Below are positions 1 through 64,000 of a DNA stretch of 64,000 bases, one piece after another. The position numbers and the translations under genes are program-made. Position 1 is the first letter of the stretch, and each line of letters begins with the position of its first letter. The DNA is taken from NCBI GenBank assembly GCA_900315455.1, contig OMZE01000016.1, positions 1-64,000 on the forward strand, read 5' to 3'. Source of the DNA: an uncultured Prevotellaceae bacterium (GTDB taxonomy: Bacteria > Bacteroidota > Bacteroidia > Bacteroidales > Bacteroidaceae). The notes beneath the pieces are model-generated. The model had not been told where the DNA came from. It worked only from the letters and a program-made list of their open reading frames with translations, and searched no databases.

Positions 1-1138
1 AGGCAGACGCGACTCGAAGATGACCGTCTCCAGTCTGGGGCAGTCTTCCAAGAAATGGTCGCCCAGGCCTGCCACCGTGCCGGGGAAGGTGAACCGCTCT
101 ATGGCCGTATGGCGGAAGGCATTGCCACGGATGAAGCGCACGGAGGCTGGGAGGCGCACTGACTGCAAGGCAACGCAGTCGCGGAAAGCCCCGGCATCGA
201 TGGCGTTCAGGGCTGTGAAATATTGCAGTTCGTCGAAGGTGCGCAACCGCTGGTTGCCCGAAAAAACATTCCCGAGGCTGTCGACCGCCTCTGCCTCCTC
301 ATAACTCAGTTCTCCGTCGCCGTCGGTGTCCCAATGAGCCACACAGAGCCGTTTGGCCTCTGGGTCGGCGAAACCGATGATTTCGTGGTTGAGGATGCGG
401 AGTTGCAACTGTTGTTCAGCGGCATTGCGCTGAAGGTGAAGCACCTGCCATATCAAGATGCCGATGATGCCCGCCACGAGGAGGGCGGAGATGCCCCACT
501 GCAGGTATTGTCGGCGACGGCTGTTGAGGTCTCTCAAGAGTTCGTCCATCTGCTGGTAACGCTGGTCGATGGGTAGCAGACAGCGCGTGATGACGCGACG
601 GTAGTGGCGCCCTTTCAAGCCCATTCCTTGCATGATGACCCCAAGGGAGTAGATGTCGTTGCGCACATCGGCCACGGAGTGTTGCAACTGTTCCGGTGCC
701 ATATACTGCATGGTGCCTGCCGGCTGCTTCAGGATGGCATGACTATTGGTGTCGGCGAGGCCGAAGTCGATGATTTTCACATAGTCGCCATTATGGGTAA
801 CCATGATATTCGAGGGCTTCAGGTCGCGGTGCACCACCTGCTGCGGCGCCTCGTTTTGGCAGCGTTACCTCCTCGATAGCCATCACCTGCATGACGGAAG
901 GGTGCTGCAACGACACTGCAATCTCAAATTCCTTTCGGAACATCTGCTGATAGACGGGAAAGGTTGCCTGTTCTTCCTTTAGGCACTTGAGCAGATACCA
1001 TCGGCCATAGCGCTTGGCCTTGAAGAGGTCGCAATGTCCTCCACGCGAGGGTAGCGGCTCCACATCGATGAAGTCGGAACTGATACCCTCGTAGTCGTCG
1101 ACGAGGAATTTTGAGGAACTGTTGTCGGAGTCGTTCAT
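1..1138 (-). pseudogene. Membrane Ser/Thr protein kinase with BspA-like C-terminus, internally deleted and frameshifted; runs off left edge
   Basis: The N-terminal frame (1138 to about 850) encodes a kinase N-lobe with the Lys of a YLLKCLK strand and a helix-C segment ending at MAIEEV, then runs out of frame to a stop at 791. A second frame from about 875 down to base 1 encodes the rest: VHRDLKPSN catalytic loop, DFG, APE and DIYSLG motifs, a transmembrane helix around 430-480, an EF-hand-like loop (DTDGDG) near 310-330, and a BspA-type leucine-rich repeat region. Strand beta-5, the hinge and helices D-E, about 60-70 residues, are missing at the junction, so this is a deletion with a frame change. 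The start overlaps the upstream gene by ATGA. Whether the break is real or an assembly error cannot be told here. If intact, it would be a kinase with an extracytoplasmic LRR sensor. Confidence 0.75.
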
Positions 1139-1743
1139 GCTTGCTTACTGCGCTCATAACGGATGCCCCCCTTCATTCCACAGACATAATTGAAAGGTGG
1201 GTGGCCAGCCTGGCAGAGATCCTTCAGATAGAGTGGCTCGCCATTGATGAAAACATTACAACTGAAAGTGTCACCAGGTTGCAGGCGTGTCATCTCCGAT
1301 TCTATCACCACAAACTGGAGTTGGCCGAGGTATCGGATATGGCATACCCGCCCTGGTGCCCAGTAGAGCGTGATCTCGTCGCCGATGTTGATGTCCTTTT
1401 CCACATCGATGTGCTCGCTGAGGACAGGATTGCTGGGAGGCGTGTCGTTCGCTTGTTGGTGTTGGCAGAAACCGTCGAAATCGGAATATCCCAGAAACTG
1501 CGCCAAGATATTGAGCGTATGGGCACTGGGAGTGTAGTCGGACTGCACCTTACCCCATAGGCGCTTGAGTGTGGTGGCACTGAGCAGTTCATGGGTGCGG
1601 GTGTAGATGGCCTCGACAAGGAAGTCGAAATCTGTCTGTGCTATCATCTTGCGATGTAACGACTGCTCCACTGCCGTGCACAATGTCTCATACCGTTGTG
1701 TCTTTTCGGTGGGACTATTTGCTTCTTTGTCTTGTTTCACCAT
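1135..1743 (-). CDS. Bacteroidetes HTH-like N-terminal domain protein, partner of the kinase gene
   Basis: A 202-residue protein. Residues about 30-95 match a pattern common in Bacteroidetes regulatory proteins: a helical stretch with LSATTLKRLWG, then a Tyr-Thr-Pro segment, then TLNILAQFLGYSDFDGF. It resembles an XRE-type helix bundle, but I cannot assign DNA binding with certainty. Residues about 110-200 look all-beta and end in a conserved-looking MKGGIRYER stretch. Its stop overlaps the start of the kinase gene (ATGA), so the two are translationally coupled and probably work together in signalling. The specific role is unknown. A possible promoter lies more than 200 nt upstream. Confidence 0.7.
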   Translation of the reverse strand: MVKQDKEANSPTEKTQRYETLCTAVEQSLHRKMIAQTDFDFLVEAIYTRTHELLSATTLKRLWGKVQSDYTPSAHTLNILAQFLGYSDFDGFCQHQQANDTPPSNPVLSEHIDVEKDINIGDEITLYWAPGRVCHIRYLGQLQFVVIESEMTRLQPGDTFSCNVFINGEPLYLKDLCQAGHPPFNYVCGMKGGIRYERSKQA

Positions 1744-2107
1744 GAGCGTAGGGATTGGTGAGATATAAAGTATAATGATAATAAAAACACATTCTCTATG
1801 CTAATGCAAAAATGGCAACGCCCTAACTTCAGCGGGTTTGGGGCTATCCGTACATGATATTGTAGGAGTGTGTCTTTGTCTCCTTGTTGTAAGATGATGC
1901 CCACGAGTAGGAGGTTGTCGGCATGTCGCTATTTGTAAGCAAAGTTGAAGGCCGTACAAAAGTATAAAAAATAATCGATATGAAGAAAAAAATGAAACAA
2001 AGAAATGCCGATGTTTCATTTATTTTCCGATAAAAACGGGGTAAAAAGTTTGTCTTGTGCAAAGAAAAACGTAATTTTGCAGTATTCCAACAAAAACCAT
2101 ATTCATT
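1744..2107. other. Intergenic region between divergent genes
   Basis: This 364-bp stretch has no convincing gene. It holds a good + strand promoter at 2049-2079 and a possible minus-strand -7 box (TACTTTTG) at 1957-1964. The latter would give the 1135-1743 gene a leader of about 200 nt, in which a 26-codon reading frame starting MPTTSYSW is open; there is no evidence that it is translated. Confidence 0.4.
2049..2079 (+). promoter_or_regulatory. Bacteroidales sigma-70-type promoter for the secreted flavodoxin
   Basis: TTTG at 2049-2052 and TAATTTTG at 2072-2079 are separated by 19 bp, matching the -33/-7 form. They lie 28 bp before the start codon at 2108. Confidence 0.75.
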
Positions 2108-2908
2108 ATGAAAAAACTCATTCTATTTCTTGCTTTTATGGCAGCAATGACCACATCCTACGCACAGAAAAAACTTGTGCTCTACTTTTCCGAAACAGGA
2201 AGTACCAAGACCGTGGCAGAAGAACTGCAACGGCAACTACAAGCCGACATCGAATGTATCGAGGCTGTTACACCCTATACCGGTAATTTTGGGGAAACCA
2301 TGCAGCGCGGTCAGCGTGAGATGCAGAGTGGCGAACTTCCAGCCCTCAAACCACTGAAGTCGAAACTCGCCGACTACGACGTTATCTTCCTCGGCTATCC
2401 CATCTGGTTCGGCACCTATGCCACGCCTATCGCCACCCTCGTCAGAGACAATGACTTCGCAGGAAAGACCATTGTGCCCTTCTGCACCTTTGGCAGCGGT
2501 GGTCTGAACACCTCGACCGATGCCCTTGTCAAGGCTTTGCCCAAGGCTACCATACAGTCGGGATATGGTGTACGCACTGCAAGAGTGGCTGCTGCACCAA
2601 AGGAACTCGACCGTTTCTTGAAGGAGAGGGGATTTAAGGAGGGCACTGTGGAGAAACTGCCTGAGTATTCCGCCCAACAGCCTGTGACCGAAGCAGAAAA
2701 GGCCATCTTCGACGCCGCCTGCTCCAGTTATCAGTTCCCCCTCGGCACGCCTTCTACAGTAGGCAAACGAGAGACCGCCGAGAGTACCGACTATAAGTTC
2801 ATTGTCAAGAGCCAAGGCCGTAATGGGGCCGAATCTACTTCGACCATCTACGTCACGGTAGGGAAGGAGCAAGGTGCACAGCCTGAGTTCACACAGGTAG
2901 TGAGATAA
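2108..2908 (+). CDS. Secreted flavodoxin-family protein with C-terminal extension
   Basis: A Sec signal peptide (MKKLILFLAFMAAMTTSYAQ) is followed by a flavodoxin fold at about 20-170. The FMN phosphate loop reads YFSETGSTKTVAE, and the later loops read YPIWFGTYATP and FCTFGSGG. This matches the Flavodoxin_4 group, whose members bind FMN and carry electrons; in Bacteroidales they are often exported. The last 100 residues, from about 165, are not part of a normal flavodoxin and I do not recognise them. The likely site is the periplasm. The redox partner is not evident; the next genes are phosphatases 79 bp downstream. Confidence 0.85.
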   Translation: MKKLILFLAFMAAMTTSYAQKKLVLYFSETGSTKTVAEELQRQLQADIECIEAVTPYTGNFGETMQRGQREMQSGELPALKPLKSKLADYDVIFLGYPIWFGTYATPIATLVRDNDFAGKTIVPFCTFGSGGLNTSTDALVKALPKATIQSGYGVRTARVAAAPKELDRFLKERGFKEGTVEKLPEYSAQQPVTEAEKAIFDAACSSYQFPLGTPSTVGKRETAESTDYKFIVKSQGRNGAESTSTIYVTVGKEQGAQPEFTQVVR

Positions 2909-2987
2909 ATAAAAACCGGAATTGACGTCAAGGGCTATCCCTTGGCCTGTCATCTCTGCCAGAACCATAATCTTCAATCTTTCGGCT

Positions 2988-4298
2988 ATGAGATATCATA
3001 GATTTGTGCTCGTTGCCTTGGCCATTGGAGTCTCGCTCGCCGCATGGACCCAAACGTCGAGGCAGGAACTGCTGTCGCATTTAGAACTGGCGAGCAGCAA
3101 CTATTGCAACTATCCCAACCCCACGGGGCATCTCACACCGCCCCCTCCGGGGTATGAACCCTTCTATATCAGTCATTATGGCCGCCATGGGGCACGGTAT
3201 ATCACCGACGACAAACAGTATAAATACCTGGTCGGCAAACTCGATACTGCGCAGACGATGAGGCTGCTCACCCCACTCGGCGAAGATGCGCTGCGAAGAC
3301 TGAAGGTGGCATACGGCGATGCCTATCGCCGCGATGGCGACCTCACCCGCCTCGGCGCCCGGCAGCACCGGGCCATCGCACACCGTATGTGCGTCAACTA
3401 TCCCTCGCTCTTCAGTCAGTCTCTCACGGTGAAAGCAAACTCTTCCACCGTGAGGCGGTGTATGCTCAGCATGGCCAACTTCTGTCTGGAACTCAAGACG
3501 ATGTATCCACGGCTCGATATCGACATGAATGCCAGCGAGCACGATATGTATTACCTCACCCCCAACGACAGCATCGATATACCGAAGTCGGCACGAGATG
3601 GTGAACTCTACGACATCCTCGCCGACTTCAAACGGAGAATGCTCAACGGCAGACACCAGATGGCCCTGCTCTTCAACGATACCGTAAAGGCCGGACGATT
3701 GGTCGACGCACACCGTCTCGCCGACGACCTTTGGCACGTCTCTTCAGATATGCTCTGCCTGCCCGAACTGAGGCTGTCGTTCAGCGACCTCTTCACCGAT
3801 GACGAAATCATCGACGGATTCCGTGCCTACAATGCCAGTTGGTGCCTGTGGGAGGGACTCATGCCCGGTGCACGTCCCAGTTACTATGCTATCTATCCGC
3901 TGCTGAAAAACTTCCTCGATGAGGCTCATGCCGCAGTTCAGTCGCAACAGCCGACGATACGGTTGCGCTTCGGGCACGACAGCGTGCTCCTGCCGTTCGC
4001 CTATATCCTCGGTGTCGATGAGGCCATCCACACCACCGACGATATGGAAAACCTCCACAACACCTTCGCCCTCTTCAGGCTCATCCCGATGGCGGGCAAT
4101 GTGCAGTGGGTGTTCTTCAGGAAACAGGGCAACGCCGACATCCTCGTGAAATTCCTCGTCAACGAGAACGAGACGTCGATACCTATCGATACCGACTGTT
4201 ACCCGTTCTATCACTGGAGCGACGTGGAAAGCCATTACCTCAACATACTGAGAGACGCCAACATTACCTATAAAACTGTTATCGATGAGAAAGAATAA
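2988..4298 (+). CDS. Secreted histidine acid phosphatase, MINPP/phytase type (copy 1)
   Basis: This is a clade-2 histidine phosphatase. The catalytic motif RHGARY sits in HYGRHGARY near residue 65, and the distal HD motif is GHDSVLLPF near residue 325. It fits the multiple inositol polyphosphate phosphatase family known from Bacteroides, which releases phosphate from phytate through a phospho-His intermediate. I chose the ATG at 2988, which begins a signal peptide ending near AWTQ; the upstream TTG at 2922 would bury it. The 436-residue length is typical. It overlaps the next, paralogous gene by 14 nt. The substrate (phytate or another phosphoester) is inferred, not shown. Confidence 0.87.
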   Translation: MRYHRFVLVALAIGVSLAAWTQTSRQELLSHLELASSNYCNYPNPTGHLTPPPPGYEPFYISHYGRHGARYITDDKQYKYLVGKLDTAQTMRLLTPLGEDALRRLKVAYGDAYRRDGDLTRLGARQHRAIAHRMCVNYPSLFSQSLTVKANSSTVRRCMLSMANFCLELKTMYPRLDIDMNASEHDMYYLTPNDSIDIPKSARDGELYDILADFKRRMLNGRHQMALLFNDTVKAGRLVDAHRLADDLWHVSSDMLCLPELRLSFSDLFTDDEIIDGFRAYNASWCLWEGLMPGARPSYYAIYPLLKNFLDEAHAAVQSQQPTIRLRFGHDSVLLPFAYILGVDEAIHTTDDMENLHNTFALFRLIPMAGNVQWVFFRKQGNADILVKFLVNENETSIPIDTDCYPFYHWSDVESHYLNILRDANITYKTVIDEKE

Positions 4299-5565
4299 TC
4301 TCCTGCTTGTGGCCCTCTTCCTCTTGGTTGCCGCTGCCGCCACGGCACAGACCACAAAGGAGGAGATGAAGCGCGACATTTTCCGCACAGGCTCCAACTA
4401 TTTTGCTTATCCTGGCCCGAAACAGCAGCAACTCACGCCAGCACCTGAGGGCTACGAGCCGTTCTATATCTTTCATTATGGCAGGCACGGTTCACGATAC
4501 ATGTCCGACAACAAGTATTATGTCACTGCCATCAACATGCTCGACAGTGCGAAAAACGAGGGTTTGCTCTCCGATAAGGGTAAGGAGGTGCTCGGGAAAC
4601 TGCGCGTGGGATATGCCGACGCATGGCACCGCGACGGCGACCTCACAGCCCTCGGTGCACAGCAGCATCGGGAGATAGCCCACCGTATGTACGACCGCTT
4701 CAACAGCCTGCTCGCACAACCTATTACCATCGATGCCAAGTCGTCGACGTCGAGACGGTGCATGCTCAGCATGTTCAACTTCTGCACCGAACTACAGGCG
4801 CTCAACCCTTCGTTGCAGATCATGATGGATGCCAGCAAGCACGACATGAAATATGTGGTGGAAAACATGAGCCTGAAACCCAGCGCCACACCCGAGAGCG
4901 AAGCACTGTGGAAAAAGGCCGGAGAGATGTTCGAGAAGGCGCACAATCCAAAGCACCTCATGGCGACACTGCTTACCGACCCCTCGCGTGTGGCACCCGA
5001 CTTCAGCGGCAGGGTGCTTATGGAAGCGTTGTATAATGTGGCGCAAGACCTCCAGAACGTTCCCGAACTGGGCATCTCAATCATCGATGTCTTCACCGCC
5101 GACGAACTCTTCGAGATGTGGCAGGGATACAATGCGTCGTGGCTCATCGACACCGGACTGGTACCTGGAAGTGCCCCGGCATACCATATCGTCGACGAGG
5201 TGGTCGACAGCATCCTGTCGGGGGCCGACAGGGTGGTCAGGGAGGGAACACCTACGCTGACGCTCCGCTTCAGTCACGACAGTTCGGTGCTGCCCCTGGC
5301 ATATCTCCTCGGGCTGAAGGAGGCGACGGGAGCCACTGCCGACTTGTCCAATCTCTACAAGCACACGTCCATCGACAAGATTATCCCTATGGCTGCCAAC
5401 ATCCAGATGGTGTTCTACCGCAAGGATGGCGATGAGGTGCTGGTTAAGTTCCTGCTCAACGAGAATGAGACCATACTGCCTGACCTCGAAACGAATTCGG
5501 CTCCCTATTATCCATGGAGTATGGTGAGGCAGTTTCTGAATACAAGACGAAACATCATTCCATGA
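4285..5565 (+). CDS. Secreted histidine acid phosphatase, MINPP/phytase type (copy 2)
   Basis: A paralogue of the gene just upstream, sharing the block order YEPFY, then HYGRHG-S-RY (near residue 68), then SSTSRRCMLSMFNFC, then the HD motif in RFSHDSSVLPLAYLLG, and ending with a similar MVFYRK and NENET segment. A signal peptide runs to ATAQ. At 426 residues it is close to family length. The start lies inside the end of copy 1 and the stop overlaps the YjbQ start (ATGA), giving a tightly packed three-gene operon. Divergence between the copies is substantial, so this is an old duplication with possible split of substrate range. Confidence 0.87.
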   Translation: MRKNNLLLVALFLLVAAAATAQTTKEEMKRDIFRTGSNYFAYPGPKQQQLTPAPEGYEPFYIFHYGRHGSRYMSDNKYYVTAINMLDSAKNEGLLSDKGKEVLGKLRVGYADAWHRDGDLTALGAQQHREIAHRMYDRFNSLLAQPITIDAKSSTSRRCMLSMFNFCTELQALNPSLQIMMDASKHDMKYVVENMSLKPSATPESEALWKKAGEMFEKAHNPKHLMATLLTDPSRVAPDFSGRVLMEALYNVAQDLQNVPELGISIIDVFTADELFEMWQGYNASWLIDTGLVPGSAPAYHIVDEVVDSILSGADRVVREGTPTLTLRFSHDSSVLPLAYLLGLKEATGATADLSNLYKHTSIDKIIPMAANIQMVFYRKDGDEVLVKFLLNENETILPDLETNSAPYYPWSMVRQFLNTRRNIIP

Positions 5566-5975
5566 TACTACAACAAGAAATTACGCTGAAACCCAAACCT
5601 AGAGGCTTCCATTTGGTGACAGCCGAGATTCTGGGGCAGTTGCCCAAACTGCCCCAGACAGGTCTCGTCAATATCTTCACGAAACATACAAGTTGCGGAC
5701 TGAGCATCAACGAGAACTACGACCCTGACGTGAGGGCCGACATGGAGACCATCTTCAATAGGCTCGTGCCGGAGGGTAGGCCAGAGTATGTGCATACATT
5801 AGAAGGCGACGACGATATGCCGGCGCACGCGAAGTCTACACTGAGTGGGGTGAGTCTCACCATTCCCATCACCAACGGCCGCTTGAACTTGGGCACGTGG
5901 CAGGGCATCTATTTCTGCGAGTACCGCAACTATGGTGGCGCAAGGAAGTTGGTGGTGACGATAGTGGGAGAGTAG
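5562..5975 (+). CDS. YjbQ/UPF0047 family protein (secondary thiamine-phosphate synthase type)
   Basis: A 137-residue protein with the UPF0047 hallmarks: HTSCGLSINENYDPDV near residues 40-55, a GDDDMPAHAKS loop, and NGRLNLGTWQGIYFCEYR near 105-122. Family members have weak thiamine-phosphate synthase activity; the physiological role is still unsettled. The ATG at 5562 is used rather than an upstream in-frame start, because it overlaps the phosphatase stop as ATGA and gives the normal family N-terminus. Cotranscription with two extracytoplasmic phosphatases has no obvious metabolic reason. Confidence 0.85.
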   Translation: MILQQEITLKPKPRGFHLVTAEILGQLPKLPQTGLVNIFTKHTSCGLSINENYDPDVRADMETIFNRLVPEGRPEYVHTLEGDDDMPAHAKSTLSGVSLTIPITNGRLNLGTWQGIYFCEYRNYGGARKLVVTIVGE

Positions 5976-6018
5976 TTCCGTCTTTAGGCTTTGTAACCTT
6001 TAACCATCTATATCTTTC

Positions 6019-7140
6019 ATGAAGAAAGAAACCTACGAAGCACAAAAAGCCTTTGCCGGAAAGAAGAAACCTTCCATGCTTCGGCGATGTGTTGGCCATG
6101 ACTACACCAAACGACAAATCTACATGATTACGATGGTGACGGAGGGACGACGTGCCCTCTTTGGAAAGGTTGTTGGCAGGAGCGATGCAGAGGAAGACAG
6201 TCTGGAAAAGCCTCGGATTGAATTGTCAGAACTGGGGCGGCGTGTCGCTGATGAGTGGTGGGAATCGTCACTGCACCACCCTGAAGTGAAAGTCATAGCC
6301 CTACAGATGATGCCCGACCACTTGCATGGCATCCTTTATGTCAAGGAGAAGATGGAAAAACCTCTCGGAATGATGCTTCGGGGTTTCAAGCAAAGTTGCA
6401 TCCGCCACTATAGGGAGTTGGTGCTTGGAAAGCCCGTCGAGAGGGTGTCGTCTGCATCGCCAGTTTCGCCAGTTTCTTTTGTTCCGTCTGTTCCGTCTGT
6501 TGCGTTGCCAACGCAACAAACAAAACCACCTGCTTGGCAGGAACCATCGCCCCGCAAAGACCGAAGGGGTGAAGACCGTACTCACGGTTTGCTCTTTGCA
6601 CGTGGCTACAATGACAAACTGCTGTTGCGCTCCGGGCAATTAGAGACTTGGCTCCGCTATTTGGCAGACAATCCGCGGCGCTTGCTCATGAAACGTGAGC
6701 ATCCCGACTTGTTTCGTGTCCAGCGAAACGTAAAGGCATTCGGCATGTCTTTCTCGGCCATCGGCAACCTCTTCCTTCTCGACCGCCCACTACTTCTACA
6801 GGTTCAGTGTTCACGCCATCTTTCTGAAACCGAAATACAGGCGAAGGTGATAGAATACCTACAAGCGGCTAGACAAGGGGCTGTATTCGTATCTCCTTCT
6901 ATCTCACCAGGAGAAAAAGCGGTCATGCGGGCAGCATTCAACGAAGGTTTTCCATTGATTTATATAAGGGAGAATGGTTTTGCCGACCTTGCCAAACCCA
7001 GTGGAGCACTTATGGATGCCTGTTCCCGTGGACAACTTCTTATCCTCGCTCCGTGGGAACATCACAATGAACAGATAACCATCAGCAGAGAAAAATGTCT
7101 CATGCTCAACGAAATAGTTCGTCGTCTCTGTGAGAAATAG
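6019..7140 (+). CDS. RAYT-like Y1 (HUH) transposase fused to a DprA/SLOG-like domain
   Basis: Residues about 30-235 form a REP-associated Y1 transposase-like domain. It has the HLH metal motif in MPDHLHGILYV (near residue 99), LGMMLRGFKQSCIRHYREL, and the RAYT-type tail GYNDKLLLRSGQ...YLADNPRR. Between the halves is a low-complexity Pro/Ser/Val stretch (about 150-190). From about 265 to 373 the protein has a Rossmann-like pattern resembling the DprA/SLOG nucleotide-binding fold: AVFVSPSISPGEKAVM, PLIYIRENGF, GALMDACSRGQLLILAPW. HUH enzymes nick single-stranded DNA with a Tyr; RAYTs act on REP hairpins. The fusion is unusual compared with classical 150-250-residue RAYTs. No flanking IS ends were found, so it is probably a domesticated gene. 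Confidence 0.75.
   Translation: MKKETYEAQKAFAGKKKPSMLRRCVGHDYTKRQIYMITMVTEGRRALFGKVVGRSDAEEDSLEKPRIELSELGRRVADEWWESSLHHPEVKVIALQMMPDHLHGILYVKEKMEKPLGMMLRGFKQSCIRHYRELVLGKPVERVSSASPVSPVSFVPSVPSVALPTQQTKPPAWQEPSPRKDRRGEDRTHGLLFARGYNDKLLLRSGQLETWLRYLADNPRRLLMKREHPDLFRVQRNVKAFGMSFSAIGNLFLLDRPLLLQVQCSRHLSETEIQAKVIEYLQAARQGAVFVSPSISPGEKAVMRAAFNEGFPLIYIRENGFADLAKPSGALMDACSRGQLLILAPWEHHNEQITISREKCLMLNEIVRRLCEK
6498..6518. repeat. 21-bp palindrome inside the RAYT-like gene
   Basis: TGTTGCGTTG and its exact complement are separated by one base, directly after a short tandem repeat of TTCCGTCTG. It lies in the low-complexity linker between the two domains and looks like a REP-type hairpin. Confidence 0.6.
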
Positions 7141-7349
7141 CCGTGGTAAAGATTTGTAGCAGAAAAGAAAAAAAACACAGATTCTTTTTGCTTTCCGCTC
7201 GCTTTATTTAGAATCTCATTCGCTCAACTTACGAAAAGGATAGGGAGTTAAAGCGGCATATGTACTGTGTATCTGCCTCTTTGTGTGGCATTCCACTTCC
7301 TAATGTGTGTCAAAATAACTGATAAATGATCAACTTACTGGAATTAGGG

Positions 7350-8303
7350 TTATTGGTCATTTGTTTGTTTCATTTCCTCCAATTTCCTACTTGCCTCGGA
7401 GAATCCACTCTTTGCGGCAAGTGTAAACCAATGTTTGGCCAATTTTATGTTTTGATGTGTTCCAATACCCTCGGCATAGCATTTGCCAACCATGAACATG
7501 GCCTTAACGTTATTATTGTCGGCAGCACTTTTATAACAAAGGAAGGCTTGTTTCTCATCTTGGATAACACCTTCACCTTTCAAATAGCAATTACCTAGAT
7601 TTCTCTGTGCTGGTGAATATCCCATATCTGCTGCAATACGAAACCATTGGGCGGCTTTTTGGAGGTTACGTTCGTTACCATGCCCTTCATAATAATAGAT
7701 GGCTATGGCATTAAAGGCATTTGCAGAACCCTTGTCAGCAGCATCAAGGAAATAAGACATGGCTTCTCCATATCTTCCAGCATTGTATAGCAACCATCCT
7801 CGTTCCATGAGTAAAAGCATTTTGAGATTGTGAGGAATGTCTGTAATCGTTATGTCATCTGTTGGAATTTCTTTAATAAAATGCTTTAGTTTCTCGTAGA
7901 AAGCGTCAAAATAAACTTTGTCGTATTTAGGGCCATTCTTATAGCGAATTTCTGCAATGTCTTGTGGCAATCCTTCAGGAAATTCATTGAAACCATCTAG
8001 CATCACGGGTATGATGTTTTTACCCTTGCTCAAAGCCTCTGAAAGTTCCATTCTTAGCCAGTCTTTCTGTCTTTCACGTCCTTCCAATGTGCTTTTGAAT
8101 ACATTTACATCGAGAATGATGATAAAATCCTCACACTCATCAACCCGTTTCAGCAATTCAGTGTTAAAGTCACCATTCATTAGATTGTCCATATCGAAAC
8201 TAACGGAGTAACCGTCTCTCGTCAGTAAATCCTTAATATGTTTAGCAACTTCAAAGCCGCCTTCACGTCGGTAACTGATGAAAATGTCAAATTTGTTTGT
8301 CAT
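7350..8303 (-). CDS. TIR domain protein with Sel1-like repeats
   Basis: The N-terminal TIR domain (about 1-140) opens with FDIFISYRREGG, has SVSFDMDNL and keeps the Glu of WLRMELSEAL (near residue 86) at the position of the NADase catalytic Glu. Residues about 165-310 are Sel1/TPR-like repeats with phrases such as GEAMSYFLDAADKG, AAQWFRIAADMGYSPAQ and AKHWFTLAAKSGFSEA. Bacterial TIR domains cleave NAD+ or make cyclic ADPR signals, often in anti-phage defence; Sel1 repeats are protein-binding scaffolds. No signal peptide, so cytoplasmic. It stands alone downstream of a nitroreductase gene. A role in defence is plausible but unproved; a host-interaction role cannot be excluded. Confidence 0.85.
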   Translation of the reverse strand: MTNKFDIFISYRREGGFEVAKHIKDLLTRDGYSVSFDMDNLMNGDFNTELLKRVDECEDFIIILDVNVFKSTLEGRERQKDWLRMELSEALSKGKNIIPVMLDGFNEFPEGLPQDIAEIRYKNGPKYDKVYFDAFYEKLKHFIKEIPTDDITITDIPHNLKMLLLMERGWLLYNAGRYGEAMSYFLDAADKGSANAFNAIAIYYYEGHGNERNLQKAAQWFRIAADMGYSPAQRNLGNCYLKGEGVIQDEKQAFLCYKSAADNNNVKAMFMVGKCYAEGIGTHQNIKLAKHWFTLAAKSGFSEASRKLEEMKQTNDQ

Positions 8304-8354
8304 AGGGAAATGAAATGATACTTAGTGATACTGATGGTTACAAAGGAAGGGTAG

Positions 8355-8387
8355 AAGGAGAAGTTGGGAGTTTCACGGCTTCTCCTT
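8355..8387 (-). terminator. Hairpin after the nitroreductase gene
   Basis: A 9-bp stem (AAGGAGAAG with its complement) and a 15-nt loop lie just past the stop of the nitroreductase gene. There is no clear U tract, so it may be a weak terminator or a stabilising hairpin. Confidence 0.4.
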
Positions 8388-8395
8388 TCCTGTTA

Positions 8396-9016
8396 TTAAA
8401 AACCGATGGGGTGGTTGAGTTCGATGACCGCTCCCTCGGGTAGGTTCAGGGCTTTACGCAGTGCTTCTTGGTTCATCATCGCCCTGGCTACCGTGCGCAT
8501 GCCGAGAGCGGTGCATGCCAGATAGATGTTTTCTGACACGTAGCCTGCGTCCATGTCACCATAGCGTTCGTTTTTACGTCCCCTGGTGCTCTGGTCGCTG
8601 ACAAGCAGCAGCGTATAGGGGGCGTCTTTAACAAACTGCTGCGACGTGGCCAGTGCATCGAGTAGGTTGTCGCTCAACACGGGGATGAGGGTATTGGCCT
8701 TGGGGTCATACAGGCAGACACCTTGTTGGGAGCAGACATACACCTTGATGTCCTGCATATTGACAGCCGAAGGTGCTGTGATTTTCCCAGAGGCGGGGTC
8801 GCTGATGCCACATGCCGCCCACAGGATGGTGGAGAGTGTCTGCAAGTCAACGGCTTTTCCTTTCTGATACTCACGGTAAGAGCGACGTGTCTTCAATGCT
8901 TCGCCCACCGACATGCTGAGTTTGCCTATTTCAGGTTGTGGCAATTGGATAGGGTTTTGTGCCCTCATGCCCGACCAAACTGTCAGGCAAATGGCTAACA
9001 ATAATAGTTTCTTCAT
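8396..9016 (-). CDS. Exported nitroreductase-family protein (SagB-like)
   Basis: After a signal peptide (MKKLLLLAI to GMRAQ) the protein has the nitroreductase FMN-binding start TRRSYREYQKG, then LSTILWAACGISDP and ITAPSAVNMQDIKVY, and near the C-terminus ENIYLACTALGMRTVARAMM. The family binds FMN and reduces nitro, quinone or dehydroamino substrates with NAD(P)H. At 206 residues it is a single compact domain. The start at 9016 is chosen because a full promoter sits at 9047-9077, inside any longer version. Exported nitroreductases are common in Bacteroidales and their substrates are unknown. Confidence 0.83.
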   Translation of the reverse strand: MKKLLLLAICLTVWSGMRAQNPIQLPQPEIGKLSMSVGEALKTRRSYREYQKGKAVDLQTLSTILWAACGISDPASGKITAPSAVNMQDIKVYVCSQQGVCLYDPKANTLIPVLSDNLLDALATSQQFVKDAPYTLLLVSDQSTRGRKNERYGDMDAGYVSENIYLACTALGMRTVARAMMNQEALRKALNLPEGAVIELNHPIGF

Positions 9017-9046
9017 TGTTTCTCGTTTTAGGTGATAATGATTTTG

Positions 9047-9077
9047 CAAAGATAGTGCATGGTGAGCAAAAAGCAAA
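9047..9077 (-). promoter_or_regulatory. Promoter of the exported nitroreductase gene
   Basis: On the minus strand, TTTG (9074-9077) and TATCTTTG (9047-9054) are spaced 19 bp apart, 30 bp upstream of the start codon. Confidence 0.75.
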
Positions 9078-9133
9078 ACAAAAGACGAAGATATTTGTTT
9101 TCTTTTTCCGATGTCTACCTTCGGCAAAGCCTA

Positions 9134-10291
9134 TCACCCTTCCACTTCTTTGAACTGCCCTGCAGATAGTGATGCACCGTATGAGCCATAGAAGGTGTCG
9201 ATAACTATACCAAGATTTTCAGCCGCTTCATGAAAGAAGACTTGCAGGGTGTCGATGACCTCGCTTCCATGACTCGTGATATGTGGGAGCATATCGTCGT
9301 GGATGAGACAGTCGAGGTGGGTCACAACGATATGGCACTTCAGATGGTATTGTTTTTGGAAGTTGTCGAGGCGATGGCGGTCGCTGATTCTTGTCAGGAG
9401 GCGGTTGTCGAACAATCCCCTCTTAAACACCCCTTGGTATCCATCGTCGGTGTTGGTAGGTTCCTCAAAAGTGAAATACGCTTCCGCGGTCTTTCCTCCA
9501 TCAGGCTCATAGCCGTTGCCGTGTCGTGTGAGATAGGGACGCATCACCAGGAAAACCTCCGCCCCACTGATGTCGAAGTGGGTAGCCACACCATTCAGCC
9601 CCACCCTCGATGGCGTGCAATGTGGCATGAACCCTCCGTCCATGTCGAGCAACAGTCCCTGTGAGCCCTCCATGATGAGAACGTCGTAATCGTGTGAAGG
9701 ACAGGCCAATTCCTCCACTTTTGCAAATGTGCCGAGCCATTTCACGGCGTCTGCAAACATCTCCTCATACTCTTCTATTCGTTCTGCTTTCCAATAGTCT
9801 CTTACCCCTGATAGGTAGTCATACGGATGGGATATGAGACTATGGAGCCGTGGCTGACTGTTATCATGGGAATACCTGCTGAAGGTATGGAATATGCCCT
9901 TGCCGCAACTCCCGTCGCCCAGCACTTTATTGTCGTTCACATTGGCGAGGACGTCGTAGGGCGTGATGACCCTGCAACGAGGACTGATAAAGAGTAGGGG
10001 AGAAACGCCTTTCGCACTCAGCACTTCATACTCCAACCTCATCGAGATGGGGTCGACCATCATCTCGGGGCCAAGGAATGTCGGCACTCCGAGCAGTACG
10101 CCACTGCCGAAAGAACTGCAGACATGCTCCACGTTGTCTTTCATCACGCGGTGTCCTGCCTGAGGCCCTCCGGAGTATCGTATCACCAACGGGCGTTCTC
10201 CACGGCCGATGGCCTGTTGGCAGAGCCATTGCACCGTGGAGCCTTTGCCCTCGTCGCCGAAAAATGTTCCCAATACGACTTGTGTCTTCAT
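9134..10291 (-). CDS. Divergent adenylosuccinate synthetase-like ligase
   Basis: A PurA-fold protein of 385 residues (housekeeping PurA is about 420-430). It keeps the GTP/IMP loop GDEGKG with its catalytic Asp, and GGPQAGH for GGHNAGH with the catalytic His. It has MEGSQGLLLDMD for the usual EGAQG...D block, and THLD where TKLD reads guanine. The loop that normally carries the Arg-rich TTGR motif for aspartate binding is replaced by GYQGVFKRG. The chemistry, phosphorylating a 6-oxopurine or similar group before ligation to an amine, may be kept while the amine partner differs. It starts within the stop of the VWA gene (TGATG), so the two are coupled. It is unlikely to be the cell's normal PurA. 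Confidence 0.78.
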   Translation of the reverse strand: MKTQVVLGTFFGDEGKGSTVQWLCQQAIGRGERPLVIRYSGGPQAGHRVMKDNVEHVCSSFGSGVLLGVPTFLGPEMMVDPISMRLEYEVLSAKGVSPLLFISPRCRVITPYDVLANVNDNKVLGDGSCGKGIFHTFSRYSHDNSQPRLHSLISHPYDYLSGVRDYWKAERIEEYEEMFADAVKWLGTFAKVEELACPSHDYDVLIMEGSQGLLLDMDGGFMPHCTPSRVGLNGVATHFDISGAEVFLVMRPYLTRHGNGYEPDGGKTAEAYFTFEEPTNTDDGYQGVFKRGLFDNRLLTRISDRHRLDNFQKQYHLKCHIVVTHLDCLIHDDMLPHITSHGSEVIDTLQVFFHEAAENLGIVIDTFYGSYGASLSAGQFKEVEG

Positions 10292-11163
10292 CAGAGCATG
10301 ATTTTCGGCCGTTCTTCTTTCGTTCCTGTTGTCTCACCGGCAACTGTCTGTCTGTAGACATTGAGGATGATGGATGACACCACGGGAATCAGGTTGTAGT
10401 TGTCGCGTGGCAGCACTGCCACCCTTTCCTCACCAAGGAGTTTCTTCCATTTCTCGATGACAGAAGAGTAGTACGGGCTGTTGCCCATGTGCACATGGAA
10501 CAGTTCCCACCGCTCGCTTACCTCTTTCACCAGTTCGGTGGACATGGCACCCGACTGCACGCTGTCGCCGAAAAGGTTGGTGATGTCGGCCTGGGGAATC
10601 TCTGCCAGGCAAGGCTCGTCGCCAATCGTGATGAGCACACCCTTCTTGTGGCGCTTCTCCCAGGCATCGGTCACGGTGTGGCGCAGGGCGAAGTACCATG
10701 CGAGGTTGTAACTCTCGCCGGGGTTGCCTCCACCGCCACCTTCGAGATACACCTTTTGGAACCATTTTTCCATCAGTTCATCGCTGCTCTCAAACTGTCC
10801 GCACTGTATTGGTGCCCTGTCGCAGTAGCAGTCGCCCACACCGATGAAGCATACCTGTGGGTCGGGTATGCCGTCCTCGATGATAGACTTCATGATTTCG
10901 GGGAATGAGCCTTTTATCAGGTCCATGGGGATGTGTCCCATGCTACCTGTCGTGTCGAGGGCTATGATGATGGGGAAGGAGTTGGGATGCTCCTCCGAGT
11001 CGCAACTCTCGCGCACCTTTCCCTTGATGACCATGTCGGGGTCGATATGCCGCTGGTGGAAGATTTCCTCCTTGGCAGCCGACTCACTCATGTGAGCATA
11101 TTTCACTTTTCTCTCTGTGACGCGCTCATGGGCCGCCATATACGAATACATTCCAGAACCCAT
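10291..11163 (-). CDS. VWA-domain protein, middle gene of the PurA-like operon
   Basis: A 290-residue cytoplasmic protein with a von Willebrand A fold from about residue 65. The metal-ion-dependent adhesion motif is DTTGSMG in IIALDTTGSMGHIPM; further on are CFIGVGD and KKGVLITIGDEP, and a Gly-rich loop (LEGGGGGNPGES). VWA domains often act as metal-dependent scaffolds with AAA+ or enzyme partners. No signal peptide. It is 3 nt downstream of the coiled-coil gene and shares one base with the PurA-like gene, so the three are surely one transcript and likely one complex or pathway. TerY-type VWA proteins of Ter stress systems are a possible parallel. Confidence 0.8.
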   Translation of the reverse strand: MGSGMYSYMAAHERVTERKVKYAHMSESAAKEEIFHQRHIDPDMVIKGKVRESCDSEEHPNSFPIIIALDTTGSMGHIPMDLIKGSFPEIMKSIIEDGIPDPQVCFIGVGDCYCDRAPIQCGQFESSDELMEKWFQKVYLEGGGGGNPGESYNLAWYFALRHTVTDAWEKRHKKGVLITIGDEPCLAEIPQADITNLFGDSVQSGAMSTELVKEVSERWELFHVHMGNSPYYSSVIEKWKKLLGEERVAVLPRDNYNLIPVVSSIILNVYRQTVAGETTGTKEERPKIML

Positions 11164-11166
11164 AGC

Positions 11167-11571
11167 CTAACCCTCCATGATGTTTGATTTCCACTCTACA
11201 GGGAGATATTGGCGCACTTTCTCCAGTTCGGCATAGTGGCCGAAGAGCGTCTCGTAGTCGTTGACAAGGATTCCGAGTTTCACGGAGTTCTCGCGGCGGA
11301 TTATCAGTGTGCTGATGCGTGTGTTCTTCAGACGGTCGGCATCGAAGGCACTCGGGTTGATGCCCTGTCCGGCATTAGAGGGGAGCATGTCGAGGATGGT
11401 GTCCTCCATGTCGCGGTCGCATTGCCTGATTTTGGCGCATACGTCCTCTATTTCCCGGCGGTATTTCATCTCGGCATCTTCGAGCATCGCCTCAATTCTC
11501 GACTCCTTGATCTGCTTGTAGGTCTGTTTAAGGGTTGGACCTAAAATACCCGTTGTCTTTCTCTCTTCCAT
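11167..11571 (-). CDS. Small helical/coiled-coil protein, first gene of the VWA-PurA-like operon
   Basis: A 134-residue, highly charged protein. Residues about 15-65 are predicted helical by eye (IKESRIEAMLEDAEMKYRREI) and the second half is mixed. I recognise no family. It leads the operon and is 3 nt from the VWA start, suggesting an adaptor for that protein. Confidence 0.65.
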   Translation of the reverse strand: MEERKTTGILGPTLKQTYKQIKESRIEAMLEDAEMKYRREIEDVCAKIRQCDRDMEDTILDMLPSNAGQGINPSAFDADRLKNTRISTLIIRRENSVKLGILVNDYETLFGHYAELEKVRQYLPVEWKSNIMEG

Positions 11572-11764
11572 ATCATTGCTTTTTAATTACACTGTGATGA
11601 AAATTCTTTTTTCATTCATCCTTAAAGAGCATTGATTGCTGGAAATCTATCAATCTTAGATAAAAATAGTTTGGGTTAATATGATGAAATCGTTTCTACC
11701 AAAAGTTCCCTTTTTATTTTTGTATGACGAAATAGTGCTATAGGTTAACTATCCTTTTCAATTT

Positions 11765-12427
11765 TTATTTCAAGTCAGACTTGTCTTTCTCGTATGTTGA
11801 CGGCTCTTTATCTGTGAGTAAATCAAGAAAGACCTTCACCCTGGCAAAATACTCGCGGATATAGGTCAGGATTGACAGGCTCGATGTGGCATCGGCGGCA
11901 TTGTAGCCATAAATGTCATGCACATCAGGTCCAAGATGTTCAGTCAAGTAAATGGCTCTTTCGTTATGAAATCTTTGCGATATGACTACGAAGCTATGGA
12001 TGTCATATACTTTTACAGCCCTAACCACGGCATCAAGGGTGCGAAAACCTTTACCGTCAAGGACAATGTCTTTTGCATCCACACCACGGGCGACAAGAGA
12101 ATCCTTCATACAGACAACCTCGTTCACCCCGTCAAGACTGTTTTCATCACCGCTGATAAGGATGCTTTTGATTACCCCTGCTTTATACAACTGCTCGGCT
12201 GCATCAATGCGGTAGATGAAAAACTGATTGGGTAGTCTTCCGATCCTGGTTTGTGGAGTGGTACCCAACAATAATCCCCATTCTGTAGGAGCAATGCTAT
12301 CAAGTTCGGAGAACACCTTGCCTTTTGCATTGTGTACGACGATTTGATTACATATCAACAGTAAAGCTATGCAGATGACAGCCATTATAAATATTGACCA
12401 TAGACCTGTCTTTATAATTCTCTTCAT
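11765..12427 (-). CDS. SanA/YdcF-type DUF218 membrane protein
   Basis: One N-terminal membrane helix (about 8-27) precedes a DUF218 domain. Visible blocks are LLGTTPQTRIGRLPN, RIDAAEQLYKAG, ILISGDENSLDGVNEV, DIVLDGKGFRTLDAVVRA and VVISQRFHNERAIYL. This is the order in SanA, the E. coli protein linked to vancomycin exclusion and envelope barrier function. At 220 residues it is normal length. Its first 80 nt overlap the end of the metallophosphoesterase gene in another frame. Confidence 0.85.
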   Translation of the reverse strand: MKRIIKTGLWSIFIMAVICIALLLICNQIVVHNAKGKVFSELDSIAPTEWGLLLGTTPQTRIGRLPNQFFIYRIDAAEQLYKAGVIKSILISGDENSLDGVNEVVCMKDSLVARGVDAKDIVLDGKGFRTLDAVVRAVKVYDIHSFVVISQRFHNERAIYLTEHLGPDVHDIYGYNAADATSSLSILTYIREYFARVKVFLDLLTDKEPSTYEKDKSDLK

Positions 12428-13016
12428 TAGATGGTTCTTCTTCTAGATTTTCAATGATAATAACCCTTGGCTCATACCGCATATTCATAACATCATCAAG
12501 CAATGCACCATTGGAATAGATGACACCGTCTTTTTCTATGATTCCGTTGGCCTCATGTGCGTGACCGAAGAGATGGTAACGTGGCTTTACTTCCTGTACC
12601 TTGTTCCACAATGGTGCGTTTCCCCAGTGAATGCCGCTCGACTTGTCGAGAATCATAATGGGAGGTTCATGGGTTACAAGAATATCCACATCATGAGGAA
12701 TCAGTTCCTCAGGGTGGTTGTACGCCAGCCCGAAGAACTTCACCCCGTTGATTTCGCAACCTTTGTCTTGAAGGAAATATACGTTGACAGGCAAGTCCTC
12801 AATACTCTCAGCATCCCACAGACATAAGTCATGGTTTCCCGTCACAAATATCTTATAGGGGTAGGGCAACTCGATGAACCAGTTGAGAAAACCAAGCACT
12901 TCCCCCTCTGTTCCATTGTCTGCGAAGTCACCGCAATGCACGATAACATCCGCCGCCGGAAGCCTTTTCAACTTCCGGTGTCGGCCATGTGTGTCAGAGA
13001 TTTGGAGGATTCTCAT
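12348..13016 (-). CDS. Calcineurin-like metallophosphoesterase (MPPED/UPF0046 type)
   Basis: The metal-binding series is complete: DTHGRH near the start, HCGDFADNG, GNHD, THEPP and FGHAH. Two metal ions are expected, with phosphodiester or phosphomonoester hydrolysis. The fold ends near YEPRVIIIE (about residue 190); the last 30 residues come from sequence that also encodes the start of the SanA-like protein. No signal peptide. The natural substrate is unknown. Confidence 0.85.
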   Translation of the reverse strand: MRILQISDTHGRHRKLKRLPAADVIVHCGDFADNGTEGEVLGFLNWFIELPYPYKIFVTGNHDLCLWDAESIEDLPVNVYFLQDKGCEINGVKFFGLAYNHPEELIPHDVDILVTHEPPIMILDKSSGIHWGNAPLWNKVQEVKPRYHLFGHAHEANGIIEKDGVIYSNGALLDDVMNMRYEPRVIIIENLEEEPSNEENYKDRSMVNIYNGCHLHSFTVDM

Positions 13017-13049
13017 ATCTGTATCATTCGTGAGGATGTTGCATCTGGG

Positions 13050-13703
13050 TTATACATACAGTCTGAACACAACCGTGTCGTTCTGTTCCATCCTTTCTTT
13101 GATACCATCGTAGATGCCTTTCTCGAAATCTTCCAACTTTTCATAAGAAATGGCATCAAGCACTTCCCTGCATTTCCCCATCTCATTCGCCTCACGATAC
13201 AGTTCGGCTTTCAGCAAAGGAACCTCTATAGGTGACCAGTCGAAAACATCAATAAAATCCCTGACCACATTGCAGAAAAATGTATATTCTTCTGGTGAAG
13301 GTTCCGCTTTTTTGTTTCTATGATAGTAATCGTTATATGCCTGAATCAGCCAATACCTGATGTCGACAAAGTCATTGTCAGTGATTTCTGTAACAGGGGG
13401 TTGGAAAGGAATGGCCTTCATACTGGCAAATTGATAATAGGCCTCTTTCCATTCAAAGTAGGTCAATTCTCCCAAGTCACCGGAGTAGTCATCACCTTCA
13501 ATAGTATTCTGTTTGCTTTTCAAATAATATTTTCCACAATGGGGACATTTCTGCACTGGCGAGGCTATTGGCAACATCGGTGCTATACGCTTGTTGTCAG
13601 ACCAATATTCCGCCCCAAAAGTATTGCCAGAGACAAGTGTCATCAACTCTTTCTTTGTGCCGCAATAAGGGCATATTACTATTTCTGCATTTCCTGGTAA
13701 CAT
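13050..13703 (-). CDS. Unrecognised protein with N-terminal zinc ribbon
   Basis: Two CxxC pairs (CPYC near residue 10, CPHC near residue 54) form a likely zinc ribbon; the rest is helical, perhaps TPR-like, with WKEAYYQFASM, DIRYWLIQAYNDYY and LLKAELYREANEMGKCREVLD. The start at 13703 is an ATG giving MLPGNAEIVICPYCG; the longer version at 13727 uses TTG. It sits 33 nt upstream of the phosphoesterase start on the same strand, so they may be cotranscribed. I cannot assign a function. Confidence 0.6.
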   Translation of the reverse strand: MLPGNAEIVICPYCGTKKELMTLVSGNTFGAEYWSDNKRIAPMLPIASPVQKCPHCGKYYLKSKQNTIEGDDYSGDLGELTYFEWKEAYYQFASMKAIPFQPPVTEITDNDFVDIRYWLIQAYNDYYHRNKKAEPSPEEYTFFCNVVRDFIDVFDWSPIEVPLLKAELYREANEMGKCREVLDAISYEKLEDFEKGIYDGIKERMEQNDTVVFRLYV

Positions 13704-13796
13704 AATTGTAATTTTTTGGTAACTCAACTTTATTCACATTGCTCATCAGCAAGCCGTCGTATGTAAAGATAATCTAGGGTGAAGAGGTTGGGGGGA

Positions 13797-14816
13797 CTAG
13801 AATGGCACTTCTTCGTTGCTGTCTGTGGTCAGTCCCAATTCGTCTATAATAGTTTCAACAAATGGATTCCTTTCAATCAACTCTCTCATTTCTTTTTCTT
13901 TGGCGGCCCAGGGAAGTTCCGATGGCATCCAATCATCCCCATGCACTTTATGCAGTGAAAAGTCATCAGGCAGGTTCTCGGCATCCAACTCATCCAGTAT
14001 ATCCTGCTCTTTGTGATGAACTATCTTATACTTTTTGTCCAGATTCTTGCAAACATACATTTTCATGATAATCCTTCGCAGGCTGTCATAATCATCGTTT
14101 GATCGGTTTGACGCATGAAGTTGTTTCCAGTCATCGGAGTGTATAATATCTTTATATACGTTGCGGTTCCACTCTCTTAATTTGGCAATATGTTCGTCGA
14201 GTCCCATCCTTTCCATGTCTTTCATCATGCCATAGACAGGCTTGATATCCAGTGCCTCCAAAACTTCCCCGTGCTCTCTATCGTTTGTTATGGGATATGT
14301 GTATTTGGAGGCACATATTTCATAGAGGTAGGTGAAAATGTCGTCGAGGCATTTGTCGCCATCCATAGGCTTATGCGACATGCCATGAATGATGAATCGG
14401 TCTCTTATTGCCAACTTGCTGTCATCAATGACGAAGTCTTTGTCCGCAGCGAAACGGCGACAGGCATAATAGTAATCCCTCTTGCCTTCAAAAAGATCAA
14501 GATTCGCCATGACATAATCCTTGGGCAGATAGCGAATGACAATCCACCCGCATCTCTGCTCATGGTATTCTTCCCAATTCTCTCGGATTTTGGGTGCGAA
14601 GCAATCATCCCACAATTGCATTAGTTGGGCGTAAATCCATTGCCGGTCTGCTTTTCCGGATGAAAGGAATGCCAGGGCTATCTTCTTCTGTTGCGACCAG
14701 TCCAGATAAGCGAATCGCCTCTGTATTTCCGGGCGTGCGTCTTGCACATGCCCACTCCGTTTATCAACGAACCATTTGATGAGTGTGGCAATAGGTCTGT
14801 TATGGGTTGTTGGCAT
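13797..14816 (-). CDS. Hypothetical protein, 339 residues
   Basis: A soluble, charged, mainly helical protein with a Trp/Arg-rich start (LIKWFVDKRSGHVQDARPEIQ is typical of its first 30 residues) and an acidic C-terminus. No signal peptide, membrane segment or catalytic motif is apparent. It is 69 nt upstream of the zinc-ribbon gene on the same strand. I do not recognise the family. Confidence 0.6.
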   Translation of the reverse strand: MPTTHNRPIATLIKWFVDKRSGHVQDARPEIQRRFAYLDWSQQKKIALAFLSSGKADRQWIYAQLMQLWDDCFAPKIRENWEEYHEQRCGWIVIRYLPKDYVMANLDLFEGKRDYYYACRRFAADKDFVIDDSKLAIRDRFIIHGMSHKPMDGDKCLDDIFTYLYEICASKYTYPITNDREHGEVLEALDIKPVYGMMKDMERMGLDEHIAKLREWNRNVYKDIIHSDDWKQLHASNRSNDDYDSLRRIIMKMYVCKNLDKKYKIVHHKEQDILDELDAENLPDDFSLHKVHGDDWMPSELPWAAKEKEMRELIERNPFVETIIDELGLTTDSNEEVPF

Positions 14817-14846
14817 AGGTACTTTGTTATATTGTTATTCTAAAAT

Positions 14847-14900
14847 GACCATGCAGAACGGCAAGTTGCCTGAGGCATCATTGCCGTTCTGCTCATGGTC
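14847..14900 (-). terminator. Long hairpin downstream of the retropepsin-like gene
   Basis: Two arms of 18 complementary bases with a 2-nt bulge enclose a 16-nt loop. On the minus strand it is followed by a short T-rich run, so it probably terminates the 14963-16429 gene. Confidence 0.6.
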
Positions 14901-14962
14901 CTTCATTAGTATGGAGCAGACATACTCTCTGTTTCTTTCAGCGTGATGGCAATTGTTGAGAC

Positions 14963-16429
14963 TTATTTTTCTTTCGCAAATCTCCTTTTGACAGCATCTA
15001 AATCAGTTGTGCTGACATCAGATGAAGGAATCACAACCTCCTGCTTCCCATAATCAAGCACCCAACCATGTTCGGCCAAGAACTTGGTGCCGATGATGCC
15101 CGAAATGGGGAAGCCCATTTCCTGGGATAACTGTACGAACGCGCCATCCTCTTTGTTCAACAAGAAGTTCATCTCGTACTCCTTTCCACAGAACGTGAAA
15201 CAGCCGCTGATGCAACTCACCACTATTGCGTTGCCGTCCATACCATACACCTTGCGCTCCCCCTCGATGGGCGTAAACAAATCCTCAAGTTGGCGATAGG
15301 CAAAGCCAAATATGCTGTTGTCGTTTGAGCCAGTATCAATCAGCATGACAAGTCCTTCGAAATCACCCTCCTCAATCCGGATAAAAGGCAAGCCCTTCTC
15401 TATGGGGTCGGCGAAGAAAGGTATGCTCCTCTTGCTCTCCTTGTCGGCTGCAGCAGACTGCTCCTTCTCTACACGGGATGGCACACGGGCAATCATCTTC
15501 ACCGGCATGACGGCTTTTCTCTTGTAGATGTATTTCAGGCCGAAGTCGAGCACCCATCCCTCCTTCGCCATAAAAGGAGAGCCGATGATGCCCACGACGG
15601 GAGGCAGTTGTACGCCATTCTTGTCGCACTTTCCTTCCTCGGGCGTAATCATATATTCGGAGGTTACCTTGAAATTGTCTTCGTGGTTCACCACCTCGGT
15701 ATCATTTTCGGTCAGCGTAAGGAGGCTGAACCGCATCTTGGCATCTCTCACCTCCATTTCTCCTCCAATTCCTGAAATCACGTCTGTGGTGTCGAGGACC
15801 TGGCAATCGAAGCCATGGTCTTTTATCGACTGCATGGCAATCATGTTGTCGGTGGCACTTGTGTCGGCCAAAGCCACCAAGTCATTCCCATTCTGCCGGA
15901 TAGCCAATACGGGCAGGCCATACCTCTCTAGCCCAATCTCCATGGGGAAGAAGAAATCGCAAGCCGAAATGGGAAGATTTTCGGGACTGACGTCAGATGT
16001 ATGCAGCGTGTAATCGCTGTAGTCTATCGCCAGACCGTGCTGCTGCATGAAGATATTGCCGAGCACTCCGAAAAGAGGAAGGTCGTCCACCTTTTCAATA
16101 ATATTGATGTCACCTTCCGTGATACCGAACGATTCGTGGAACTGTTCTCCACCCAGAACGAAATGGAATGTGGCAAGATTTGTCGTCACCATCTCGTTTC
16201 CGGTACATTCAACATTCATGGTACCCTCCTCTGGTTGCAATACCAATCCATACTGCTGTGCACGACATCCGAAAAGGATGTTGTGGCAACTGCAAGAGTC
16301 CACCACCATCAAAGCCGTATGCTCCTTAGCATCCTGGTCTACATAATCCACTTTGACGAATGGTGCCAAATCGCCCTTCACTCTCATCATCTGCACTCTG
16401 AAGTCCTTCTTCTTGTTGTTGTTTTTCAT
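14963..16429 (-). CDS. Retropepsin-like aspartic protease-fold protein with three modules
   Basis: Three repeated modules of about 150 residues each have an Asp-containing loop followed by a hydrophobic-Gly strand. The loops read MVVDSCSCHN (near residue 44), LADTSATDN (near 195) and LIDTGSNDN (near 370). Each ends with a G-x-x-G-x-x-F block such as GIIGSPFMAKEGWVLDF and GIIGTKFLAEHGWVLDY. Only the third has the full DTG catalytic triad and the second has DTS. Retropepsins act as dimers of such modules. No signal peptide if the ATG at 16429 is used; the 16489 start lies upstream of the -7 box at 16455-16462 and is rejected. It could be a protease or a non-catalytic binder. Confidence 0.75.
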   Translation of the reverse strand: MKNNNKKKDFRVQMMRVKGDLAPFVKVDYVDQDAKEHTALMVVDSCSCHNILFGCRAQQYGLVLQPEEGTMNVECTGNEMVTTNLATFHFVLGGEQFHESFGITEGDINIIEKVDDLPLFGVLGNIFMQQHGLAIDYSDYTLHTSDVSPENLPISACDFFFPMEIGLERYGLPVLAIRQNGNDLVALADTSATDNMIAMQSIKDHGFDCQVLDTTDVISGIGGEMEVRDAKMRFSLLTLTENDTEVVNHEDNFKVTSEYMITPEEGKCDKNGVQLPPVVGIIGSPFMAKEGWVLDFGLKYIYKRKAVMPVKMIARVPSRVEKEQSAAADKESKRSIPFFADPIEKGLPFIRIEEGDFEGLVMLIDTGSNDNSIFGFAYRQLEDLFTPIEGERKVYGMDGNAIVVSCISGCFTFCGKEYEMNFLLNKEDGAFVQLSQEMGFPISGIIGTKFLAEHGWVLDYGKQEVVIPSSDVSTTDLDAVKRRFAKEK

Positions 16430-16454
16430 ATTCTCCTTTTTTTTGTTTACGGTG

Positions 16455-16462
16455 CAAAGGTA
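16455..16462 (-). promoter_or_regulatory. -7 box of the retropepsin-like gene
   Basis: TACCTTTG on the minus strand, 26 bp upstream of the ATG at 16429. It matches TAnnTTTG and decides the start codon. Confidence 0.6.
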
Positions 16463-16533
16463 AGGGCTGAGTGCGAACTGTATGTTCATCGGGGAGGGCG
16501 CAGAATTTCAAGCTTTTTCACGCCATCTAAGTT

Positions 16534-17358
16534 TTATAGATTGTTCTTTACACTTTCAGCTAATTGTTTCAGTTTAGAAATGATGTCATCAAAAGGCTTC
16601 TTGTTAAACCATACAAGATATTGATATTGTCTAAAATCTTTTGTATTTCTAACCCTCGATTCGTAGATGCTATATGCCAAAGTATTTTCCTTCGTTTTGA
16701 AATAATCAAATGATCCGTCGCTCCTTAAAATAATATTCCAATCAAGAAGCTTCTTTTGATAATCAAAAAAAGAGAATTCCTGCCCAGAAGGACTTCTATG
16801 GCTTTGATAATTTCTCACTTCTCTCACATAGTCAAAAACTTCTTTAACTTTTTTATGATGAAATTCATCACAATATGACCATAGTTTTGTATTAAATGGT
16901 ATTGATGCCAAAGAAAATGTGTTTGAGTTTATTTGAGCATTTGGGAAAAATCTTTTAATATGCGAGATAGCATTTGCAACAGTAGAATCTTTATGATAGT
17001 AGAAATAATTAATAAGCATTTCTGCTTGGAGTTGAGCATATCTGCAAAACTCCTCAAATAGAATTTCGTGGAAACGAGTTCCGTGTCTAAAACGGAGCAT
17101 TTCACGATTATCGGATATTAATTGTGTCCTAACATCAGGCTCTTGTATGAAAGAATAGTCTATCACAGACGGCATAGAATCTGTGTAGTAATCAAGACCC
17201 AAATATTTCTCAATATGAGTTATTCGTTCGTCATAACCATTATGCACAGATGCAGAAACCGTTTTTCCAAACAATCTCTGCATTTCCTGACGGAACTCAG
17301 GGTTTTGCTCTGCCAGTTTTTTTATCTTATGTACTGTACTTATCAATTTTTCATCCAT
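16534..17358 (-). CDS. HEPN-type putative RNase, effector of the retron
   Basis: A 274-residue, mostly helical protein. Residues about 95-190 look like a HEPN bundle: a first long helix with FHEILFEEFCRYAQLQAEMLINYFYYHKD and, in the last helix, VREVRNYQSHRSP carrying RNYQSH at 182-187, which fits the Rx4H RNase motif with the usual Asn after Arg. HEPN proteins are RNases in many toxin-antitoxin, CRISPR and abortive-infection systems. It overlaps the reverse transcriptase by 8 nt and follows it, the standard place for a retron effector. The C-terminal 80 residues are of unknown function. That it is the toxin held in check by RT and msDNA is inference. Confidence 0.72.
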   Translation of the reverse strand: MDEKLISTVHKIKKLAEQNPEFRQEMQRLFGKTVSASVHNGYDERITHIEKYLGLDYYTDSMPSVIDYSFIQEPDVRTQLISDNREMLRFRHGTRFHEILFEEFCRYAQLQAEMLINYFYYHKDSTVANAISHIKRFFPNAQINSNTFSLASIPFNTKLWSYCDEFHHKKVKEVFDYVREVRNYQSHRSPSGQEFSFFDYQKKLLDWNIILRSDGSFDYFKTKENTLAYSIYESRVRNTKDFRQYQYLVWFNKKPFDDIISKLKQLAESVKNNL

Positions 17359-18802
17359 AATCTGAATTAAGCAGTGAATCTAATTCGTAATTAAGTTCAT
17401 CGACATTAACGGTAGACGATTGATAAACCGTCACCTTTTCCCTATAGTGTATCAACCAAAATTGTTCTCCTTTTTGGTTGCGACAATTAGAGATGGCCAA
17501 AATCTCTTTCTTTTGCTCATCCTCATTATTCACCGATTTGTTAAATGTGGCAACTTGTTTACTACCACCAAGCATAAAAATGGCATACCTTTTGTTTTCC
17601 TCCGTGTGTACAATTGTAATAGATGTGCTATTGTCTTTTTCAAAAGACAATACAGGTGTAGTGTCAAGATAAGACACTCCAAACTCGTTCGTCTTTTCGG
17701 TAGATTCTTCTTTATCCACTAAAGACCTGAATGATGAATATAAGCGTTGGTAGACAGAATCTGTCTCGCCTTTAACCATTTTAAGGTACATCAACTTACC
17801 ATCTATAACGTTTCGTAAGTCAGGATTTCCTTTCTTTACGTGTCCTTTTTCGATTTTATATTTTGGCAAGAATTTGGACATGGCAGCGGTAAATCCGTAC
17901 TTTTCCCATATATACAGGATATTCCGGATATCCCGAACATATTTTTGCGAAACATTAAGTTTCTTGCTTACAATAATACCTGTTACCTCTTGACGAGAAC
18001 CGATTTTTTGAAGCCTGGTCTTGTTTTCATTGATTGTAAAACCCTGCCCCGTAATAATACGTTCCAGTTCTTTAAGGAACTTTCCATTCTTTGCATATAC
18101 ATAGTGCATGGAACTGAAAGTGATGTCATCTGCGTAGCGTGTATAGTGAAGCCCAAAACGCTTAGCCAATCCAGCCAATCGACGATCAAGTGTATCGCAA
18201 ATCATATTAGTAATGATTGGCGAGGTTGGGGCACCTTGTGGCAAAAAGTATACATAAGTGTCATTGCCATCCTTGTCTTTTTGCAATTCTCTCATGGAAC
18301 ATAATCCAGCTATGAGACTAGCGATTGGAATCGGGAAATTGAATGGCTTTAATTGCAACCTTTTCCATACACGTGGTTGCTCTATGCTAGGGAAAAAGTC
18401 TTTTAAATCAATATTGAACACGTAGTTTTGCCCCTTGTGAACATTGGCATTATTCACAACAGAACGCCCTTCCGTAAATCCCATCGCATAGTCTGAAGGG
18501 ACATACATAGCACTTAGGATTTCATTTGTTGCTTGGAGCAGCATCATGAAACTCTGATTTCTTGGAGCGGTTATCTGCCGGAATCCACCTGTTTTTTTCT
18601 TTATCTTAAATTGTTGGTATCGATGAAAAGTATTGTTTGGGTTACAATAATAAAGAATATGTTTCATTGTAAAAGGATAAAACTTATCAGCACCAAACCC
18701 CATCTCGCTCAATTCCTCTTTTTTGATAAGGTTGAGCAATTCTAGAAAATCTTCTCTTGAAGACATCTGTGATGCAATTTTGGCTATTTGTGTTTTATCC
18801 AT
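17351..18802 (-). CDS. Retron reverse transcriptase with long C-terminal extension
   Basis: RT palm and fingers span about 35-320: KKTGGFRQITAP, DLKDFFPSI, LPQGAPTSPIITN, then the catalytic YADD at 223-226. Two retron-specific motifs are present: NANVH (NAxxH, region X, 118-122) and VTG in QEVTGIIVSKKL (273-275, region Y). Retron RTs copy part of an upstream structured RNA into msDNA, branched at a guanosine. Classical retron RTs are about 300-350 residues; this one is 483, and residues about 345-483 form an unrecognised extension. The 250-nt RNA just upstream supplies the template. The locus is visibly AT-rich (24 of 60 G+C in the row at 17401, against 35 of 60 in an NRPS row at 28021). Confidence 0.92.
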   Translation of the reverse strand: MDKTQIAKIASQMSSREDFLELLNLIKKEELSEMGFGADKFYPFTMKHILYYCNPNNTFHRYQQFKIKKKTGGFRQITAPRNQSFMMLLQATNEILSAMYVPSDYAMGFTEGRSVVNNANVHKGQNYVFNIDLKDFFPSIEQPRVWKRLQLKPFNFPIPIASLIAGLCSMRELQKDKDGNDTYVYFLPQGAPTSPIITNMICDTLDRRLAGLAKRFGLHYTRYADDITFSSMHYVYAKNGKFLKELERIITGQGFTINENKTRLQKIGSRQEVTGIIVSKKLNVSQKYVRDIRNILYIWEKYGFTAAMSKFLPKYKIEKGHVKKGNPDLRNVIDGKLMYLKMVKGETDSVYQRLYSSFRSLVDKEESTEKTNEFGVSYLDTTPVLSFEKDNSTSITIVHTEENKRYAIFMLGGSKQVATFNKSVNNEDEQKKEILAISNCRNQKGEQFWLIHYREKVTVYQSSTVNVDELNYELDSLLNSDYG

Positions 18803-18822
18803 TTACATCGTTTTTTTAAGCA

Positions 18823-19072
18823 AGCGGTCTTTGAGGTATGGTGCCGGAATTTCTTTTCATTATGTAAAATAAAAATAAAACAGACAACTGAAAACTAGAA
18901 ACGTACAACGTACACTAAAGTGTTTACACGTTAACGAACTAACATTGTTATCTCAATGTCTCCGAAGAGCAAAGAGACATCTTGCGAATATACCCTCCAA
19001 AGAAGGTATGGCTTGCGCCCGCAGGACAAAATCAAAATGCTGTTCCAGCAACCAAACTCATCAAAGACCGCT
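18823..19072 (-). ncRNA. Retron ncRNA (msr-msd) with perfect 12-bp a1/a2 inverted repeat
   Basis: On the minus strand the a1 arm AGCGGTCTTTGA (19072-19061) is exactly complementary to the a2 arm (18834-18823), enclosing 226 nt; a2 ends 20 nt before the RT start. Between them I can fold, in order: a 5-bp hairpin with 3-nt loop (19038-19050), a small GNRA hairpin GGC-GCAA-GCC (19010-19019), an 8-bp hairpin with loop TTTG (18990-19009), a 7-bp stem with 11-nt loop (18956-18980), and a further hairpin (18907-18932). The first three suit an msr, the later two an msd. The -7 box at 19089-19096 puts the 5' end just before a1. The branching G and msd limits cannot be fixed by eye. Confidence 0.85.
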
Positions 19073-19088
19073 ATCTAGTTTACTATTG

Positions 19089-19096
19089 CAAAGATA
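19089..19096 (-). promoter_or_regulatory. -7 promoter box of the retron
   Basis: TATCTTTG on the minus strand, ending 17 bp before a1. No good TTTG is seen at -33. Transcription from here would begin about 10 nt before a1 and cover ncRNA, RT and effector. Confidence 0.65.
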
Positions 19097-19135
19097 CAAA
19101 TTCTCTACGAATTCTTTGTTCGTATTTCCATTTTA

Positions 19136-19924
19136 TTAAATTATGGAGGTAAAATATCCAAAAAAATCTACGCCTGCCTCATTCTGTTTCATAAATCTAT
19201 GAATAGAAAATAAAGTTTCTGACAATTGTTTTAATCTAGAATCATTGATGTTGTCATATTCTTGTGACTTAACCTTGTGAATAAATTTTCGACATAAATT
19301 GAGCATATGGTTCAACAATGTGGTGTCCATTGGTCTTGACATTTCAAATCCTTCTATTAAATCACGGATTTTATTGCCTGCAAACAAACTGATCAAGAAG
19401 GCTCCTTCCCATTTAACCGTTTTTTCTTTCTCAAAATCACCTTTTATTTCTATTTCATTCTTATCAAGCATTTCTTCTAGTTCTTCAATGTACGCAATTG
19501 AATATCTATTATACTCCCCAGATATTGCCTCATTATATGCTGCAATGATTTTGTTAAAAAGAGAATCCCATTGATAGACAGGAACAATAAACGATTTAAC
19601 ACTACAATTATTTAAGATGTATAAATTGGTTGTGCAAAAATCCAAAATCCGAAGGTTGCCCTGTTCCACAATCGCACGTAAATATGCCCAACTACCATAC
19701 CCAAAGTTTGATTGTATTTTTATGGTGATGCCCTTCTCCTCAAGTTCAATTGTATCTGACACATAGCCTTTGTAGCCATGTGGACGATAAAGAAAATCAC
19801 TTGAAGTCTCGTATTCAGTTAACAACTGTTTATACAATCCTTTTTCTTCAGAATAGCATAGACACCATGGCCTCCAGGGTTTATTGTTCTCCCAATAATG
19901 AGTATTATTTCTTTTTTTTCCCAT
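19136..19924 (-). CDS. AT-rich orphan protein upstream of the retron
   Basis: A 262-residue soluble protein starting MGKKRNNTHYWENNKPWRP. I see no signal peptide, membrane span or known motif. The N-terminal half looks mixed alpha/beta (FGYGSWAYLRAIVEQGNLRI) and the C-terminal half helical. It is very AT-rich (17 of 60 G+C in the row at 19441), unlike the core genes, which suggests horizontal origin. The ATG at 19924 is preferred over 19990 because a TATTTTTG box lies at 19954-19961. It may belong to the retron neighbourhood or be an independent defence gene; no function can be given. Confidence 0.6.
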   Translation of the reverse strand: MGKKRNNTHYWENNKPWRPWCLCYSEEKGLYKQLLTEYETSSDFLYRPHGYKGYVSDTIELEEKGITIKIQSNFGYGSWAYLRAIVEQGNLRILDFCTTNLYILNNCSVKSFIVPVYQWDSLFNKIIAAYNEAISGEYNRYSIAYIEELEEMLDKNEIEIKGDFEKEKTVKWEGAFLISLFAGNKIRDLIEGFEMSRPMDTTLLNHMLNLCRKFIHKVKSQEYDNINDSRLKQLSETLFSIHRFMKQNEAGVDFFGYFTSII

Positions 19925-20011
19925 CTTATTGAATATTGGTCTTTCTTTTGATGCAAAAATAGGTATATAAAACGAACTCTTTGTTCGCATAGATGTTTTT
20001 TTATTATCAAA

Positions 20012-22474
20012 CTACGTTTTTTTTAGTGAATATGCCTTCCATTTTTCTCCATCAAATACAACATTAACAACAACTAAGTCGTCATCTTCAACTCCAACCA
20101 ACAAATTGCCAGGAACATAATAATCCTCTACGAAACCGAATATCTGCCCCTTGTTATTGTAGTTCATTCTAATGGGACCTGTTGCCGTCTTGGAAAGTTT
20201 TTTCTCGCAGTCATCTATGATTTTTACCTCAATCATTCTGCGGAATACCCTACCCTCCTTGTTCCTTTTCTGATAATAACGCACCGAAAGATAATCTCCA
20301 ACTTTGGGACGAATCCCAGTCTGGGAGTATTTGATAATGATGTCATCATGAGTTCCGAAAACACAATGAAACAATTCCTTGATTTCGTTTACTCCATCGA
20401 CCACACCTACTTTTTTAGGGAAATGCGCAATAGCACTTGCTTTGTCGACCATGTCACAAAAAAGAGCCCTTGAACAAGCATCACCTGAAGATGGGGCATT
20501 TGATTCAGGAATGGCATAGCATCTGCAAAATGCCCCTTCCCTCAATTTTATTGTCGTGTTTGACAATACCATCTCCTTCCCGTTTTCACTCACGAGATGG
20601 TAGCACTGTCTCTGTTTGTTATGATAGTCGACACAGCACATCACTGGCGACAACAATTGTTGCAGTTGAAGGGCAGACTCTTTGATGAGAACGATTTCTT
20701 TTCTATCATTGTCAGAATGTATTTTCACATCGAAACAACGGCCTATTATATTGTTGTTATCAGTCTTTCCCAATTTCTTGTAATTGATGGAAATGGCCAG
20801 ACCATCGGCGGATACCAATTTTGCCCTTTTCACTTTTTTGTCTTTTGGGGAGTAGACATCGGCAACAAACATCGTGGTCCACTCTATTTCTGAGTATACA
20901 AACTCCTCGGCGGATTCCAAATGGGATTTGTAAAACGAATCATTACTATCAGCTGGGATGGCATCAGTTGGGATTTGAGACAGAATGGCGTAGAATTCGT
21001 CCTTTATTCTCCAACCATTTTGGCGATAGGTTTCTGAATAGGTTAGCAACTCACGTTTTGCTTCACCAAACATTTTGTTTCCTATCAAAATTCTCGCCAG
21101 TTCAAGATGCACCTCTCCTAAATAATCATCATTAGGTTCTGAAATAATTGCTTTGCAATAGGCAGAGATTTTAAGTTCCGTATCGCTTGTTGCCTCAGCC
21201 AATTCTTTCCAGACATAGAACCGGTTGAGAGAAAGCAAGAGTGACCTGTAAATGGATAAAGCCTCCTCATGTCTCCCCATTGCCATCATCAAAATGGCCA
21301 AATCCCTATCCAACTGATCATCATCAAATTCCAGGCATGCCTTTCTCAGAAGTGGCTCAAATCTCTCATCTATCTTACGGAAATGGATGGTTTCGAGTGC
21401 TGAGAAATAATGCTTGACTGCCTTCTCTACCAAAGACGGGTACTCCGTGTCGTCCGTCTTTTCCCTTTGCCAGTCTTCTGGTCGGAAATTGTCAAGTCCC
21501 CAATCTTCAATAACGGATATGGCATTTGCTATGCTTTCATCCGGCAACTTCCATAAGTATAAAGATAGTATCCTGGAATGATATTCATTGCTGATAGACA
21601 GACCTCTTATGGAAGAATTATACTTCTCCACATTGGCAAAAAACGCATTGTCGCCGTCGGATCTGGAACTATTGATAATGAAGAACTGATTTTTGGAATA
21701 AAGAGAGTAGATAAGTTCTTCAGAGATTCGTTCATCTTTTGTAAAAGCAACTTTCGTTTCCTCCAAACCGTATCCCATACGAAAGCACCTCTCTATAATA
21801 CTTTCTACTAAAGGCGAATACTCTTTCTCATTCCATACAGAGGGTTGAAAATCATCATTTGAAAGAGTAGTGACATCCCACAACTCCAAGAAAGGAAGGA
21901 ACTTGAAATCCTCATACTTTTCACTGATGAATGTAGCAATATTCAACATCTGGGAATGGAGCATGGAAGGCCGTTCGTTATGCAATTCCAAATATGTATG
22001 AAGCGCTTTTCTTGCGTCAAGAGATCCACATGACAGATAATTCTTTTTCAGGTATCGATAAATAATCCACCCTATTGTTTCATGAAGATAATCGGACAGG
22101 GGATTCTCACGATGTAACTGGCAGATTTCATTGTAGGCAGTCTCCTCTTGTCCATCTTCCTTTGACTGTTCGCTCAATCTATTCACCTCGTCCCCAAAAG
22201 GTGTCAATTGCCTTTGCAGGGCTGTAACAGCCCTTTGGGCATATCCCCCATTATCATCCATCTCTCCAAAAACATTTTCCAATTGCTGAAACATGTTTAA
22301 GGCATCTTTTCTATTTCCTTGGGATAAATACAGATTGCAGTAATCTCTGAGGACCCAGAACAAGGCGCTATAGGTCCATTCGGACTGCTCTTCATGGAGG
22401 TCTTGTTGGGCAAGGCGTAATGCCTCGTCCAAACGTCCCTCTTTTCTTAAACTGTTGACTTCTCTAAATGACAT
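20012..22474 (-). CDS. Large TPR protein with C-terminal beta domains, partner of the helicase
   Basis: An 820-residue protein. The first 500 residues are helical repeats, with TPR-like pieces such as LDEALRLAQQDLHEEQSEWTYSALFWVL, GRHEEALSIYRSLLLSLNRFYVWKELAEA and LGEVHLELARILIGNKMFGEAKREL. From about 530 the sequence turns beta-rich and could hold several OB or cold-shock-like folds (GLAISINYKKLGKTDNNNIIGRCF, GQIFGFVEDYYVPGNLL), which would fit nucleic-acid binding. It starts inside the helicase gene (11-nt overlap) and must be cotranslated with it. No catalytic motif is visible. Likely a substrate-recognition or scaffold partner of the helicase. Confidence 0.72.
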   Translation of the reverse strand: MSFREVNSLRKEGRLDEALRLAQQDLHEEQSEWTYSALFWVLRDYCNLYLSQGNRKDALNMFQQLENVFGEMDDNGGYAQRAVTALQRQLTPFGDEVNRLSEQSKEDGQEETAYNEICQLHRENPLSDYLHETIGWIIYRYLKKNYLSCGSLDARKALHTYLELHNERPSMLHSQMLNIATFISEKYEDFKFLPFLELWDVTTLSNDDFQPSVWNEKEYSPLVESIIERCFRMGYGLEETKVAFTKDERISEELIYSLYSKNQFFIINSSRSDGDNAFFANVEKYNSSIRGLSISNEYHSRILSLYLWKLPDESIANAISVIEDWGLDNFRPEDWQREKTDDTEYPSLVEKAVKHYFSALETIHFRKIDERFEPLLRKACLEFDDDQLDRDLAILMMAMGRHEEALSIYRSLLLSLNRFYVWKELAEATSDTELKISAYCKAIISEPNDDYLGEVHLELARILIGNKMFGEAKRELLTYSETYRQNGWRIKDEFYAILSQIPTDAIPADSNDSFYKSHLESAEEFVYSEIEWTTMFVADVYSPKDKKVKRAKLVSADGLAISINYKKLGKTDNNNIIGRCFDVKIHSDNDRKEIVLIKESALQLQQLLSPVMCCVDYHNKQRQCYHLVSENGKEMVLSNTTIKLREGAFCRCYAIPESNAPSSGDACSRALFCDMVDKASAIAHFPKKVGVVDGVNEIKELFHCVFGTHDDIIIKYSQTGIRPKVGDYLSVRYYQKRNKEGRVFRRMIEVKIIDDCEKKLSKTATGPIRMNYNNKGQIFGFVEDYYVPGNLLVGVEDDDLVVVNVVFDGEKWKAYSLKKT

Positions 22475-24509
22475 CCTTCAGAATATTAATAAGATGAACA
22501 AGTTTGGCATCATCATTGCCCAATTCAGACTTAGGCATAGCAGTAGACAGCATCTTACCTTTAACATAAAACTGGATGACAGCGAATCTTGCATCCGTTA
22601 CCAAATAATAATTTACATAATATTTGTCAATTTCCTCCACGACATTGACAATAGACACATCAGCATCCACAGATGCAGTATATACTTTCTGGAATAGTTC
22701 TCTCATCAGGTCACTGGATGGGGTATAGTTAAGTTGTGGCAACTCAAAACATGAATTGTTGATGATTTCACACAACATATCTTTGGGAGAGCCATCATTG
22801 CTAACGGGAAGCATTCTAAAAAAGCCACTCCCATCATACCACAAGTCGATCTTAATCATTTCCCCTTCTGTTGACTTGAAATGGTATTTTTCCTGATAAT
22901 TGCATGACTGTATGCTGTCGATAGAGTAAGACGTTTGTTTGAGACTCTCAATGATTCCAAGACATTTATGCTTGACGGGGAAGGGGACGGAATCGCCATG
23001 GAAGGGTGTGTCAATATCGTAAGATGGCCAAAAATCCTTTGGCGCCTTGGAAATCTTGGCGATTTGTGAAAAAACCAGTTTGCTGAATGCAGTAATGTTG
23101 GGAGCATTAATGATATACAGTTTCTGTTTAGCACGCGTAGTGGCCGTATAGCACCATCTCAGATGAGCATCTGCCAGCCCACATCGACCGGAATAATCAA
23201 CAAAGACTGTATTCCATTCTCCACCCTGGGATTTATGACAGGTTATCGCATAGCCATATTTTACCCTTAAGGCATTGAAATAGGGGTCGTTGATAAATGC
23301 CTTCTTGAATTCAGGTGTGCCTTCTTTCAATCCTTTGTGCCGGATAATGAAATCGATGTACAGAGCCCTCATTTGCCAATTTGACAATTCCGGTCTGTCT
23401 GATTCAAGGAAATCTTCTAAAATCTTACATGAAACCAACTCATTAGTGTCTGGATACAGCACTTCAATATCTCTGAATGTCAGATTGATGTGGCGTTTTT
23501 CTTTATCTATCGAAACAGGGATGTTTGAATGACACTCTGTATTCCCCACAGAGAACACTTTCACCTGGTCTCCATTATAGATCTCCCGATGATACGTGTT
23601 ATAGTTATTGCTGGATATGATCAAGATATCTCCCACCTGTATGCTTGATGGGTTGGAGAAGATGATTCTTCTGACAGCGTCAACGTAATATTTGCATAAT
23701 TTATTGGAGAAACATACGATTTGACCATTCCCGACTTCTGGAGAAGGATAGAGGTCAGTGTACAATTGAGGTAATAACTCCTCGGATATTGATAAGATAT
23801 CTTGACCATTGGGGCTCATCACAAATGAAGTCCTCTCCTGTTTAGGCTTTGCCAACAAGTCTCTTATCTTGAGCGTTTCTTGAAGAATCTTGCTTTCTGC
23901 TGATTGCCGGATGACATCTGTCAACTCAAATGATGCCACCTTATATCCTAACCCTGCAAAATAAGCCTCATCCAATGCACGGGAATATTGGTCGGTTACC
24001 GGAGGCAACTGGGCAGGATCGCCCACAAAAAGGATTTTCCTTATCCCTTGTGCCTTGGCTGAAGAGAGGAGGTCGGTCAATAACCTGCCAGAACCAAAAA
24101 CAAAAAACTCGCCATACGATTCAACGTCAGATATCATTGAACTTTCGTCTACAATAGCCAAATCTATGCCTGAAGGCTCTTCTAAAATTGGAAAGACAAA
24201 TTGAAAAGACTTCTTTGACTTGTCTTCATCTTCGACCTCAATGCAAGTCAACTGTTTGCTATAAATGCTTCTATGAATAGTAGCCCCAAAACCTACTTTG
24301 TCTCTCAACACTTTAGCAGCCCTACCTGTGGGAGCCATAACCGTGAAATGGACATTTTGCTCTTGCAGATAGTCGACAATGTATTTAATCATCGTTGTCT
24401 TTCCTGTTCCTGCATATCCCTTAAGAATAAAGATATTGCCGTCATTTTTCAGAAATGACTGTATTTCTGAAAAAGCAGATTGTTGTTGTGAAAGTAATGT
24501 AAAACTCAT
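22464..24509 (-). CDS. SF1 DNA helicase, RecD/Pif1-like
   Basis: Motor motifs of an SF1B helicase are clear: Walker A GYAGTGKTT (31-39), motif Ia MAPTGRAAKVL, Walker B IVDESSMI, motif III VGDPAQLPPV, the Q-containing VIRQS, and the late motifs HKSQGGEW and YTATTRAKQKLYI. The order is that of RecD2/TraA-type 5'-3' helicases, without a RecBC context. The last 180 residues are a non-helicase domain of unknown role. It lies between the WYL gene (8 nt apart) and the TPR gene (overlapping). Confidence 0.87.
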   Translation of the reverse strand: MSFTLLSQQQSAFSEIQSFLKNDGNIFILKGYAGTGKTTMIKYIVDYLQEQNVHFTVMAPTGRAAKVLRDKVGFGATIHRSIYSKQLTCIEVEDEDKSKKSFQFVFPILEEPSGIDLAIVDESSMISDVESYGEFFVFGSGRLLTDLLSSAKAQGIRKILFVGDPAQLPPVTDQYSRALDEAYFAGLGYKVASFELTDVIRQSAESKILQETLKIRDLLAKPKQERTSFVMSPNGQDILSISEELLPQLYTDLYPSPEVGNGQIVCFSNKLCKYYVDAVRRIIFSNPSSIQVGDILIISSNNYNTYHREIYNGDQVKVFSVGNTECHSNIPVSIDKEKRHINLTFRDIEVLYPDTNELVSCKILEDFLESDRPELSNWQMRALYIDFIIRHKGLKEGTPEFKKAFINDPYFNALRVKYGYAITCHKSQGGEWNTVFVDYSGRCGLADAHLRWCYTATTRAKQKLYIINAPNITAFSKLVFSQIAKISKAPKDFWPSYDIDTPFHGDSVPFPVKHKCLGIIESLKQTSYSIDSIQSCNYQEKYHFKSTEGEMIKIDLWYDGSGFFRMLPVSNDGSPKDMLCEIINNSCFELPQLNYTPSSDLMRELFQKVYTASVDADVSIVNVVEEIDKYYVNYYLVTDARFAVIQFYVKGKMLSTAMPKSELGNDDAKLVHLINILKDVI

Positions 24510-24517
24510 TTTTTCTC

Positions 24518-25549
24518 TCAGATTAGGGTTTTATAAATAGTCATCATCATCTTGACTCTCAATAGTATGTCCTTTTTTATGTTGTTTGGAGAGACAACAA
24601 TTAGTTCTTTACCAAACGAGCATAGCGTCCGGATCAGTTCATAGTTGGGGATGCAATCGATAGTGAAGAATGCGCCACCTGCGAGATGGGAATATTCATC
24701 ATGCAGTTTTTGTTCCGTTTCACCCTTTTGCGGCGTCTGGCTGCCATGGATGGGTTTTGTGATTACATAATCTTTGGACGTATCACTCACCCAGAAGAGT
24801 ATATGTTCTATGGGGCGGTCTTCGTAGAGGGTCACGCCGACTATGTCATCAAAACGCTCAAAAAGGTCTTCGGGACATTTTGCGTATTTTTTATCGGGAA
24901 GCGGTTCTACCTTGTCAATCCTATCAAGGGCGAAGGTAAGGATTTTACTTTCACCATCCGGAGAACCAAGGAGAAACCAACGGTCGTTATACTGCTTCAG
25001 CAGATAAGGATGGAAATCTATGCTACGGGTGGTAGGATTGGAAAAGGTGTGATAAGAAAGACGAATGACCACCTCGTTGGATATGTTATCAAAGAGAGCG
25101 CCTAACAGATTGGAGTTTAGCAAGTAGGGATTATTGCTGAAACTGATAATCTGCCTTCGTTCTTTGATGTCTAATCCAATCTTGAACTTCTCCAGCCACT
25201 CGAAATGGTCAAGTCCGTTGAACTGACCTATGGTACTTAAAACTTCACGCAACAAATAACGCTCCTCTTTGCTCATCTCCTGCTTGAAGATGGAATACGA
25301 GGAATCCTGATATGCCACACAGTTCTTGCCATTCCATTTAAAGCGTTGGATTGGGGCTTCGAAAGGTCTTTCCTGTAAATACACGATATCTTTTTCAATG
25401 CATCGACGTGTTACTTCACGGAATCCTAATTCCTGAAGTTTCTCGTTGCATTTCTCTGTCAGGTCTTTGATGTCATAGTAATGATGCCTGTCTGACAACA
25501 ACTCATCCAAAAACTTATATCTTATCAGTGCGTTTTTATTACTAGGCAT
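24518..25549 (-). CDS. WYL-domain transcriptional regulator
   Basis: An N-terminal HTH region (about 5-75, NALIRYKFLDELLSDRHHYYDI, then VTRRCIEKDIVYL) precedes a WYL domain with RSIDFHPYLLKQYNDRWFLLGS and a WCX-like C-terminus. Such regulators repress defence systems (BrxR/CapW class) and sense ligands through the WYL fold. The ATG at 25549 is used: the TTG version at 25567 would lie inside the -7 box. Being first in the operon and 8 nt from the helicase, it most likely autoregulates the helicase/TPR pair. Confidence 0.83.
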   Translation of the reverse strand: MPSNKNALIRYKFLDELLSDRHHYYDIKDLTEKCNEKLQELGFREVTRRCIEKDIVYLQERPFEAPIQRFKWNGKNCVAYQDSSYSIFKQEMSKEERYLLREVLSTIGQFNGLDHFEWLEKFKIGLDIKERRQIISFSNNPYLLNSNLLGALFDNISNEVVIRLSYHTFSNPTTRSIDFHPYLLKQYNDRWFLLGSPDGESKILTFALDRIDKVEPLPDKKYAKCPEDLFERFDDIVGVTLYEDRPIEHILFWVSDTSKDYVITKPIHGSQTPQKGETEQKLHDEYSHLAGGAFFTIDCIPNYELIRTLCSFGKELIVVSPNNIKKDILLRVKMMMTIYKTLI

Positions 25550-25564
25550 ATAAGGTATTTTTTG

Positions 25565-25572
25565 CAAAGATA
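25565..25572 (-). promoter_or_regulatory. -7 box of the WYL-helicase-TPR operon
   Basis: TATCTTTG on the minus strand, 15 bp upstream of the ATG at 25549, giving a very short leader. It fixes the start codon choice. Confidence 0.65.
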
Positions 25573-25643
25573 ATGAAAAAACACGAATTGAATGTTCGCA
25601 AGACCGAAAAAACTATGCTTCAACTTATGGCGTCTTTACTATT

Positions 25644-26216
25644 TTACCTTCCCCAGCACACGGTGCATACAAACAGGGGATAGACAGTGGTGTGGAAACG
25701 GATGGAGTGGTCTTGGATGGCGGGGCGGTCGAGGATGTGGCGCATGTCGTTGAGTATGCCCTCGCCGGTCATCTTCAGGAGACTCTCTTTCATGGTCCAG
25801 AGAAGGAGGAAGGTGAGGCGCGGGTCGGGGGAGTGGGTGATTTGATGCTGCTCTTCGTCGCTCATCACCGCTGTCACGATGTCAGGGTCGTAATTGCTCA
25901 GGCTCTCCACATCGATGCCCACGGGGACGGTGTCGACGGCACAGGCTGCGGCCTCATGACAGTGACTCAGACTGAAAAAGATACCGGGATGGTCGATGAG
26001 CGATGGCTTGCCATGGTGACCGAAGGCGAATGTAGGTGGCTCCTCGATGCCATGCTCCACTTCGAGCGCATGCTGCAGCAGACGGTAGGCTGCCACGGAG
26101 AGACGCTGGTCGTGCTCCTTTCTGTAGCGAAGGGCATGACTGCGCCGCTGCTCACTGACGGTGGCGAGTGCGGCTTGAAGGTCGAACTGGTCTACTTGCT
26201 GGTCGATGTAAATCAC
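25644..26216 (-). CDS. 4'-phosphopantetheinyl transferase, Sfp type
   Basis: A 190-residue protein with the PPTase signatures GKPSLID...FFSLSHC, VGIDVESL (Mg-binding Asp) and LLWTMKESLLKMTGEGI (catalytic Glu/Lys). It transfers the CoA arm to Ser of carrier domains; here the targets are surely the two carrier domains of the nearby NRPS. It begins with GTG whose last bases overlap the stop of the MATE gene (GTGA). Slightly shorter than the usual 220-240 residues. Last gene of the NRPS locus. Confidence 0.88.
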   Translation of the reverse strand: MIYIDQQVDQFDLQAALATVSEQRRSHALRYRKEHDQRLSVAAYRLLQHALEVEHGIEEPPTFAFGHHGKPSLIDHPGIFFSLSHCHEAAACAVDTVPVGIDVESLSNYDPDIVTAVMSDEEQHQITHSPDPRLTFLLLWTMKESLLKMTGEGILNDMRHILDRPAIQDHSIRFHTTVYPLFVCTVCWGR

Positions 26217-27565
26217 GACTTTGGTGTTACGGGTTGCAACTTGAACTTAGTGTGTGTGGCACGGTGTAGGATGAAGATGGCGACGGCCTCGATGAGGTAT
26301 GCGATGAGGTAACTGTACCATAGTGAGTCGGGTTGCCACTTTGCCATGACCCACAACACGGGGATGACGGTGAGCGATAGCGCGAACGAGATGAAGAGCG
26401 CCATGTGATGGTGATGATAGAGTTTGTAGACAATCATGAGCACGTAGATGTAACAGAACGGAATGAAACTAAGGGCGAAGATGCGCAGGGCGTGGTTGCC
26501 CTCAATGAGTTTGGCAGGCTCATCGGCCCCAAAGAGGTTGACGATGGCCGATGGACTCACCCATACGAAGACGCAGGTGATGACCATGGCAATGGTGATG
26601 AAACGGAACGCTTTGCGAAGAACAAGGCGTAAGCCGGAGGCGTCGCCTTTACCCACTTGGATGGCACCCAGCGACTGGAGGGTCTGACAAGTGCCCGACA
26701 GGAAGAGGTTGTAGATTTGAAGGAGATTCATGCAGACGGAGAAGGCGAAGATGCCGGTTGCTCCCAGTGTGTCCTGCACAATGGTGTTGGCAGAGAGCAG
26801 CAGCAGCGTGAGGCTGATTGACGCGATGGCCAGCGGTGCCCCCTGCGAGATGATACGCCGCCATGTAGACATCAGGTTGTCGAGGGAGAAGTCGAGTGAC
26901 AGACGTGAAACCTTGGCTGTGTCTTTTGACGATGGTTTCCACCAATGGCTGAGGAGGATGGCGATGCCTATGAGATGGCCTATCACTGTGGCTGCCGATG
27001 AACCGGTGATGCCCCAGCCAAACCACTGGATGAATACGATGTCGAGGCAGAGGTTCGCCACATTGTCGATGATGACGGCAAGGGAAACCAATTTTGGGCT
27101 GCCGTCGACACCTACCATCGTAGACAGTCCCCACATGAGGATGAAGGCAGGGTTGCCCAACAACAATATCTTCATGTAGTCGGATGCCAGCGGATAGAGG
27201 CTATCGGTGCGGCAGAGCAGATGTGCTATCTGGGAGTGGAACAGCACTCCTCCGAAGATGGTCAGCAAGATGCCCAAGCCCATACTGAGCATGAAAGCCC
27301 GGGTGAAGATGCGCCGTGCCTCACGGATATTGTCCTGCCCCAGGGCATACGCCACGAGCATGCCACCACCGGCATTGATGAGCAGTTGGAGGGTGAAGAT
27401 AAATTGGTTGATGGGCTTTGAGATGTTGATGGCACTGACACCATCGGCACAAATGAGATTGCCGACGATGATGCCGTCGACCACATTGCCCAGGCAACCT
27501 GAGAGCGCAACGAGGATATACGCCCAAAGGTAGTTGTGAAATTGTTTGGTGAGTCCGTCGGTCAT
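26213..27565 (-). CDS. MATE-family efflux transporter
   Basis: A 450-residue, 12-helix inner-membrane protein with the two-fold MATE arrangement. The first half has NVVDGIIVGNL, INKPINQFIFTLQ-like text and GGGMLVAYALGQDN; the second has ISQGAPLAIASISLTLLLLSANTIV and LQSLGAIQVGKGDASGLR. MATE proteins export organic cations and toxins with Na+ or H+. It lies between the NRPS (189 bp upstream) and the PPTase (overlapping), so export of the NRPS product is the natural reading. Confidence 0.87.
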   Translation of the reverse strand: MTDGLTKQFHNYLWAYILVALSGCLGNVVDGIIVGNLICADGVSAINISKPINQFIFTLQLLINAGGGMLVAYALGQDNIREARRIFTRAFMLSMGLGILLTIFGGVLFHSQIAHLLCRTDSLYPLASDYMKILLLGNPAFILMWGLSTMVGVDGSPKLVSLAVIIDNVANLCLDIVFIQWFGWGITGSSAATVIGHLIGIAILLSHWWKPSSKDTAKVSRLSLDFSLDNLMSTWRRIISQGAPLAIASISLTLLLLSANTIVQDTLGATGIFAFSVCMNLLQIYNLFLSGTCQTLQSLGAIQVGKGDASGLRLVLRKAFRFITIAMVITCVFVWVSPSAIVNLFGADEPAKLIEGNHALRIFALSFIPFCYIYVLMIVYKLYHHHHMALFISFALSLTVIPVLWVMAKWQPDSLWYSYLIAYLIEAVAIFILHRATHTKFKLQPVTPKS

Positions 27566-27636
27566 GTCTTTCCGGCCTTTGGCCGATTGAAAATTGAATT
27601 TTTAATATAAAAGGAATGGTCCCATCCGCCCTTAGG

Positions 27637-27667
27637 CTCCCCTCCCCAAATGATTAGGGGAGGGGAG
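27637..27667. repeat. G/C-rich inverted repeat between NRPS and MATE genes
   Basis: An 11-bp perfect stem (CTCCCCTCCCC and complement) with a 9-nt loop. No U tract follows in either direction. It could be an attenuator, an RNA stability element or a REP-like unit. Confidence 0.6.
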
Positions 27668-27754
27668 TGCCATTCGGGTCATGGCATTTTCGTCTTTGGC
27701 TATATGGCTACATGTCGCCCCCTTCCTATATCCTCTGTGCTTCAGTATCCGTTT

Positions 27755-30700
27755 TCACTCAAAGAAGCCGAAACCTCCGATGGCAGTGAGCATACGCTCC
27801 ACATAGTCCCATGAGGTGGGCGACCAGGCGAATCCGAGACGGTAAAGCACCTGAGTGGTGTAGTCGTTGTCGCGGGCTACGTCGGAGGTCTTCTGTCCGT
27901 GTGCCATATCCTGGTAGGCGAGCAGTGCCGACATCTGGCGGGCTTTCTGCGGGTCTTCCTTGGCTTTGTCCATCATCTCTGCAAACTCCTCCTGTTCGAC
28001 GAAGCGTATGCCGTCGCCCACGGTGGTCAGTCCGGTCAGCACGTCGCCAAGGAACTGGTTGTGGATGTTGTAGGGATGGAATACCGTGCACTCTTTCGGT
28101 GTGGTGGCCAGCAGGATGATGGCGTAGGCCACCTCGTTGATGGGCGAGAACTCCACCCGCTTGTTGCGCATGCCGTAGGGGCAACAGCCAAGCATGTTGT
28201 AGACCCTGATACGTCCCATGAACGAGTTGGTGGAGAAGTTGGCCTGGAACTCACCGTCGGTAGACCTTGCGGCGAGGTTGCCCACACGCATGATCTTCGC
28301 GTCGAGCCCGTGAAGAGCCACGGCATCGAGAATGAGCCGTTCTGCCATGAACTTCGAGTAGATGTACTTGTTGCCAAGATACTGTCCCATGTAGAACCGC
28401 TGTTCGGTGTACACTTCGTTCTTGCAGGTTTCCACGTTATCACCCACCCACAGGCCACGCGTACTGGCGGTGGAGATGTGTATGAGGCGTGCGCCTGTCT
28501 GTACACAGAATTCCACGCAACGCTGTGCGCCGCCGATGTTCACGTCCTCTATCTCTGTTCCCTCGCTGAAGTGCTTCACGATGGCGGCACAGTTGAACAC
28601 GGTGTCGATGTGCAGGTCGGAGGCGATGGTGGAGAGGTCGTTGGTCACATCGCCAAGGATGACATGCAGACGTGTGCCTTGCAGGTCTTTGAAAGCATTG
28701 GCGAAATAGTAGTAGAGCAGTGTGCGGAGACGGCTCTCTGCCTTCTCCTGACTCTTCCCGCGGACGAGGCAGTAGATGTTGGTAGCATCAGAGTCGATGA
28801 GTCCGCGGAGGATATGTATGCCCAGGTATCCTGTGGCACCCGTGAGGAGCACATTGCCCAAAGCCTTTCTTTCTCCCTTGCGGAAGTTGCCGAGCGTGTT
28901 GCGCTGCAACAGGTTGTTGATGGCGGTGTAGTCGAAGCCGGTCACCTCATCTGTGCTCTCATCGGCACCCTCGCTTGCTGTCTCTCCGATGATGAGGCGT
29001 GCCAGTTGCCGTGGGGTGGGGTTGGCGAAGACGTCGCCGTAGGCCACGTGGAGCCCAGCCTTGTCGGCTTCGATGATGACGCGTGTCACCACGAGTGAGG
29101 TGCCTCCGAGTTCGAAGAAGTTATCGGTAGCCCCCACCTTGTCCATTTGCAGGATGTCGGCAAAGATGTCGCAGAATGTGCGCTCTGTGTCGTTGGCAGG
29201 TGTCTCGTAGGCCGCGCTGATGGCGAGTTGTGGTTCGGGCAAAGCCTTCACGTCGGTCTTCCCGTTGGGTGTCATGGGCATCTCCTTCAACTGCAGGTAG
29301 GCGGTGGGTACCATGTATTGTGTCAGACTCTTGGAGATTTCTGCCTTCAGCGCGTCGGGGGCAATTTCCCGGTTGGCTGTATAATAAGCACAGAGATGCT
29401 CCTTGCCATTGAGTTTGCGGATGAGGATGACCACTTTTTTCATGCCCTCTACCTTAAGCATCACATTCTCTATCTCACCGAGTTCGATGCGCAGTCCGCG
29501 GAGTTTGATCTGATGGTCGGTTCGTCCTAAGATTACTACGTCGCCGTCGGGCAGCCACTTGGCATAGTCGCCCGATTTGTAGATGCGCTCGCCATGATAG
29601 TCCACGAAGCGCTCACGGGTCATCTCTTCGAGATTGTTGTAGCCTCGGGCCACACCGCGACCACCGATATAGAGTTCGCCCACCACACCTACTGGCAGTT
29701 CATTGCCGTCGGCATCTACGATAAACTCTTTCACGTTGAGTTGTGGTTTGCCCACAGTGACGAACTCGGCTTGGGTGAGTTCCTTGTTGTTGGATGCCAC
29801 GGTGATTTCAGTAGGTCCGTAGCAGTTGAAGATACGTGCCTTGGTCACCTTGCGCATCTGGGCAAGCAGTTGGTCGGAGAATTTCTCACCACCGGCACGG
29901 CATATCCGTATGTTGCTGATGGCCTCGCAGAAATCCTCGCTGGTGAGCCAAGTCTGCCAGCGCGACGGAGTACCCGACACCATGTTGATGCGCTGCTCCT
30001 TGATGAGCCGTGCCAGGTCGAGCGGGTTGTTGGCCTGTTCCTCGGTTGCCACGATGAGTGTCTTGCCGTTGAAGTAAGCCATACCGATGTCCTGCAGGGC
30101 GGCATCGAAGGAGATGGTGGTGACACTCAGCACACGGTCGGCATCTGTCAGTACACCATTGGCGAAAACATTGGCGGGATGACCATAGAGATAGTTGCAG
30201 ATGCCTTCATGGCGCAGCATCACACCCTTTGGACGGCCCGTCGAACCGCTGGTGTAAATCAGGTAGGCGAGGTCATCGGGAGTGATTTTTGCTTCGATAT
30301 TATCGCAGCATACTGAACAGGCGAGCAGTTCTTCCACGTCGATGGCCTTGCCGGCTGGCACGGAGTCCATGCGGTCGGCGGTGGTGATGATATACCGTGC
30401 TTCACTGTCCTCAAGAATCAACTTGACTCTGTCTGCAGGGTATTCTGGGTCGCAGGGGATGTAGGCTGCTCCCGACTTCAGCACGCCGAACAGCGAGAGG
30501 ATGAGCCGGCTGGTGCGGGGCAATAGGAGTGCCACGCGGTCGCGCTCCTTCACACCACGTTGGCGCAGTCCGATGGCGATGTGGTCAGTGGCCTCGTCCA
30601 TTTCACGGTAGGTGTATTTCGCGTCAACCGCCACCAGTGCCTCATGTTCGGGCTGTTGCTGGGCGAAATGTCTGATACACTCGTGGAAGAACTTGAAAGG

Positions 30701-33700
30701 AGCGTCGCCCGTTGCTGTCTGCCGCAGATGTGACAGTTCCTCCTCCTGACTGTTGCTGACGATGGAAAGGCTGCGCACACGGCATTCAGGTTGTTGCATC
30801 ATCCGCTCGGCAACGGCAACGATGCTCTCTGCCAACGAGGTGGCCAGACGTTCGGAATAGATGGCATCGTCATATTGCACGACTACACCACGCGACTCTA
30901 TCTTGATGTTTATTTTGAACTTCGGCACATTGAGTTCCAGCAACTCCTGCCCGATGGCCTCGCCCCCGACCTTGTATTCCGAAAGCACACCTACCTGATA
31001 GGCATAGGCAATGGCCGGACGGAAACCAAAATCGGTGGCGATGCGGGCAAAGGGATAGTCTTCATGGCGCAACGTCTCATCAAAAGTGTCGCTGACCTTC
31101 TGCAGAAACTCATCTACCGTGACATCGTCGATGTTCATGCCCAGTGCCAGTGTGTTGACGAACATACCCACCGTATCTGATATTTTCAGATTGGAACGGC
31201 CACTGCTGACGGTACACAGATACACCTCACGGTTGTTGGTGTGGCGCGACACCACGTATGCCGTAGCGGCAAGGAAGAGGTGTGCGGGCGTGATTTCCTG
31301 CTGGCGGCAGAAAGCGGTAGCCTTTTCGTAGTCTGGCTTGCACACCGCCTCGCCGATAACTCCCTGCCGGTCGGTCTTGGGCATATCCGACGGAATCTCG
31401 CTTGCTCCCTCGCAGGTCTGCAACTTCTCAGCGAAAAATGCCTGTGAGGCACGGAAGCCGTCACTGTCCTCGGCTGCTTGCTGGTCGTTGGCAAAATCCA
31501 GGTAGGTATAGGTCTCCTTCTCCGGTGCATTTCCTTCGAGAACAGCATTGATCTGTCGGATGAACAGGTCGGCCGAGCCTCCGTCGAAAACGAGATGGTG
31601 TACGTCGAAGAGCAGGTGCACTGTTGTGGGGGTCTTCACCACTTCGAAGCGGCAGAGCGGGGGCTTCTGCAGGTTGAAGGGCCTCACGAACTCATTCTTG
31701 TATGTGGCCAGTTGCTCTTCGCTCATCATCGTGATGGGTACCTCGACAGGCACGCTGCCGTCGAGGGTTTGCACGATGGCGTCTCCCTCTGTGGTGAAGT
31801 AGACGGAGAGTCCGGGATGGTTGGCTGCCACTTTCTTCACAGTCTCTGCCAGTTTCGTGGCATCCGTCTGCGAGGGATAGGTGAGCAGGTAGGGGATGTT
31901 GTAGATGGTGGAGGTGGGGTTTTTCAGACACTCGAAGTAGACCCCTGTCTGCGCATAGGTGAGCGGAGTCATGGTGACGGCTTTCCCCGTGGATTCCTCG
32001 TGGGAAGAGGCATTGGGCTGGTTGCCCGACATCATCGTGGCAAGGATTTCGTTCTCTATGGTTTGCAGCGTCCCGTTCTTCACCAGCCCTTTCGGGTCGA
32101 TGGTCACCCCGAAACGCTTGTTCACCTGCACGGCCAGTCGGATGGCAGAGATAGATGTCAGGCCGGCATAGCCCAGCACCGTGGTCACACCGAATTCCTT
32201 GTTGTTCACGATGCCTGAAATCATCTCGTGCAGCGTTTGTTCGAGCAGGTTCATCGGCACGTTCGACTCCACCACCGCCTCGGCCTTCTTCTCCGGTTTC
32301 GGAAGCGCGCGTTTGTTCACCTTCTGGTTCTGGTTGAGCGGTATGGCATCAATTTGCATCGTCACGGCAGGCACCATGTAAGGCGGTTTCTCTTCGAGGA
32401 TGAAGTTGTTGAGGGCCTCGATGTCGATGGGCTGGTCGCCCACCACATAGGCGGCGATGAATTTTCCGCCACCTTCCTCGTCGAAGGCCTGTACGGTGGC
32501 ATCCTTGATACCGGGAAACTCGCGGATGATGCCTTCCACTTCTTTCAGTTCGATGCGGAAGCCGCGGATTTTCACTTGTCCGTCTCTGCGTCCCACGAAT
32601 TGTATGTTGCCGTCGGCCAGGTAGCGAACGATATCGCCCGTGCGATACACGCGTGCATATTTGCTGTCGTTGGTAAAGGGGTTGTCGATATATACCTCGG
32701 CGGTCTTCTCCGGGCGGTTGAGGTAGCCGCGGCTCACTTGTGGTCCAGCCACCCATAGTTCACCGGCAGCGCCTACAGGCAGTCGGTGACCCTGTGGGTC
32801 GACGATATACAGCCTCATGTTGCCCAGTGGTTTGCCGATGGGTATCTCCTTCATCTTTCTATCCACCAGATATGTGGTGGTAAAAATGGTACATTCGGTA
32901 GGACCATAGGCATTATACAAATTATAGCCCTGTGGTGGAGTGAGCGACGCCAGTTTCTCTCCGCCTGTGGAAAGTTGTATCAGCGAGTGGTTCTCGATGC
33001 TCGTGGCAAACTGATAGGCCACCTGTGTGGTCATGAACGAGTGGGTGATGGCATTCTGTTCGAAGTAGTCGTTCAAGGCGATGAGGTCGAGACGCAGTTC
33101 TTCGGGAATGATATAGATGGTAGCACCGCTGGTCAGTGTGGGGTACATGTCCATCATGCAGGCATCGAAACCATAACTGGCATAGGCTGCCACATGGTGT
33201 TGCGGCTTCAGGCCATTGAACTGATGGTGCCAGTGGCAGAATGCCACAAGGTTGCCATGGGTGAGTTGGCATCCTTTGGGAATGCCAGTGGAACCGGAGG
33301 TGTAGAGCAGGATGAAGAGTTGGTCCGGCTTAACGTCCACGGCTGGTGCGTCGGAGGCGGGCAGTCCGGGAATATCGTCTGTCAGCAGCACATGGCCCTG
33401 ATATTCGTCTACGATGCCGCGCAATGATGTGTCGGCAATCAGCATCTTGGCGTTGGCATCCTGCATCATGAAGTTGAGCCGTTCTTTCGGATAACTGGGG
33501 TCGAGTGGCTGGTAGGCACATCCTGCCTTCAGTACGCCAAGCGAAGCGATGACCATCCATTCGCAGCGTGGAATGAGCACCGACACCACGTCTTCTGTCC
33601 CTAATCCCATGTTGGCGAGATAAGCAGCAATACGGTTGCTGATATCATCGACCTCGGCAAAGGTATACTGCTTGTCCTTGAATACCACTGCGATGTTTTG

Positions 33701-35041
33701 CGGCGTTGCTTTCACCTGCTGCTCGAAGAGCGAGACGATGGTCTGTGTGGTATCGTAGTCGATGTCATCGGATTGGAAGGTGTCGAGCAGGTGGGCCTGC
33801 GCTGTCGTGGCGATGGCTATCTCGCCCAGTTTCTTGCTTGAGAGGAAGCCTTCCACCACAGCCTCGTAACTCTCGAGGAACTGTGCTATTAAGGTTTCCG
33901 AATACTCGTTGGCGTTGTATTCGGCCTTTACCTGATAGTGGCCGTCAAGGATAAACGCTTTCAGGTAGAGGGATTCGGCAAGGGTGCTGTTGCCGATGCG
34001 CTCTGCCTTCATGGGCTTGCCGCCCATCTCTTCCTGTGAGAAGAGCATGCCGTGCCATGCAAATATGGAGTTGGTCTGTAGTTTCAGGTCCTCCATCATG
34101 TCGCTGTAGGAATAGATGTCGTGCTGGCGGCATCCCTTCATCTGCTCCTGTCCGGCCTGAAGGAAATCGAGCACGGTGGTATCTGGGGTGAACTTCGCAT
34201 ATACGGGGAGTGTCTTCACAAACATACCCAGCGAATGGGCCATCTCGCTGTGGGTACGGCCGTTGTATACGGTGCAGAAAAGTGCTTCCTGCTCGTTGTT
34301 GAATTTTGCCAGCAGGAAGGCATATGCCGAGGTAAACAAGGTGCTCCTGAAAATGCCATTCTCTTTGCAGAAAGCATCTACACGTGCCATGTCGACATGA
34401 AGTGTGCGAAGCAGACTTGCCTCACGGTGCACAGGGTCTTCCTGGTCGGGGATGAGTTGGGTGAAGGTGTCGCCGCAGTCGAACTGGCTCGCATACCATT
34501 GCTTGGCTTGAGCAAACAATTCAGACTGCCGTTGTGCTACCTCGTCAATGGCGATGTCGGCTTGGGTTATCGCCTCAGGCTCGATAGCCTCGTTGTGGTA
34601 GGCTTTGTTGATATCGTTGAGCATGATGCTCATCGATGTGCCGTCGACGATGATGTGGTGATAGTCGATGAATAAGTAGTAGTGACGCCCGTCGCGCAGC
34701 AGACGGATATGGAACAGGCGGTCGCCATAGATGTTGAATGGCACCACGAGTCCGTTTTTCTTCTGCTCGATGTCGTCTATGTCTTCTATGGCCAGGGCCC
34801 ATGTCTCTTTGTCGAGGTCGATGGTCTGCATGGGTTCTCCATCGTCATTGAGTTCGATACGTGTGAAGAGGGTGGGGTGGGCTTTCACGGCCGTTTCCAC
34901 GGCATGGCACAATTGCTCGCCGTCGAGATTGATGTCGAGTAAGTAGAGATAAGGCAAATTGTAGCAGACCTCACCCATATGGCCCACACATTCCGCGTAG
35001 ATGCCATATTGGGATTTCGACAATGGGGCTATTGTTTTCAT
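27755..35041 (-). CDS. Dimodular non-ribosomal peptide synthetase, C-A-T-C-A-T-reductase
   Basis: A single 2428-residue protein. C1 has HHIIVDG (128-134). A1 (about 436-920) has YTSGSTGIPKG (580-590), YRTGD and the A10 Lys in NQNQKVNKR. T1 (about 930-1000) has a variant core GLTSI with Ser963. C2 has HHLVFDG (1148-1154). A2 (about 1450-1940) has YTSGSTGRPKG (1596-1606) and PNGKTDVK. T2 is canonical, LGGTS with Ser1982. A NAD(P)H thioester reductase follows from about 2055 with TGATGYLG (2067-2074) and a YxxxK in YIYSK. It should build a dipeptide, perhaps N-acylated by C1, and release it as an aldehyde, which can cyclise to a pyrazinone if the amine is free. Pocket fragments are FDACMMD (A1) and FDAALQD (A2); substrates are not assigned. 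Confidence 0.93.
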   Translation of the reverse strand: MKTIAPLSKSQYGIYAECVGHMGEVCYNLPYLYLLDINLDGEQLCHAVETAVKAHPTLFTRIELNDDGEPMQTIDLDKETWALAIEDIDDIEQKKNGLVVPFNIYGDRLFHIRLLRDGRHYYLFIDYHHIIVDGTSMSIMLNDINKAYHNEAIEPEAITQADIAIDEVAQRQSELFAQAKQWYASQFDCGDTFTQLIPDQEDPVHREASLLRTLHVDMARVDAFCKENGIFRSTLFTSAYAFLLAKFNNEQEALFCTVYNGRTHSEMAHSLGMFVKTLPVYAKFTPDTTVLDFLQAGQEQMKGCRQHDIYSYSDMMEDLKLQTNSIFAWHGMLFSQEEMGGKPMKAERIGNSTLAESLYLKAFILDGHYQVKAEYNANEYSETLIAQFLESYEAVVEGFLSSKKLGEIAIATTAQAHLLDTFQSDDIDYDTTQTIVSLFEQQVKATPQNIAVVFKDKQYTFAEVDDISNRIAAYLANMGLGTEDVVSVLIPRCEWMVIASLGVLKAGCAYQPLDPSYPKERLNFMMQDANAKMLIADTSLRGIVDEYQGHVLLTDDIPGLPASDAPAVDVKPDQLFILLYTSGSTGIPKGCQLTHGNLVAFCHWHHQFNGLKPQHHVAAYASYGFDACMMDMYPTLTSGATIYIIPEELRLDLIALNDYFEQNAITHSFMTTQVAYQFATSIENHSLIQLSTGGEKLASLTPPQGYNLYNAYGPTECTIFTTTYLVDRKMKEIPIGKPLGNMRLYIVDPQGHRLPVGAAGELWVAGPQVSRGYLNRPEKTAEVYIDNPFTNDSKYARVYRTGDIVRYLADGNIQFVGRRDGQVKIRGFRIELKEVEGIIREFPGIKDATVQAFDEEGGGKFIAAYVVGDQPIDIEALNNFILEEKPPYMVPAVTMQIDAIPLNQNQKVNKRALPKPEKKAEAVVESNVPMNLLEQTLHEMISGIVNNKEFGVTTVLGYAGLTSISAIRLAVQVNKRFGVTIDPKGLVKNGTLQTIENEILATMMSGNQPNASSHEESTGKAVTMTPLTYAQTGVYFECLKNPTSTIYNIPYLLTYPSQTDATKLAETVKKVAANHPGLSVYFTTEGDAIVQTLDGSVPVEVPITMMSEEQLATYKNEFVRPFNLQKPPLCRFEVVKTPTTVHLLFDVHHLVFDGGSADLFIRQINAVLEGNAPEKETYTYLDFANDQQAAEDSDGFRASQAFFAEKLQTCEGASEIPSDMPKTDRQGVIGEAVCKPDYEKATAFCRQQEITPAHLFLAATAYVVSRHTNNREVYLCTVSSGRSNLKISDTVGMFVNTLALGMNIDDVTVDEFLQKVSDTFDETLRHEDYPFARIATDFGFRPAIAYAYQVGVLSEYKVGGEAIGQELLELNVPKFKINIKIESRGVVVQYDDAIYSERLATSLAESIVAVAERMMQQPECRVRSLSIVSNSQEEELSHLRQTATGDAPFKFFHECIRHFAQQQPEHEALVAVDAKYTYREMDEATDHIAIGLRQRGVKERDRVALLLPRTSRLILSLFGVLKSGAAYIPCDPEYPADRVKLILEDSEARYIITTADRMDSVPAGKAIDVEELLACSVCCDNIEAKITPDDLAYLIYTSGSTGRPKGVMLRHEGICNYLYGHPANVFANGVLTDADRVLSVTTISFDAALQDIGMAYFNGKTLIVATEEQANNPLDLARLIKEQRINMVSGTPSRWQTWLTSEDFCEAISNIRICRAGGEKFSDQLLAQMRKVTKARIFNCYGPTEITVASNNKELTQAEFVTVGKPQLNVKEFIVDADGNELPVGVVGELYIGGRGVARGYNNLEEMTRERFVDYHGERIYKSGDYAKWLPDGDVVILGRTDHQIKLRGLRIELGEIENVMLKVEGMKKVVILIRKLNGKEHLCAYYTANREIAPDALKAEISKSLTQYMVPTAYLQLKEMPMTPNGKTDVKALPEPQLAISAAYETPANDTERTFCDIFADILQMDKVGATDNFFELGGTSLVVTRVIIEADKAGLHVAYGDVFANPTPRQLARLIIGETASEGADESTDEVTGFDYTAINNLLQRNTLGNFRKGERKALGNVLLTGATGYLGIHILRGLIDSDATNIYCLVRGKSQEKAESRLRTLLYYYFANAFKDLQGTRLHVILGDVTNDLSTIASDLHIDTVFNCAAIVKHFSEGTEIEDVNIGGAQRCVEFCVQTGARLIHISTASTRGLWVGDNVETCKNEVYTEQRFYMGQYLGNKYIYSKFMAERLILDAVALHGLDAKIMRVGNLAARSTDGEFQANFSTNSFMGRIRVYNMLGCCPYGMRNKRVEFSPINEVAYAIILLATTPKECTVFHPYNIHNQFLGDVLTGLTTVGDGIRFVEQEEFAEMMDKAKEDPQKARQMSALLAYQDMAHGQKTSDVARDNDYTTQVLYRLGFAWSPTSWDYVERMLTAIGGFGFFE

Positions 35042-35062
35042 CGTTTGTCCTCATTTTGATGA

Positions 35063-35371
35063 TTAGTCTTGTTCAAACTCAAACAGGTTGATGAACCCGG
35101 TAAGTTTAAACACATTCTTGATATCATCGTTCATGTTGCGCATGATGACCTTGCTGCCGCTCATCTTGGCACCTTTGAGGATGCTGATGAGAATACGCAG
35201 ACCGCTTGAGGCGATGTACTCCAATTTGGTACAGTCGATGATGATGTTGCGCCCATTGCCGGTGTAGAGTGGCTGAAATGTTTTTTCCATGTCGCGAGCG
35301 GCATTGGTGTCGAGTTCACCTTCCAGTGTTGCCACATACTTGTCTTCAAATTCTTGGATCAATGCTTTCAT
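35063..35371 (-). CDS. STAS-domain anti-anti-sigma-type protein
   Basis: A 102-residue STAS domain: VATLEGELDTNAARDMEK, then NIIIDCTKLEYIASSGLRILISILK with the phosphorylatable Ser of the ASSGLR motif, then GSKVIMRNM. Such proteins are switched by a serine kinase and a PP2C phosphatase. The gene downstream of the membrane PP2C/kinase protein supplies exactly that partner, and the NRPS starts only 21 nt after its stop. Confidence 0.88.
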   Translation of the reverse strand: MKALIQEFEDKYVATLEGELDTNAARDMEKTFQPLYTGNGRNIIIDCTKLEYIASSGLRILISILKGAKMSGSKVIMRNMNDDIKNVFKLTGFINLFEFEQD

Positions 35372-35542
35372 AATTTATGCTTTTTTTGTTGATATTTTTA
35401 TTTCTGGCTTGTAAAAGTAGTTATCATATTTTCCCCCTCCAAGAATTATCCTAATTCTCCTTCAAGTTTGATGCGACAACAGCACCAATTTGCGACATTT
35501 ACGTTATACTCAATCTATTCCTGTCTTATTTTGTTTTATTTT

Positions 35543-37798
35543 TCAAGTCTCACTGTCGCCAACATTCGCCGTGTTGTCGGGATCGTTTTCTTTCGAAGTG
35601 TTGAAGGGAGTTTTCTTCTTCAGCGTGAGGATGTTCTTGCCTTCGCTGCGCTCATAGTTGATGGAGTCCATGAGTTCGCGCACGAGGAAGATGCCCAGTC
35701 CGCCGATGGGGCGGTCTTCTGCCGAGAGCGAGGTGTCGGCTCTTGCCGCCTCCGTGGGATTGAATGCAGCGCCATAGTCGGTGATGACGAGTTTCAGACA
35801 TTTTGTGTTCGACATGGCCTTTACTTTGATGATGCCTTCTGTGCCGGCGGGGTAGGCATAGTCCATGATGTTGACCACCGCTTCTTCCACCGCCAGTCGG
35901 ATGTTGCGTGTCGTTGAGGTATCCATGTGAATCTTTTCTGCCACAGACTTCAGGAAGTTGTGGAGGTTATCGAGTTGGCTGACATCGTTTTTCAATGTCA
36001 CTTCCCCATGTTGTATGTAGTCGTCGGTAATAGGTGAATACCTGAATGCCAACATGGTAAGGTCGTCGCTTTGCTCTTCTTCGCCGACAAACTGGCGCAC
36101 CTCTTGGGCCATTTTTTGTATGACATCTTTTGGTGAGTCATGGCGAGAAAGGTCAAGCACTTTCATGATACGTTTTTCGCTGAACTGTTTGTGGCTGTTG
36201 TTTCTGGCTTCCGAGAGACCGTCGGTATAGAGGAAGAGCGTGGCGTCTTTGGCAATGGTAGCCTCCTGCAACTCGAAATGGAAATCATTGAAGAGTCCTA
36301 CGGGCAGGTTGGACTTTACGGGCAGTGGTGTTACGCCTTCGCCATCGATGACAACGGGAATGTCGTGGCCGGCGTTGCAGTAGCGCAATCGTCCGGTGGG
36401 GAGGTCGAGCACACCGATGAAGAGTGTGGCAAATATATTTTCTTTATTGTTGCGGCAGCCACTGGTGTTGATGGCTTGCACGATATGAGCGGGGTTGTTT
36501 TCTTTGTCAGCCACGGCGCGGAAGAGCGCCTGTGTCATCGCCATAATCAATGCTGAGGGTATGCCTTTCCCTGCCACGTCGCCGATACAGAAGAAGAGTT
36601 TCTCGTCGCGTATGAAGTAGTCGTAGAGGTCGCCGCCCACCTCTCTTGCTGGCTTCAGCGAGGCACTGACAGTGATGTCGGGACGGCTGGCCAATCCCTC
36701 TTCATGTGCCAGCATGGCATTCTGTATGGCTGTCGCTATGCGTAACTCGTTGTCGATACGTCCTTTTTCTTCCCTTGCTTTGGAAAGACGGCGCTCGTTG
36801 AGGAGAAATCGACGGAAGATAATGCCCAAAATGCCAAGTACAAGAAGCATGAGGACTATCATGTTGATTCCCATGAGGCGCAACCTTCCATACACCTCCT
36901 TGTCGTAACACACCACGGCTACCTGCCAGTGGGGCTTGTTCTTCATGTTGGCAAAATATACACTGGCGTTATTGCCATTCTTGTCTTCGAAGCGGATAAC
37001 CGTGCTGTGGCCGCTCTCGCTTTTGCTGCGGCTCACGGTGCTGTCGTTGATAAGCCTCACTATGTAGTCTACGTCGTCTGAATCTACTTGGTCCGACGAT
37101 GGGCGTGATGCCAGTTCGCCCGACTCTGTAAGGAGCAGGTTGAAGGATGATGGGTAGATGTGGTTGGCATTCAGGGTGTCGCCCAGCCATTCTAGCGAGA
37201 TGTCTATACCGCATATCGTGGCTTGGCGACCCTTGTCGTCGTAAAGTGGGTAAGAATAGGTAACCAGTTGCTTTTCCTTGCCGTCTTCCTCAAAAACATA
37301 GGGGTCGCTCCATGATGGCTTACCTCCTTGCTGTATCCTCTGGAAGGAAGGATTCTTATCGTAGTCGTGTCCTTCGCTTACCAGTTCCTTGACATGAATA
37401 CCGTCATCGTCCTTATAGGCATATGGCTCAAACAACCTGCCTTTCTCAGGATAATAGTCGGGCGTGAATGCCAGAAAACTACCCACCACTTCGGGGTTGT
37501 TCATAATGATGCGTTGGGTCACTTCAAACATGGAGTCAGGCTGGTTGAGGTGGTGCTTCACATCCCAGAGATGCTCCTTCAATGTGTTTTCCATCGTGTT
37601 GAGCATTCCCTTGATGATGATGGCCTTCATTCTCAATTCACTCTCCGCCCGCTTGCCCAATTCGGTTTCCAACATCTTGTGTGTGTAGAAGAACTGAACG
37701 GCAGATACCAGTTGCAGGAGCAATGCGGCTGTCACAATGAGGACAAGCCCTTTATGATTGCTCAGAAAACTGCTGATTTTCTTCAAATATGAACTCAT
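35543..37798 (-). CDS. Membrane sensor with PP2C (SpoIIE) phosphatase and HATPase anti-sigma-type kinase domain
   Basis: The 751 residues hold two membrane helices (about 16-37 and 308-330) flanking a Cache-like periplasmic sensor (PDYYPEKGRLFEPYAYKDD, VTYSYPLYDDKGR, ICGIDISLEWLG). A linker helix leads to a SpoIIE PP2C domain (about 370-590; VGGDLYDYF, CIGDVAGKGIPSALIMA, CNAGHDIP, LYTDGLSEA, SDDLTMLAF) and a C-terminal GHKL ATPase domain (about 600-730; EEAVVNIMDYAYP, IGGLGIFLV). A phosphatase and an RsbW-like kinase in one chain can both set and reset the STAS partner. A periplasmic ligand probably sets the balance. Confidence 0.88.
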   Translation of the reverse strand: MSSYLKKISSFLSNHKGLVLIVTAALLLQLVSAVQFFYTHKMLETELGKRAESELRMKAIIIKGMLNTMENTLKEHLWDVKHHLNQPDSMFEVTQRIIMNNPEVVGSFLAFTPDYYPEKGRLFEPYAYKDDDGIHVKELVSEGHDYDKNPSFQRIQQGGKPSWSDPYVFEEDGKEKQLVTYSYPLYDDKGRQATICGIDISLEWLGDTLNANHIYPSSFNLLLTESGELASRPSSDQVDSDDVDYIVRLINDSTVSRSKSESGHSTVIRFEDKNGNNASVYFANMKNKPHWQVAVVCYDKEVYGRLRLMGINMIVLMLLVLGILGIIFRRFLLNERRLSKAREEKGRIDNELRIATAIQNAMLAHEEGLASRPDITVSASLKPAREVGGDLYDYFIRDEKLFFCIGDVAGKGIPSALIMAMTQALFRAVADKENNPAHIVQAINTSGCRNNKENIFATLFIGVLDLPTGRLRYCNAGHDIPVVIDGEGVTPLPVKSNLPVGLFNDFHFELQEATIAKDATLFLYTDGLSEARNNSHKQFSEKRIMKVLDLSRHDSPKDVIQKMAQEVRQFVGEEEQSDDLTMLAFRYSPITDDYIQHGEVTLKNDVSQLDNLHNFLKSVAEKIHMDTSTTRNIRLAVEEAVVNIMDYAYPAGTEGIIKVKAMSNTKCLKLVITDYGAAFNPTEAARADTSLSAEDRPIGGLGIFLVRELMDSINYERSEGKNILTLKKKTPFNTSKENDPDNTANVGDSET

Positions 37799-37854
37799 GT
37801 AGACAAATAGCGCTTTTCTGGTTTATTGTTTAAGACATTAGACTATATAAAACA

Positions 37855-37885
37855 CAAAGATACAAAGAAGTGAAAGGACGGCAAA
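37855..37885 (-). promoter_or_regulatory. Promoter of the PP2C-STAS-NRPS locus
   Basis: TTTG (37882-37885) and TATCTTTG (37855-37862) on the minus strand with 19-bp spacing, 57 bp before the PP2C gene. Confidence 0.72.
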
Positions 37886-37956
37886 AGAATTCGTAAGATT
37901 TTGACAATCCTAAAAACATAATTCACATTTTTTTATTATATATTTGATTATTTTCA

Positions 37957-37964
37957 TATATTTG
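37957..37964 (+). promoter_or_regulatory. -7 box of the porin gene
   Basis: TATATTTG, 15 bp upstream of the ATG at 37980. No properly spaced TTTG is visible. Confidence 0.5.
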
Positions 37965-37979
37965 CCAAAAATTACACAT

Positions 37980-39317
37980 ATGCGATACCATACTAAAAGA
38001 TTTTTGCTGTTGGCATCATTGTTGGTGGTTTTCACGGCCTTATGGGCACAGGATGAAAAAGCAGACGAGAAGCCTAACCAGTTGACCATCGACGCACAGT
38101 TGATGTCGCGTGGGGAAGTAAGACGTGGTGGTCTGCCCAGTTCTACAGAAGAGAAAGATGATAACAAGTCGGGCTTTATTTTCAACCGTACCAGGCTGTC
38201 GGTGGGATATGAAAGAGACAACCTTTCGCTCAAAGTGACAGCACAGCATCAAGGTGTATGGGGTGCTGAAGGTGGAGGCAAATTCAATTTTTATGAGGCA
38301 TGGGGACAATTGAAAGCCAACAACGGATTGTTTGCCCGTATCGGGCGTCAGGAACTCATTTATGACGATGAGCGCATACTCGGCAACAACGACTGGGCGA
38401 TGGCGGCATTATACCACGATGCGTTGAAACTGGGATATGAGAATCATGGACACAAGTTTCATGCCGTGGCGGCATATAACCAGAATTCGAAGAATGTCAA
38501 TGGCGGCACGTTTTATCAAGAAGGCTCCCAGATATACAAGACCATGCAGACGGCATGGTATCACTATGATTTGCCCAAAACACCCTTAGGCATCTCGGTC
38601 TTGTTCATGAACATCGGTATGCAGGCCGGCACGCCTGAGGAATACTCCACTATCTACCAGCAATTGTTGGGCGGATATGTGAGTTTCCACCCTAGGAACT
38701 TGATATTAGAGGCTGCCTATTACCATCAGATGGGTAAGGCTTCTCTTGATTACACTTCTACAGTCGACCTACCTATCGATGCATGGATGGCTAGTGTGAA
38801 AGCCACCTATCGCTTCAACTTTCAATTGACGGGTTATGCTGGCTATGACTACCTGAGTGGTGACAAGGAGTTTGTTGTACCCGAAGGTGGAGGTCTTGGC
38901 CTGATCAGGCACTCCAAGATGTCGGCATTCACGTCTACCTTCGGGTCTACGCATAAGTTTTATGGCGCCATGGACTTTTTCTATGTCACTGCATACTATG
39001 GCACTTTCTCTCCCGGACTTCAGAACTTGTTTGCTGGGGCGAGATACTCCCCCTTTAAGGGACTCTCCTGCGATTTCTCTTATCATTATCTTGCCACGGC
39101 CACAAAACTCAAGAAATTGGACAAGACGCTGGGGTATGAGTTGGAATTTAGTGCCAGTTATCAATTGATGAAGGACGTCAGGCTCAGTATGGGATTCTCA
39201 TTCATGAAGGGCACCGAAACGATGGAGGCGCTTAAGCGCAGTACTGGTAAGCACCAGTTGAAATGGGGATGGCTGATGCTGAATGTCTCTCCCCGTGTGT
39301 TCGTTGGCAAATGGTGA
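37980..39317 (+). CDS. Outer-membrane beta-barrel of the alginate-export family
   Basis: A signal peptide (MRYHTKRFLLLASLLVV to LWAQ) is followed by a long antiparallel barrel with alternating residues and the family start LTIDAQLMSRGEVR, NRTRLSVGYERDNLSLKV, GRQELIYDDERILGNNDWAM and a C-terminal strand LNVSPRVFVGKW. Alginate-export-type porins are 16-18-stranded channels; in Bacteroidetes the substrate is usually not alginate. At 445 residues it is normal. It stands alone, divergent from the NRPS locus. Confidence 0.8.
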   Translation: MRYHTKRFLLLASLLVVFTALWAQDEKADEKPNQLTIDAQLMSRGEVRRGGLPSSTEEKDDNKSGFIFNRTRLSVGYERDNLSLKVTAQHQGVWGAEGGGKFNFYEAWGQLKANNGLFARIGRQELIYDDERILGNNDWAMAALYHDALKLGYENHGHKFHAVAAYNQNSKNVNGGTFYQEGSQIYKTMQTAWYHYDLPKTPLGISVLFMNIGMQAGTPEEYSTIYQQLLGGYVSFHPRNLILEAAYYHQMGKASLDYTSTVDLPIDAWMASVKATYRFNFQLTGYAGYDYLSGDKEFVVPEGGGLGLIRHSKMSAFTSTFGSTHKFYGAMDFFYVTAYYGTFSPGLQNLFAGARYSPFKGLSCDFSYHYLATATKLKKLDKTLGYELEFSASYQLMKDVRLSMGFSFMKGTETMEALKRSTGKHQLKWGWLMLNVSPRVFVGKW

Positions 39318-39326
39318 TATTTTACA

Positions 39327-39368
39327 AACAATCTCCACATCCTCAAAATCGAGGGCGTGGAGATTGTT
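39327..39368. terminator. Bidirectional terminator between convergent genes
   Basis: A 12-bp perfect stem (AACAATCTCCAC and complement) with an inner CCTC/GAGG pair lies 10 bp after the porin stop and before the convergent lipoprotein gene. Confidence 0.75.
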
Positions 39369-39404
39369 GATGATAACAAATACTAATGGGGGATGTATTG
39401 TGGC

Positions 39405-39938
39405 TTATTTCATCTTCAGTGAGCCAAGCACGTTTAATACGGTCTCGTTGTCGGCTGTCTTCACATTGGTTGTGTTCACCTTGATGACACCATTCTCACC
39501 ATCGCCAATTTTCAGGATAGCCGAGAAAACATCGCCCGAGTCTTGTTTCCAAAGGTATGTGGCATAAGTGTTGTCGCCGAGGGTCTTTTCGCCGAGGTCT
39601 TCCATGCCGCTTTTTTCCATCTTGATCTGGCGCTCCTGTGCATAGTTGGCCTGGTCGTCGTATACGAATTCGAGACCCTCTTTATATTCCTGGCCTGCGC
39701 TGATTACATTGTCTTCGATGGAACGCACTACCCATCCCTCAGGGATGTCGATGCTGAACTTCTCGCATGATACGGTGCACGGACCCATGCTTCCTTCTTT
39801 CACTTCATCGGTGGCTTCTGCCGTTTGTTCGGTAGCCGTGCTGTCGGCTGTCTCTCCGTTGCCTGATGCCTTGCTGCCACATGCTGCAAAAGCAATGGCT
39901 GCTACGGTTACGATTGCAATTTGATAAATCTTTTTCAT
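39405..39938 (-). CDS. Lipoprotein of unknown function
   Basis: A lipoprotein signal (MKKIYQIAIVTVAAIAFAACG, lipobox AAC) is followed by an acidic Thr/Glu-rich linker and a compact beta domain (FSIDIPEGWVVRSIEDNVI, ATYLWKQDSGDVFSAILKIGDGENG). It resembles small envelope lipoproteins of Bacteroidales. The start at 39938 gives the signal peptide; the longer reading from 40037 does not. Function unknown. Confidence 0.75.
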   Translation of the reverse strand: MKKIYQIAIVTVAAIAFAACGSKASGNGETADSTATEQTAEATDEVKEGSMGPCTVSCEKFSIDIPEGWVVRSIEDNVISAGQEYKEGLEFVYDDQANYAQERQIKMEKSGMEDLGEKTLGDNTYATYLWKQDSGDVFSAILKIGDGENGVIKVNTTNVKTADNETVLNVLGSLKMK

Positions 39939-40069
39939 TGTCTTCTTTTGTTTTTTATGGTTAATAATATTGTAGTGTCGTGTTCGCTCAATATAGGTTG
40001 TAAAAAAGGACAGAAAGACCGTCAGCCGACCATACATCCTTTTCTTCTCCAGTTGAGCATGTTTTTATT

Positions 40070-40519
40070 CTACAGTTGTGGTATGCCAAGTTCCTGCATG
40101 GTGGCCTGAATCCACTCGTCGGTGATGTCCTTGCCACCATCGGCTTTTTGGGCCAATCCAGCAAACTCCTTAATTAATGTGGGGAAGTCGGCATACTGCT
40201 TGGTGATTTCTTCCAGTTGTGCTGGCTGGGCCTCATTCATAGCCACGGCGAAAGGCTTGTAAGCCTCCAAGGCTTTCTTGAACTGAGTTTTCCACTCGTC
40301 GGCGCTCCAATTGGCGCCATTGGTCTTGGCATCTGCCACGATGTCGGCAAGAGATGCAGGTTGTTCAGCCTCTTCAGCAGCAGTCTCTTCGGCAGCAACC
40401 TCTTCGGCCACCTGTTCTGTTTGTTCTTCTCCTGCTGCAGGTTCTGCGCTTTTGCTGCCACACGATGCTACAAAGAGCCCAGATGCCGCGAGGGCGATGA
40501 TAAATACGGTTTTTTTCAT
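40070..40519 (-). CDS. Lipoprotein with Ala/Glu-rich linker
   Basis: A signal MKKTVFIIALAASGLFVASCGS with lipobox ASC, then an Ala/Glu linker (about 25-55), then a helical domain with WSADEWKTQFKKALEAYKPFA and a C-terminal amphipathic part. The N-terminus is very like that of the next lipoprotein downstream. It follows a 59-codon gene by 24 nt. Function unknown. Confidence 0.75.
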   Translation of the reverse strand: MKKTVFIIALAASGLFVASCGSKSAEPAAGEEQTEQVAEEVAAEETAAEEAEQPASLADIVADAKTNGANWSADEWKTQFKKALEAYKPFAVAMNEAQPAQLEEITKQYADFPTLIKEFAGLAQKADGGKDITDEWIQATMQELGIPQL

Positions 40520-40543
40520 AATGGTGTTGTTTTTAAAGAATTG

Positions 40544-40723
40544 TTATTGATGTTGAAGATAATTCATTCGTTCTTTCACCTTCTGGTCGATGAGTTTTTC
40601 TATATATGGCGACAGTTCCCGCCACTTGCGGTCAATAATCCGTTCCACCAGTTCCTCTTGCTTGAGGAGGTAACGGCTGTAGTCTGAAGCGAGTTTCCGG
40701 GCTGCTATCTGCTTTTCTGTCAT
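40544..40723 (-). CDS. Small charged helical protein, 59 residues
   Basis: An ATG frame starting MTEKQIAARKLASDYSRYLL and ending with MNYLQHQ, rich in Lys/Glu/Arg and helical throughout. It is preceded by a TACCTTTG box at 40794-40801 (71 bp before the start) and followed after 24 nt by the lipoprotein gene, so it is placed like a real first gene of an operon. I recognise no family. Confidence 0.6.
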   Translation of the reverse strand: MTEKQIAARKLASDYSRYLLKQEELVERIIDRKWRELSPYIEKLIDQKVKERMNYLQHQ

Positions 40724-40793
40724 TTTTTCTATGTATTGAAACCTCTTCGCACCTCATTTTCATTACTTGCGGATGAAGTATTGAAGTCGATGC

Positions 40794-40801
40794 AAAGGTA
40801 G
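40794..40801 (-). promoter_or_regulatory. -7 box upstream of the small gene and lipoproteins
   Basis: TACCTTTG on the minus strand. No TTTG at the right distance. Confidence 0.45.
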
Positions 40802-40876
40802 GGTGAAAACTGTTGAAGGCGGTTGATAAAATCTTCCAAAATGGTGGGGAAGATTTGTTATTTTCTTCCAAAATGC

Positions 40877-40904
40877 AGAAAAGCAGGCTTAAGCCTGCTT
40901 TTCT
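40877..40904 (-). terminator. Terminator of the TPR-AraC regulator gene
   Basis: A 28-bp perfect palindrome centred on GGCTTAAGCC lies 10 nt after the stop and ends in a T-rich arm on the minus strand. Confidence 0.75.
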
Positions 40905-40913
40905 ATGCCTTTT

Positions 40914-42581
40914 TCATTTGTTTTCTTCTCGGTAACGGGAAGGAGAGCATCCGTAAATCCGTTTGAAGGTATGCCCGAAACTACTGGTTTCTTCAAAGCC
41001 ACATAGGTTGGCAACCTTGGAGATAGGCATGTCGCGGCTGTCAGTAAGTAAGGTGACAGCCCTTTCCATTTGGATAGCGGAAATGTAAGACTTGGGCGAC
41101 TCGCCGGCGGCAGCCATCAGCCGGCGTCGGAAGGTCTGCACGCTCATGTTCAGTTCCGAGGCGATTGTCTCTACACCGAAATTGCCGGAAGGCATGGCTA
41201 AGTTTACCGCTTCGATGACTTGCATGAGGAATTGGCGGTCTTCCTCATTACTCTCGTCAGTGAGGTTTTCATCTGTCTGTTCTTTGGTTGTTTGTTTCGT
41301 TTCCTGCTTGTCGCTTCTCAATTGTTCTACCTCACGAATGAGTTCTTGCATCACCCGTTGGTGGTTGCGGCGGATTCTTTGGATGATAAACCATGCACCA
41401 AGTGCCATGAGGAGGATGATGAGGGCGGCTAAAATGATGGTACGCTGGTGGGCTTTTTTCACCTCCTCGTTCTCTTTCTGCAACTGTTCATTGCCAAACT
41501 CGGCATTGTAACGCGACAGCGCTTCGGCGGTGGAGTGCATATAGAGCGAATCTTTCAAGAGGTCGAAATAGTCGAGTTCTATTTTTGCGGAGTCGGGGTT
41601 GATTGTCCAATAACTCTCATACAGACCGCGGTGGGAATGAATCTCATTATACAAGTCACCCATCTTGGAAAACAGTGCTGCTGCTTCCTTAAAATAAGGT
41701 ATGGCTTCAGACTTTCGCTCCTGGCAGAGCAACGACATGCCCAATCGGTTGAGGGCAATGGCATAGGAATGGGCATCGCCCATCTCTTTCAATTCGGGGA
41801 TAATCTGTCGGAAGATTTCCTCTGCCTCCTTGTAGCGGTGAAGCCCTAATAGAGTGGAACCTTTCTGAGACAGACGGATGGTCAGTTTGGGTTGTCGCCC
41901 CAATCGTTTCTCTATCTCAATGGCCTGTTCTGCATAGGTTAAGGCTTTGGCATCGTCGCCCAAGGTATGGTAAATCTCTGATGCCATACCCAGGATGATG
42001 GCTTTGCGCCCAGGGTTGTCCACTTTGTTGGCATGGTCCAAGGCCTGCAGGATAATCTGTTCGGCCTCCTTGGCTTGATAGCCTGCCATATAGATACCCG
42101 CCAAGGTGTTCAAACTCGACGATATGCGGTCGTGGTCGCCTCCCTTCATCTCCATGTCCACACTTTGCCGGGCATAATGGGCTGCCTTCTTGAAGTCGCT
42201 TAATCTGACATAGATGCAGCCCAGTGTGTTCAGGCAGTCGGTCTTCTCCGGATTGGAGGGATGGTATTTCTGCAGTGCTTTCAGTGCATACTGTTCTGCC
42301 TGTTCGTATTGCTGCTGGTCATAGAGCCATTCTGCAGCCCAGTACCAAACCTGTTGCTTCAGGGAGTCGGCAGGGGTCTCTGCGCCAAAAGAAATCGTTT
42401 CATCGGTAAATTCTGCTTTCGCCAGTTCATTGAAGAACTGGTTGGCAACAGCAACATCCGCATGTTTGTCGAACTGCTGCAAGATTTGCTCTAGGTTGTC
42501 TTGAGCCCATAAGTTGGCATTTATGACTAGTGCAAGCAGTGCCGTCACGACTCTGCCTCTCATACAAAACCTCTTTTCCAT
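40914..42581 (-). CDS. TPR-transmembrane-AraC-type transcriptional regulator
   Basis: A signal peptide or N-terminal helix (to LWAQ) leads to about 330 residues of TPRs (YEQAEQYALKALQKYHPSNPEK, KEAEEIFRQIIPEL, SEAIPYFKEAAALF). A membrane helix (TIILAALIILLMALGAWFI, near 385), a coiled linker, and a C-terminal AraC HTH (about 450-555) follow, with IASELNMSVQTFRRRLMAAAG and KVANLCGFEETSSFGHTFKRIYGCSPSRYR. This is the Bacteroidetes one-protein sensor form: periplasmic TPRs and a cytoplasmic DNA-binding end. A clean promoter lies upstream. The target genes are not evident. Confidence 0.87.
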   Translation of the reverse strand: MEKRFCMRGRVVTALLALVINANLWAQDNLEQILQQFDKHADVAVANQFFNELAKAEFTDETISFGAETPADSLKQQVWYWAAEWLYDQQQYEQAEQYALKALQKYHPSNPEKTDCLNTLGCIYVRLSDFKKAAHYARQSVDMEMKGGDHDRISSSLNTLAGIYMAGYQAKEAEQIILQALDHANKVDNPGRKAIILGMASEIYHTLGDDAKALTYAEQAIEIEKRLGRQPKLTIRLSQKGSTLLGLHRYKEAEEIFRQIIPELKEMGDAHSYAIALNRLGMSLLCQERKSEAIPYFKEAAALFSKMGDLYNEIHSHRGLYESYWTINPDSAKIELDYFDLLKDSLYMHSTAEALSRYNAEFGNEQLQKENEEVKKAHQRTIILAALIILLMALGAWFIIQRIRRNHQRVMQELIREVEQLRSDKQETKQTTKEQTDENLTDESNEEDRQFLMQVIEAVNLAMPSGNFGVETIASELNMSVQTFRRRLMAAAGESPKSYISAIQMERAVTLLTDSRDMPISKVANLCGFEETSSFGHTFKRIYGCSPSRYREENK

Positions 42582-42643
42582 ATTAATCCTTAGGGGTTGT
42601 TTTCAATAATGGTATAGCAAGTGATCACATTTTTATTCGGATG

Positions 42644-42675
42644 CAAATTTAATGTTTTTATTCGAAAACCCCAAA
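42644..42675 (-). promoter_or_regulatory. Promoter of the TPR-AraC regulator
   Basis: TTTG (42672-42675) and TAAATTTG (42644-42651) on the minus strand, 20 bp apart, 62 bp before the start. Confidence 0.7.
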
Positions 42676-42861
42676 TGTACCTTGATTGGATGAGGCGTCA
42701 ATGCCCACTTTCGTTCCACCCGCTTGCCGCTGAATTGTTAAAAAAACATTACAATCTCGATTATTGTCGCATTTTCCTAACATAAATACAGAAAAGGTTG
42801 TTACTTTGCAGATGAAATCTTTACGGTTATCCCATTTTCGCAACCAAAACCACAGTAAGTT

Positions 42862-43119
42862 ATGTTTGATCATATTGCAGACTTTACGGCATGGCCGATA
42901 CTCACGGGCATTTTAATTGGCTACATAGCCAACCGTCTTATGAGCGGTGAGGGCAAAGGATGTTGCATGAACCTTTTTATAGGTATCATCGGCAGTTATG
43001 TCGGAACTTTCATCAGCCACTTGCTGGATATAGAACTGCTTGGAAAGGGTTATCTTACCAATTTCGTGTTCTGTGTCGTTGGTGCGATAACGGTGTTGTG
43101 GCTGTGGAAGAAACTCTGA
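42862..43119 (+). CDS. GlsB/YeaQ/YmgE-type small membrane protein
   Basis: An 85-residue protein with three membrane helices (ILTGILIGYIANRLM, NLFIGIIGSYVGTFISHLL, FVFCVVGAITVLWLW). The GCCMNLFIGIIGSYVG block is typical of the transglycosylase-associated/GlsB family, linked to stress but of uncertain function. It ends 24 bp before the convergent methyltransferase stop. Confidence 0.8.
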   Translation: MFDHIADFTAWPILTGILIGYIANRLMSGEGKGCCMNLFIGIIGSYVGTFISHLLDIELLGKGYLTNFVFCVVGAITVLWLWKKL

Positions 43120-43143
43120 GGCTGTGCGGTGGTAGTAGTCGTA

Positions 43144-43869
43144 TCAGATTCGGGTGATTCTTGCCAGATAATCGTAGTGCTCACCTTCAGCAACGATCTC
43201 TGCCCTAAAGCCATTCTTTAGGGCTTCCTTCTGCAAGGTGTTTCTGTCAATATAGAGCCAGGGGAATGGTTTGCCGATGATGTCCTTGTACTGCATGTGG
43301 AAAACCTGTTCGCCATAATAGCCGTTGCCGGGATAGTCGAAGCAGCCATCCTCATCCTCGAACAAGTATCTGATGTCGGAGGAGTCGCATAGCAGTTGGC
43401 CCTCAGGTGCCAGGATATGGTTGAGGTGTTGGAAGAATTCCGGCATACGTGACAGCGTTCCTATAATGCCGATGCCGTTCATCAGCATGAGGATGGTGTC
43501 GTATGTGCCCTGAAACGTGAAGAAGTCATGTTGAAGCACGTTGGTGATACCTCGCTGGAGCATGGTTTCCACAGATAGGGGAGAGATGTCGATGGCTGTC
43601 ACGTTGATGCCACGCTCTTGCAATACCAGCGAATGGCAACCGGCTCCCGCTCCTACGTCGAGCACCCTGCCTTTAGCCATGTCGATAGCCTTTCGCTCTA
43701 TCTCCGGCATCTCGTCGTATTTGCGGAACAGAGTTGGTAAGGGAATCTCGTCCTCCTCGAACATCGGGGAGAACACCCTGAGCCTATCTGCCGCCTTGTT
43801 TTTCCAGTAGTCGGCAATGGCTCTTCCCATCGGGTCTTGGTTGCTATTTATTCTAATACTCCTTGGCAT
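43144..43869 (-). CDS. Class I SAM-dependent methyltransferase
   Basis: A Rossmann methyltransferase of 241 residues: motif I VLDVGAGAGCHSL near residue 70, the acidic end of beta-2 in VTAIDISPLS, and LMLMNGIGIIGTLSRM for motif IV/V. An N-terminal part (MGRAIADYWKN) caps the active site. The substrate is unknown; small-molecule methylation is more likely than nucleic acid, as no target-recognition domain is seen. Confidence 0.83.
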   Translation of the reverse strand: MPRSIRINSNQDPMGRAIADYWKNKAADRLRVFSPMFEEDEIPLPTLFRKYDEMPEIERKAIDMAKGRVLDVGAGAGCHSLVLQERGINVTAIDISPLSVETMLQRGITNVLQHDFFTFQGTYDTILMLMNGIGIIGTLSRMPEFFQHLNHILAPEGQLLCDSSDIRYLFEDEDGCFDYPGNGYYGEQVFHMQYKDIIGKPFPWLYIDRNTLQKEALKNGFRAEIVAEGEHYDYLARITRI

Positions 43870-43937
43870 TATTGAATGTGGGCACCTGAATCATATTCAA
43901 AGCGATTGACGTAGGCAAAAGCGAATAGGTGGAAGAC

Positions 43938-46364
43938 TTATCGGATGAGATACACCCGATAGTCTTTCACACTGCCTGGAGTGCCTTGCTCGGCACGGGG
44001 AAGGTACTCTATACCCGTAACGGTCTGTTCTGCTCCAAGGTCGATAACCAGCACGTGCGGACTGTTGCTATTTTTTTCGGTGCTCCAATAGGTGCTCTCT
44101 TGCAGGTCGAACACCTTGTCGGCCGTATGATTGCCTTTTTCTACATCCTCGCTGTCGGCATATTTCACCGTCCAAGGCTCACGGCTCATCCTGCGGCCAT
44201 CGCTGCCGATAGCATATAGTTCGGCGATACTTGTCACGTCGCCGGGTTTGTGGGTAGACAAACATTCCACGACGAGATAACGGCCACTGGCAGGCGAACC
44301 GAAACTCACTTTCTGCCAGCCGTTGCCTGCTTCAAACTGTCCCTCGGCGGTGGGTGTAAGGGAGTTGAGGTCGGGGCGGTCGCCAGGATTGTTGTGCTTG
44401 TTGGTCTTCTCCAACTGCAACTTGTTGAGTTCGGGTTTGTCTTGTCCCCAAACTACGGTTTCCTTCGGACCTGCAATATCGAGCACGATGACCTCGTTGC
44501 GGCCTTTCTTGAGCCAACAGCCCGGAACATAGAGTGTCTGCTGAGGTCCGATGCGCCAGAAGCGTCCCATGGCATGGCCATTGACCCACACTTGCCCTTT
44601 GCCCCATGTCTCAAAGTTTAGGAATGTGTCGCCTACCTTGTTCAACGTAAAATACCCTCGGTAATAGCCTGGCTTGCCTGTCATGTTATCACCAAACGAC
44701 TGGATATATTCATTAGCCTTTACCAACCAGGTATCCATGTCAGCATTGTCTGCGTTCTGCCTTGAAATTTCTTCAAGACTTCTCTGCGAATCGGTGAGAC
44801 TTCTCTGCTGATTGTCAAAAGCCCTTGATGCCGTTTGGTAGTCATCGGGAATCGTGATGTTGTTCCAAACCTTGGGCTTCCATGTCATTTCTATTCCATT
44901 CACTTCAGCAGAGAAAGTCACATCGCCAACAATACCCTTGTAGTCCTTGATAGCGCGGCCGAAGTTGATTCTTCCCATACCTTCTACCATAATGGTGAGC
45001 AATGCTCCTTTCCTGACGGGGGGGAGCGTGAGGCTTTGCTCGTTCTTCACACGGTCAATCTTTCCGATGAATTTGCCGTCGATGAAAACCTGGGCATAAT
45101 CGTGAAACTCTCCTGAGAGCACGCTTTGTACAGGAATATCGGGCATGACAGTGACGTATATCATCGACCCCCATCCCATATCCATATCTTCAAACGTCAT
45201 CAGACTGCCTGTTTGGTGCTTGTCGATGACATGATTAAGAAGCGCATACTCCTTTAATTCAAATTTGGGCACGGTCACTATAGGCATAGGAGCCTTGGGC
45301 ACTGCAGGGAGTTTACCCTTGTTGTATTTCTGCATCGTCTCTCGCAGTTCCCAGAACTTGGGTGTGGCAAGTCCCCATTCGTTGATAGGTGCATCGTAGT
45401 CGTAAGAAGTGACGTCGGGAGCGAATCCCGGACTGTTGGCGCCAGCCCAATGACCGAACGATGTGCCACCATGGGTCATGTATAGCGAGAAGGAAATGCC
45501 TTTTGAGAGCATCTCATCGATGCCTGCCACCATGTCTTCGGCGGGGCGGGTCTCATGTTGGGCTCCCCATTTGTCGAACCAGCCGCTCCAGAATTCTGAA
45601 CACATCTTAGGCGCCGTGGGGCGCAGTTCTCCCAATCGTTTGAACTGGCTGTCGATATTGGCTCCCGTGCCGAAGTTCATCGTCCATGTGAGGTCATCAA
45701 GACCGTTCTTGGTGAAGTTGGATGCCCAGTCGCACTGAAACAGGAGCATCTCGTTGCCGTAGATGCTGCGCAGACAGTCGCGTATCTCGCTTACGTAGGG
45801 CTTGTCTTCACCATATGAACCATATTCGTTCTCTACCTGCACCATGATGATGGGCCCGCCATTTTGGATGGAAAGTCCAGCAAGTTGTTCACCCACTTTC
45901 TTTTCGAAAAGTTTCACCCTCTCGATGAAATAGGGGTCTTGCTCACGCAGGCGGATGTCTTTTTTCTTCAACAGCCACCAAGGCAGTCCGCCCATTTCCC
46001 ATTCGGCACAGACGTATGGTCCGGGACGCACAATGACGTACATGCCGTTTTTCTGGCAGAGACGGCAGAAGGCAGCCACGTCGTTTTGTCCGGAAAAGTC
46101 AAATTCTCCTTCGCGTTGTTCATGGATGTTCCAAAACACATAGAGGCACACCGTGTTCATGCCCAAAGCCCGGCACATCTTGATGCGGTGTTCCCAATAG
46201 GGCTGGGGTATGCGTGGATAGTGCAGTTCGGCTGCTTTCACCACGAAGGGTTGGCCGTCGAGCAGGAAGGTGTTTTCACCCACACCGAAGGAATGACGGT
46301 TTTGTGCATGACAGGAGAGCGTGATGGTGAGCAGGGCGAAAAGGCCCAGAAGTATTCTCTTCAT
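43938..46364 (-). CDS. GH35 beta-galactosidase with C-terminal carbohydrate-binding domain
   Basis: A signal peptide (to CHAQ) precedes a GH35 TIM barrel with FVVKAAELHYPRIP, IVRPGPYVCAEWEMGG, QVENEYGSYG (acid/base Glu) and KMCSEFWSGWFDKWG (nucleophile Glu). A beta-sandwich part holds MGRFWRIGPQQTLYVPGCWLKKG, and a last 130-residue domain resembles F5/8C binding (GRYLVVECLSTH, YWSTEKNSNSPHVLVIDLG). At 808 residues it is typical for Bacteroidales exo-beta-galactosidases. It probably acts in the periplasm on galactosides. Confidence 0.9.
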   Translation of the reverse strand: MKRILLGLFALLTITLSCHAQNRHSFGVGENTFLLDGQPFVVKAAELHYPRIPQPYWEHRIKMCRALGMNTVCLYVFWNIHEQREGEFDFSGQNDVAAFCRLCQKNGMYVIVRPGPYVCAEWEMGGLPWWLLKKKDIRLREQDPYFIERVKLFEKKVGEQLAGLSIQNGGPIIMVQVENEYGSYGEDKPYVSEIRDCLRSIYGNEMLLFQCDWASNFTKNGLDDLTWTMNFGTGANIDSQFKRLGELRPTAPKMCSEFWSGWFDKWGAQHETRPAEDMVAGIDEMLSKGISFSLYMTHGGTSFGHWAGANSPGFAPDVTSYDYDAPINEWGLATPKFWELRETMQKYNKGKLPAVPKAPMPIVTVPKFELKEYALLNHVIDKHQTGSLMTFEDMDMGWGSMIYVTVMPDIPVQSVLSGEFHDYAQVFIDGKFIGKIDRVKNEQSLTLPPVRKGALLTIMVEGMGRINFGRAIKDYKGIVGDVTFSAEVNGIEMTWKPKVWNNITIPDDYQTASRAFDNQQRSLTDSQRSLEEISRQNADNADMDTWLVKANEYIQSFGDNMTGKPGYYRGYFTLNKVGDTFLNFETWGKGQVWVNGHAMGRFWRIGPQQTLYVPGCWLKKGRNEVIVLDIAGPKETVVWGQDKPELNKLQLEKTNKHNNPGDRPDLNSLTPTAEGQFEAGNGWQKVSFGSPASGRYLVVECLSTHKPGDVTSIAELYAIGSDGRRMSREPWTVKYADSEDVEKGNHTADKVFDLQESTYWSTEKNSNSPHVLVIDLGAEQTVTGIEYLPRAEQGTPGSVKDYRVYLIR

Positions 46365-46408
46365 AGTATGATGGTTTTTGTTTTGGTTGATTCAATGCGT
46401 AGAGATTG

Positions 46409-46416
46409 CAAAGATA
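46409..46416 (-). promoter_or_regulatory. -7 box of the GH35 gene
   Basis: TATCTTTG on the minus strand, 45 bp before the GH35 start. Confidence 0.5.
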
Positions 46417-46567
46417 GTGATTTTTGGGCAATAGTTTCTGATGTTTGGATAGAATCTTCTGCTATCGGTCCTTTTTTTCCAAATAAGATGCCAATGCCAG
46501 TGCTTTCTCTTTGGTCAAGAAAACACTGGCACGGTGTCATGCGAACGGCACATGTCAGTTTGTTGAC

Positions 46568-49500
46568 TTATAATGCCAAGTCGATGAACGAATGCAACTG
46601 CTGTATGCCTTGATGGTTGTTGTCGAGTGCTTCCACTTCGGTGAGGTAGCGCAGGGCATGTGCTTTGTCGCCCATGCCGTAGTAACCGAGAGCGAGCATA
46701 TACTTGCAGTGGATGATGTTTTTCGTGTCTAAGGAATCATCCCAGATGAGCATATCGGGCAGCGAAACGGCGAAATAGTCCATCACTTGTTTCTCAAACA
46801 GGTGTTGTTTGCCGAAGTTGATGAGTTTGTAGAATCTTCCACGAGCCTCACCTTCGCGGCCGAGTTTGAGGAGCGCCATGCCTTGATAGAAAATCTTGTC
46901 GGGCTTGGCATCGTTGTAGTACATGGCTGCGGCTGGCTCCTGGGGACCTTTCGTGGCTTCCTCCCAGCACTCCATGGCCTTGTCTGCTTTCCCCGTGGCT
47001 TCGTATGCGATGCCTAACAGATAGTGGAAATCGTTCTCCTGTGCCCCATAAAGTTTGCCTTCACCAAGATGATGGGGATATTCGAGACACTCATTGAGCA
47101 GACTGATGGCCTTGTCGTATTCTTTTGCTGCGATGGCTTGCTTGGCTAGTTCCACCCGGCAAATCTGATATTGTGCTGGCACCTTGCCTTCGCCGCCTTC
47201 CCAGGGATGGAAGATGTGTGCGTCGAGTTTCTGCATGGCTTCCTCGTATCTGCCGGTCTGGTTGAGCAGGGTGATTTCTTCCAACACAAGGTCGTCACGG
47301 CGCTGTATCAGGTGCGGGTATTTTTGTAAGAAGGCGAGGCGTTGCTGATGTGGATGGTGCAGACGTTTGTAGAGTTGGTCGAGTTCCATGAGCACGCGTT
47401 CATCGTTCTTGTCGAGTTGGAAAGCGCGCTCCATGTATTCGAGGGCTTCTTGCTTGCGGTCTTGTTTGTCGACTCCGTCTGTCTCCATCGTGACTTGGCA
47501 ATTGGTGCATTCACTATTGCTCTCGCTGCGCTGCTGATTGAAACGTGCCAAGGCAAGGTTGCGCCATACGGTGGGGAACGACGGGTCGAGTTGGGCGGAG
47601 AGTTCCCAGTTCTCGATGGCAAGGTCGTACTGGCGTGCGGCATAGTAGAGGCAGCCAAGGTAGTAGGGGGCTTTGGCTCCCTTCGGGTTTGCCAACTTAG
47701 CCATGTTGAGCACTATCACGTCTTCCAGCCGATTGGGAAAACAGCAATAACTGTCGGTTTGCTCGGCTTGCTCATAGCATGTTTTCTCCTCTTCGAAGCA
47801 TGCCTGACCGCTCTTGAAATAGCCCAAATAATAGGATGTAAGCGGAGAGGCTTTTTTCAGGGCTTTGGTTATGGTAGGGATGGTGAGCACTGCCTCTGCT
47901 TCTTGCCATAGGCCGGCCTGTGCATAGTCGAGGGCCAGTTCATGGTAATTGTATACATTGCCGTGCATGATTTCCACCATCTCATTGAGCACTTCTTTGT
48001 CTTTGGTCAACAGATATTGTTCGTAGCGGATGCCATAGTTGAACTGGTCGAGTTTCAACGACTCTTTGATGAGGTGAAGACGCTGGTTAAGTTCCTGCGA
48101 ACTGCCCATCTGGAGGCTTCCCTTCTGTTTGCCCTCTTGTTGTTTTCGCAACACAGCGGCCTTCAGGGCACGGGCCTTGTGGTTGCAACTGTTGAAGATG
48201 AGGCAGCGGTCGAGTTCATCGAGGGCGTCATCGTAATGCCCCAACCATGTGCTGATGCACGCGGCTTCGAAATACGCGGCATCGGCCCAGGCTTTGTTCC
48301 ATGACGACTTCCAGAAGAGTTCGTAGGCTTCCTTTAAGCAGAATTGGTATTTCAGCGAGAGGGCGAGGTAGAAGATGGATTCCCCGTCATAGGGATTGGG
48401 GTTGCGTTTCTGCCAGATTTTCACGGCACGGCGCAGATAGGTCTCGGCTTTCTTGAAACGACCACGGCGCAAGTACCATAGGCCAGTCTGGTTGAGGCAG
48501 CGCACGTCGTTGGGGTCGCGACGCAGAGCCTCCTCATAGTAATCGAGGGCCGACCATGTGGCATGACGGTACTGCTCCAGATGCAGACCGGTGAGATAGA
48601 GTTGGTCGTTGGTCTTGGTGTCGGTGGGCGACAAGGCTGCCTCGGCGGCATCGGGTATGCTGCGTATCTCGTCGTCTTCGGCCATCCAACAAAGATTGCC
48701 CACACGTAAGACGAGGTCATTGAGGGAGCATTCGCCCACATCTACAGTCTCATCAAGGATAGTCTCTGGCGAGAGGGTATGCGTTTTTTCGTAATATTTC
48801 TCTCTGTTCTTGTTGGCCAGACTTACTGTGACGGTTTTCTTCGATGTGGAGAGCACCTTGAAACGCACACCTTTCTCTGTCTGTTCAATATTCAGCACAT
48901 AGTCCTTGGAGGCTTGTTTCACGATGCCGAGTTCTCGGTAGGGCATGAAATACTGCACGAATTGCTTCTCCTCATAGGGCATGAGCCAAGAGAAGTCGGG
49001 CTGGTTCTCCGTATAGACACCTGCCATCAGTTCGATATAGGGGCGAAAGCCGGTTCTTATCTGAGATTGGAGATTGGAGAATTGATAGTCACCGGTTTCG
49101 TTGGCAGAGGTGGAGTTGTTCTCTGTTTCAACCACTTCATCGGTGAGGTTGCGGTCCCAGGCGCGGCCGAAGTCACCGTTGCCCCAAGTCCATTGTTTCT
49201 TTCCGGGTGAGAAATGGTGGCTGGCTACATGCAGCATGCCTCCCTTGGTGTCGTTCTCATAACCTCCTTCGAAGTCGTATTTCGAGTTCACGGCCATATA
49301 ACTCGTCGGCACATAGATATTCTTGTAATTGGAGATGTCGACGCCTGAAGAGTAGTCCATCTTGTAATAAGTGCCTGTGGCGATGGGAAACGACGATACG
49401 GCGCGCTTGCCATGGTCGAACACTGCGTTTACATCGGGTGGAAAAACACTTTGGTAATCATCGTTCACCTCTACGGCAGGGTTGGCCCACCAGAGGAAGG

Positions 49501-50050
49501 TCTGGGGTAGGGGCGTGCGGTTGGATACACGGCCCTGAATCTCGAGATATGCACATCCGGGACGAAGGGTGAAACCGGCAGCACCTTTCTGATGAAACAT
49601 CCGCTCCATCTCGTTCACCCAGACGGTCACGGAACCGTCGTCATTTTCCACAATCTTCGAGTCGACGGGCATATAGGTGGAAGGGCGGTGGTGCTGAGGC
49701 CAGTTGAACTCTATGCCGCCCGAAATCCACGGACCTGCAAGTCCCACAAGTGCAGGCTTGACAACATGGTTGTAATACACAAAGTGGCGTTGCTTGATTT
49801 TGTCGTAAGCCATCTGCACACGGCCTCCTAACTCAGGCAGAATCATCACTTTGATATACTCGTTCTCCAACCAGATAGCATGATATTCCTTGTCTACTTT
49901 CTCGTTGCTTATCGACTCAATCACAGGATAGGGATATACCACACCGCTGCTGCCTTGATAGACACGTTTTTCAAGAAACATCGGGTTCTTCTCTGGCTTT
50001 CCCACTTCATAGGTGGGGATGGTCACCAGTTCTCTCCATGCTTTTACCAT
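46568..50050 (-). CDS. DUF5107 domain protein with long TPR tail
   Basis: The first 480 residues form a beta-rich DUF5107 domain, related to aldose-epimerase-like folds (LENEYIKVMILPELGGRVQMAYDK, GGIEFNWPQHHRPSTY, WANPAVEVNDDYQ). From about 490 to 1160 are TPRs (CLNQTGLWYLRRGRFKKAETYL, DDALDELDRCLIF, YDLAIENWELSAQLDPSFP). No signal peptide, so cytoplasmic. These proteins often sit beside sugar transporters and glycosidases; here the MFS sugar porter is next upstream (84 bp) and GH35 next downstream. A role in sugar mutarotation or carbohydrate sensing is a guess from fold and context. Confidence 0.82.
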   Translation of the reverse strand: MVKAWRELVTIPTYEVGKPEKNPMFLEKRVYQGSSGVVYPYPVIESISNEKVDKEYHAIWLENEYIKVMILPELGGRVQMAYDKIKQRHFVYYNHVVKPALVGLAGPWISGGIEFNWPQHHRPSTYMPVDSKIVENDDGSVTVWVNEMERMFHQKGAAGFTLRPGCAYLEIQGRVSNRTPLPQTFLWWANPAVEVNDDYQSVFPPDVNAVFDHGKRAVSSFPIATGTYYKMDYSSGVDISNYKNIYVPTSYMAVNSKYDFEGGYENDTKGGMLHVASHHFSPGKKQWTWGNGDFGRAWDRNLTDEVVETENNSTSANETGDYQFSNLQSQIRTGFRPYIELMAGVYTENQPDFSWLMPYEEKQFVQYFMPYRELGIVKQASKDYVLNIEQTEKGVRFKVLSTSKKTVTVSLANKNREKYYEKTHTLSPETILDETVDVGECSLNDLVLRVGNLCWMAEDDEIRSIPDAAEAALSPTDTKTNDQLYLTGLHLEQYRHATWSALDYYEEALRRDPNDVRCLNQTGLWYLRRGRFKKAETYLRRAVKIWQKRNPNPYDGESIFYLALSLKYQFCLKEAYELFWKSSWNKAWADAAYFEAACISTWLGHYDDALDELDRCLIFNSCNHKARALKAAVLRKQQEGKQKGSLQMGSSQELNQRLHLIKESLKLDQFNYGIRYEQYLLTKDKEVLNEMVEIMHGNVYNYHELALDYAQAGLWQEAEAVLTIPTITKALKKASPLTSYYLGYFKSGQACFEEEKTCYEQAEQTDSYCCFPNRLEDVIVLNMAKLANPKGAKAPYYLGCLYYAARQYDLAIENWELSAQLDPSFPTVWRNLALARFNQQRSESNSECTNCQVTMETDGVDKQDRKQEALEYMERAFQLDKNDERVLMELDQLYKRLHHPHQQRLAFLQKYPHLIQRRDDLVLEEITLLNQTGRYEEAMQKLDAHIFHPWEGGEGKVPAQYQICRVELAKQAIAAKEYDKAISLLNECLEYPHHLGEGKLYGAQENDFHYLLGIAYEATGKADKAMECWEEATKGPQEPAAAMYYNDAKPDKIFYQGMALLKLGREGEARGRFYKLINFGKQHLFEKQVMDYFAVSLPDMLIWDDSLDTKNIIHCKYMLALGYYGMGDKAHALRYLTEVEALDNNHQGIQQLHSFIDLAL

Positions 50051-50134
50051 GATTGCTTATATTGAAGATTGAAAATTGTTTATTTTTTTTGTAGGAATAA
50101 TGGATACTGCGTTGTCAAGCCTCATTTTTCTCAC

Positions 50135-51430
50135 TTATTTCACCAATTCCTTTTCCAGTTCTTCCAGGCTCTTTCCTTTGGTTTCAGGACAGTTGCGGTA
50201 GAGGAAGATGAAGGCACAAATGCATATGCCACTGTAAATCCAGAATGTGCCGCTGCTGCCAAGGGCGGCATTCATCGACGGGAAAGAGAAGGTCAGCGTG
50301 CAGCAACCCACCCATAGGGCAAAGGTGCATGTAGCCATGGCGATGCCACGCACCCGGTGGGGGAAGATTTCTGCGAGCAGCGTCCAGGTCACAGGACCAA
50401 GGGTCATGGCATATACCGAGATGGCAGCCACCACGAGCCCCACCATCAGCATACCCGTCATGCCCATGAAATAGCAAGTGCCGAGGGTGATGTAAATCAG
50501 TCCCAGTCCGCCGGCTCCTATCAAAATCAGTGTGCGGCGCCCCCATTTCTCTATCGTATAGAGTGCCACGATGGTGAACAGCACATTGGCAATGCCTGTA
50601 ATTACGATGTTGATGAACATACCGTCGACATTGAACCCCGCACCCACGAAAATCTCCTGGGCGTAGTTGAAGATGACATTCGTGCCGCACCACTGCTGAA
50701 ACACGGCAATCACCAATCCGAGCAGCAGAACCTTGGCATATTTGTGCGCGAAGAGTTCGCGCAGGCCGGCCTCTGTTTTCTTGCCGTCGGGGTGGGGCGC
50801 TGCTTTCAACTTCAGGTAAACGGGACTCTCGGGTATGAAGAAACTCATTATCAGGAACAGTGCGGCAGGCAAGGTCTCAGCCCAGAACATCCATCTCCAT
50901 CCCCAGGCGATGTTCCATGCCTGACTTTCTGCCACCATGGTGTCTCTTGCCAACAGCATGTTTACAATCTGGGCGCTCAGGATGCCCAATACGATAGTCA
51001 TCTGGTTGAGGCTCACCATTCGTCCGCGGATGTTGGCCGGACTCACTTCGGCGATGTACATCGGTGATAGGGCAGAGGCGACTCCGATGCCCACCCCACC
51101 CACGAAACGGGCAAAATTGAACAATACGAAGTCGTTGAACAAACCTGTGGCAATGGCAGATACGGTAAAAAGCACTGCCGACACCATCAGCAATGGTTTG
51201 CGACCGTATTTGTCGGCTGCTGCTCCTGCCATCATTGCTCCAACCAAGCACCCCACCAGGGCCGTAGTCATGGCAACTCCTTGCATTAAAGGAGATTCGC
51301 TGATGCTGAAATACAACTCATAAAACGGTTTGGCACCGCCAATCACTACCCAGTCGTAGCCGAAGAGCAATCCACCCATCGCCGATACCAGGCAGATAAA
51401 ATAGAGAAAGCCTTTGTTGGATTCTTGCAT
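50135..51430 (-). CDS. Sugar porter of the major facilitator superfamily
   Basis: A 12-helix inner-membrane protein of 431 residues with sugar-porter marks: GGLLFGYDWVVIGGAKPF in helix 1, AADKYGRKP after helix 2, ARFVGGVGIGVAS, PMYIAEVSPANIRGRMVSL, the mid PESPVYL, QQWCGTNVIFNYAQEIF in helix 7 and GPVTWTLLAEIFPHRVRG. It is a likely H+-coupled hexose or pentose importer feeding products of the nearby glycosidases. Confidence 0.9.
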   Translation of the reverse strand: MQESNKGFLYFICLVSAMGGLLFGYDWVVIGGAKPFYELYFSISESPLMQGVAMTTALVGCLVGAMMAGAAADKYGRKPLLMVSAVLFTVSAIATGLFNDFVLFNFARFVGGVGIGVASALSPMYIAEVSPANIRGRMVSLNQMTIVLGILSAQIVNMLLARDTMVAESQAWNIAWGWRWMFWAETLPAALFLIMSFFIPESPVYLKLKAAPHPDGKKTEAGLRELFAHKYAKVLLLGLVIAVFQQWCGTNVIFNYAQEIFVGAGFNVDGMFINIVITGIANVLFTIVALYTIEKWGRRTLILIGAGGLGLIYITLGTCYFMGMTGMLMVGLVVAAISVYAMTLGPVTWTLLAEIFPHRVRGIAMATCTFALWVGCCTLTFSFPSMNAALGSSGTFWIYSGICICAFIFLYRNCPETKGKSLEELEKELVK

Positions 51431-51455
51431 AAGTCTATATTTAATTATCTTGGTG

Positions 51456-51463
51456 CAAAGATA
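51456..51463 (-). promoter_or_regulatory. -7 box of the sugar transporter gene
   Basis: TATCTTTG on the minus strand, 26 bp before the start. Confidence 0.5.
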
Positions 51464-51548
51464 AAATGTTTTTGTATTTTCAATATGGAAAAACGTCGCA
51501 AGGATATGGATTTTTATCCGCTATTATAGTATCCGGCGATATCATATA

Positions 51549-52409
51549 TTATGGCACCACATAGTCTGTCACCTCGTTGAGGCGCAAGACCACGGTGTCG
51601 GCGTGAGTGATGCCACTCGCCATGAAATAGCCCAGGCATCCGCCGGAGATATTGCTTACAGGGTTGGCACCTGCACTCTGACCGGAAATCAGGGTCCTGA
51701 AATAGTCATAGGCAGGCAAATCGATGGACATGAGTTGAAGGGTGATGGTGTCGCCATCATAAAGTATCTTGTCCCAGTCGTCTTCTTTGTCCTCGATAGC
51801 CGTTTTCTCCATCATACAGTGGATGTCGCGAAACACTCGTCCTGGTGGATTTCCACGGTCGTCGAAGACATTCCAACGATATGCCCTGCTTTGCATCTTT
51901 GGAGTGATATGCGGGTTGGATGAGTGGCGGTCAATCCGATAGAGAAAATAGTTGCGCTGCTCCGGATCTGGGTCGGTAGCCCACAATACATCCACCAACA
52001 GTCGTTCGTCGAGCATCTTCAGCCAGTAGAAATCGGTGGAGATGATTGTAGGTGGTGCAGGCATGGTGGAAACAGCCTCGTAGTGGTTGCCCTCAAAATC
52101 CACTGCCATGCGATAGTTGTGGCCGGGAATGCCTTTCATGTCCGACCGATAGCACCCATCCGATGGGTCATACACAAGAAGATGCGCTGTGTCATTATCA
52201 AAAACGGTGATGCTGGCACCTGGTAGAGAAAGGCTTTTCACAGAATCGTTGACAGAGCGGGAGCGCCGCACCGACACCTCTGTGCCCTCATTGGTCACCC
52301 GTCCCTCTATAACCACCATGGTGTCAATCTCATGGTAATTGATGTCGATTTCCTTCTCACATGAAACGAGGAGAAGCAATAATGCGAATATGGTAAGCAA
52401 CTTTCTCAT
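51549..52409 (-). CDS. DUF4249 lipoprotein, partner of the TonB receptor
   Basis: A lipoprotein signal (MRKLLTIFALLLLLVSCEKE, lipobox VSC) is followed by a beta-rich domain with the DUF4249 opening MVVIEGRVTNEGTEVSVRRS, ASITVFDND, and a late CMMEKTAIEDKEDDWDK. The start at 52409 gives the signal; longer versions do not. DUF4249 proteins accompany TonB-dependent receptors in Bacteroidetes, perhaps as surface accessory lipoproteins. It follows its receptor with a 2-nt gap. Confidence 0.83.
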   Translation of the reverse strand: MRKLLTIFALLLLLVSCEKEIDINYHEIDTMVVIEGRVTNEGTEVSVRRSRSVNDSVKSLSLPGASITVFDNDTAHLLVYDPSDGCYRSDMKGIPGHNYRMAVDFEGNHYEAVSTMPAPPTIISTDFYWLKMLDERLLVDVLWATDPDPEQRNYFLYRIDRHSSNPHITPKMQSRAYRWNVFDDRGNPPGRVFRDIHCMMEKTAIEDKEDDWDKILYDGDTITLQLMSIDLPAYDYFRTLISGQSAGANPVSNISGGCLGYFMASGITHADTVVLRLNEVTDYVVP

Positions 52410-52411
52410 GG

Positions 52412-54484
52412 TCAGAACTTCACAGTGAATGAAACGGAAGGCACGATGCCGAACATGGCAGTGAGTTTGGCTGTAGTGCCGGATGGCTTGTCGTCGTCGT
52501 TCTTGAATGTGATGACGAACGGATTGTAACGGTTGTAGACATTGTAGATGCCAAATGTCCATATATGAGTGGCCCGTTGCTTCTTCTTGGTATAGGAGGC
52601 ACCAAGGTCGAGACGATGGCTGGCAGGGGCACGGTAACCATTGCGCTCGGCATAATAGTAGAATGTGCGTCCGTCAATCTCATATTTGGCACTGGGAGCA
52701 GTGAGTGCCTGTCCGGTGTTGTAATGCCACATCGCCGAGAATTCCCAATGGTCGTTTGCCCTGTAGATGCCGATGATGCTGATGTCGTGGCGCCGGTCAT
52801 TGGAGGCGGTGTACCACTCACCGTTGTTGATACCTTCTATCTTGTTCTCTGACCACGACAGCGTGTAACTCGCCCATCCCGTGAGTTTGCCGCTATTCTT
52901 GTGAGCGCAGAGTTCCAGGCCGTAGGCTCGTCCCTTTCCACCCAATAGCAGTCGTTCTATCTCAATCTCCGAATAGAAGGATTTGCCATCGCGGTAGTCG
53001 TAGATGTTTTTCACCCACTTGTAGTAAACCTCGGCACTAAAATCATAATCACTCTGACGGGTGATACCCGTCCAACCCATCGCCACCTGATCGGCCAGTT
53101 CGGGCTTGAGCAGGTTGCTGGTCATGGCGTAACGGTCGAAAGGCATCGACATCGAACCTGCCCTGATGGCATGGATATCCTGGGTGCTGCGGCTATAGCC
53201 CACCTTGAGACTATGGTGGGACGATAGTTTGAAATTGGCACTCACGCGGGGTTCAAGGTTGAAGTAGGTTTTCACGGTGTGCCATTTCTCTGGAGTGGTA
53301 GTTTGGGTGATTCTTCCTTCTGTGTCAATCTCATAATATGGCGCTCCACCAAGTACGGAATGAAGACGAAGTCTTACTCCAGCCGACAGGTTGAACCTGT
53401 CGTTCACCGACAATTCCTGGCTCAGCCACAGCGCATTGCTCCATCCGTCGCGCTTCTCTCGCTGATGAAGTAAGTTGATGTCCCACTCGGCCGACTGCAG
53501 TTGAAGGTATGTTGATTCCAGCCCGTACCTCAGCGTGAGTTTCTTGGTGGGCATCCACGTCTGGTCGTGATGGAGGGTGAGATGTCGGATATATCCCTTC
53601 ATCGTGTAGTAGATATTCATCATGTCGATGCCTACATCATCGGTGAAGTCGCTGTAGGTGAGTTGGGTATGTGCATAGAGATGGCTGTTGGCGTTGTGAA
53701 GCCAACTGGCATTGGCGGTGGTGTTGCTCCATTTCATGTCCATGAGGTCCTCAAGACCCATATTGTCTCTTGCCCTGAAGAAAGTGAGCGACAGCCTGTC
53801 ACGGGGCGACAGGCGGAAAGTCAGTTGCAGGTTGGCGTCATAGAAATTGAGGGTGTTGTCTTTATACTTCTTCGATGCCTTGAGGAAAAGGTCGAGATAC
53901 GACCTTCGTCCGGCAAAGAGAAACGACGACTTGTCCTGCTGGATAGGGCCCTCTGCTGCCACGTTGGCAGAGAGAAGTCCGACAGAAGCACTAAAATGGT
54001 ATTTGTTCATGTCGCCCACTCGCGTGCTGACATCGAAAACCGAGGATGTGGCGCCCCCGTAATTGGCTGGCACAAGACCCTTGTAGAGCGCGGCATTGTT
54101 GAGCGCATTGTCATTGAATGTGGAAAGCAACCCCATGAGATGGCCTGCGTTGTAGATAGTAGCCCCGTCAAGCAGGATGAGGTTTTGTGCTGATGTGCCG
54201 CCACGCACCTGATAGCCACTCGATGCCTCGCTTTCATTCTTTACCCCTGGCAGCAGTTGGAGCGACCTGATGATGTCGCGTTCGCCCAAAAGAGAGGGCG
54301 TCTTGCTCATTGTGCCAAGGTCAATGCGCTCCACGCCCACCTGCACTTCGTTCAGCCTGCGCTGAGCCGTCCGCGACATCACGGTCACTCCTTCGAGTGT
54401 GTCTTCGCGTGCGACATTGTCGGTTTGGGCATAGAGTGTAGTAACCCCACAGAGTAGTATCGCCAATGTTCTCCATCGTTTCAT
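52412..54484 (-). CDS. TonB-dependent outer-membrane receptor
   Basis: A signal peptide (to LYAQ), a short segment with DTLEGVTVMSRTAQRR, a plug domain (about 55-190; IRSLQLLPGVKNESEASSGY, VRGGTSAQNLILLDGATIYN) and a 22-strand barrel ending FGIVPSVSFTVKF. At 690 residues it is short for a SusC-type protein and there is no SusD; it fits the group paired with DUF4249. It imports an unknown ligand with TonB energy. Its -7 box sits only 5 bp before the start codon. Confidence 0.9.
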   Translation of the reverse strand: MKRWRTLAILLCGVTTLYAQTDNVAREDTLEGVTVMSRTAQRRLNEVQVGVERIDLGTMSKTPSLLGERDIIRSLQLLPGVKNESEASSGYQVRGGTSAQNLILLDGATIYNAGHLMGLLSTFNDNALNNAALYKGLVPANYGGATSSVFDVSTRVGDMNKYHFSASVGLLSANVAAEGPIQQDKSSFLFAGRRSYLDLFLKASKKYKDNTLNFYDANLQLTFRLSPRDRLSLTFFRARDNMGLEDLMDMKWSNTTANASWLHNANSHLYAHTQLTYSDFTDDVGIDMMNIYYTMKGYIRHLTLHHDQTWMPTKKLTLRYGLESTYLQLQSAEWDINLLHQREKRDGWSNALWLSQELSVNDRFNLSAGVRLRLHSVLGGAPYYEIDTEGRITQTTTPEKWHTVKTYFNLEPRVSANFKLSSHHSLKVGYSRSTQDIHAIRAGSMSMPFDRYAMTSNLLKPELADQVAMGWTGITRQSDYDFSAEVYYKWVKNIYDYRDGKSFYSEIEIERLLLGGKGRAYGLELCAHKNSGKLTGWASYTLSWSENKIEGINNGEWYTASNDRRHDISIIGIYRANDHWEFSAMWHYNTGQALTAPSAKYEIDGRTFYYYAERNGYRAPASHRLDLGASYTKKKQRATHIWTFGIYNVYNRYNPFVITFKNDDDKPSGTTAKLTAMFGIVPSVSFTVKF

Positions 54485-54489
54485 GATGG

Positions 54490-54497
54490 CAAAGGTA
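54490..54497 (-). promoter_or_regulatory. -7 box next to the start of the TonB receptor gene
   Basis: TACCTTTG on the minus strand, ending 5 bp before the ATG, which would give a leaderless or nearly leaderless mRNA. The upstream GH2 gene ends at 54534, 36 bp before it, so read-through is also possible. Confidence 0.5.
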
Positions 54498-54533
54498 ACA
54501 AATAGGATGCGAATAACGAAAGAAAAACTTGCC

Positions 54534-56840
54534 TTATTTGGCCTTCAGTGATAGGGTGGCGGTAGGCAGTGAACTCTTAATCGTCACGCTCACAGAGCCT
54601 TTCTTCTGTGTGCTGCGGATGACGAGCATGGCGCGGCCCTTCCACGTCTTGGCGCGTGGTGAGGTGTATGGCTCTGTGTCCTTCAGGTCGGCTGAGGCGA
54701 AGGCTAACAAAGTGCCAACTCCCTTTATCGTGGCTTCGCAGGGAATGGCGGCTTCGGGAACAGGTGTGCCGTCCTTGTCTACCACCTCGGCAACGACGAA
54801 GATGAGCGACTGGCCGTCGGCAGTCATCACGGTGCGGTCGGGGGTAAGGCGCAAACGGGCAGGTTCGCCGGCAGTTTTCAGTGTCACGCTCTTACCGCCT
54901 GCTTCAGCGCGGAGGGTACCAGCCTTATAGGGCACGGAGAATACGGCCTTGAACTCGGTATTTCGGCTCACCTGTTTCGTGCCGATGAGTTGGTTGTCGA
55001 GATATAGTTTTACCTCGGGCTGATGGGTGTATACCTCAACCTCTACAGGCTTGCCCTCCCAGCCTGGCCATGTCCATGATTCCCATGTGGGCCATACACT
55101 CCACATCGTGGTGTGGATTTCTCCGTGGTATCCATCGGGTTCCTTTACGGCCATGTAGAGTGGCGTGTCTTTATCCCACAGCATCTCACGATAATGGCTG
55201 ATGGGCTTGCGCCAACCAGTGATGTCGACATCGCCACACGGAGCACCATGCCATTCTGGTTGTCCGCCCTCAATCCACGACTCTCCCTCGCGTTCACCTT
55301 TATAATAGGTGCGGCCAATGCCACTCTCACCCAGATAGTCGAGTCCGGTCCATACGATGTCGCCTACGACATAGGGGAAGTCGTTTACCACGGCCCAGTT
55401 TCTGAACGCATCGCGAGGATAACTCTCCGTCTGCCAGATAACACGCTTGGGGTCGCGCTGGTGGTCGCTGGCGTGCTTGAAAATCATGTAGTTGTAGCCC
55501 ACCACGTCGAGCACCTCGGCGTGCGGGTCGTAGATTTCCCAGTCGCGGTCCCAGGCACAGAGGGCTTCGGTGACGGGGCGTGTGGCATCCTTCTCAAGGA
55601 TGGCGGCCTTCATCTGCCGGGCGGTATAGACCACGCGGATGTCCTTGCGCTCGATGACCTCATTGCCGATGCTCCATGAGATGATGCTCGGATGGTTGCG
55701 GTCGCGCAGCACCATGGCGTGGATATCATCGTGGAAGCAAGAGTCGATGACGGTAGAATAGTCGTAAGGATTCTTCTGTGTGCGCCAGCCGTCGAAGGCT
55801 TCGTCGATAACGAGCATGCCGATGGAATCGCAGGCATCGAGGAAGGCGCGGGTTGAGGGATTGTGCGAGGTGCGGATGAGGTTGAAACCTGCCTGCTTCA
55901 TCTGACGTACCTTGCGGATTTCTGCATCGTCGAAAGCCCGGGCACCCAACACACCGTCATCATGATGTATGCAGGCTCCATTGATGAGCACCGGCTTGCC
56001 ATTAAGAATGAAGCCGCGCTCTGCATCAAATGAGAACGAACGGATGCCGTATGTCGCGGTGGCGTTGTCAATGGTTTGGCCATTCTCCTTCAACTGCACG
56101 TTGATTTCGCTGAGTGCTGGATTTTCAGGCGACCACAGACGTGGATGATTGACCGTCAGCGTTGTACTTACGTTCTTGGTCTGGCCAGCGGCCACTGCCA
56201 CCATCAATTGAGCAGCGCCCACCACAACGGTAGCATTGCGGTCGACCTGCGACTCATTGGCAATGGTCACCTCTACCTGTACCCGGGCCTGCTGTTCCGA
56301 CACTTCTGGCGTGGTGACGAAAACGCCATTCTCGGCAATGTGCAGTGCTGGCATGGTCTCCAACCATACATGACGGTAGATACCGGAGCCGGAATACCAC
56401 CTACAGTTAGGCTGTTCGGAATTGTCGACTTTCACCGTCACCTCGTTGAGCCGTTTGTCTTTATACAGATAAGGCGTTACGTCAACGGTGAATGGTGTGT
56501 AGCCATAGTGATGCTGTCCTGCCTTTTGGCCGTTCACATAGACCTCTGCCTTTTGATAGACACCTTCGAAGTGGAGTTTGGTGATTTCGGCATCAGGCGA
56601 TTTGAAGGTCTTGCGATACTCTCCCTTGCCGGCTTGGAACCAGCCTCCGCCAGTGCCCGTAATGCCTTTTCCAGAGACAGGACCCTCGTAGATGTCCCAG
56701 TCGTGGGGCAAGTCTACCGTTACGGTCTTCCCGTTATGTGTAAACTGCCATCCAAAGTCAAACAACTGTTGCTTCGTCTGTGCCGATGCCGACACTGCTG
56801 CAATGACGAGCATCATCAAGATTACCATCTTCTTTGTCAT
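54534..56840 (-). CDS. GH2 beta-galactosidase-type glycosidase
   Basis: A signal peptide (to SASAQ), a jelly-roll sugar-binding domain (DFGWQFTHNGKTVTVDLPHDWDIYEG, GGGWFQAGKGEYRKTF), Ig-like domains, then a TIM barrel with GACIHHDDGVLGARAFDDAE, FNLIRTSHNPST, SWSIGNEV (acid/base Glu) and WQTESYP (nucleophile Glu). C-terminal Ig-like domains end near LSLKAK. At 768 residues it is typical for Bacteroidales GH2 enzymes acting on beta-galactosides, or less likely beta-glucuronides. Confidence 0.9.
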   Translation of the reverse strand: MTKKMVILMMLVIAAVSASAQTKQQLFDFGWQFTHNGKTVTVDLPHDWDIYEGPVSGKGITGTGGGWFQAGKGEYRKTFKSPDAEITKLHFEGVYQKAEVYVNGQKAGQHHYGYTPFTVDVTPYLYKDKRLNEVTVKVDNSEQPNCRWYSGSGIYRHVWLETMPALHIAENGVFVTTPEVSEQQARVQVEVTIANESQVDRNATVVVGAAQLMVAVAAGQTKNVSTTLTVNHPRLWSPENPALSEINVQLKENGQTIDNATATYGIRSFSFDAERGFILNGKPVLINGACIHHDDGVLGARAFDDAEIRKVRQMKQAGFNLIRTSHNPSTRAFLDACDSIGMLVIDEAFDGWRTQKNPYDYSTVIDSCFHDDIHAMVLRDRNHPSIISWSIGNEVIERKDIRVVYTARQMKAAILEKDATRPVTEALCAWDRDWEIYDPHAEVLDVVGYNYMIFKHASDHQRDPKRVIWQTESYPRDAFRNWAVVNDFPYVVGDIVWTGLDYLGESGIGRTYYKGEREGESWIEGGQPEWHGAPCGDVDITGWRKPISHYREMLWDKDTPLYMAVKEPDGYHGEIHTTMWSVWPTWESWTWPGWEGKPVEVEVYTHQPEVKLYLDNQLIGTKQVSRNTEFKAVFSVPYKAGTLRAEAGGKSVTLKTAGEPARLRLTPDRTVMTADGQSLIFVVAEVVDKDGTPVPEAAIPCEATIKGVGTLLAFASADLKDTEPYTSPRAKTWKGRAMLVIRSTQKKGSVSVTIKSSLPTATLSLKAK

Positions 56841-57240
56841 ATCGTTATTTGTAATGTGATTGATTGTCGGAGAACAGAATGTCCATGGCTATTTCGTCCA
56901 GATTCTTTGGTAGTAATAGTTTCGGGCGACCAAAATTAGCAAAAAACACGCTATAAATAAGTAAAAATATGCGTTTTTTTTTAATGTTGTCGCTGAAAAT
57001 ATTGGTTTACTTGTATTTTAAATGCAAATGGTCTCGTTTTTTTCATATCATCTGAAGGCTGATGATTCAAAAACAGCAGAATTTGCAATAACTGAAATTG
57101 TTGCTGCCGTCAATTTGTAAATGGATGGTTGATGAAATGGTTCGTTCTTGAGAAGATTAATGGAAGATTCTTTGGAGATTTCATTTTTTTTCTATTATTT
57201 TGCCGTGGAAAATCATTAACTATTTTATATCTAAAGCATT
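56841..57240. other. Intergenic region between divergent GH2 and DUF4923 genes
   Basis: This 400-bp AT-rich stretch holds no convincing gene. A minus-strand TAATTTTG box at 56931-56938 could start the GH2 transcript with a leader of about 85 nt. A CTATTATTTTG stretch near 57195 is a weaker candidate for the + strand gene. Confidence 0.4.
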
Positions 57241-57864
57241 ATGAAGAAAACATTCTTGACACTTCTTGCAGCCACGACACTGATGCTGTCGAGTTGCTTG
57301 ACAACGGGACTCGGAACAACATCTCCCACTGGCTCAACCGGCAGCGTGCTGGGCAGTGTGCTGGGCAGTGTATTGACAAACGTGTTGTTTGGCGGAATGA
57401 CATTTGACCAGTCGAGCCTTCTTGGCAACTGGAACTACAGTGCTCCAAGTGCTGCCTTTACAACCGAACAGACCCTGACCAAGGCTGGAGGCGCTGCTAC
57501 AATTGCCAGTATGGCATCATCGCTGGCAAGCAACTACAGCAATATCGGTATCAATCGTAACAACACTTCGTTCTCTTTTCTTGAGGGTAACAAGTTCTCT
57601 GCCAAGGTGAACGGTATTCCATTCAGCGGAACCTATACCTATAACGCCCAGAATGGTGAAATCACCCTCAAGACTGCTACTGAGACCATTAAGGGCAATG
57701 TGATGAAGACCCAAAATGGTATGGGACTGATGTTCGACGCCAATCAAATGGTAAACATCCTTCAGAAAGAAGGTAAAGTCAGCAACACCGCTGCTGTTCA
57801 GGCAGTGAGCAGGCTCGCCAAGAGCGCCAATGGCGCACGTGTAGGCTTTGAACTTACAAGATAA
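57241..57864 (+). CDS. DUF4923 family lipoprotein
   Basis: A lipoprotein signal (MKKTFLTLLAATTLMLSSCLT, lipobox SSC), a Gly/Ser/Thr stretch with a short repeat (GSVLGSVLGSVLTNVLFGG), then the domain LLGNWNYSAPSAAFTTE, FSFLEGNKFSAKVNGIPFSGTY and GMGLMFDANQMV. It is a Bacteroidales envelope protein of unknown role. A clear terminator follows. Confidence 0.82.
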   Translation: MKKTFLTLLAATTLMLSSCLTTGLGTTSPTGSTGSVLGSVLGSVLTNVLFGGMTFDQSSLLGNWNYSAPSAAFTTEQTLTKAGGAATIASMASSLASNYSNIGINRNNTSFSFLEGNKFSAKVNGIPFSGTYTYNAQNGEITLKTATETIKGNVMKTQNGMGLMFDANQMVNILQKEGKVSNTAAVQAVSRLAKSANGARVGFELTR

Positions 57865-57939
57865 GAGCATTTGGCCTGTACACCAATTTATACCTTTGGA
57901 ATAAATGAAAAAACTTAATGCCTTGCAATAGGTATGATT

Positions 57940-57970
57940 AGAAAAGCCTCTGATTATCAGTGGCTTTTCT
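57940..57970 (+). terminator. Terminator after the DUF4923 gene
   Basis: A 9-bp stem (AGAAAAGCC and complement), one T-T mismatch, then an inner 5-bp CTGAT/ATCAG stem, ending in a T-rich arm. Confidence 0.75.
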
Positions 57971-57993
57971 GATTGTTTGAGGTGGCTTACACT

Positions 57994-58485
57994 ATGAATA
58001 AAGACAAGAAGAGGGAACTGCAGCGCAAACGACTGATGGACAATAAAGCCTATCAGACGATGAATGGTCTGACACGCTATATGGACCGCTACTATCTGGA
58101 TGCAATCATAGGTATCATTCCTGGCTGGGGCGATGCCATTGCATTACTTTGCGTGGTGCCGTTTGTCTATTTCTCGTCAAGGGTCATCAAGAGCATTCCC
58201 CTGACACTGGCTGTCCTCAATAATGCACTACGCGATGTGCTGATGGGTATGATACCTTTTTTCGTTGGTGACATCATTGATATCTTCCATCGTGCCAATA
58301 TCCAAAACATGCAGATGATTCAAGGGTTTGTCGACGGCGACGAGACAGTCATCAAGCAAGTGAATCAGCGAGCCTGGCAATCGGCCATCGTCCTCATCAT
58401 CCTTCTTCTGCTCATCGCATTCATGATATGGGTACTCATTAGTTTCGGCAGTTACCTGTATTCATTGATAACCTCCATTTTCTAA
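57994..58485 (+). CDS. DUF4112 membrane protein
   Basis: The 163-residue protein has the DUF4112 N-terminal block MDRYYLDAIIGIIPGWGDAIALL, a second hydrophobic part (LNNALRDVLMGMIPFFVGDIIDIFHRAN) and a C-terminal membrane helix (AIVLIILLLLIAFMIWVLI). It lies in the inner membrane; function unknown. The ATG at 57994 replaces a longer TTG-initiated reading. Confidence 0.8.
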   Translation: MNKDKKRELQRKRLMDNKAYQTMNGLTRYMDRYYLDAIIGIIPGWGDAIALLCVVPFVYFSSRVIKSIPLTLAVLNNALRDVLMGMIPFFVGDIIDIFHRANIQNMQMIQGFVDGDETVIKQVNQRAWQSAIVLIILLLLIAFMIWVLISFGSYLYSLITSIF

Positions 58486-58498
58486 ACGTCAGAGGCAT

Positions 58499-58843
58499 CT
58501 AATCCGTCACTACTTCGTTGAAATGTTCCTTGCCCCAGTCTATCAGGGCGGTGAGTGCAGGCATCAGTGAACGGCCGGTCTCCGTGAGTGAATACTCTAC
58601 GCGGGGAGGTACTTCTGCGAAAACCTCACGATGCACCAGATGGCTCTGTTCTAAATTCTTCAGCGTCTGTGAGAGCATCTTCTGAGAGCAGTCTGTCATC
58701 AATCGCCGTATCTCGTTGAAACGCATAACACCCGACTCGCTCCTGTTCAATAGGAAGAGGACGAGTAATGACCACTTGTCGCCGAAGCGACTGACAACGT
58801 GCCTGATGGGACAGGCTAAGTACTCTGCCTTAATATCTGCCAT
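58499..58843 (-). CDS. HxlR-type transcriptional regulator
   Basis: A 114-residue winged-helix protein: CPIRHVVSRFGDKWSLLVLFLL, MRFNEIRRLMTDCSQKMLSQTLKNLE (recognition helix) and PRVEYSLTETGRSL in the wing. HxlR proteins answer to aldehydes, electrophiles or redox change, some through a Cys; Cys near the N-terminus (CPIR) and Cys in TDCSQ are present. The start at 58843 is downstream of the promoter at 58860-58891. It is divergent from the cupin gene, the probable target. Confidence 0.87.
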   Translation of the reverse strand: MADIKAEYLACPIRHVVSRFGDKWSLLVLFLLNRSESGVMRFNEIRRLMTDCSQKMLSQTLKNLEQSHLVHREVFAEVPPRVEYSLTETGRSLMPALTALIDWGKEHFNEVVTD

Positions 58844-58859
58844 AACCGTTTGTTTTGTG

Positions 58860-58891
58860 CAAAAGTAACCTTTAGTTACTAAATTACCAAA
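58860..58891 (-). promoter_or_regulatory. Promoter and operator of the HxlR gene
   Basis: TTTG (58888-58891) and TACTTTTG (58860-58867) on the minus strand are 20 bp apart. A palindrome AGTAAC-N5-GTTACT at 58864-58880 overlaps the -7 box, a likely self-repression site. Confidence 0.7.
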
Positions 58892-58959
58892 TAACATTTG
58901 TTAATGTGAGTTAAAGGTGTTTGTGCAAAAGTCCCATTCCTGCGCAATTCCTACTTTTT

Positions 58960-59018
58960 GGTAACTATGTTACTTCCAAGTGCCTTCTTGTGGCAATGAA
59001 AAAGTTGCCGTACTTTTG
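58960..59018 (+). promoter_or_regulatory. Operator-like palindrome and -7 box of the cupin operon
   Basis: GTAAC-N3-GTTAC at 58961-58973 resembles the palindrome at the HxlR promoter. TACTTTTG at 59011-59018 is the -7 box, 134 bp before the cupin start. The arrangement suggests control by the HxlR protein. Confidence 0.55.
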
Positions 59019-59152
59019 CAGTGTGATTGAGAGTCACACTGCGATTCTGGCACCGCCTTGGCATAGAGCAGGCACGCTGACACTACTGTTAGTATGTACA
59101 GAATTGCAGACATAAAACAGATAGTATTAACCATTTAAAAGTAATAAGAACA

Positions 59153-59605
59153 ATGAAACAGATTGAGACAATTAAAGAAGGCAAAAACTTCAAGGCAGTG
59201 AGTGTAGGTAAGGTAAATGAAATCATCGAGCATGAGTTGCCGATGGGACCTGTGACCATCCAGGGTAAGGTGTTCGCTGGTCAGGCGGTAGGCGCAACAG
59301 GCAGTGAACTGTCGTTTCAGACTCTCGTTCCTGGTCAAGACAGTGGCTTCCTGCACACTCACAAGACTCATGAGGAATTGTATATCATCCTGAAGGGTGA
59401 AGGCCACTATCAGGTAGACGGTGAGATTTTCCCCGTTAGCGAGGGTACTATTATCCGTGTGGCTCCCGACGGCAAACGTGCGCTGAAGAACACTGGCAAG
59501 GAAAACCTGACGATGCTCTGCATCCAGTATAAGGCAAATGCCTTTACCGAGTCCGACAGCCCCATGACGGATGGCAACATTCTGCAGGATGAATTGAAAT
59601 GGTAA
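59153..59605 (+). CDS. Cupin-domain protein
   Basis: A 150-residue single cupin with metal ligands in SGFLHTHKTHEELYIILKGEG (His, His, Glu) and a second half VSEGTIIRVAPDGKRALKN. Such proteins are small metal-binding enzymes or sensors. The start at 59153 follows a 134-bp leader with the operator-like site. It is 6 nt from the next gene. Confidence 0.82.
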   Translation: MKQIETIKEGKNFKAVSVGKVNEIIEHELPMGPVTIQGKVFAGQAVGATGSELSFQTLVPGQDSGFLHTHKTHEELYIILKGEGHYQVDGEIFPVSEGTIIRVAPDGKRALKNTGKENLTMLCIQYKANAFTESDSPMTDGNILQDELKW

Positions 59606-59611
59606 ACAACG

Positions 59612-60067
59612 ATGTTTGAGAAAGCAATTCAGTTTCTTAAAGACCACAAGGAGATTGCTCTTGCCACGTGCGAGGGCAATCTTCCTAAGTTACGCATCTT
59701 TCAGGTAATGAAGCAGGAGGGGCATGTGTTGTATTTTGCCACTTCTGCTAAGAAGGCTGTCTATCATGAACTACGCCAGAATCCCAACGTAGAGTTATTG
59801 GCATACGAGGGCAATGTCTCTGTACGCTGTATGGGTATGGTAAACTTCAATGTTGAGGAGGACACGAAACGGTGGATATACTGCCACAACGCCGTGCTGC
59901 AACGCCTCTATTCGAGTTACGACCAGTTGGAGTATTTCTGCCTGCCAATCGCTGAGATTGATTATTACGACCTTGAACCCACACCGCCCAAATTCATTCA
60001 CTTCGACCTGATGTCGGGGGAAGTAGGCAATGGTTTCGTGGGTGAAAAATTTAGCGAGAAGGAATAA
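59612..60067 (+). CDS. FMN-binding pyridoxamine-phosphate-oxidase-like protein
   Basis: A split-barrel flavoprotein of 151 residues: ALATCEGNLPKLRIFQVM, LYFATSAKKAVYHELRQNPNVELLAY and the central beta strands. Members bind FMN or F420 and reduce small molecules; some are bilin- or heme-related. It lies with the cupin under the HxlR-type operator. Confidence 0.8.
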   Translation: MFEKAIQFLKDHKEIALATCEGNLPKLRIFQVMKQEGHVLYFATSAKKAVYHELRQNPNVELLAYEGNVSVRCMGMVNFNVEEDTKRWIYCHNAVLQRLYSSYDQLEYFCLPIAEIDYYDLEPTPPKFIHFDLMSGEVGNGFVGEKFSEKE

Positions 60068-60235
60068 ACAAAACCATCGATTGCCTACGTTACTGTGAAT
60101 GCCGGCCTTTTTTCTTTGGGCGTTTGCTAACCGTGGCAATATTCTAGGGCTGCGTATTTATGGCTTTCATCTTTAAAGAAATATGTTCACTCAAATAATA
60201 TGCTGATGGATTCGCGATAATTGTTATATTTTGAC

Positions 60236-60243
60236 TACTTTTG
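60236..60243 (+). promoter_or_regulatory. -7 box of the YjbR gene
   Basis: TACTTTTG, 58 bp before the ATG at 60302. Confidence 0.5.
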
Positions 60244-60301
60244 CAAGCGTAAATATCATTCCCTCTTTGGAGAAAACCAAAGAGGGAGATACTCTGAATA
60301 T

Positions 60302-60646
60302 ATGAATATAGAAGACTATCGTATGTTTTGCCTGTCACTGGGCGATGATGTGGAAGAGAAACTTCCTTTCACCGCTTTCAAATATGCCAGCGGAGTATTG
60401 GTCTTCTATGTTCACGGCCACATGTTTTCGTTCTTTGATTGCGACAACTTCAGTGTGATTACACTTAAATGCCAGCCAGAACGCATCGAAATCTTGAAGG
60501 AACAGTATGACTGTATAGGCCATCCACACAACGAATCGCCCAAACACTGGATAGGAATCAATCCCCATACGGCGCCTGATGATCTGCTTCAGCAACTAAC
60601 GCAGAACTCATACGAGATTGTAAAGGCTAAATACAGGAAAAGGTAA
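60302..60646 (+). CDS. MmcQ/YjbR-family protein
   Basis: A 114-residue protein with the MmcQ/YjbR fold: MNIEDYRMFCLSLGDDVEE at the start, FSVITLKCQPERIEILKEQ, and PKHWIGINPHTAPDDLLQQL. The family has a CyaY-like fold and is sometimes called DNA-binding, with little proof. Part of the redox cluster. Confidence 0.83.
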   Translation: MNIEDYRMFCLSLGDDVEEKLPFTAFKYASGVLVFYVHGHMFSFFDCDNFSVITLKCQPERIEILKEQYDCIGHPHNESPKHWIGINPHTAPDDLLQQLTQNSYEIVKAKYRKR

Positions 60647-60697
60647 GTGGCATGACGCAGAAAGTAACATAGAAAACAAATAATATATCATCTAAAT

Positions 60698-61423
60698 ATG
60701 ACAATACAAGAAGCCATAGAAGCCCGGCATAGTGTGAGGGCATACAAAGACCAGCCATTGAGCGAGGACATCGTCAAACTGTTGGAAGATAAGATTGAGG
60801 AATTGAATCATGAAGGGCAACTCCACATTCAGTTGATATGCAATGAGCCAAAGGCATTCCAAGGAACAATGGCCAAATACGGTAAGTTTCGTAATGCCAA
60901 CAACTACATTGTCATGGCTGGGAAAAAAGCGGATGACCTTGATGAACGTGTGGGCTATTATGGTGAGCATCTGGTTCTGTTGGCTCAGACCCTTGGCTTA
61001 AACACATGCTGGGTAGGACTCAGTTACTCGAAGGTGCCAGGTACGTATGTGCTTGGCGAAGATGAGAAGATTGCCTGCTATATTGCCATAGGTTATGGTG
61101 AGACACAGGGAACCAGTCATAAAATCAAGACCGTTGAGCAAGTGAGCCGCTCGGCCGTAAGTACGCTTGGCTCATCCAAGAATGCCACAGCCATCACTCC
61201 GGAATGGTTTAAAAAAGGCGTTGAGGCAGCCTTGCTTGCCCCTACCGCTGTGAATCAACAAAAGTTCTCCTTTGAGTATCTCGGCGAGGAGAACAACCGC
61301 CACAAGGTTCGTGCCAGGAAAGGCTTCTCTATGATTGGCTATACAAAGATGGATTTGGGCATTGCCAAATACCATTTTGAGATTGGTGCCGGGAATGTCA
61401 ACTTTGATTGGGTAGTGAAATGA
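60698..61423 (+). CDS. Nitroreductase-family protein
   Basis: Residues 1-20 hold the FMN-binding RHSVRAYKDQPL; later NYIVMAGKK, YYGEHLVLLAQTLGLNTCWVGLSYS and LAPTAVNQQKFSFEYL are the usual nitroreductase blocks. At 241 residues it is a normal TM1586-like length. It reduces quinone or nitro-type substrates with NAD(P)H. The stop overlaps the next gene (ATGA). Confidence 0.85.
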   Translation: MTIQEAIEARHSVRAYKDQPLSEDIVKLLEDKIEELNHEGQLHIQLICNEPKAFQGTMAKYGKFRNANNYIVMAGKKADDLDERVGYYGEHLVLLAQTLGLNTCWVGLSYSKVPGTYVLGEDEKIACYIAIGYGETQGTSHKIKTVEQVSRSAVSTLGSSKNATAITPEWFKKGVEAALLAPTAVNQQKFSFEYLGEENNRHKVRARKGFSMIGYTKMDLGIAKYHFEIGAGNVNFDWVVK

Positions 61424-61728
61424 CTCTCCCCAAATTCATTATCACCATGGACGGCTATTTCCGTCTGGGCATGGTCAACCAGCATAAGGATTTGCTGAAG
61501 CCTGGTGACCAATGTATCGGTGGCGGTTATTATCAGTTTGATTGGACGAGCAATCGGCTGATTCTCGACCGTTCATCGTATGACTTCGGGCGGCCTCGAT
61601 GGTACCTGCTCGATAAGTTGAAGGTTCCGGCAATGTACCGGGGACTTCGTCTTGTTTATATCTATGATGATGATTTCCATGACGACTTCAGCGTCAATGA
61701 AGAACTGGAAATTGAATACTATGAGTGA
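61420..61728 (+). CDS. Conserved hypothetical protein, 102 residues
   Basis: A small acidic protein with FIITMDGYFRLGMVNQHKDLL, then CIGGGYYQFDW and RPRWYLLDKLK, ending in a Glu/Tyr tail. It overlaps the nitroreductase stop as ATGA. No family is recognised. Confidence 0.65.
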   Translation: MTLPKFIITMDGYFRLGMVNQHKDLLKPGDQCIGGGYYQFDWTSNRLILDRSSYDFGRPRWYLLDKLKVPAMYRGLRLVYIYDDDFHDDFSVNEELEIEYYE

Positions 61729-61799
61729 TATAGGGGGGTAAAACCATTCAATTATGGTCACGGGGTGGCTATCGGATTTCTTGAAATACGAAGTAATTC

Positions 61800-61822
61800 A
61801 AGGAAGAGTAAACTTCCTTTTT
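61800..61822 (+). terminator. Weak terminator after the nitroreductase operon
   Basis: A 7-bp stem (AAGGAAG and complement) with a 6-nt loop, followed by a T run on the + strand, 72 bp after the last stop. Confidence 0.5.
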
Positions 61823-61854
61823 CCAGGAGGGGTAAAAATATTCGTGAGATTCGT

Positions 61855-62016
61855 TCAGTCGCTTGCGACTTTTGAAAGAACTTTTGATTCGTGTGATTCG
61901 GTATATTCGTGTTCGTTATTCAACATAAGAAGATGGGAAACTTCACTCAGTAATGGCAGCAATAGGGAACCCTTTGCTGCCATTACTGATGTCTTGAAAA
62001 ACTCTCGCCTATCCAT
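61855..62016 (-). pseudogene. Remnant with twin-arginine signal start
   Basis: 53 codons beginning MDRREFFKTSVMAAKG, a Tat-like signal (RRxFxK) with a following hydrophobic stretch, then sequence with no fold (HEYTESHESKVLSKV). It is 11 nt after the flavodoxin stop. It looks like the surviving N-terminus of an exported oxidoreductase, truncated; a real short protein cannot be ruled out. Confidence 0.5.
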
Positions 62017-62027
62017 GATGAAAGTTT

Positions 62028-62585
62028 CTACATGTTTCTCTCCACCCACTTCCTCAAGTCGTCATTCGATGAGCGGTTAAGTAATTTGCCTTCTTTCCAG
62101 TTGATATTGGGATAAGTGGTTTTCAGGTCTTCGCAGGCTTTCCCGATACTGCTGCCGCCAGAGGTGGCGAAGGGGATGACGGTCTTGCCCTGAAAGTCAT
62201 ATGACTCCATAAAGGTGTTGATTATCGTCGGGCAGGTGTACCACCAGATGGGGAAGCCTACATAGACGACCTCATAATCCTTCATGTTTGTGAGTTTGCC
62301 AGTAATAGCAGGACGGGAATTCTTATCCTGCATCTCCACGCTGCTACGGCTCTGTTTGTTGCGCCAGTCAAGGTCTGCATCCGTATAGGGATTCTCTGGT
62401 TGAATCTCATGGAGGTCAGCACCCGCGACCTCTGCCAGTTGTTGGGCAACGCCCTTGGTTGTACCCGTTGCTGAAAAATAGGCTACTAGTACTTTCTGTT
62501 TCATTTTCGTATCTGCTTTCTTTTGTGAACAGGCACTCAGACTGATTGTCAACAGTGCCGTAAGCATCAAAACTATCTTCTTCAT
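62028..62585 (-). CDS. Lipoprotein flavodoxin
   Basis: A lipoprotein signal ([10 protein letters not shown], lipobox SAC) is followed by a flavodoxin with the FMN loop [32 protein letters not shown] and [16 protein letters not shown]. At 185 residues it is a standard flavodoxin plus tether, anchored to the envelope. It is related in type to the exported flavodoxin at 2108-2908 but shorter. Confidence 0.87.
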
Positions 62586-62595
62586 AATAAATGTT

Positions 62596-63162
62596 TTATT
62601 TCAATGTTTCTCCATACGCCTTACCCATCTTCACGCAGTCACCAATGACATCACCAGTACGCAGATACTTGTAGGTAGGCATCTCAAAGAGCACTGGCTT
62701 CAGTTTCGCATAGTCGGGCTTGTCTTTCTCGTCAAGCATGTCTTCCTCGATGTAAGTGTTGAGGATGGTGCAGATGTAGTTCTTGAAACCGTCTATTTCG
62801 TAAGTGTCGATAACTTCACACTCCATCACCAGCGGAGACTGCTCAATAATGGGCATACTTGCCTCACCCAGATGATAAGGGAAGATGGCCGACTTGTCGG
62901 TTTTGGCTCCGCTGACGGTGCCAGTATAGTCGGCTGCAGCAACGAAAGCCTCGTCAATGATGTTGATGGAGAGCCGTTTCGTCGCGTCGATAGCCTTTAT
63001 ACTGTGATGTGCGGAATGAATGCTCAACAACAGTTTGGAATGGCTGACAATACCTACATGGGCCACGAGCAGCCAGTTTACCTTTCCCTCTTCTCCAACA
63101 GTTCCTACAACTGTGGCTGGCGTGGGATAGAGTGCCAGTTTCTGTCCGATGTTCTTTTTCAT
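62596..63162 (-). CDS. Flavin reductase-like FMN split-barrel protein
   Basis: A 188-residue protein starting [20 protein letters not shown], with [25 protein letters not shown] and [17 protein letters not shown]. Homologues reduce flavin or act as iron-sulphur-free flavin oxidoreductases. I take the ATG at 63162, the usual family start; an ATG at 63192 also exists and overlaps a TGA as ATGA. It is 10 nt before the flavodoxin gene, its likely electron partner. Confidence 0.82.
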
Positions 63163-63188
63163 TGCTATGTTATTTTGAGTAAAGTCTA

Positions 63189-63296
63189 TCATTCTATGAT
63201 TCTTTTCTCTCCGTTAATGATATATGTACCTTTCTCAAGGCCTTCAAGACTGCGTGCATTGGTAAGCAGTTTATTTCCTTCGACTATCTTTGCTTT
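63189..63296 (-). pseudogene. Out-of-frame C-terminal tail resembling a secretion or sorting end
   Basis: A frame overlapping the last codons of the cupin gene reads to EGNKLLTNARSLEGLEKG, then TYIINGEKRIIE and a stop at 63191-63189. The KGTYIINGEK end resembles C-terminal sorting-type tails of Bacteroidetes exported proteins. It has no start of its own, so it may be the lost end of the upstream gene or of a deleted one. Confidence 0.4.
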
Positions 63297-64000
63297 TTGA
63301 AAATCTGTTTCATCGTCTCAGGGTCGAGTGGTTTCATCGAGGGCAGTTTCAGGTCTTTCACCATGTGTAGTGTGCCCTGCTTGTATTTCTGGAAATGGTC
63401 GGTCTTCAGGTGATTCTGATAGGCTTCCTCTGAGGCATAGATCTCGAGGATGCGAATCTTTGTGGAGTCCTCGGCACTCTGCATGGGGAAGAGACAAACC
63501 ACTCCAGGCTCGCGCTCCACGCTCAGACGGTCCACCTCGTTGGCGTATTCCAGGTATTCCTTTAGGTACTGAGGGTAGACCTCTATCTCGGCAATACGGA
63601 CTATCATATTATCGTATGTAATCGGAGTCGAAAACTCCTCATCGGTTACCTGACGCAATTGTACGGCATGTTGTTCACCGGGAGCAATATCGCTCACGGT
63701 CATACACTCGGCATCACTCCAGGGTGTTGCCCCGTTCCAGTGGCGCACGTTGGGAGCCGTGGTCACCACGTCGCCTTTGCGGAGCAGTTGCTTGGGTTTG
63801 CCTTCTTCTTGATAGTAGGCCTCGCCACTGAGCACCATTAGCACCTGAGTGGCATTCGGGTGGTAGTGCCAAGAGTTGCGGCTTCCTTTCTCGAAAAGGA
63901 AATTGGTCGTCATCTGCCGTTCGCTGCGGCTGAGCACGGAGATGTGCACGTTACCTGTATTGAACTCGGCAGGAGCCTTGAACTGCGTAGGGAATATCGT
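63284..64000 (-). CDS. Cupin plus antibiotic-biosynthesis-monooxygenase-like protein, partial at right edge
   Basis: The frame is open past the right edge, so the N-terminus is missing. The cupin has WHYHPNATQVLMVLSGEAYYQEEG (metal His residues) and LRKGDVVTTAPNVRHWNG. The C-terminal half (from about residue 110 of the visible part) is a dimeric alpha/beta barrel of the ABM/YgiN type: MIVRIAEIEVYPQYLKEYLEYANEV, VCLFPMQSAEDSTKIRILEIYASEEAYQNHLKTDHFQKY. These are linked to quinone or small-molecule oxidation. First visible gene of the minus-strand redox operon. Confidence 0.8.
   Translation of the reverse strand, partial: TIFPTQFKAPAEFNTGNVHISVLSRSERQMTTNFLFEKGSRNSWHYHPNATQVLMVLSGEAYYQEEGKPKQLLRKGDVVTTAPNVRHWNGATPWSDAECMTVSDIAPGEQHAVQLRQVTDEEFSTPITYDNMIVRIAEIEVYPQYLKEYLEYANEVDRLSVEREPGVVCLFPMQSAEDSTKIRILEIYASEEAYQNHLKTDHFQKYKQGTLHMVKDLKLPSMKPLDPETMKQIFKKQR

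Follow-up and report, generated by a model that had tools for sequence, protein, structure and literature searches.

A clade of retron reverse transcriptases (RTs), found mainly in Bacteroidota, has, by sequence comparison, repeatedly exchanged its effectors, switching between different HEPN classes as well as between HEPN and a histidine-kinase class. One member of this clade is encoded on the minus strand of the window (the whole 64,000-nt stretch of DNA analyzed), in an operon that consists of an upstream RNA, the RT and a predicted HEPN effector. In its relatives, the toxin part has been exchanged repeatedly, and the RT together with a short tag from the start of the toxin is usually kept. 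The features of the locus are the following:

19089..19096, minus strand: promoter-like box TATCTTTG of the Bacteroidota -7 type, located 5' of the RNA
18823..19072, minus strand: non-coding RNA of the retron (msr-msd), 250 nt from one outer end of the inverted repeat to the other
19061..19072, minus strand: 5' arm of the terminal inverted repeat (a1-like), from repeat and covariation
18823..18834, minus strand: 3' arm of the terminal inverted repeat (a2-like), from repeat and covariation
19045..19049, minus strand: 5' strand of a second helix (5 bp, within the repeat), from covariation
18843..18847, minus strand: 3' strand of the second helix, from covariation
17351..18802, minus strand: retron RT ORF, 483 aa, with NAxxH, YADD and VTG, from motifs, profiles and folds
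17354..17710, minus strand: RT C-terminal extension, about residues 365-483, from the model, Pfam and breakpoints
16534..17358, minus strand: effector gene, 274 aa, predicted HEPN-type RNase, from conserved residues, the helical model and DUF4145
17245..17358, minus strand: effector N-terminal tag, residues 1-38, putative docking segment, from RT tracking and breakpoints
16798..16815, minus strand: RNYQSH (R182-H187), HEPN-type Rx4H motif, from invariant residues

The layout given in the preliminary description was reproduced throughout: the RT motifs N118-A-x-x-H122, YADD (223-226) and VTG (273-275); the downstream gene (16534-17358, 274 aa) overlapping the RT ORF by 8 nt (17351-17358); RNYQSH at residues 182-187 of a protein that AlphaFold2 models as essentially all helix; and the perfect 12-bp inverted repeat spanning 250 nt (19061-19072 and 18823-18834). 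The effector is present in 8 of the 301 family genomes, with the RT directly upstream in all 8. Among the named loci, which are the best 80 of at least 514 confirmed relatives, 40 of the 42 HEPN genes start between -25 and +11 nt from the RT stop. The effector was absent from plasmids and phages in tblastn searches, and from viral contigs when searched as a single-protein query.

The NAxxH and VTG motifs are defining for retron RTs. They are found in 79 and 68, respectively, of the 80 named relatives (the best of at least 514, some of them truncated), and Ec67 and Ec86 carry both segments as in the window RT. The PADLOC retron models for types XI, XII, I-C and XIII match the RT with 340 to 276 bits, led by type XI (340 bits) and type XII (313 bits), and model PDLC02954 (RT_VIII) scores 104 bits. 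A group II intron RT was rejected, with 62.6 bits for that model compared with 340-276 for the retron models. The 16 best PDB fold matches of the RT model are all retron RTs, and in the phylogenetic tree, built by a quick method with SH-aLRT support only, with L053 and L054 left out and Kva2 absent, the RT falls in one supported clade. Folds and tree thus place the RT inside the retrons, as the preliminary description had proposed, and motifs, profile and structure matches, and the covarying upstream RNA support its identification as a retron RT.

Although the type XI (RT-protease) and type XII (RT-TIR) models score highest, both types are single-gene fusions, and the RT here contains no such domain in Pfam, where it matches RVT_1 only. 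Types XI and XII were accordingly set aside, the NCBIfam TIR-retron model giving 275 bits against a cut-off of 600. A search with the type XI model matched 16 of 296 genomes; these provide reference RTs, matched by the RT model alone. The best relative of the RT with a solved structure, by both sequence (125.6 bits) and fold, is Ec67/Eco2 (type I-C, RT-Toprim), but the effector of Ec67 is a fused Toprim nuclease and Ec67 lies outside the clade in the tree. The C-terminal extension of the RT has no Pfam family; it is predicted to form six strands followed by a final helix, and its end is the part exchanged along with kinase-type effectors in relatives. So unusual an extension would suit another kind of defense RT, similar to DRTs and making no msDNA. 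We regard this as very improbable because retron RTs lead both the profile and the fold matches, with the DRT2 profile at 33.6 bits and DRT9 first appearing at rank 24 of the fold matches, and because the upstream RNA combines a terminal repeat with covariation, as retron RNAs do.

When the 420 nt that precede the RT gene were dinucleotide-shuffled 1000 times, a perfect inverted repeat of at least 12 bp with a loop of 90-330 nt arose in 2 of the shuffles, and the folding of the 308-nt region 18803-19110 has a z-score of -4.66, with none of 100 shuffles equally stable. The repeat was sought in the window and in 79 of the 80 loci (the best 80 of at least 514; L027, with 154 nt upstream, was left out), the 3' arm being restricted, in data and controls alike, to the 50 nt that immediately precede the first ATG. 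A repeat score of at least 10 was reached by 51 of these 80 sequences, compared with 4.4% of 317 mismatched controls. In relatives, 9 of 16 base pairs show changes on both sides; for the second helix, this holds for all 5 pairs in a 14-sequence alignment. Terminal inverted repeats thus recur and covary in relatives, as in retron RNAs. Of the 51 strong-repeat sequences, 36 carry a TAnnTTTG box no more than 60 nt 5' of the first arm (2.4 expected from shuffles). The only Rfam match over positions 14000-22000 was to a miRNA family, far below the gathering score.

The downstream protein is probably an HEPN RNase. Members of the HEPN superfamily carry a conserved Rx4-6H motif where a helix ends, and in the effector model (mean pLDDT 86) RNYQSH lies at the end of a long helix (residues 169-186). 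The motif is also written R-phi-xxx-H in a recent report (PMC13405049). E113, N117, R182, N183 and H187 are invariant in all 24 aligned effector members. The Pfam family DUF4145 matches one relative, L049, above the cut-off over the motif-bearing stretch, and 5 of the 24 members at E <= 0.1; the window effector itself scores 13.2 bits, below the 23.1-bit cut-off. In L129, a single protein joins the same HEPN domain to a retron-type RT. The HEPN RNase proposed in the preliminary description thus gained conserved residues, a DUF4145 match in a relative and an RT fusion; the fold itself is supported, not proven, because a Foldseek search of the PDB yielded no significant match (nothing at E <= 0.001), the best HEPN hit, Csm6 (E 2.7, TM 0.33), standing among unrelated helical proteins. 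At the sequence level, the PDB yielded only chance or designed helical proteins, whether it was queried with the single effector or with profiles of classes A/B and C. An hhalign comparison between the HEPN bodies and a small alignment of DUF4145 (7 of 8 loci; L139 was dropped because the ORF picked there was unlike the matched one) gave probabilities of 0.0-0.1.

A protein that is all helix and carries RNxxxH by coincidence, or an HEPN fold devoid of RNase activity, would accommodate the missing fold match, the failed comparison with the small DUF4145 alignment and the altered spacing in class C relatives, where the motif is RNxNH, with R and H one residue closer. Such a reading is nevertheless unlikely, given that R, N and H are invariant across 24 diverse members and that L049 exceeds the DUF4145 cut-off over the motif stretch. 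When the effectors were run through PADLOC, no family matched more than 1 of the 24 class A/B or 1 of the 16 class C members; the single weak matches include CARF-HEPN (E 0.0067) and Cas13a (E 0.016).

The preliminary description had held an HEPN retron to be a less described or new type. An HEPN retron alone is not new, because the type IX retron-Kva2 of Klebsiella variicola, with an HEPN RNase effector, is in print (July 2026; PMC13405049). According to that report, the Kva2 complex sequesters an HEPN dimer, tRNA is cleaved once the system is triggered, and the components are a separate winged-helix protein, an HEPN protein of ~19 kDa without the canonical RxxxxH and an RT of ~36 kDa. Like Kva2, the present locus is a retron operon of RT, RNA and (here predicted) HEPN effector, but the effector is a 274-aa protein with RNYQSH and the RT has 483 aa, including the C-terminal extension. 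Scans with Pfam, PADLOC and NCBIfam detected no winged-helix match in either protein of the operon or in the two neighboring ORFs, 19136-19990 and 14963-16489; ORF 19136-19990 had no match of any kind in these databases and may contain a divergent winged-helix fold. The RT scores 61.8 bits against the Kva2 RT chain (36ht) and 125.6 bits against Ec67, and no Kva2 chain is matched at E <= 10 by the effector, whether it is used as a single sequence or as a profile. What remains distinctive is the effector size and motif, the lack of a recognizable winged-helix gene and an RT that scores higher against Ec67. On these grounds, there is little chance that the locus is an ordinary type IX retron that has merely diverged, even though the two share the retron organization and a predicted HEPN effector, and Kva2 has been shown to use an HEPN RNase (PMC13405049). 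With this locus, type IX gains an HEPN retron lineage for comparison, one on which we found no report among retron and HEPN papers in the openly licensed PMC literature, including PMC8934634, PMC13092281, PMC12948488, PMC10799925 and PMC7159879.

We consider it likely that the locus is a complete, tripartite anti-phage retron in which RT, msDNA and RNA hold an HEPN RNase inactive until phage infection. The RT would copy part of the upstream RNA into msDNA, and the RNase, as the product of the overlapping gene, would be kept inactive in a complex with RT, msDNA and RNA. Infection would disturb this complex, upon which HEPN dimers would cut RNA and the cell would stop, resulting in abortive infection. 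The docking interface would be made up of the C-terminal tail of the RT and the first ~38 effector residues, with the HEPN body as an exchangeable toxin domain.

The case for such an interface comes from the exchanges themselves. Effector classes were assigned by eye and then backed by profile comparison, by HMMs run on other genomes and, in the case of the kinases, by Pfam; mapped on the RT tree, they require at least 25 effector changes. Among 40 HEPN/HEPN pairs, DNA similarity ends 65-156 nt inside the effector gene in 25, leaving the N-terminal tag, before the effector start in 8, at +8 and +29 in 2, and near +1000 in 5, the latter because a second match lies beyond the gene. In the HEPN/kinase pairs, similarity ends before the effector gene, inside the RT tail, in 17 of 17. 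The pairs in both sets are not independent because loci are shared between them. L014 and L147, for example, share DNA that is 86.6% identical from the upstream genes through the RNA and into the RT, and encode different HEPN toxins from about effector codon 38 onward. Since the tag is mostly kept in HEPN/HEPN exchanges and the exchange reaches into the RT tail in HEPN/kinase ones, we infer that the RT tail and the effector tag make up the docking interface.

The tag might instead be kept by linkage alone, without any docking role: a crossover just inside the effector gene leaves a 5' remnant beside the kept RT, and L086 represents an exchange without tag retention, its RT being 93% identical to that of L095 with tags only 18% identical. 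We find this somewhat unlikely. The ends of the HEPN/HEPN pairs cluster inside the gene and those of the HEPN/kinase pairs inside the RT tail (non-independent as the pairs are), and tag identity follows RT identity across HEPN classes (r = 0.44; none of 2000 permutations as high). Counting against our reading, tag identity is overall correlated with the HEPN body as well (r = 0.48). Because nature has repeated these exchanges many times, the proposed docking interface is directly testable, and it bears on how such a variety of unrelated toxins is held by RT-msDNA complexes.

The effector exchange and its breakpoints are new here; in the openly licensed PMC literature, we found neither this lineage nor tag retention nor kinase retrons described. 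A parallel is retron-Sda1, where HipA/DUF3037 stands beside a type III-A1 retron (PMC12548924): there, too, the effector is replaced beside a kept RT and a terminal segment is shared, but other protein families are involved and defense is independent of the RT and RNA.

Tentatively, the clade can be pictured as a socket with interchangeable outputs, in which the RT tail and the ~38-residue tag would provide a matched coupling and one kind of RT-RNA sensor would drive either an HEPN RNase, from any of three main classes, or else a histidine kinase. All 17 kinase effectors encoded in trans match a kinase in Pfam, as do all 5 scanned of the 11 RT-kinase fusions. No receiver family matched the small ORFs that follow the fused kinases (0 of 5 scanned). 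Their products start, by eye, with IEDR or IDD, and each may be a response-regulator-like partner of the kinase. Given the kinase and this possible partner, some of these retrons would signal by phosphorelay rather than kill directly, and through the histidine-kinase members, signaling would join the outputs of retrons.

The retron in the window consists of an RT (483 aa), an upstream RNA with a terminal inverted repeat and a 274-aa effector, all found where the preliminary description had placed them:

17351-18802, minus strand: retron RT with NAxxH, YADD and VTG motifs
16534-17358, minus strand: effector gene, RNYQSH at residues 182-187, overlapping the RT gene by 8 nt
Upstream of the RT, minus strand, span 250 nt: RNA bounded by a perfect 12-bp inverted repeat

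The RT is a retron RT, as had been proposed. The top PADLOC models were retron types XI (340 bits), XII (313), I-C (281) and XIII (276), and the NCBIfam group II intron RT model scored 62.6 bits. Among PDB sequences, the reference retron RTs Ec67 and Ec86 scored 125.6 and 105.6 bits, and Kva2, a type IX retron with a HEPN RNase, 61.8; the Ec67 and Ec86 segments containing NAxxH and VTG align to the corresponding places of the window RT. The 16 best PDB fold matches of an AlphaFold2 model (pLDDT 88, from a 32-row alignment) are all retron RTs, with Eco2 (Ec67) at the top and the first group II intron RT at rank 17. In a tree of 96 RTs, built by a quick method with SH-aLRT support only and with L053 and L054 left out, the window RT groups with 79 others in a single clade (SH-aLRT 99), to the exclusion of Ec67, Ec86 and 14 of the 15 other reference RTs; the 15th, L133, nests inside. 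By record title, 77 of the 80 named loci (the best 80 of 514 relatives) belong to Bacteroidota, and L067, L086 and L087 are MAGs assigned to other phyla. Assignment of the window retron to type XI or XII was rejected because its RT has no fused protease or TIR.

The RNA upstream of the RT is real. A perfect repeat this long at such spacing arose in 2 of 1000 dinucleotide shuffles, and the fold of the region (z -4.66) is more stable than 100 of 100 shuffles. With the 3' arm searched only in the last 50 nt, repeat scores of at least 10 were reached in 51 of 80 sequences (the window and 79 of the 80 named relatives) compared to 4.4% of 317 controls, in which the two halves were drawn from different loci. 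The arms vary in sequence among lineages, e.g. AGCGGTCTTTGA, GAAGTATTGAGTCAAGG and AAACACCTGCC. In a 14-sequence alignment, two-sided changes occur at 9 of 16 pairs (9 was reached in 1 of 500 shuffles), and a further helix of 5 bp, nested in the first, covaries at 5 of 5 pairs; 92.2% of the cells are pairing, compared to 86.0% in shuffled data and 35.6-55.3% with the partner slid by 1-3 columns. Of the 51 strong-repeat sequences, 46 have an [AT]TTGA motif after the first arm and 39 an AAAGA-like run before the second; single random windows taken mid-RNA (exact number not given) contained them 13 and 3 times, respectively. The two elements may represent the regions of priming and start. A TAnnTTTG box occurs in the 60 nt before the first arm in 36 of these sequences, where 2.4 would be expected.

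The effector probably belongs to the HEPN superfamily. M1, I49, L53, M87, E113, N117, R182, N183 and H187 are invariant in 24 class A and B members (the HEPN effectors were divided into classes A, B and C), and in the effector model (pLDDT 86) helix 169-186 contains R182, with H187 just past its end, and helix 101-123 carries E113 and N117. DUF4145, a predicted HEPN superfamily member according to PMC10799925, was matched at E <= 0.1 in 5 of these 24 members; the relative L049 exceeds the 23.1-bit cut-off (24.7 bits, residues 154-198, motif included), and the window effector falls under it (13.2 bits). The same domain, with RNIPSH, lies at the C-terminus of L129 (HMM domain i-E 1.5e-10), a 767-aa RT with NAQNH, YADD and VTG outside the RT clade. 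The proposal of a HEPN RNase is supported by conserved residues, the L049 match and the L129 fusion, but a PDB search with the effector model yielded no hit reaching E <= 0.001, Csm6 coming up at just E 2.7; hhalign of the effector HEPN bodies against a small DUF4145 set gave no match. L129 is a single protein filling its locus on the reverse strand. By eye, the class B effectors of L019, L026, L035 and L040 have a C-terminal extension of about 70 residues past the HEPN body, perhaps S1/cold-shock-like.

Behind this RT, effectors differ. Among the 80 named loci (best 80 of 514 relatives), the neighbour belongs to HEPN class A at 17 loci, to class B at 6 and to class C at 17 (16 of the class C proteins have the RNxNH form, and L091 is short); two loci carry a different RNxxxH protein and 17 a histidine-kinase-like protein, and 10 neighbours were left unassigned. 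In the other 11, the RT is fused to the kinase and followed by a small ORF:

L038, L045, L052, L058, L059, L061, L063, L067, L068, L070, L077: RT-kinase fusions, RTs of 689-955 aa

The ORF following each fusion encodes about 190-240 aa, often with an IEDR/IDD start; such loci are possible two-component retrons. Pfam HisKin-conflict was detected in 17 of 17 in-trans kinases and 5 of 5 scanned fusions. Judging by profile comparison, the HEPN bodies of the three classes are related (hhalign A-B 99.8, A-C 96.4, B-C only 15.6; at most 1.6 against non-HEPN alignments). Mapped onto the RT tree, the five effector classes (HEPN A, B and C; in-trans kinase; fused kinase) imply a minimum of 25 changes, and a plain HEPN versus kinase split a minimum of 8.

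The N-terminal 120-130 residues are common to classes A/B and C (hhalign 99.0, E 8.1e-18). Across 598 different-class pairs among 43 HEPN effectors, identity of the first 38 residues (the tag) tracks that of the RT, with r = 0.44, a value that 0 of 2000 within-class permutations reached. The HEPN body shows no such relation (r = -0.03, reached in 1786 of 2000); tag and body identity correlate over all pairs (r = 0.48). Tag identity is 18-66% among close-RT pairs, and L086 is an exception with a replaced tag. The clearest case of tag retention is L014 and L147 (RT read in two frames on its contig), with 86.6% DNA identity over 4.2 kb of upstream genes, RNA and RT; identity reaches through 38 effector codons, then collapses, and the effectors split into class B and class C. 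In breakpoint pairs, which share loci, similarity stops 65-156 nt inside the effector gene in 25 of 40 HEPN/HEPN pairs, 102-189 nt before it, within the RT C-terminal part, in 17 of 17 HEPN/kinase pairs, and at a median of +860 in same-class pairs (n = 33).

On the best reading, by analogy with Kva2 and other retrons, RT, msDNA and RNA would hold the HEPN protein via the RT tail and the tag; phage interference would activate HEPN dimers, which would cut RNA and cause growth arrest. The Kva2 HEPN cuts tRNA, according to PMC13405049.

The suggestion of a new type stands only in part: type IX HEPN retrons are already in print (PMC13405049), but the window lineage has no recognisable winged-helix partner, a type IX feature, in Pfam, PADLOC and NCBIfam scans of the RT, the effector and the two flanking ORFs, and lacks the small HEPN with a non-canonical motif. 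Among openly licensed PMC papers, the exchange pattern, retained tag and kinase retrons were not found in print.

The effector is encoded in 8 of 301 family genomes (window counted), directly 3' of such an RT in all 8. The RT was detected at E <= 1e-60 in 26 of 399 family genomes, with a HEPN effector in 14 (window counted) and a kinase in 3; one (L107) is truncated at the end of its locus, and for L114-L121, eight remoter retron-like RTs (40-43% identity), no effector matched the models used. HEPN members also occur on two viral-collection contigs, L147 (class C) and L148 (class B). The L147 RT is 62% identical to the window RT, and by eye its retron adjoins a relaxase-like gene.

The window retron adjoins a candidate defence pair with a regulator:

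20012-25567: PDC-M16B with TOTE S1/CSD, PDC-M16A RecD-like helicase with TBP-TOTE, WYL regulator

By eye, L011 has a similar helicase gene directly 3' of its retron. The 284-aa ORF at 19136-19990, located just 5' of the retron RNA, had no Pfam, PADLOC or NCBIfam match. Adjoining the effector gene, 14963-16489 encodes an aspartyl-protease-like protein of 508 aa (Asp_protease_2), which also matched PDC-M08B weakly. The gene at 7350-8303 (317 aa; TIR domain plus Sel1 repeats) is perhaps a further defence gene, and 27755-35041 encodes a 2428-aa peptide synthetase in which condensation and AMP-binding stretches occur twice each, along with a carrier domain and a terminal reductase.
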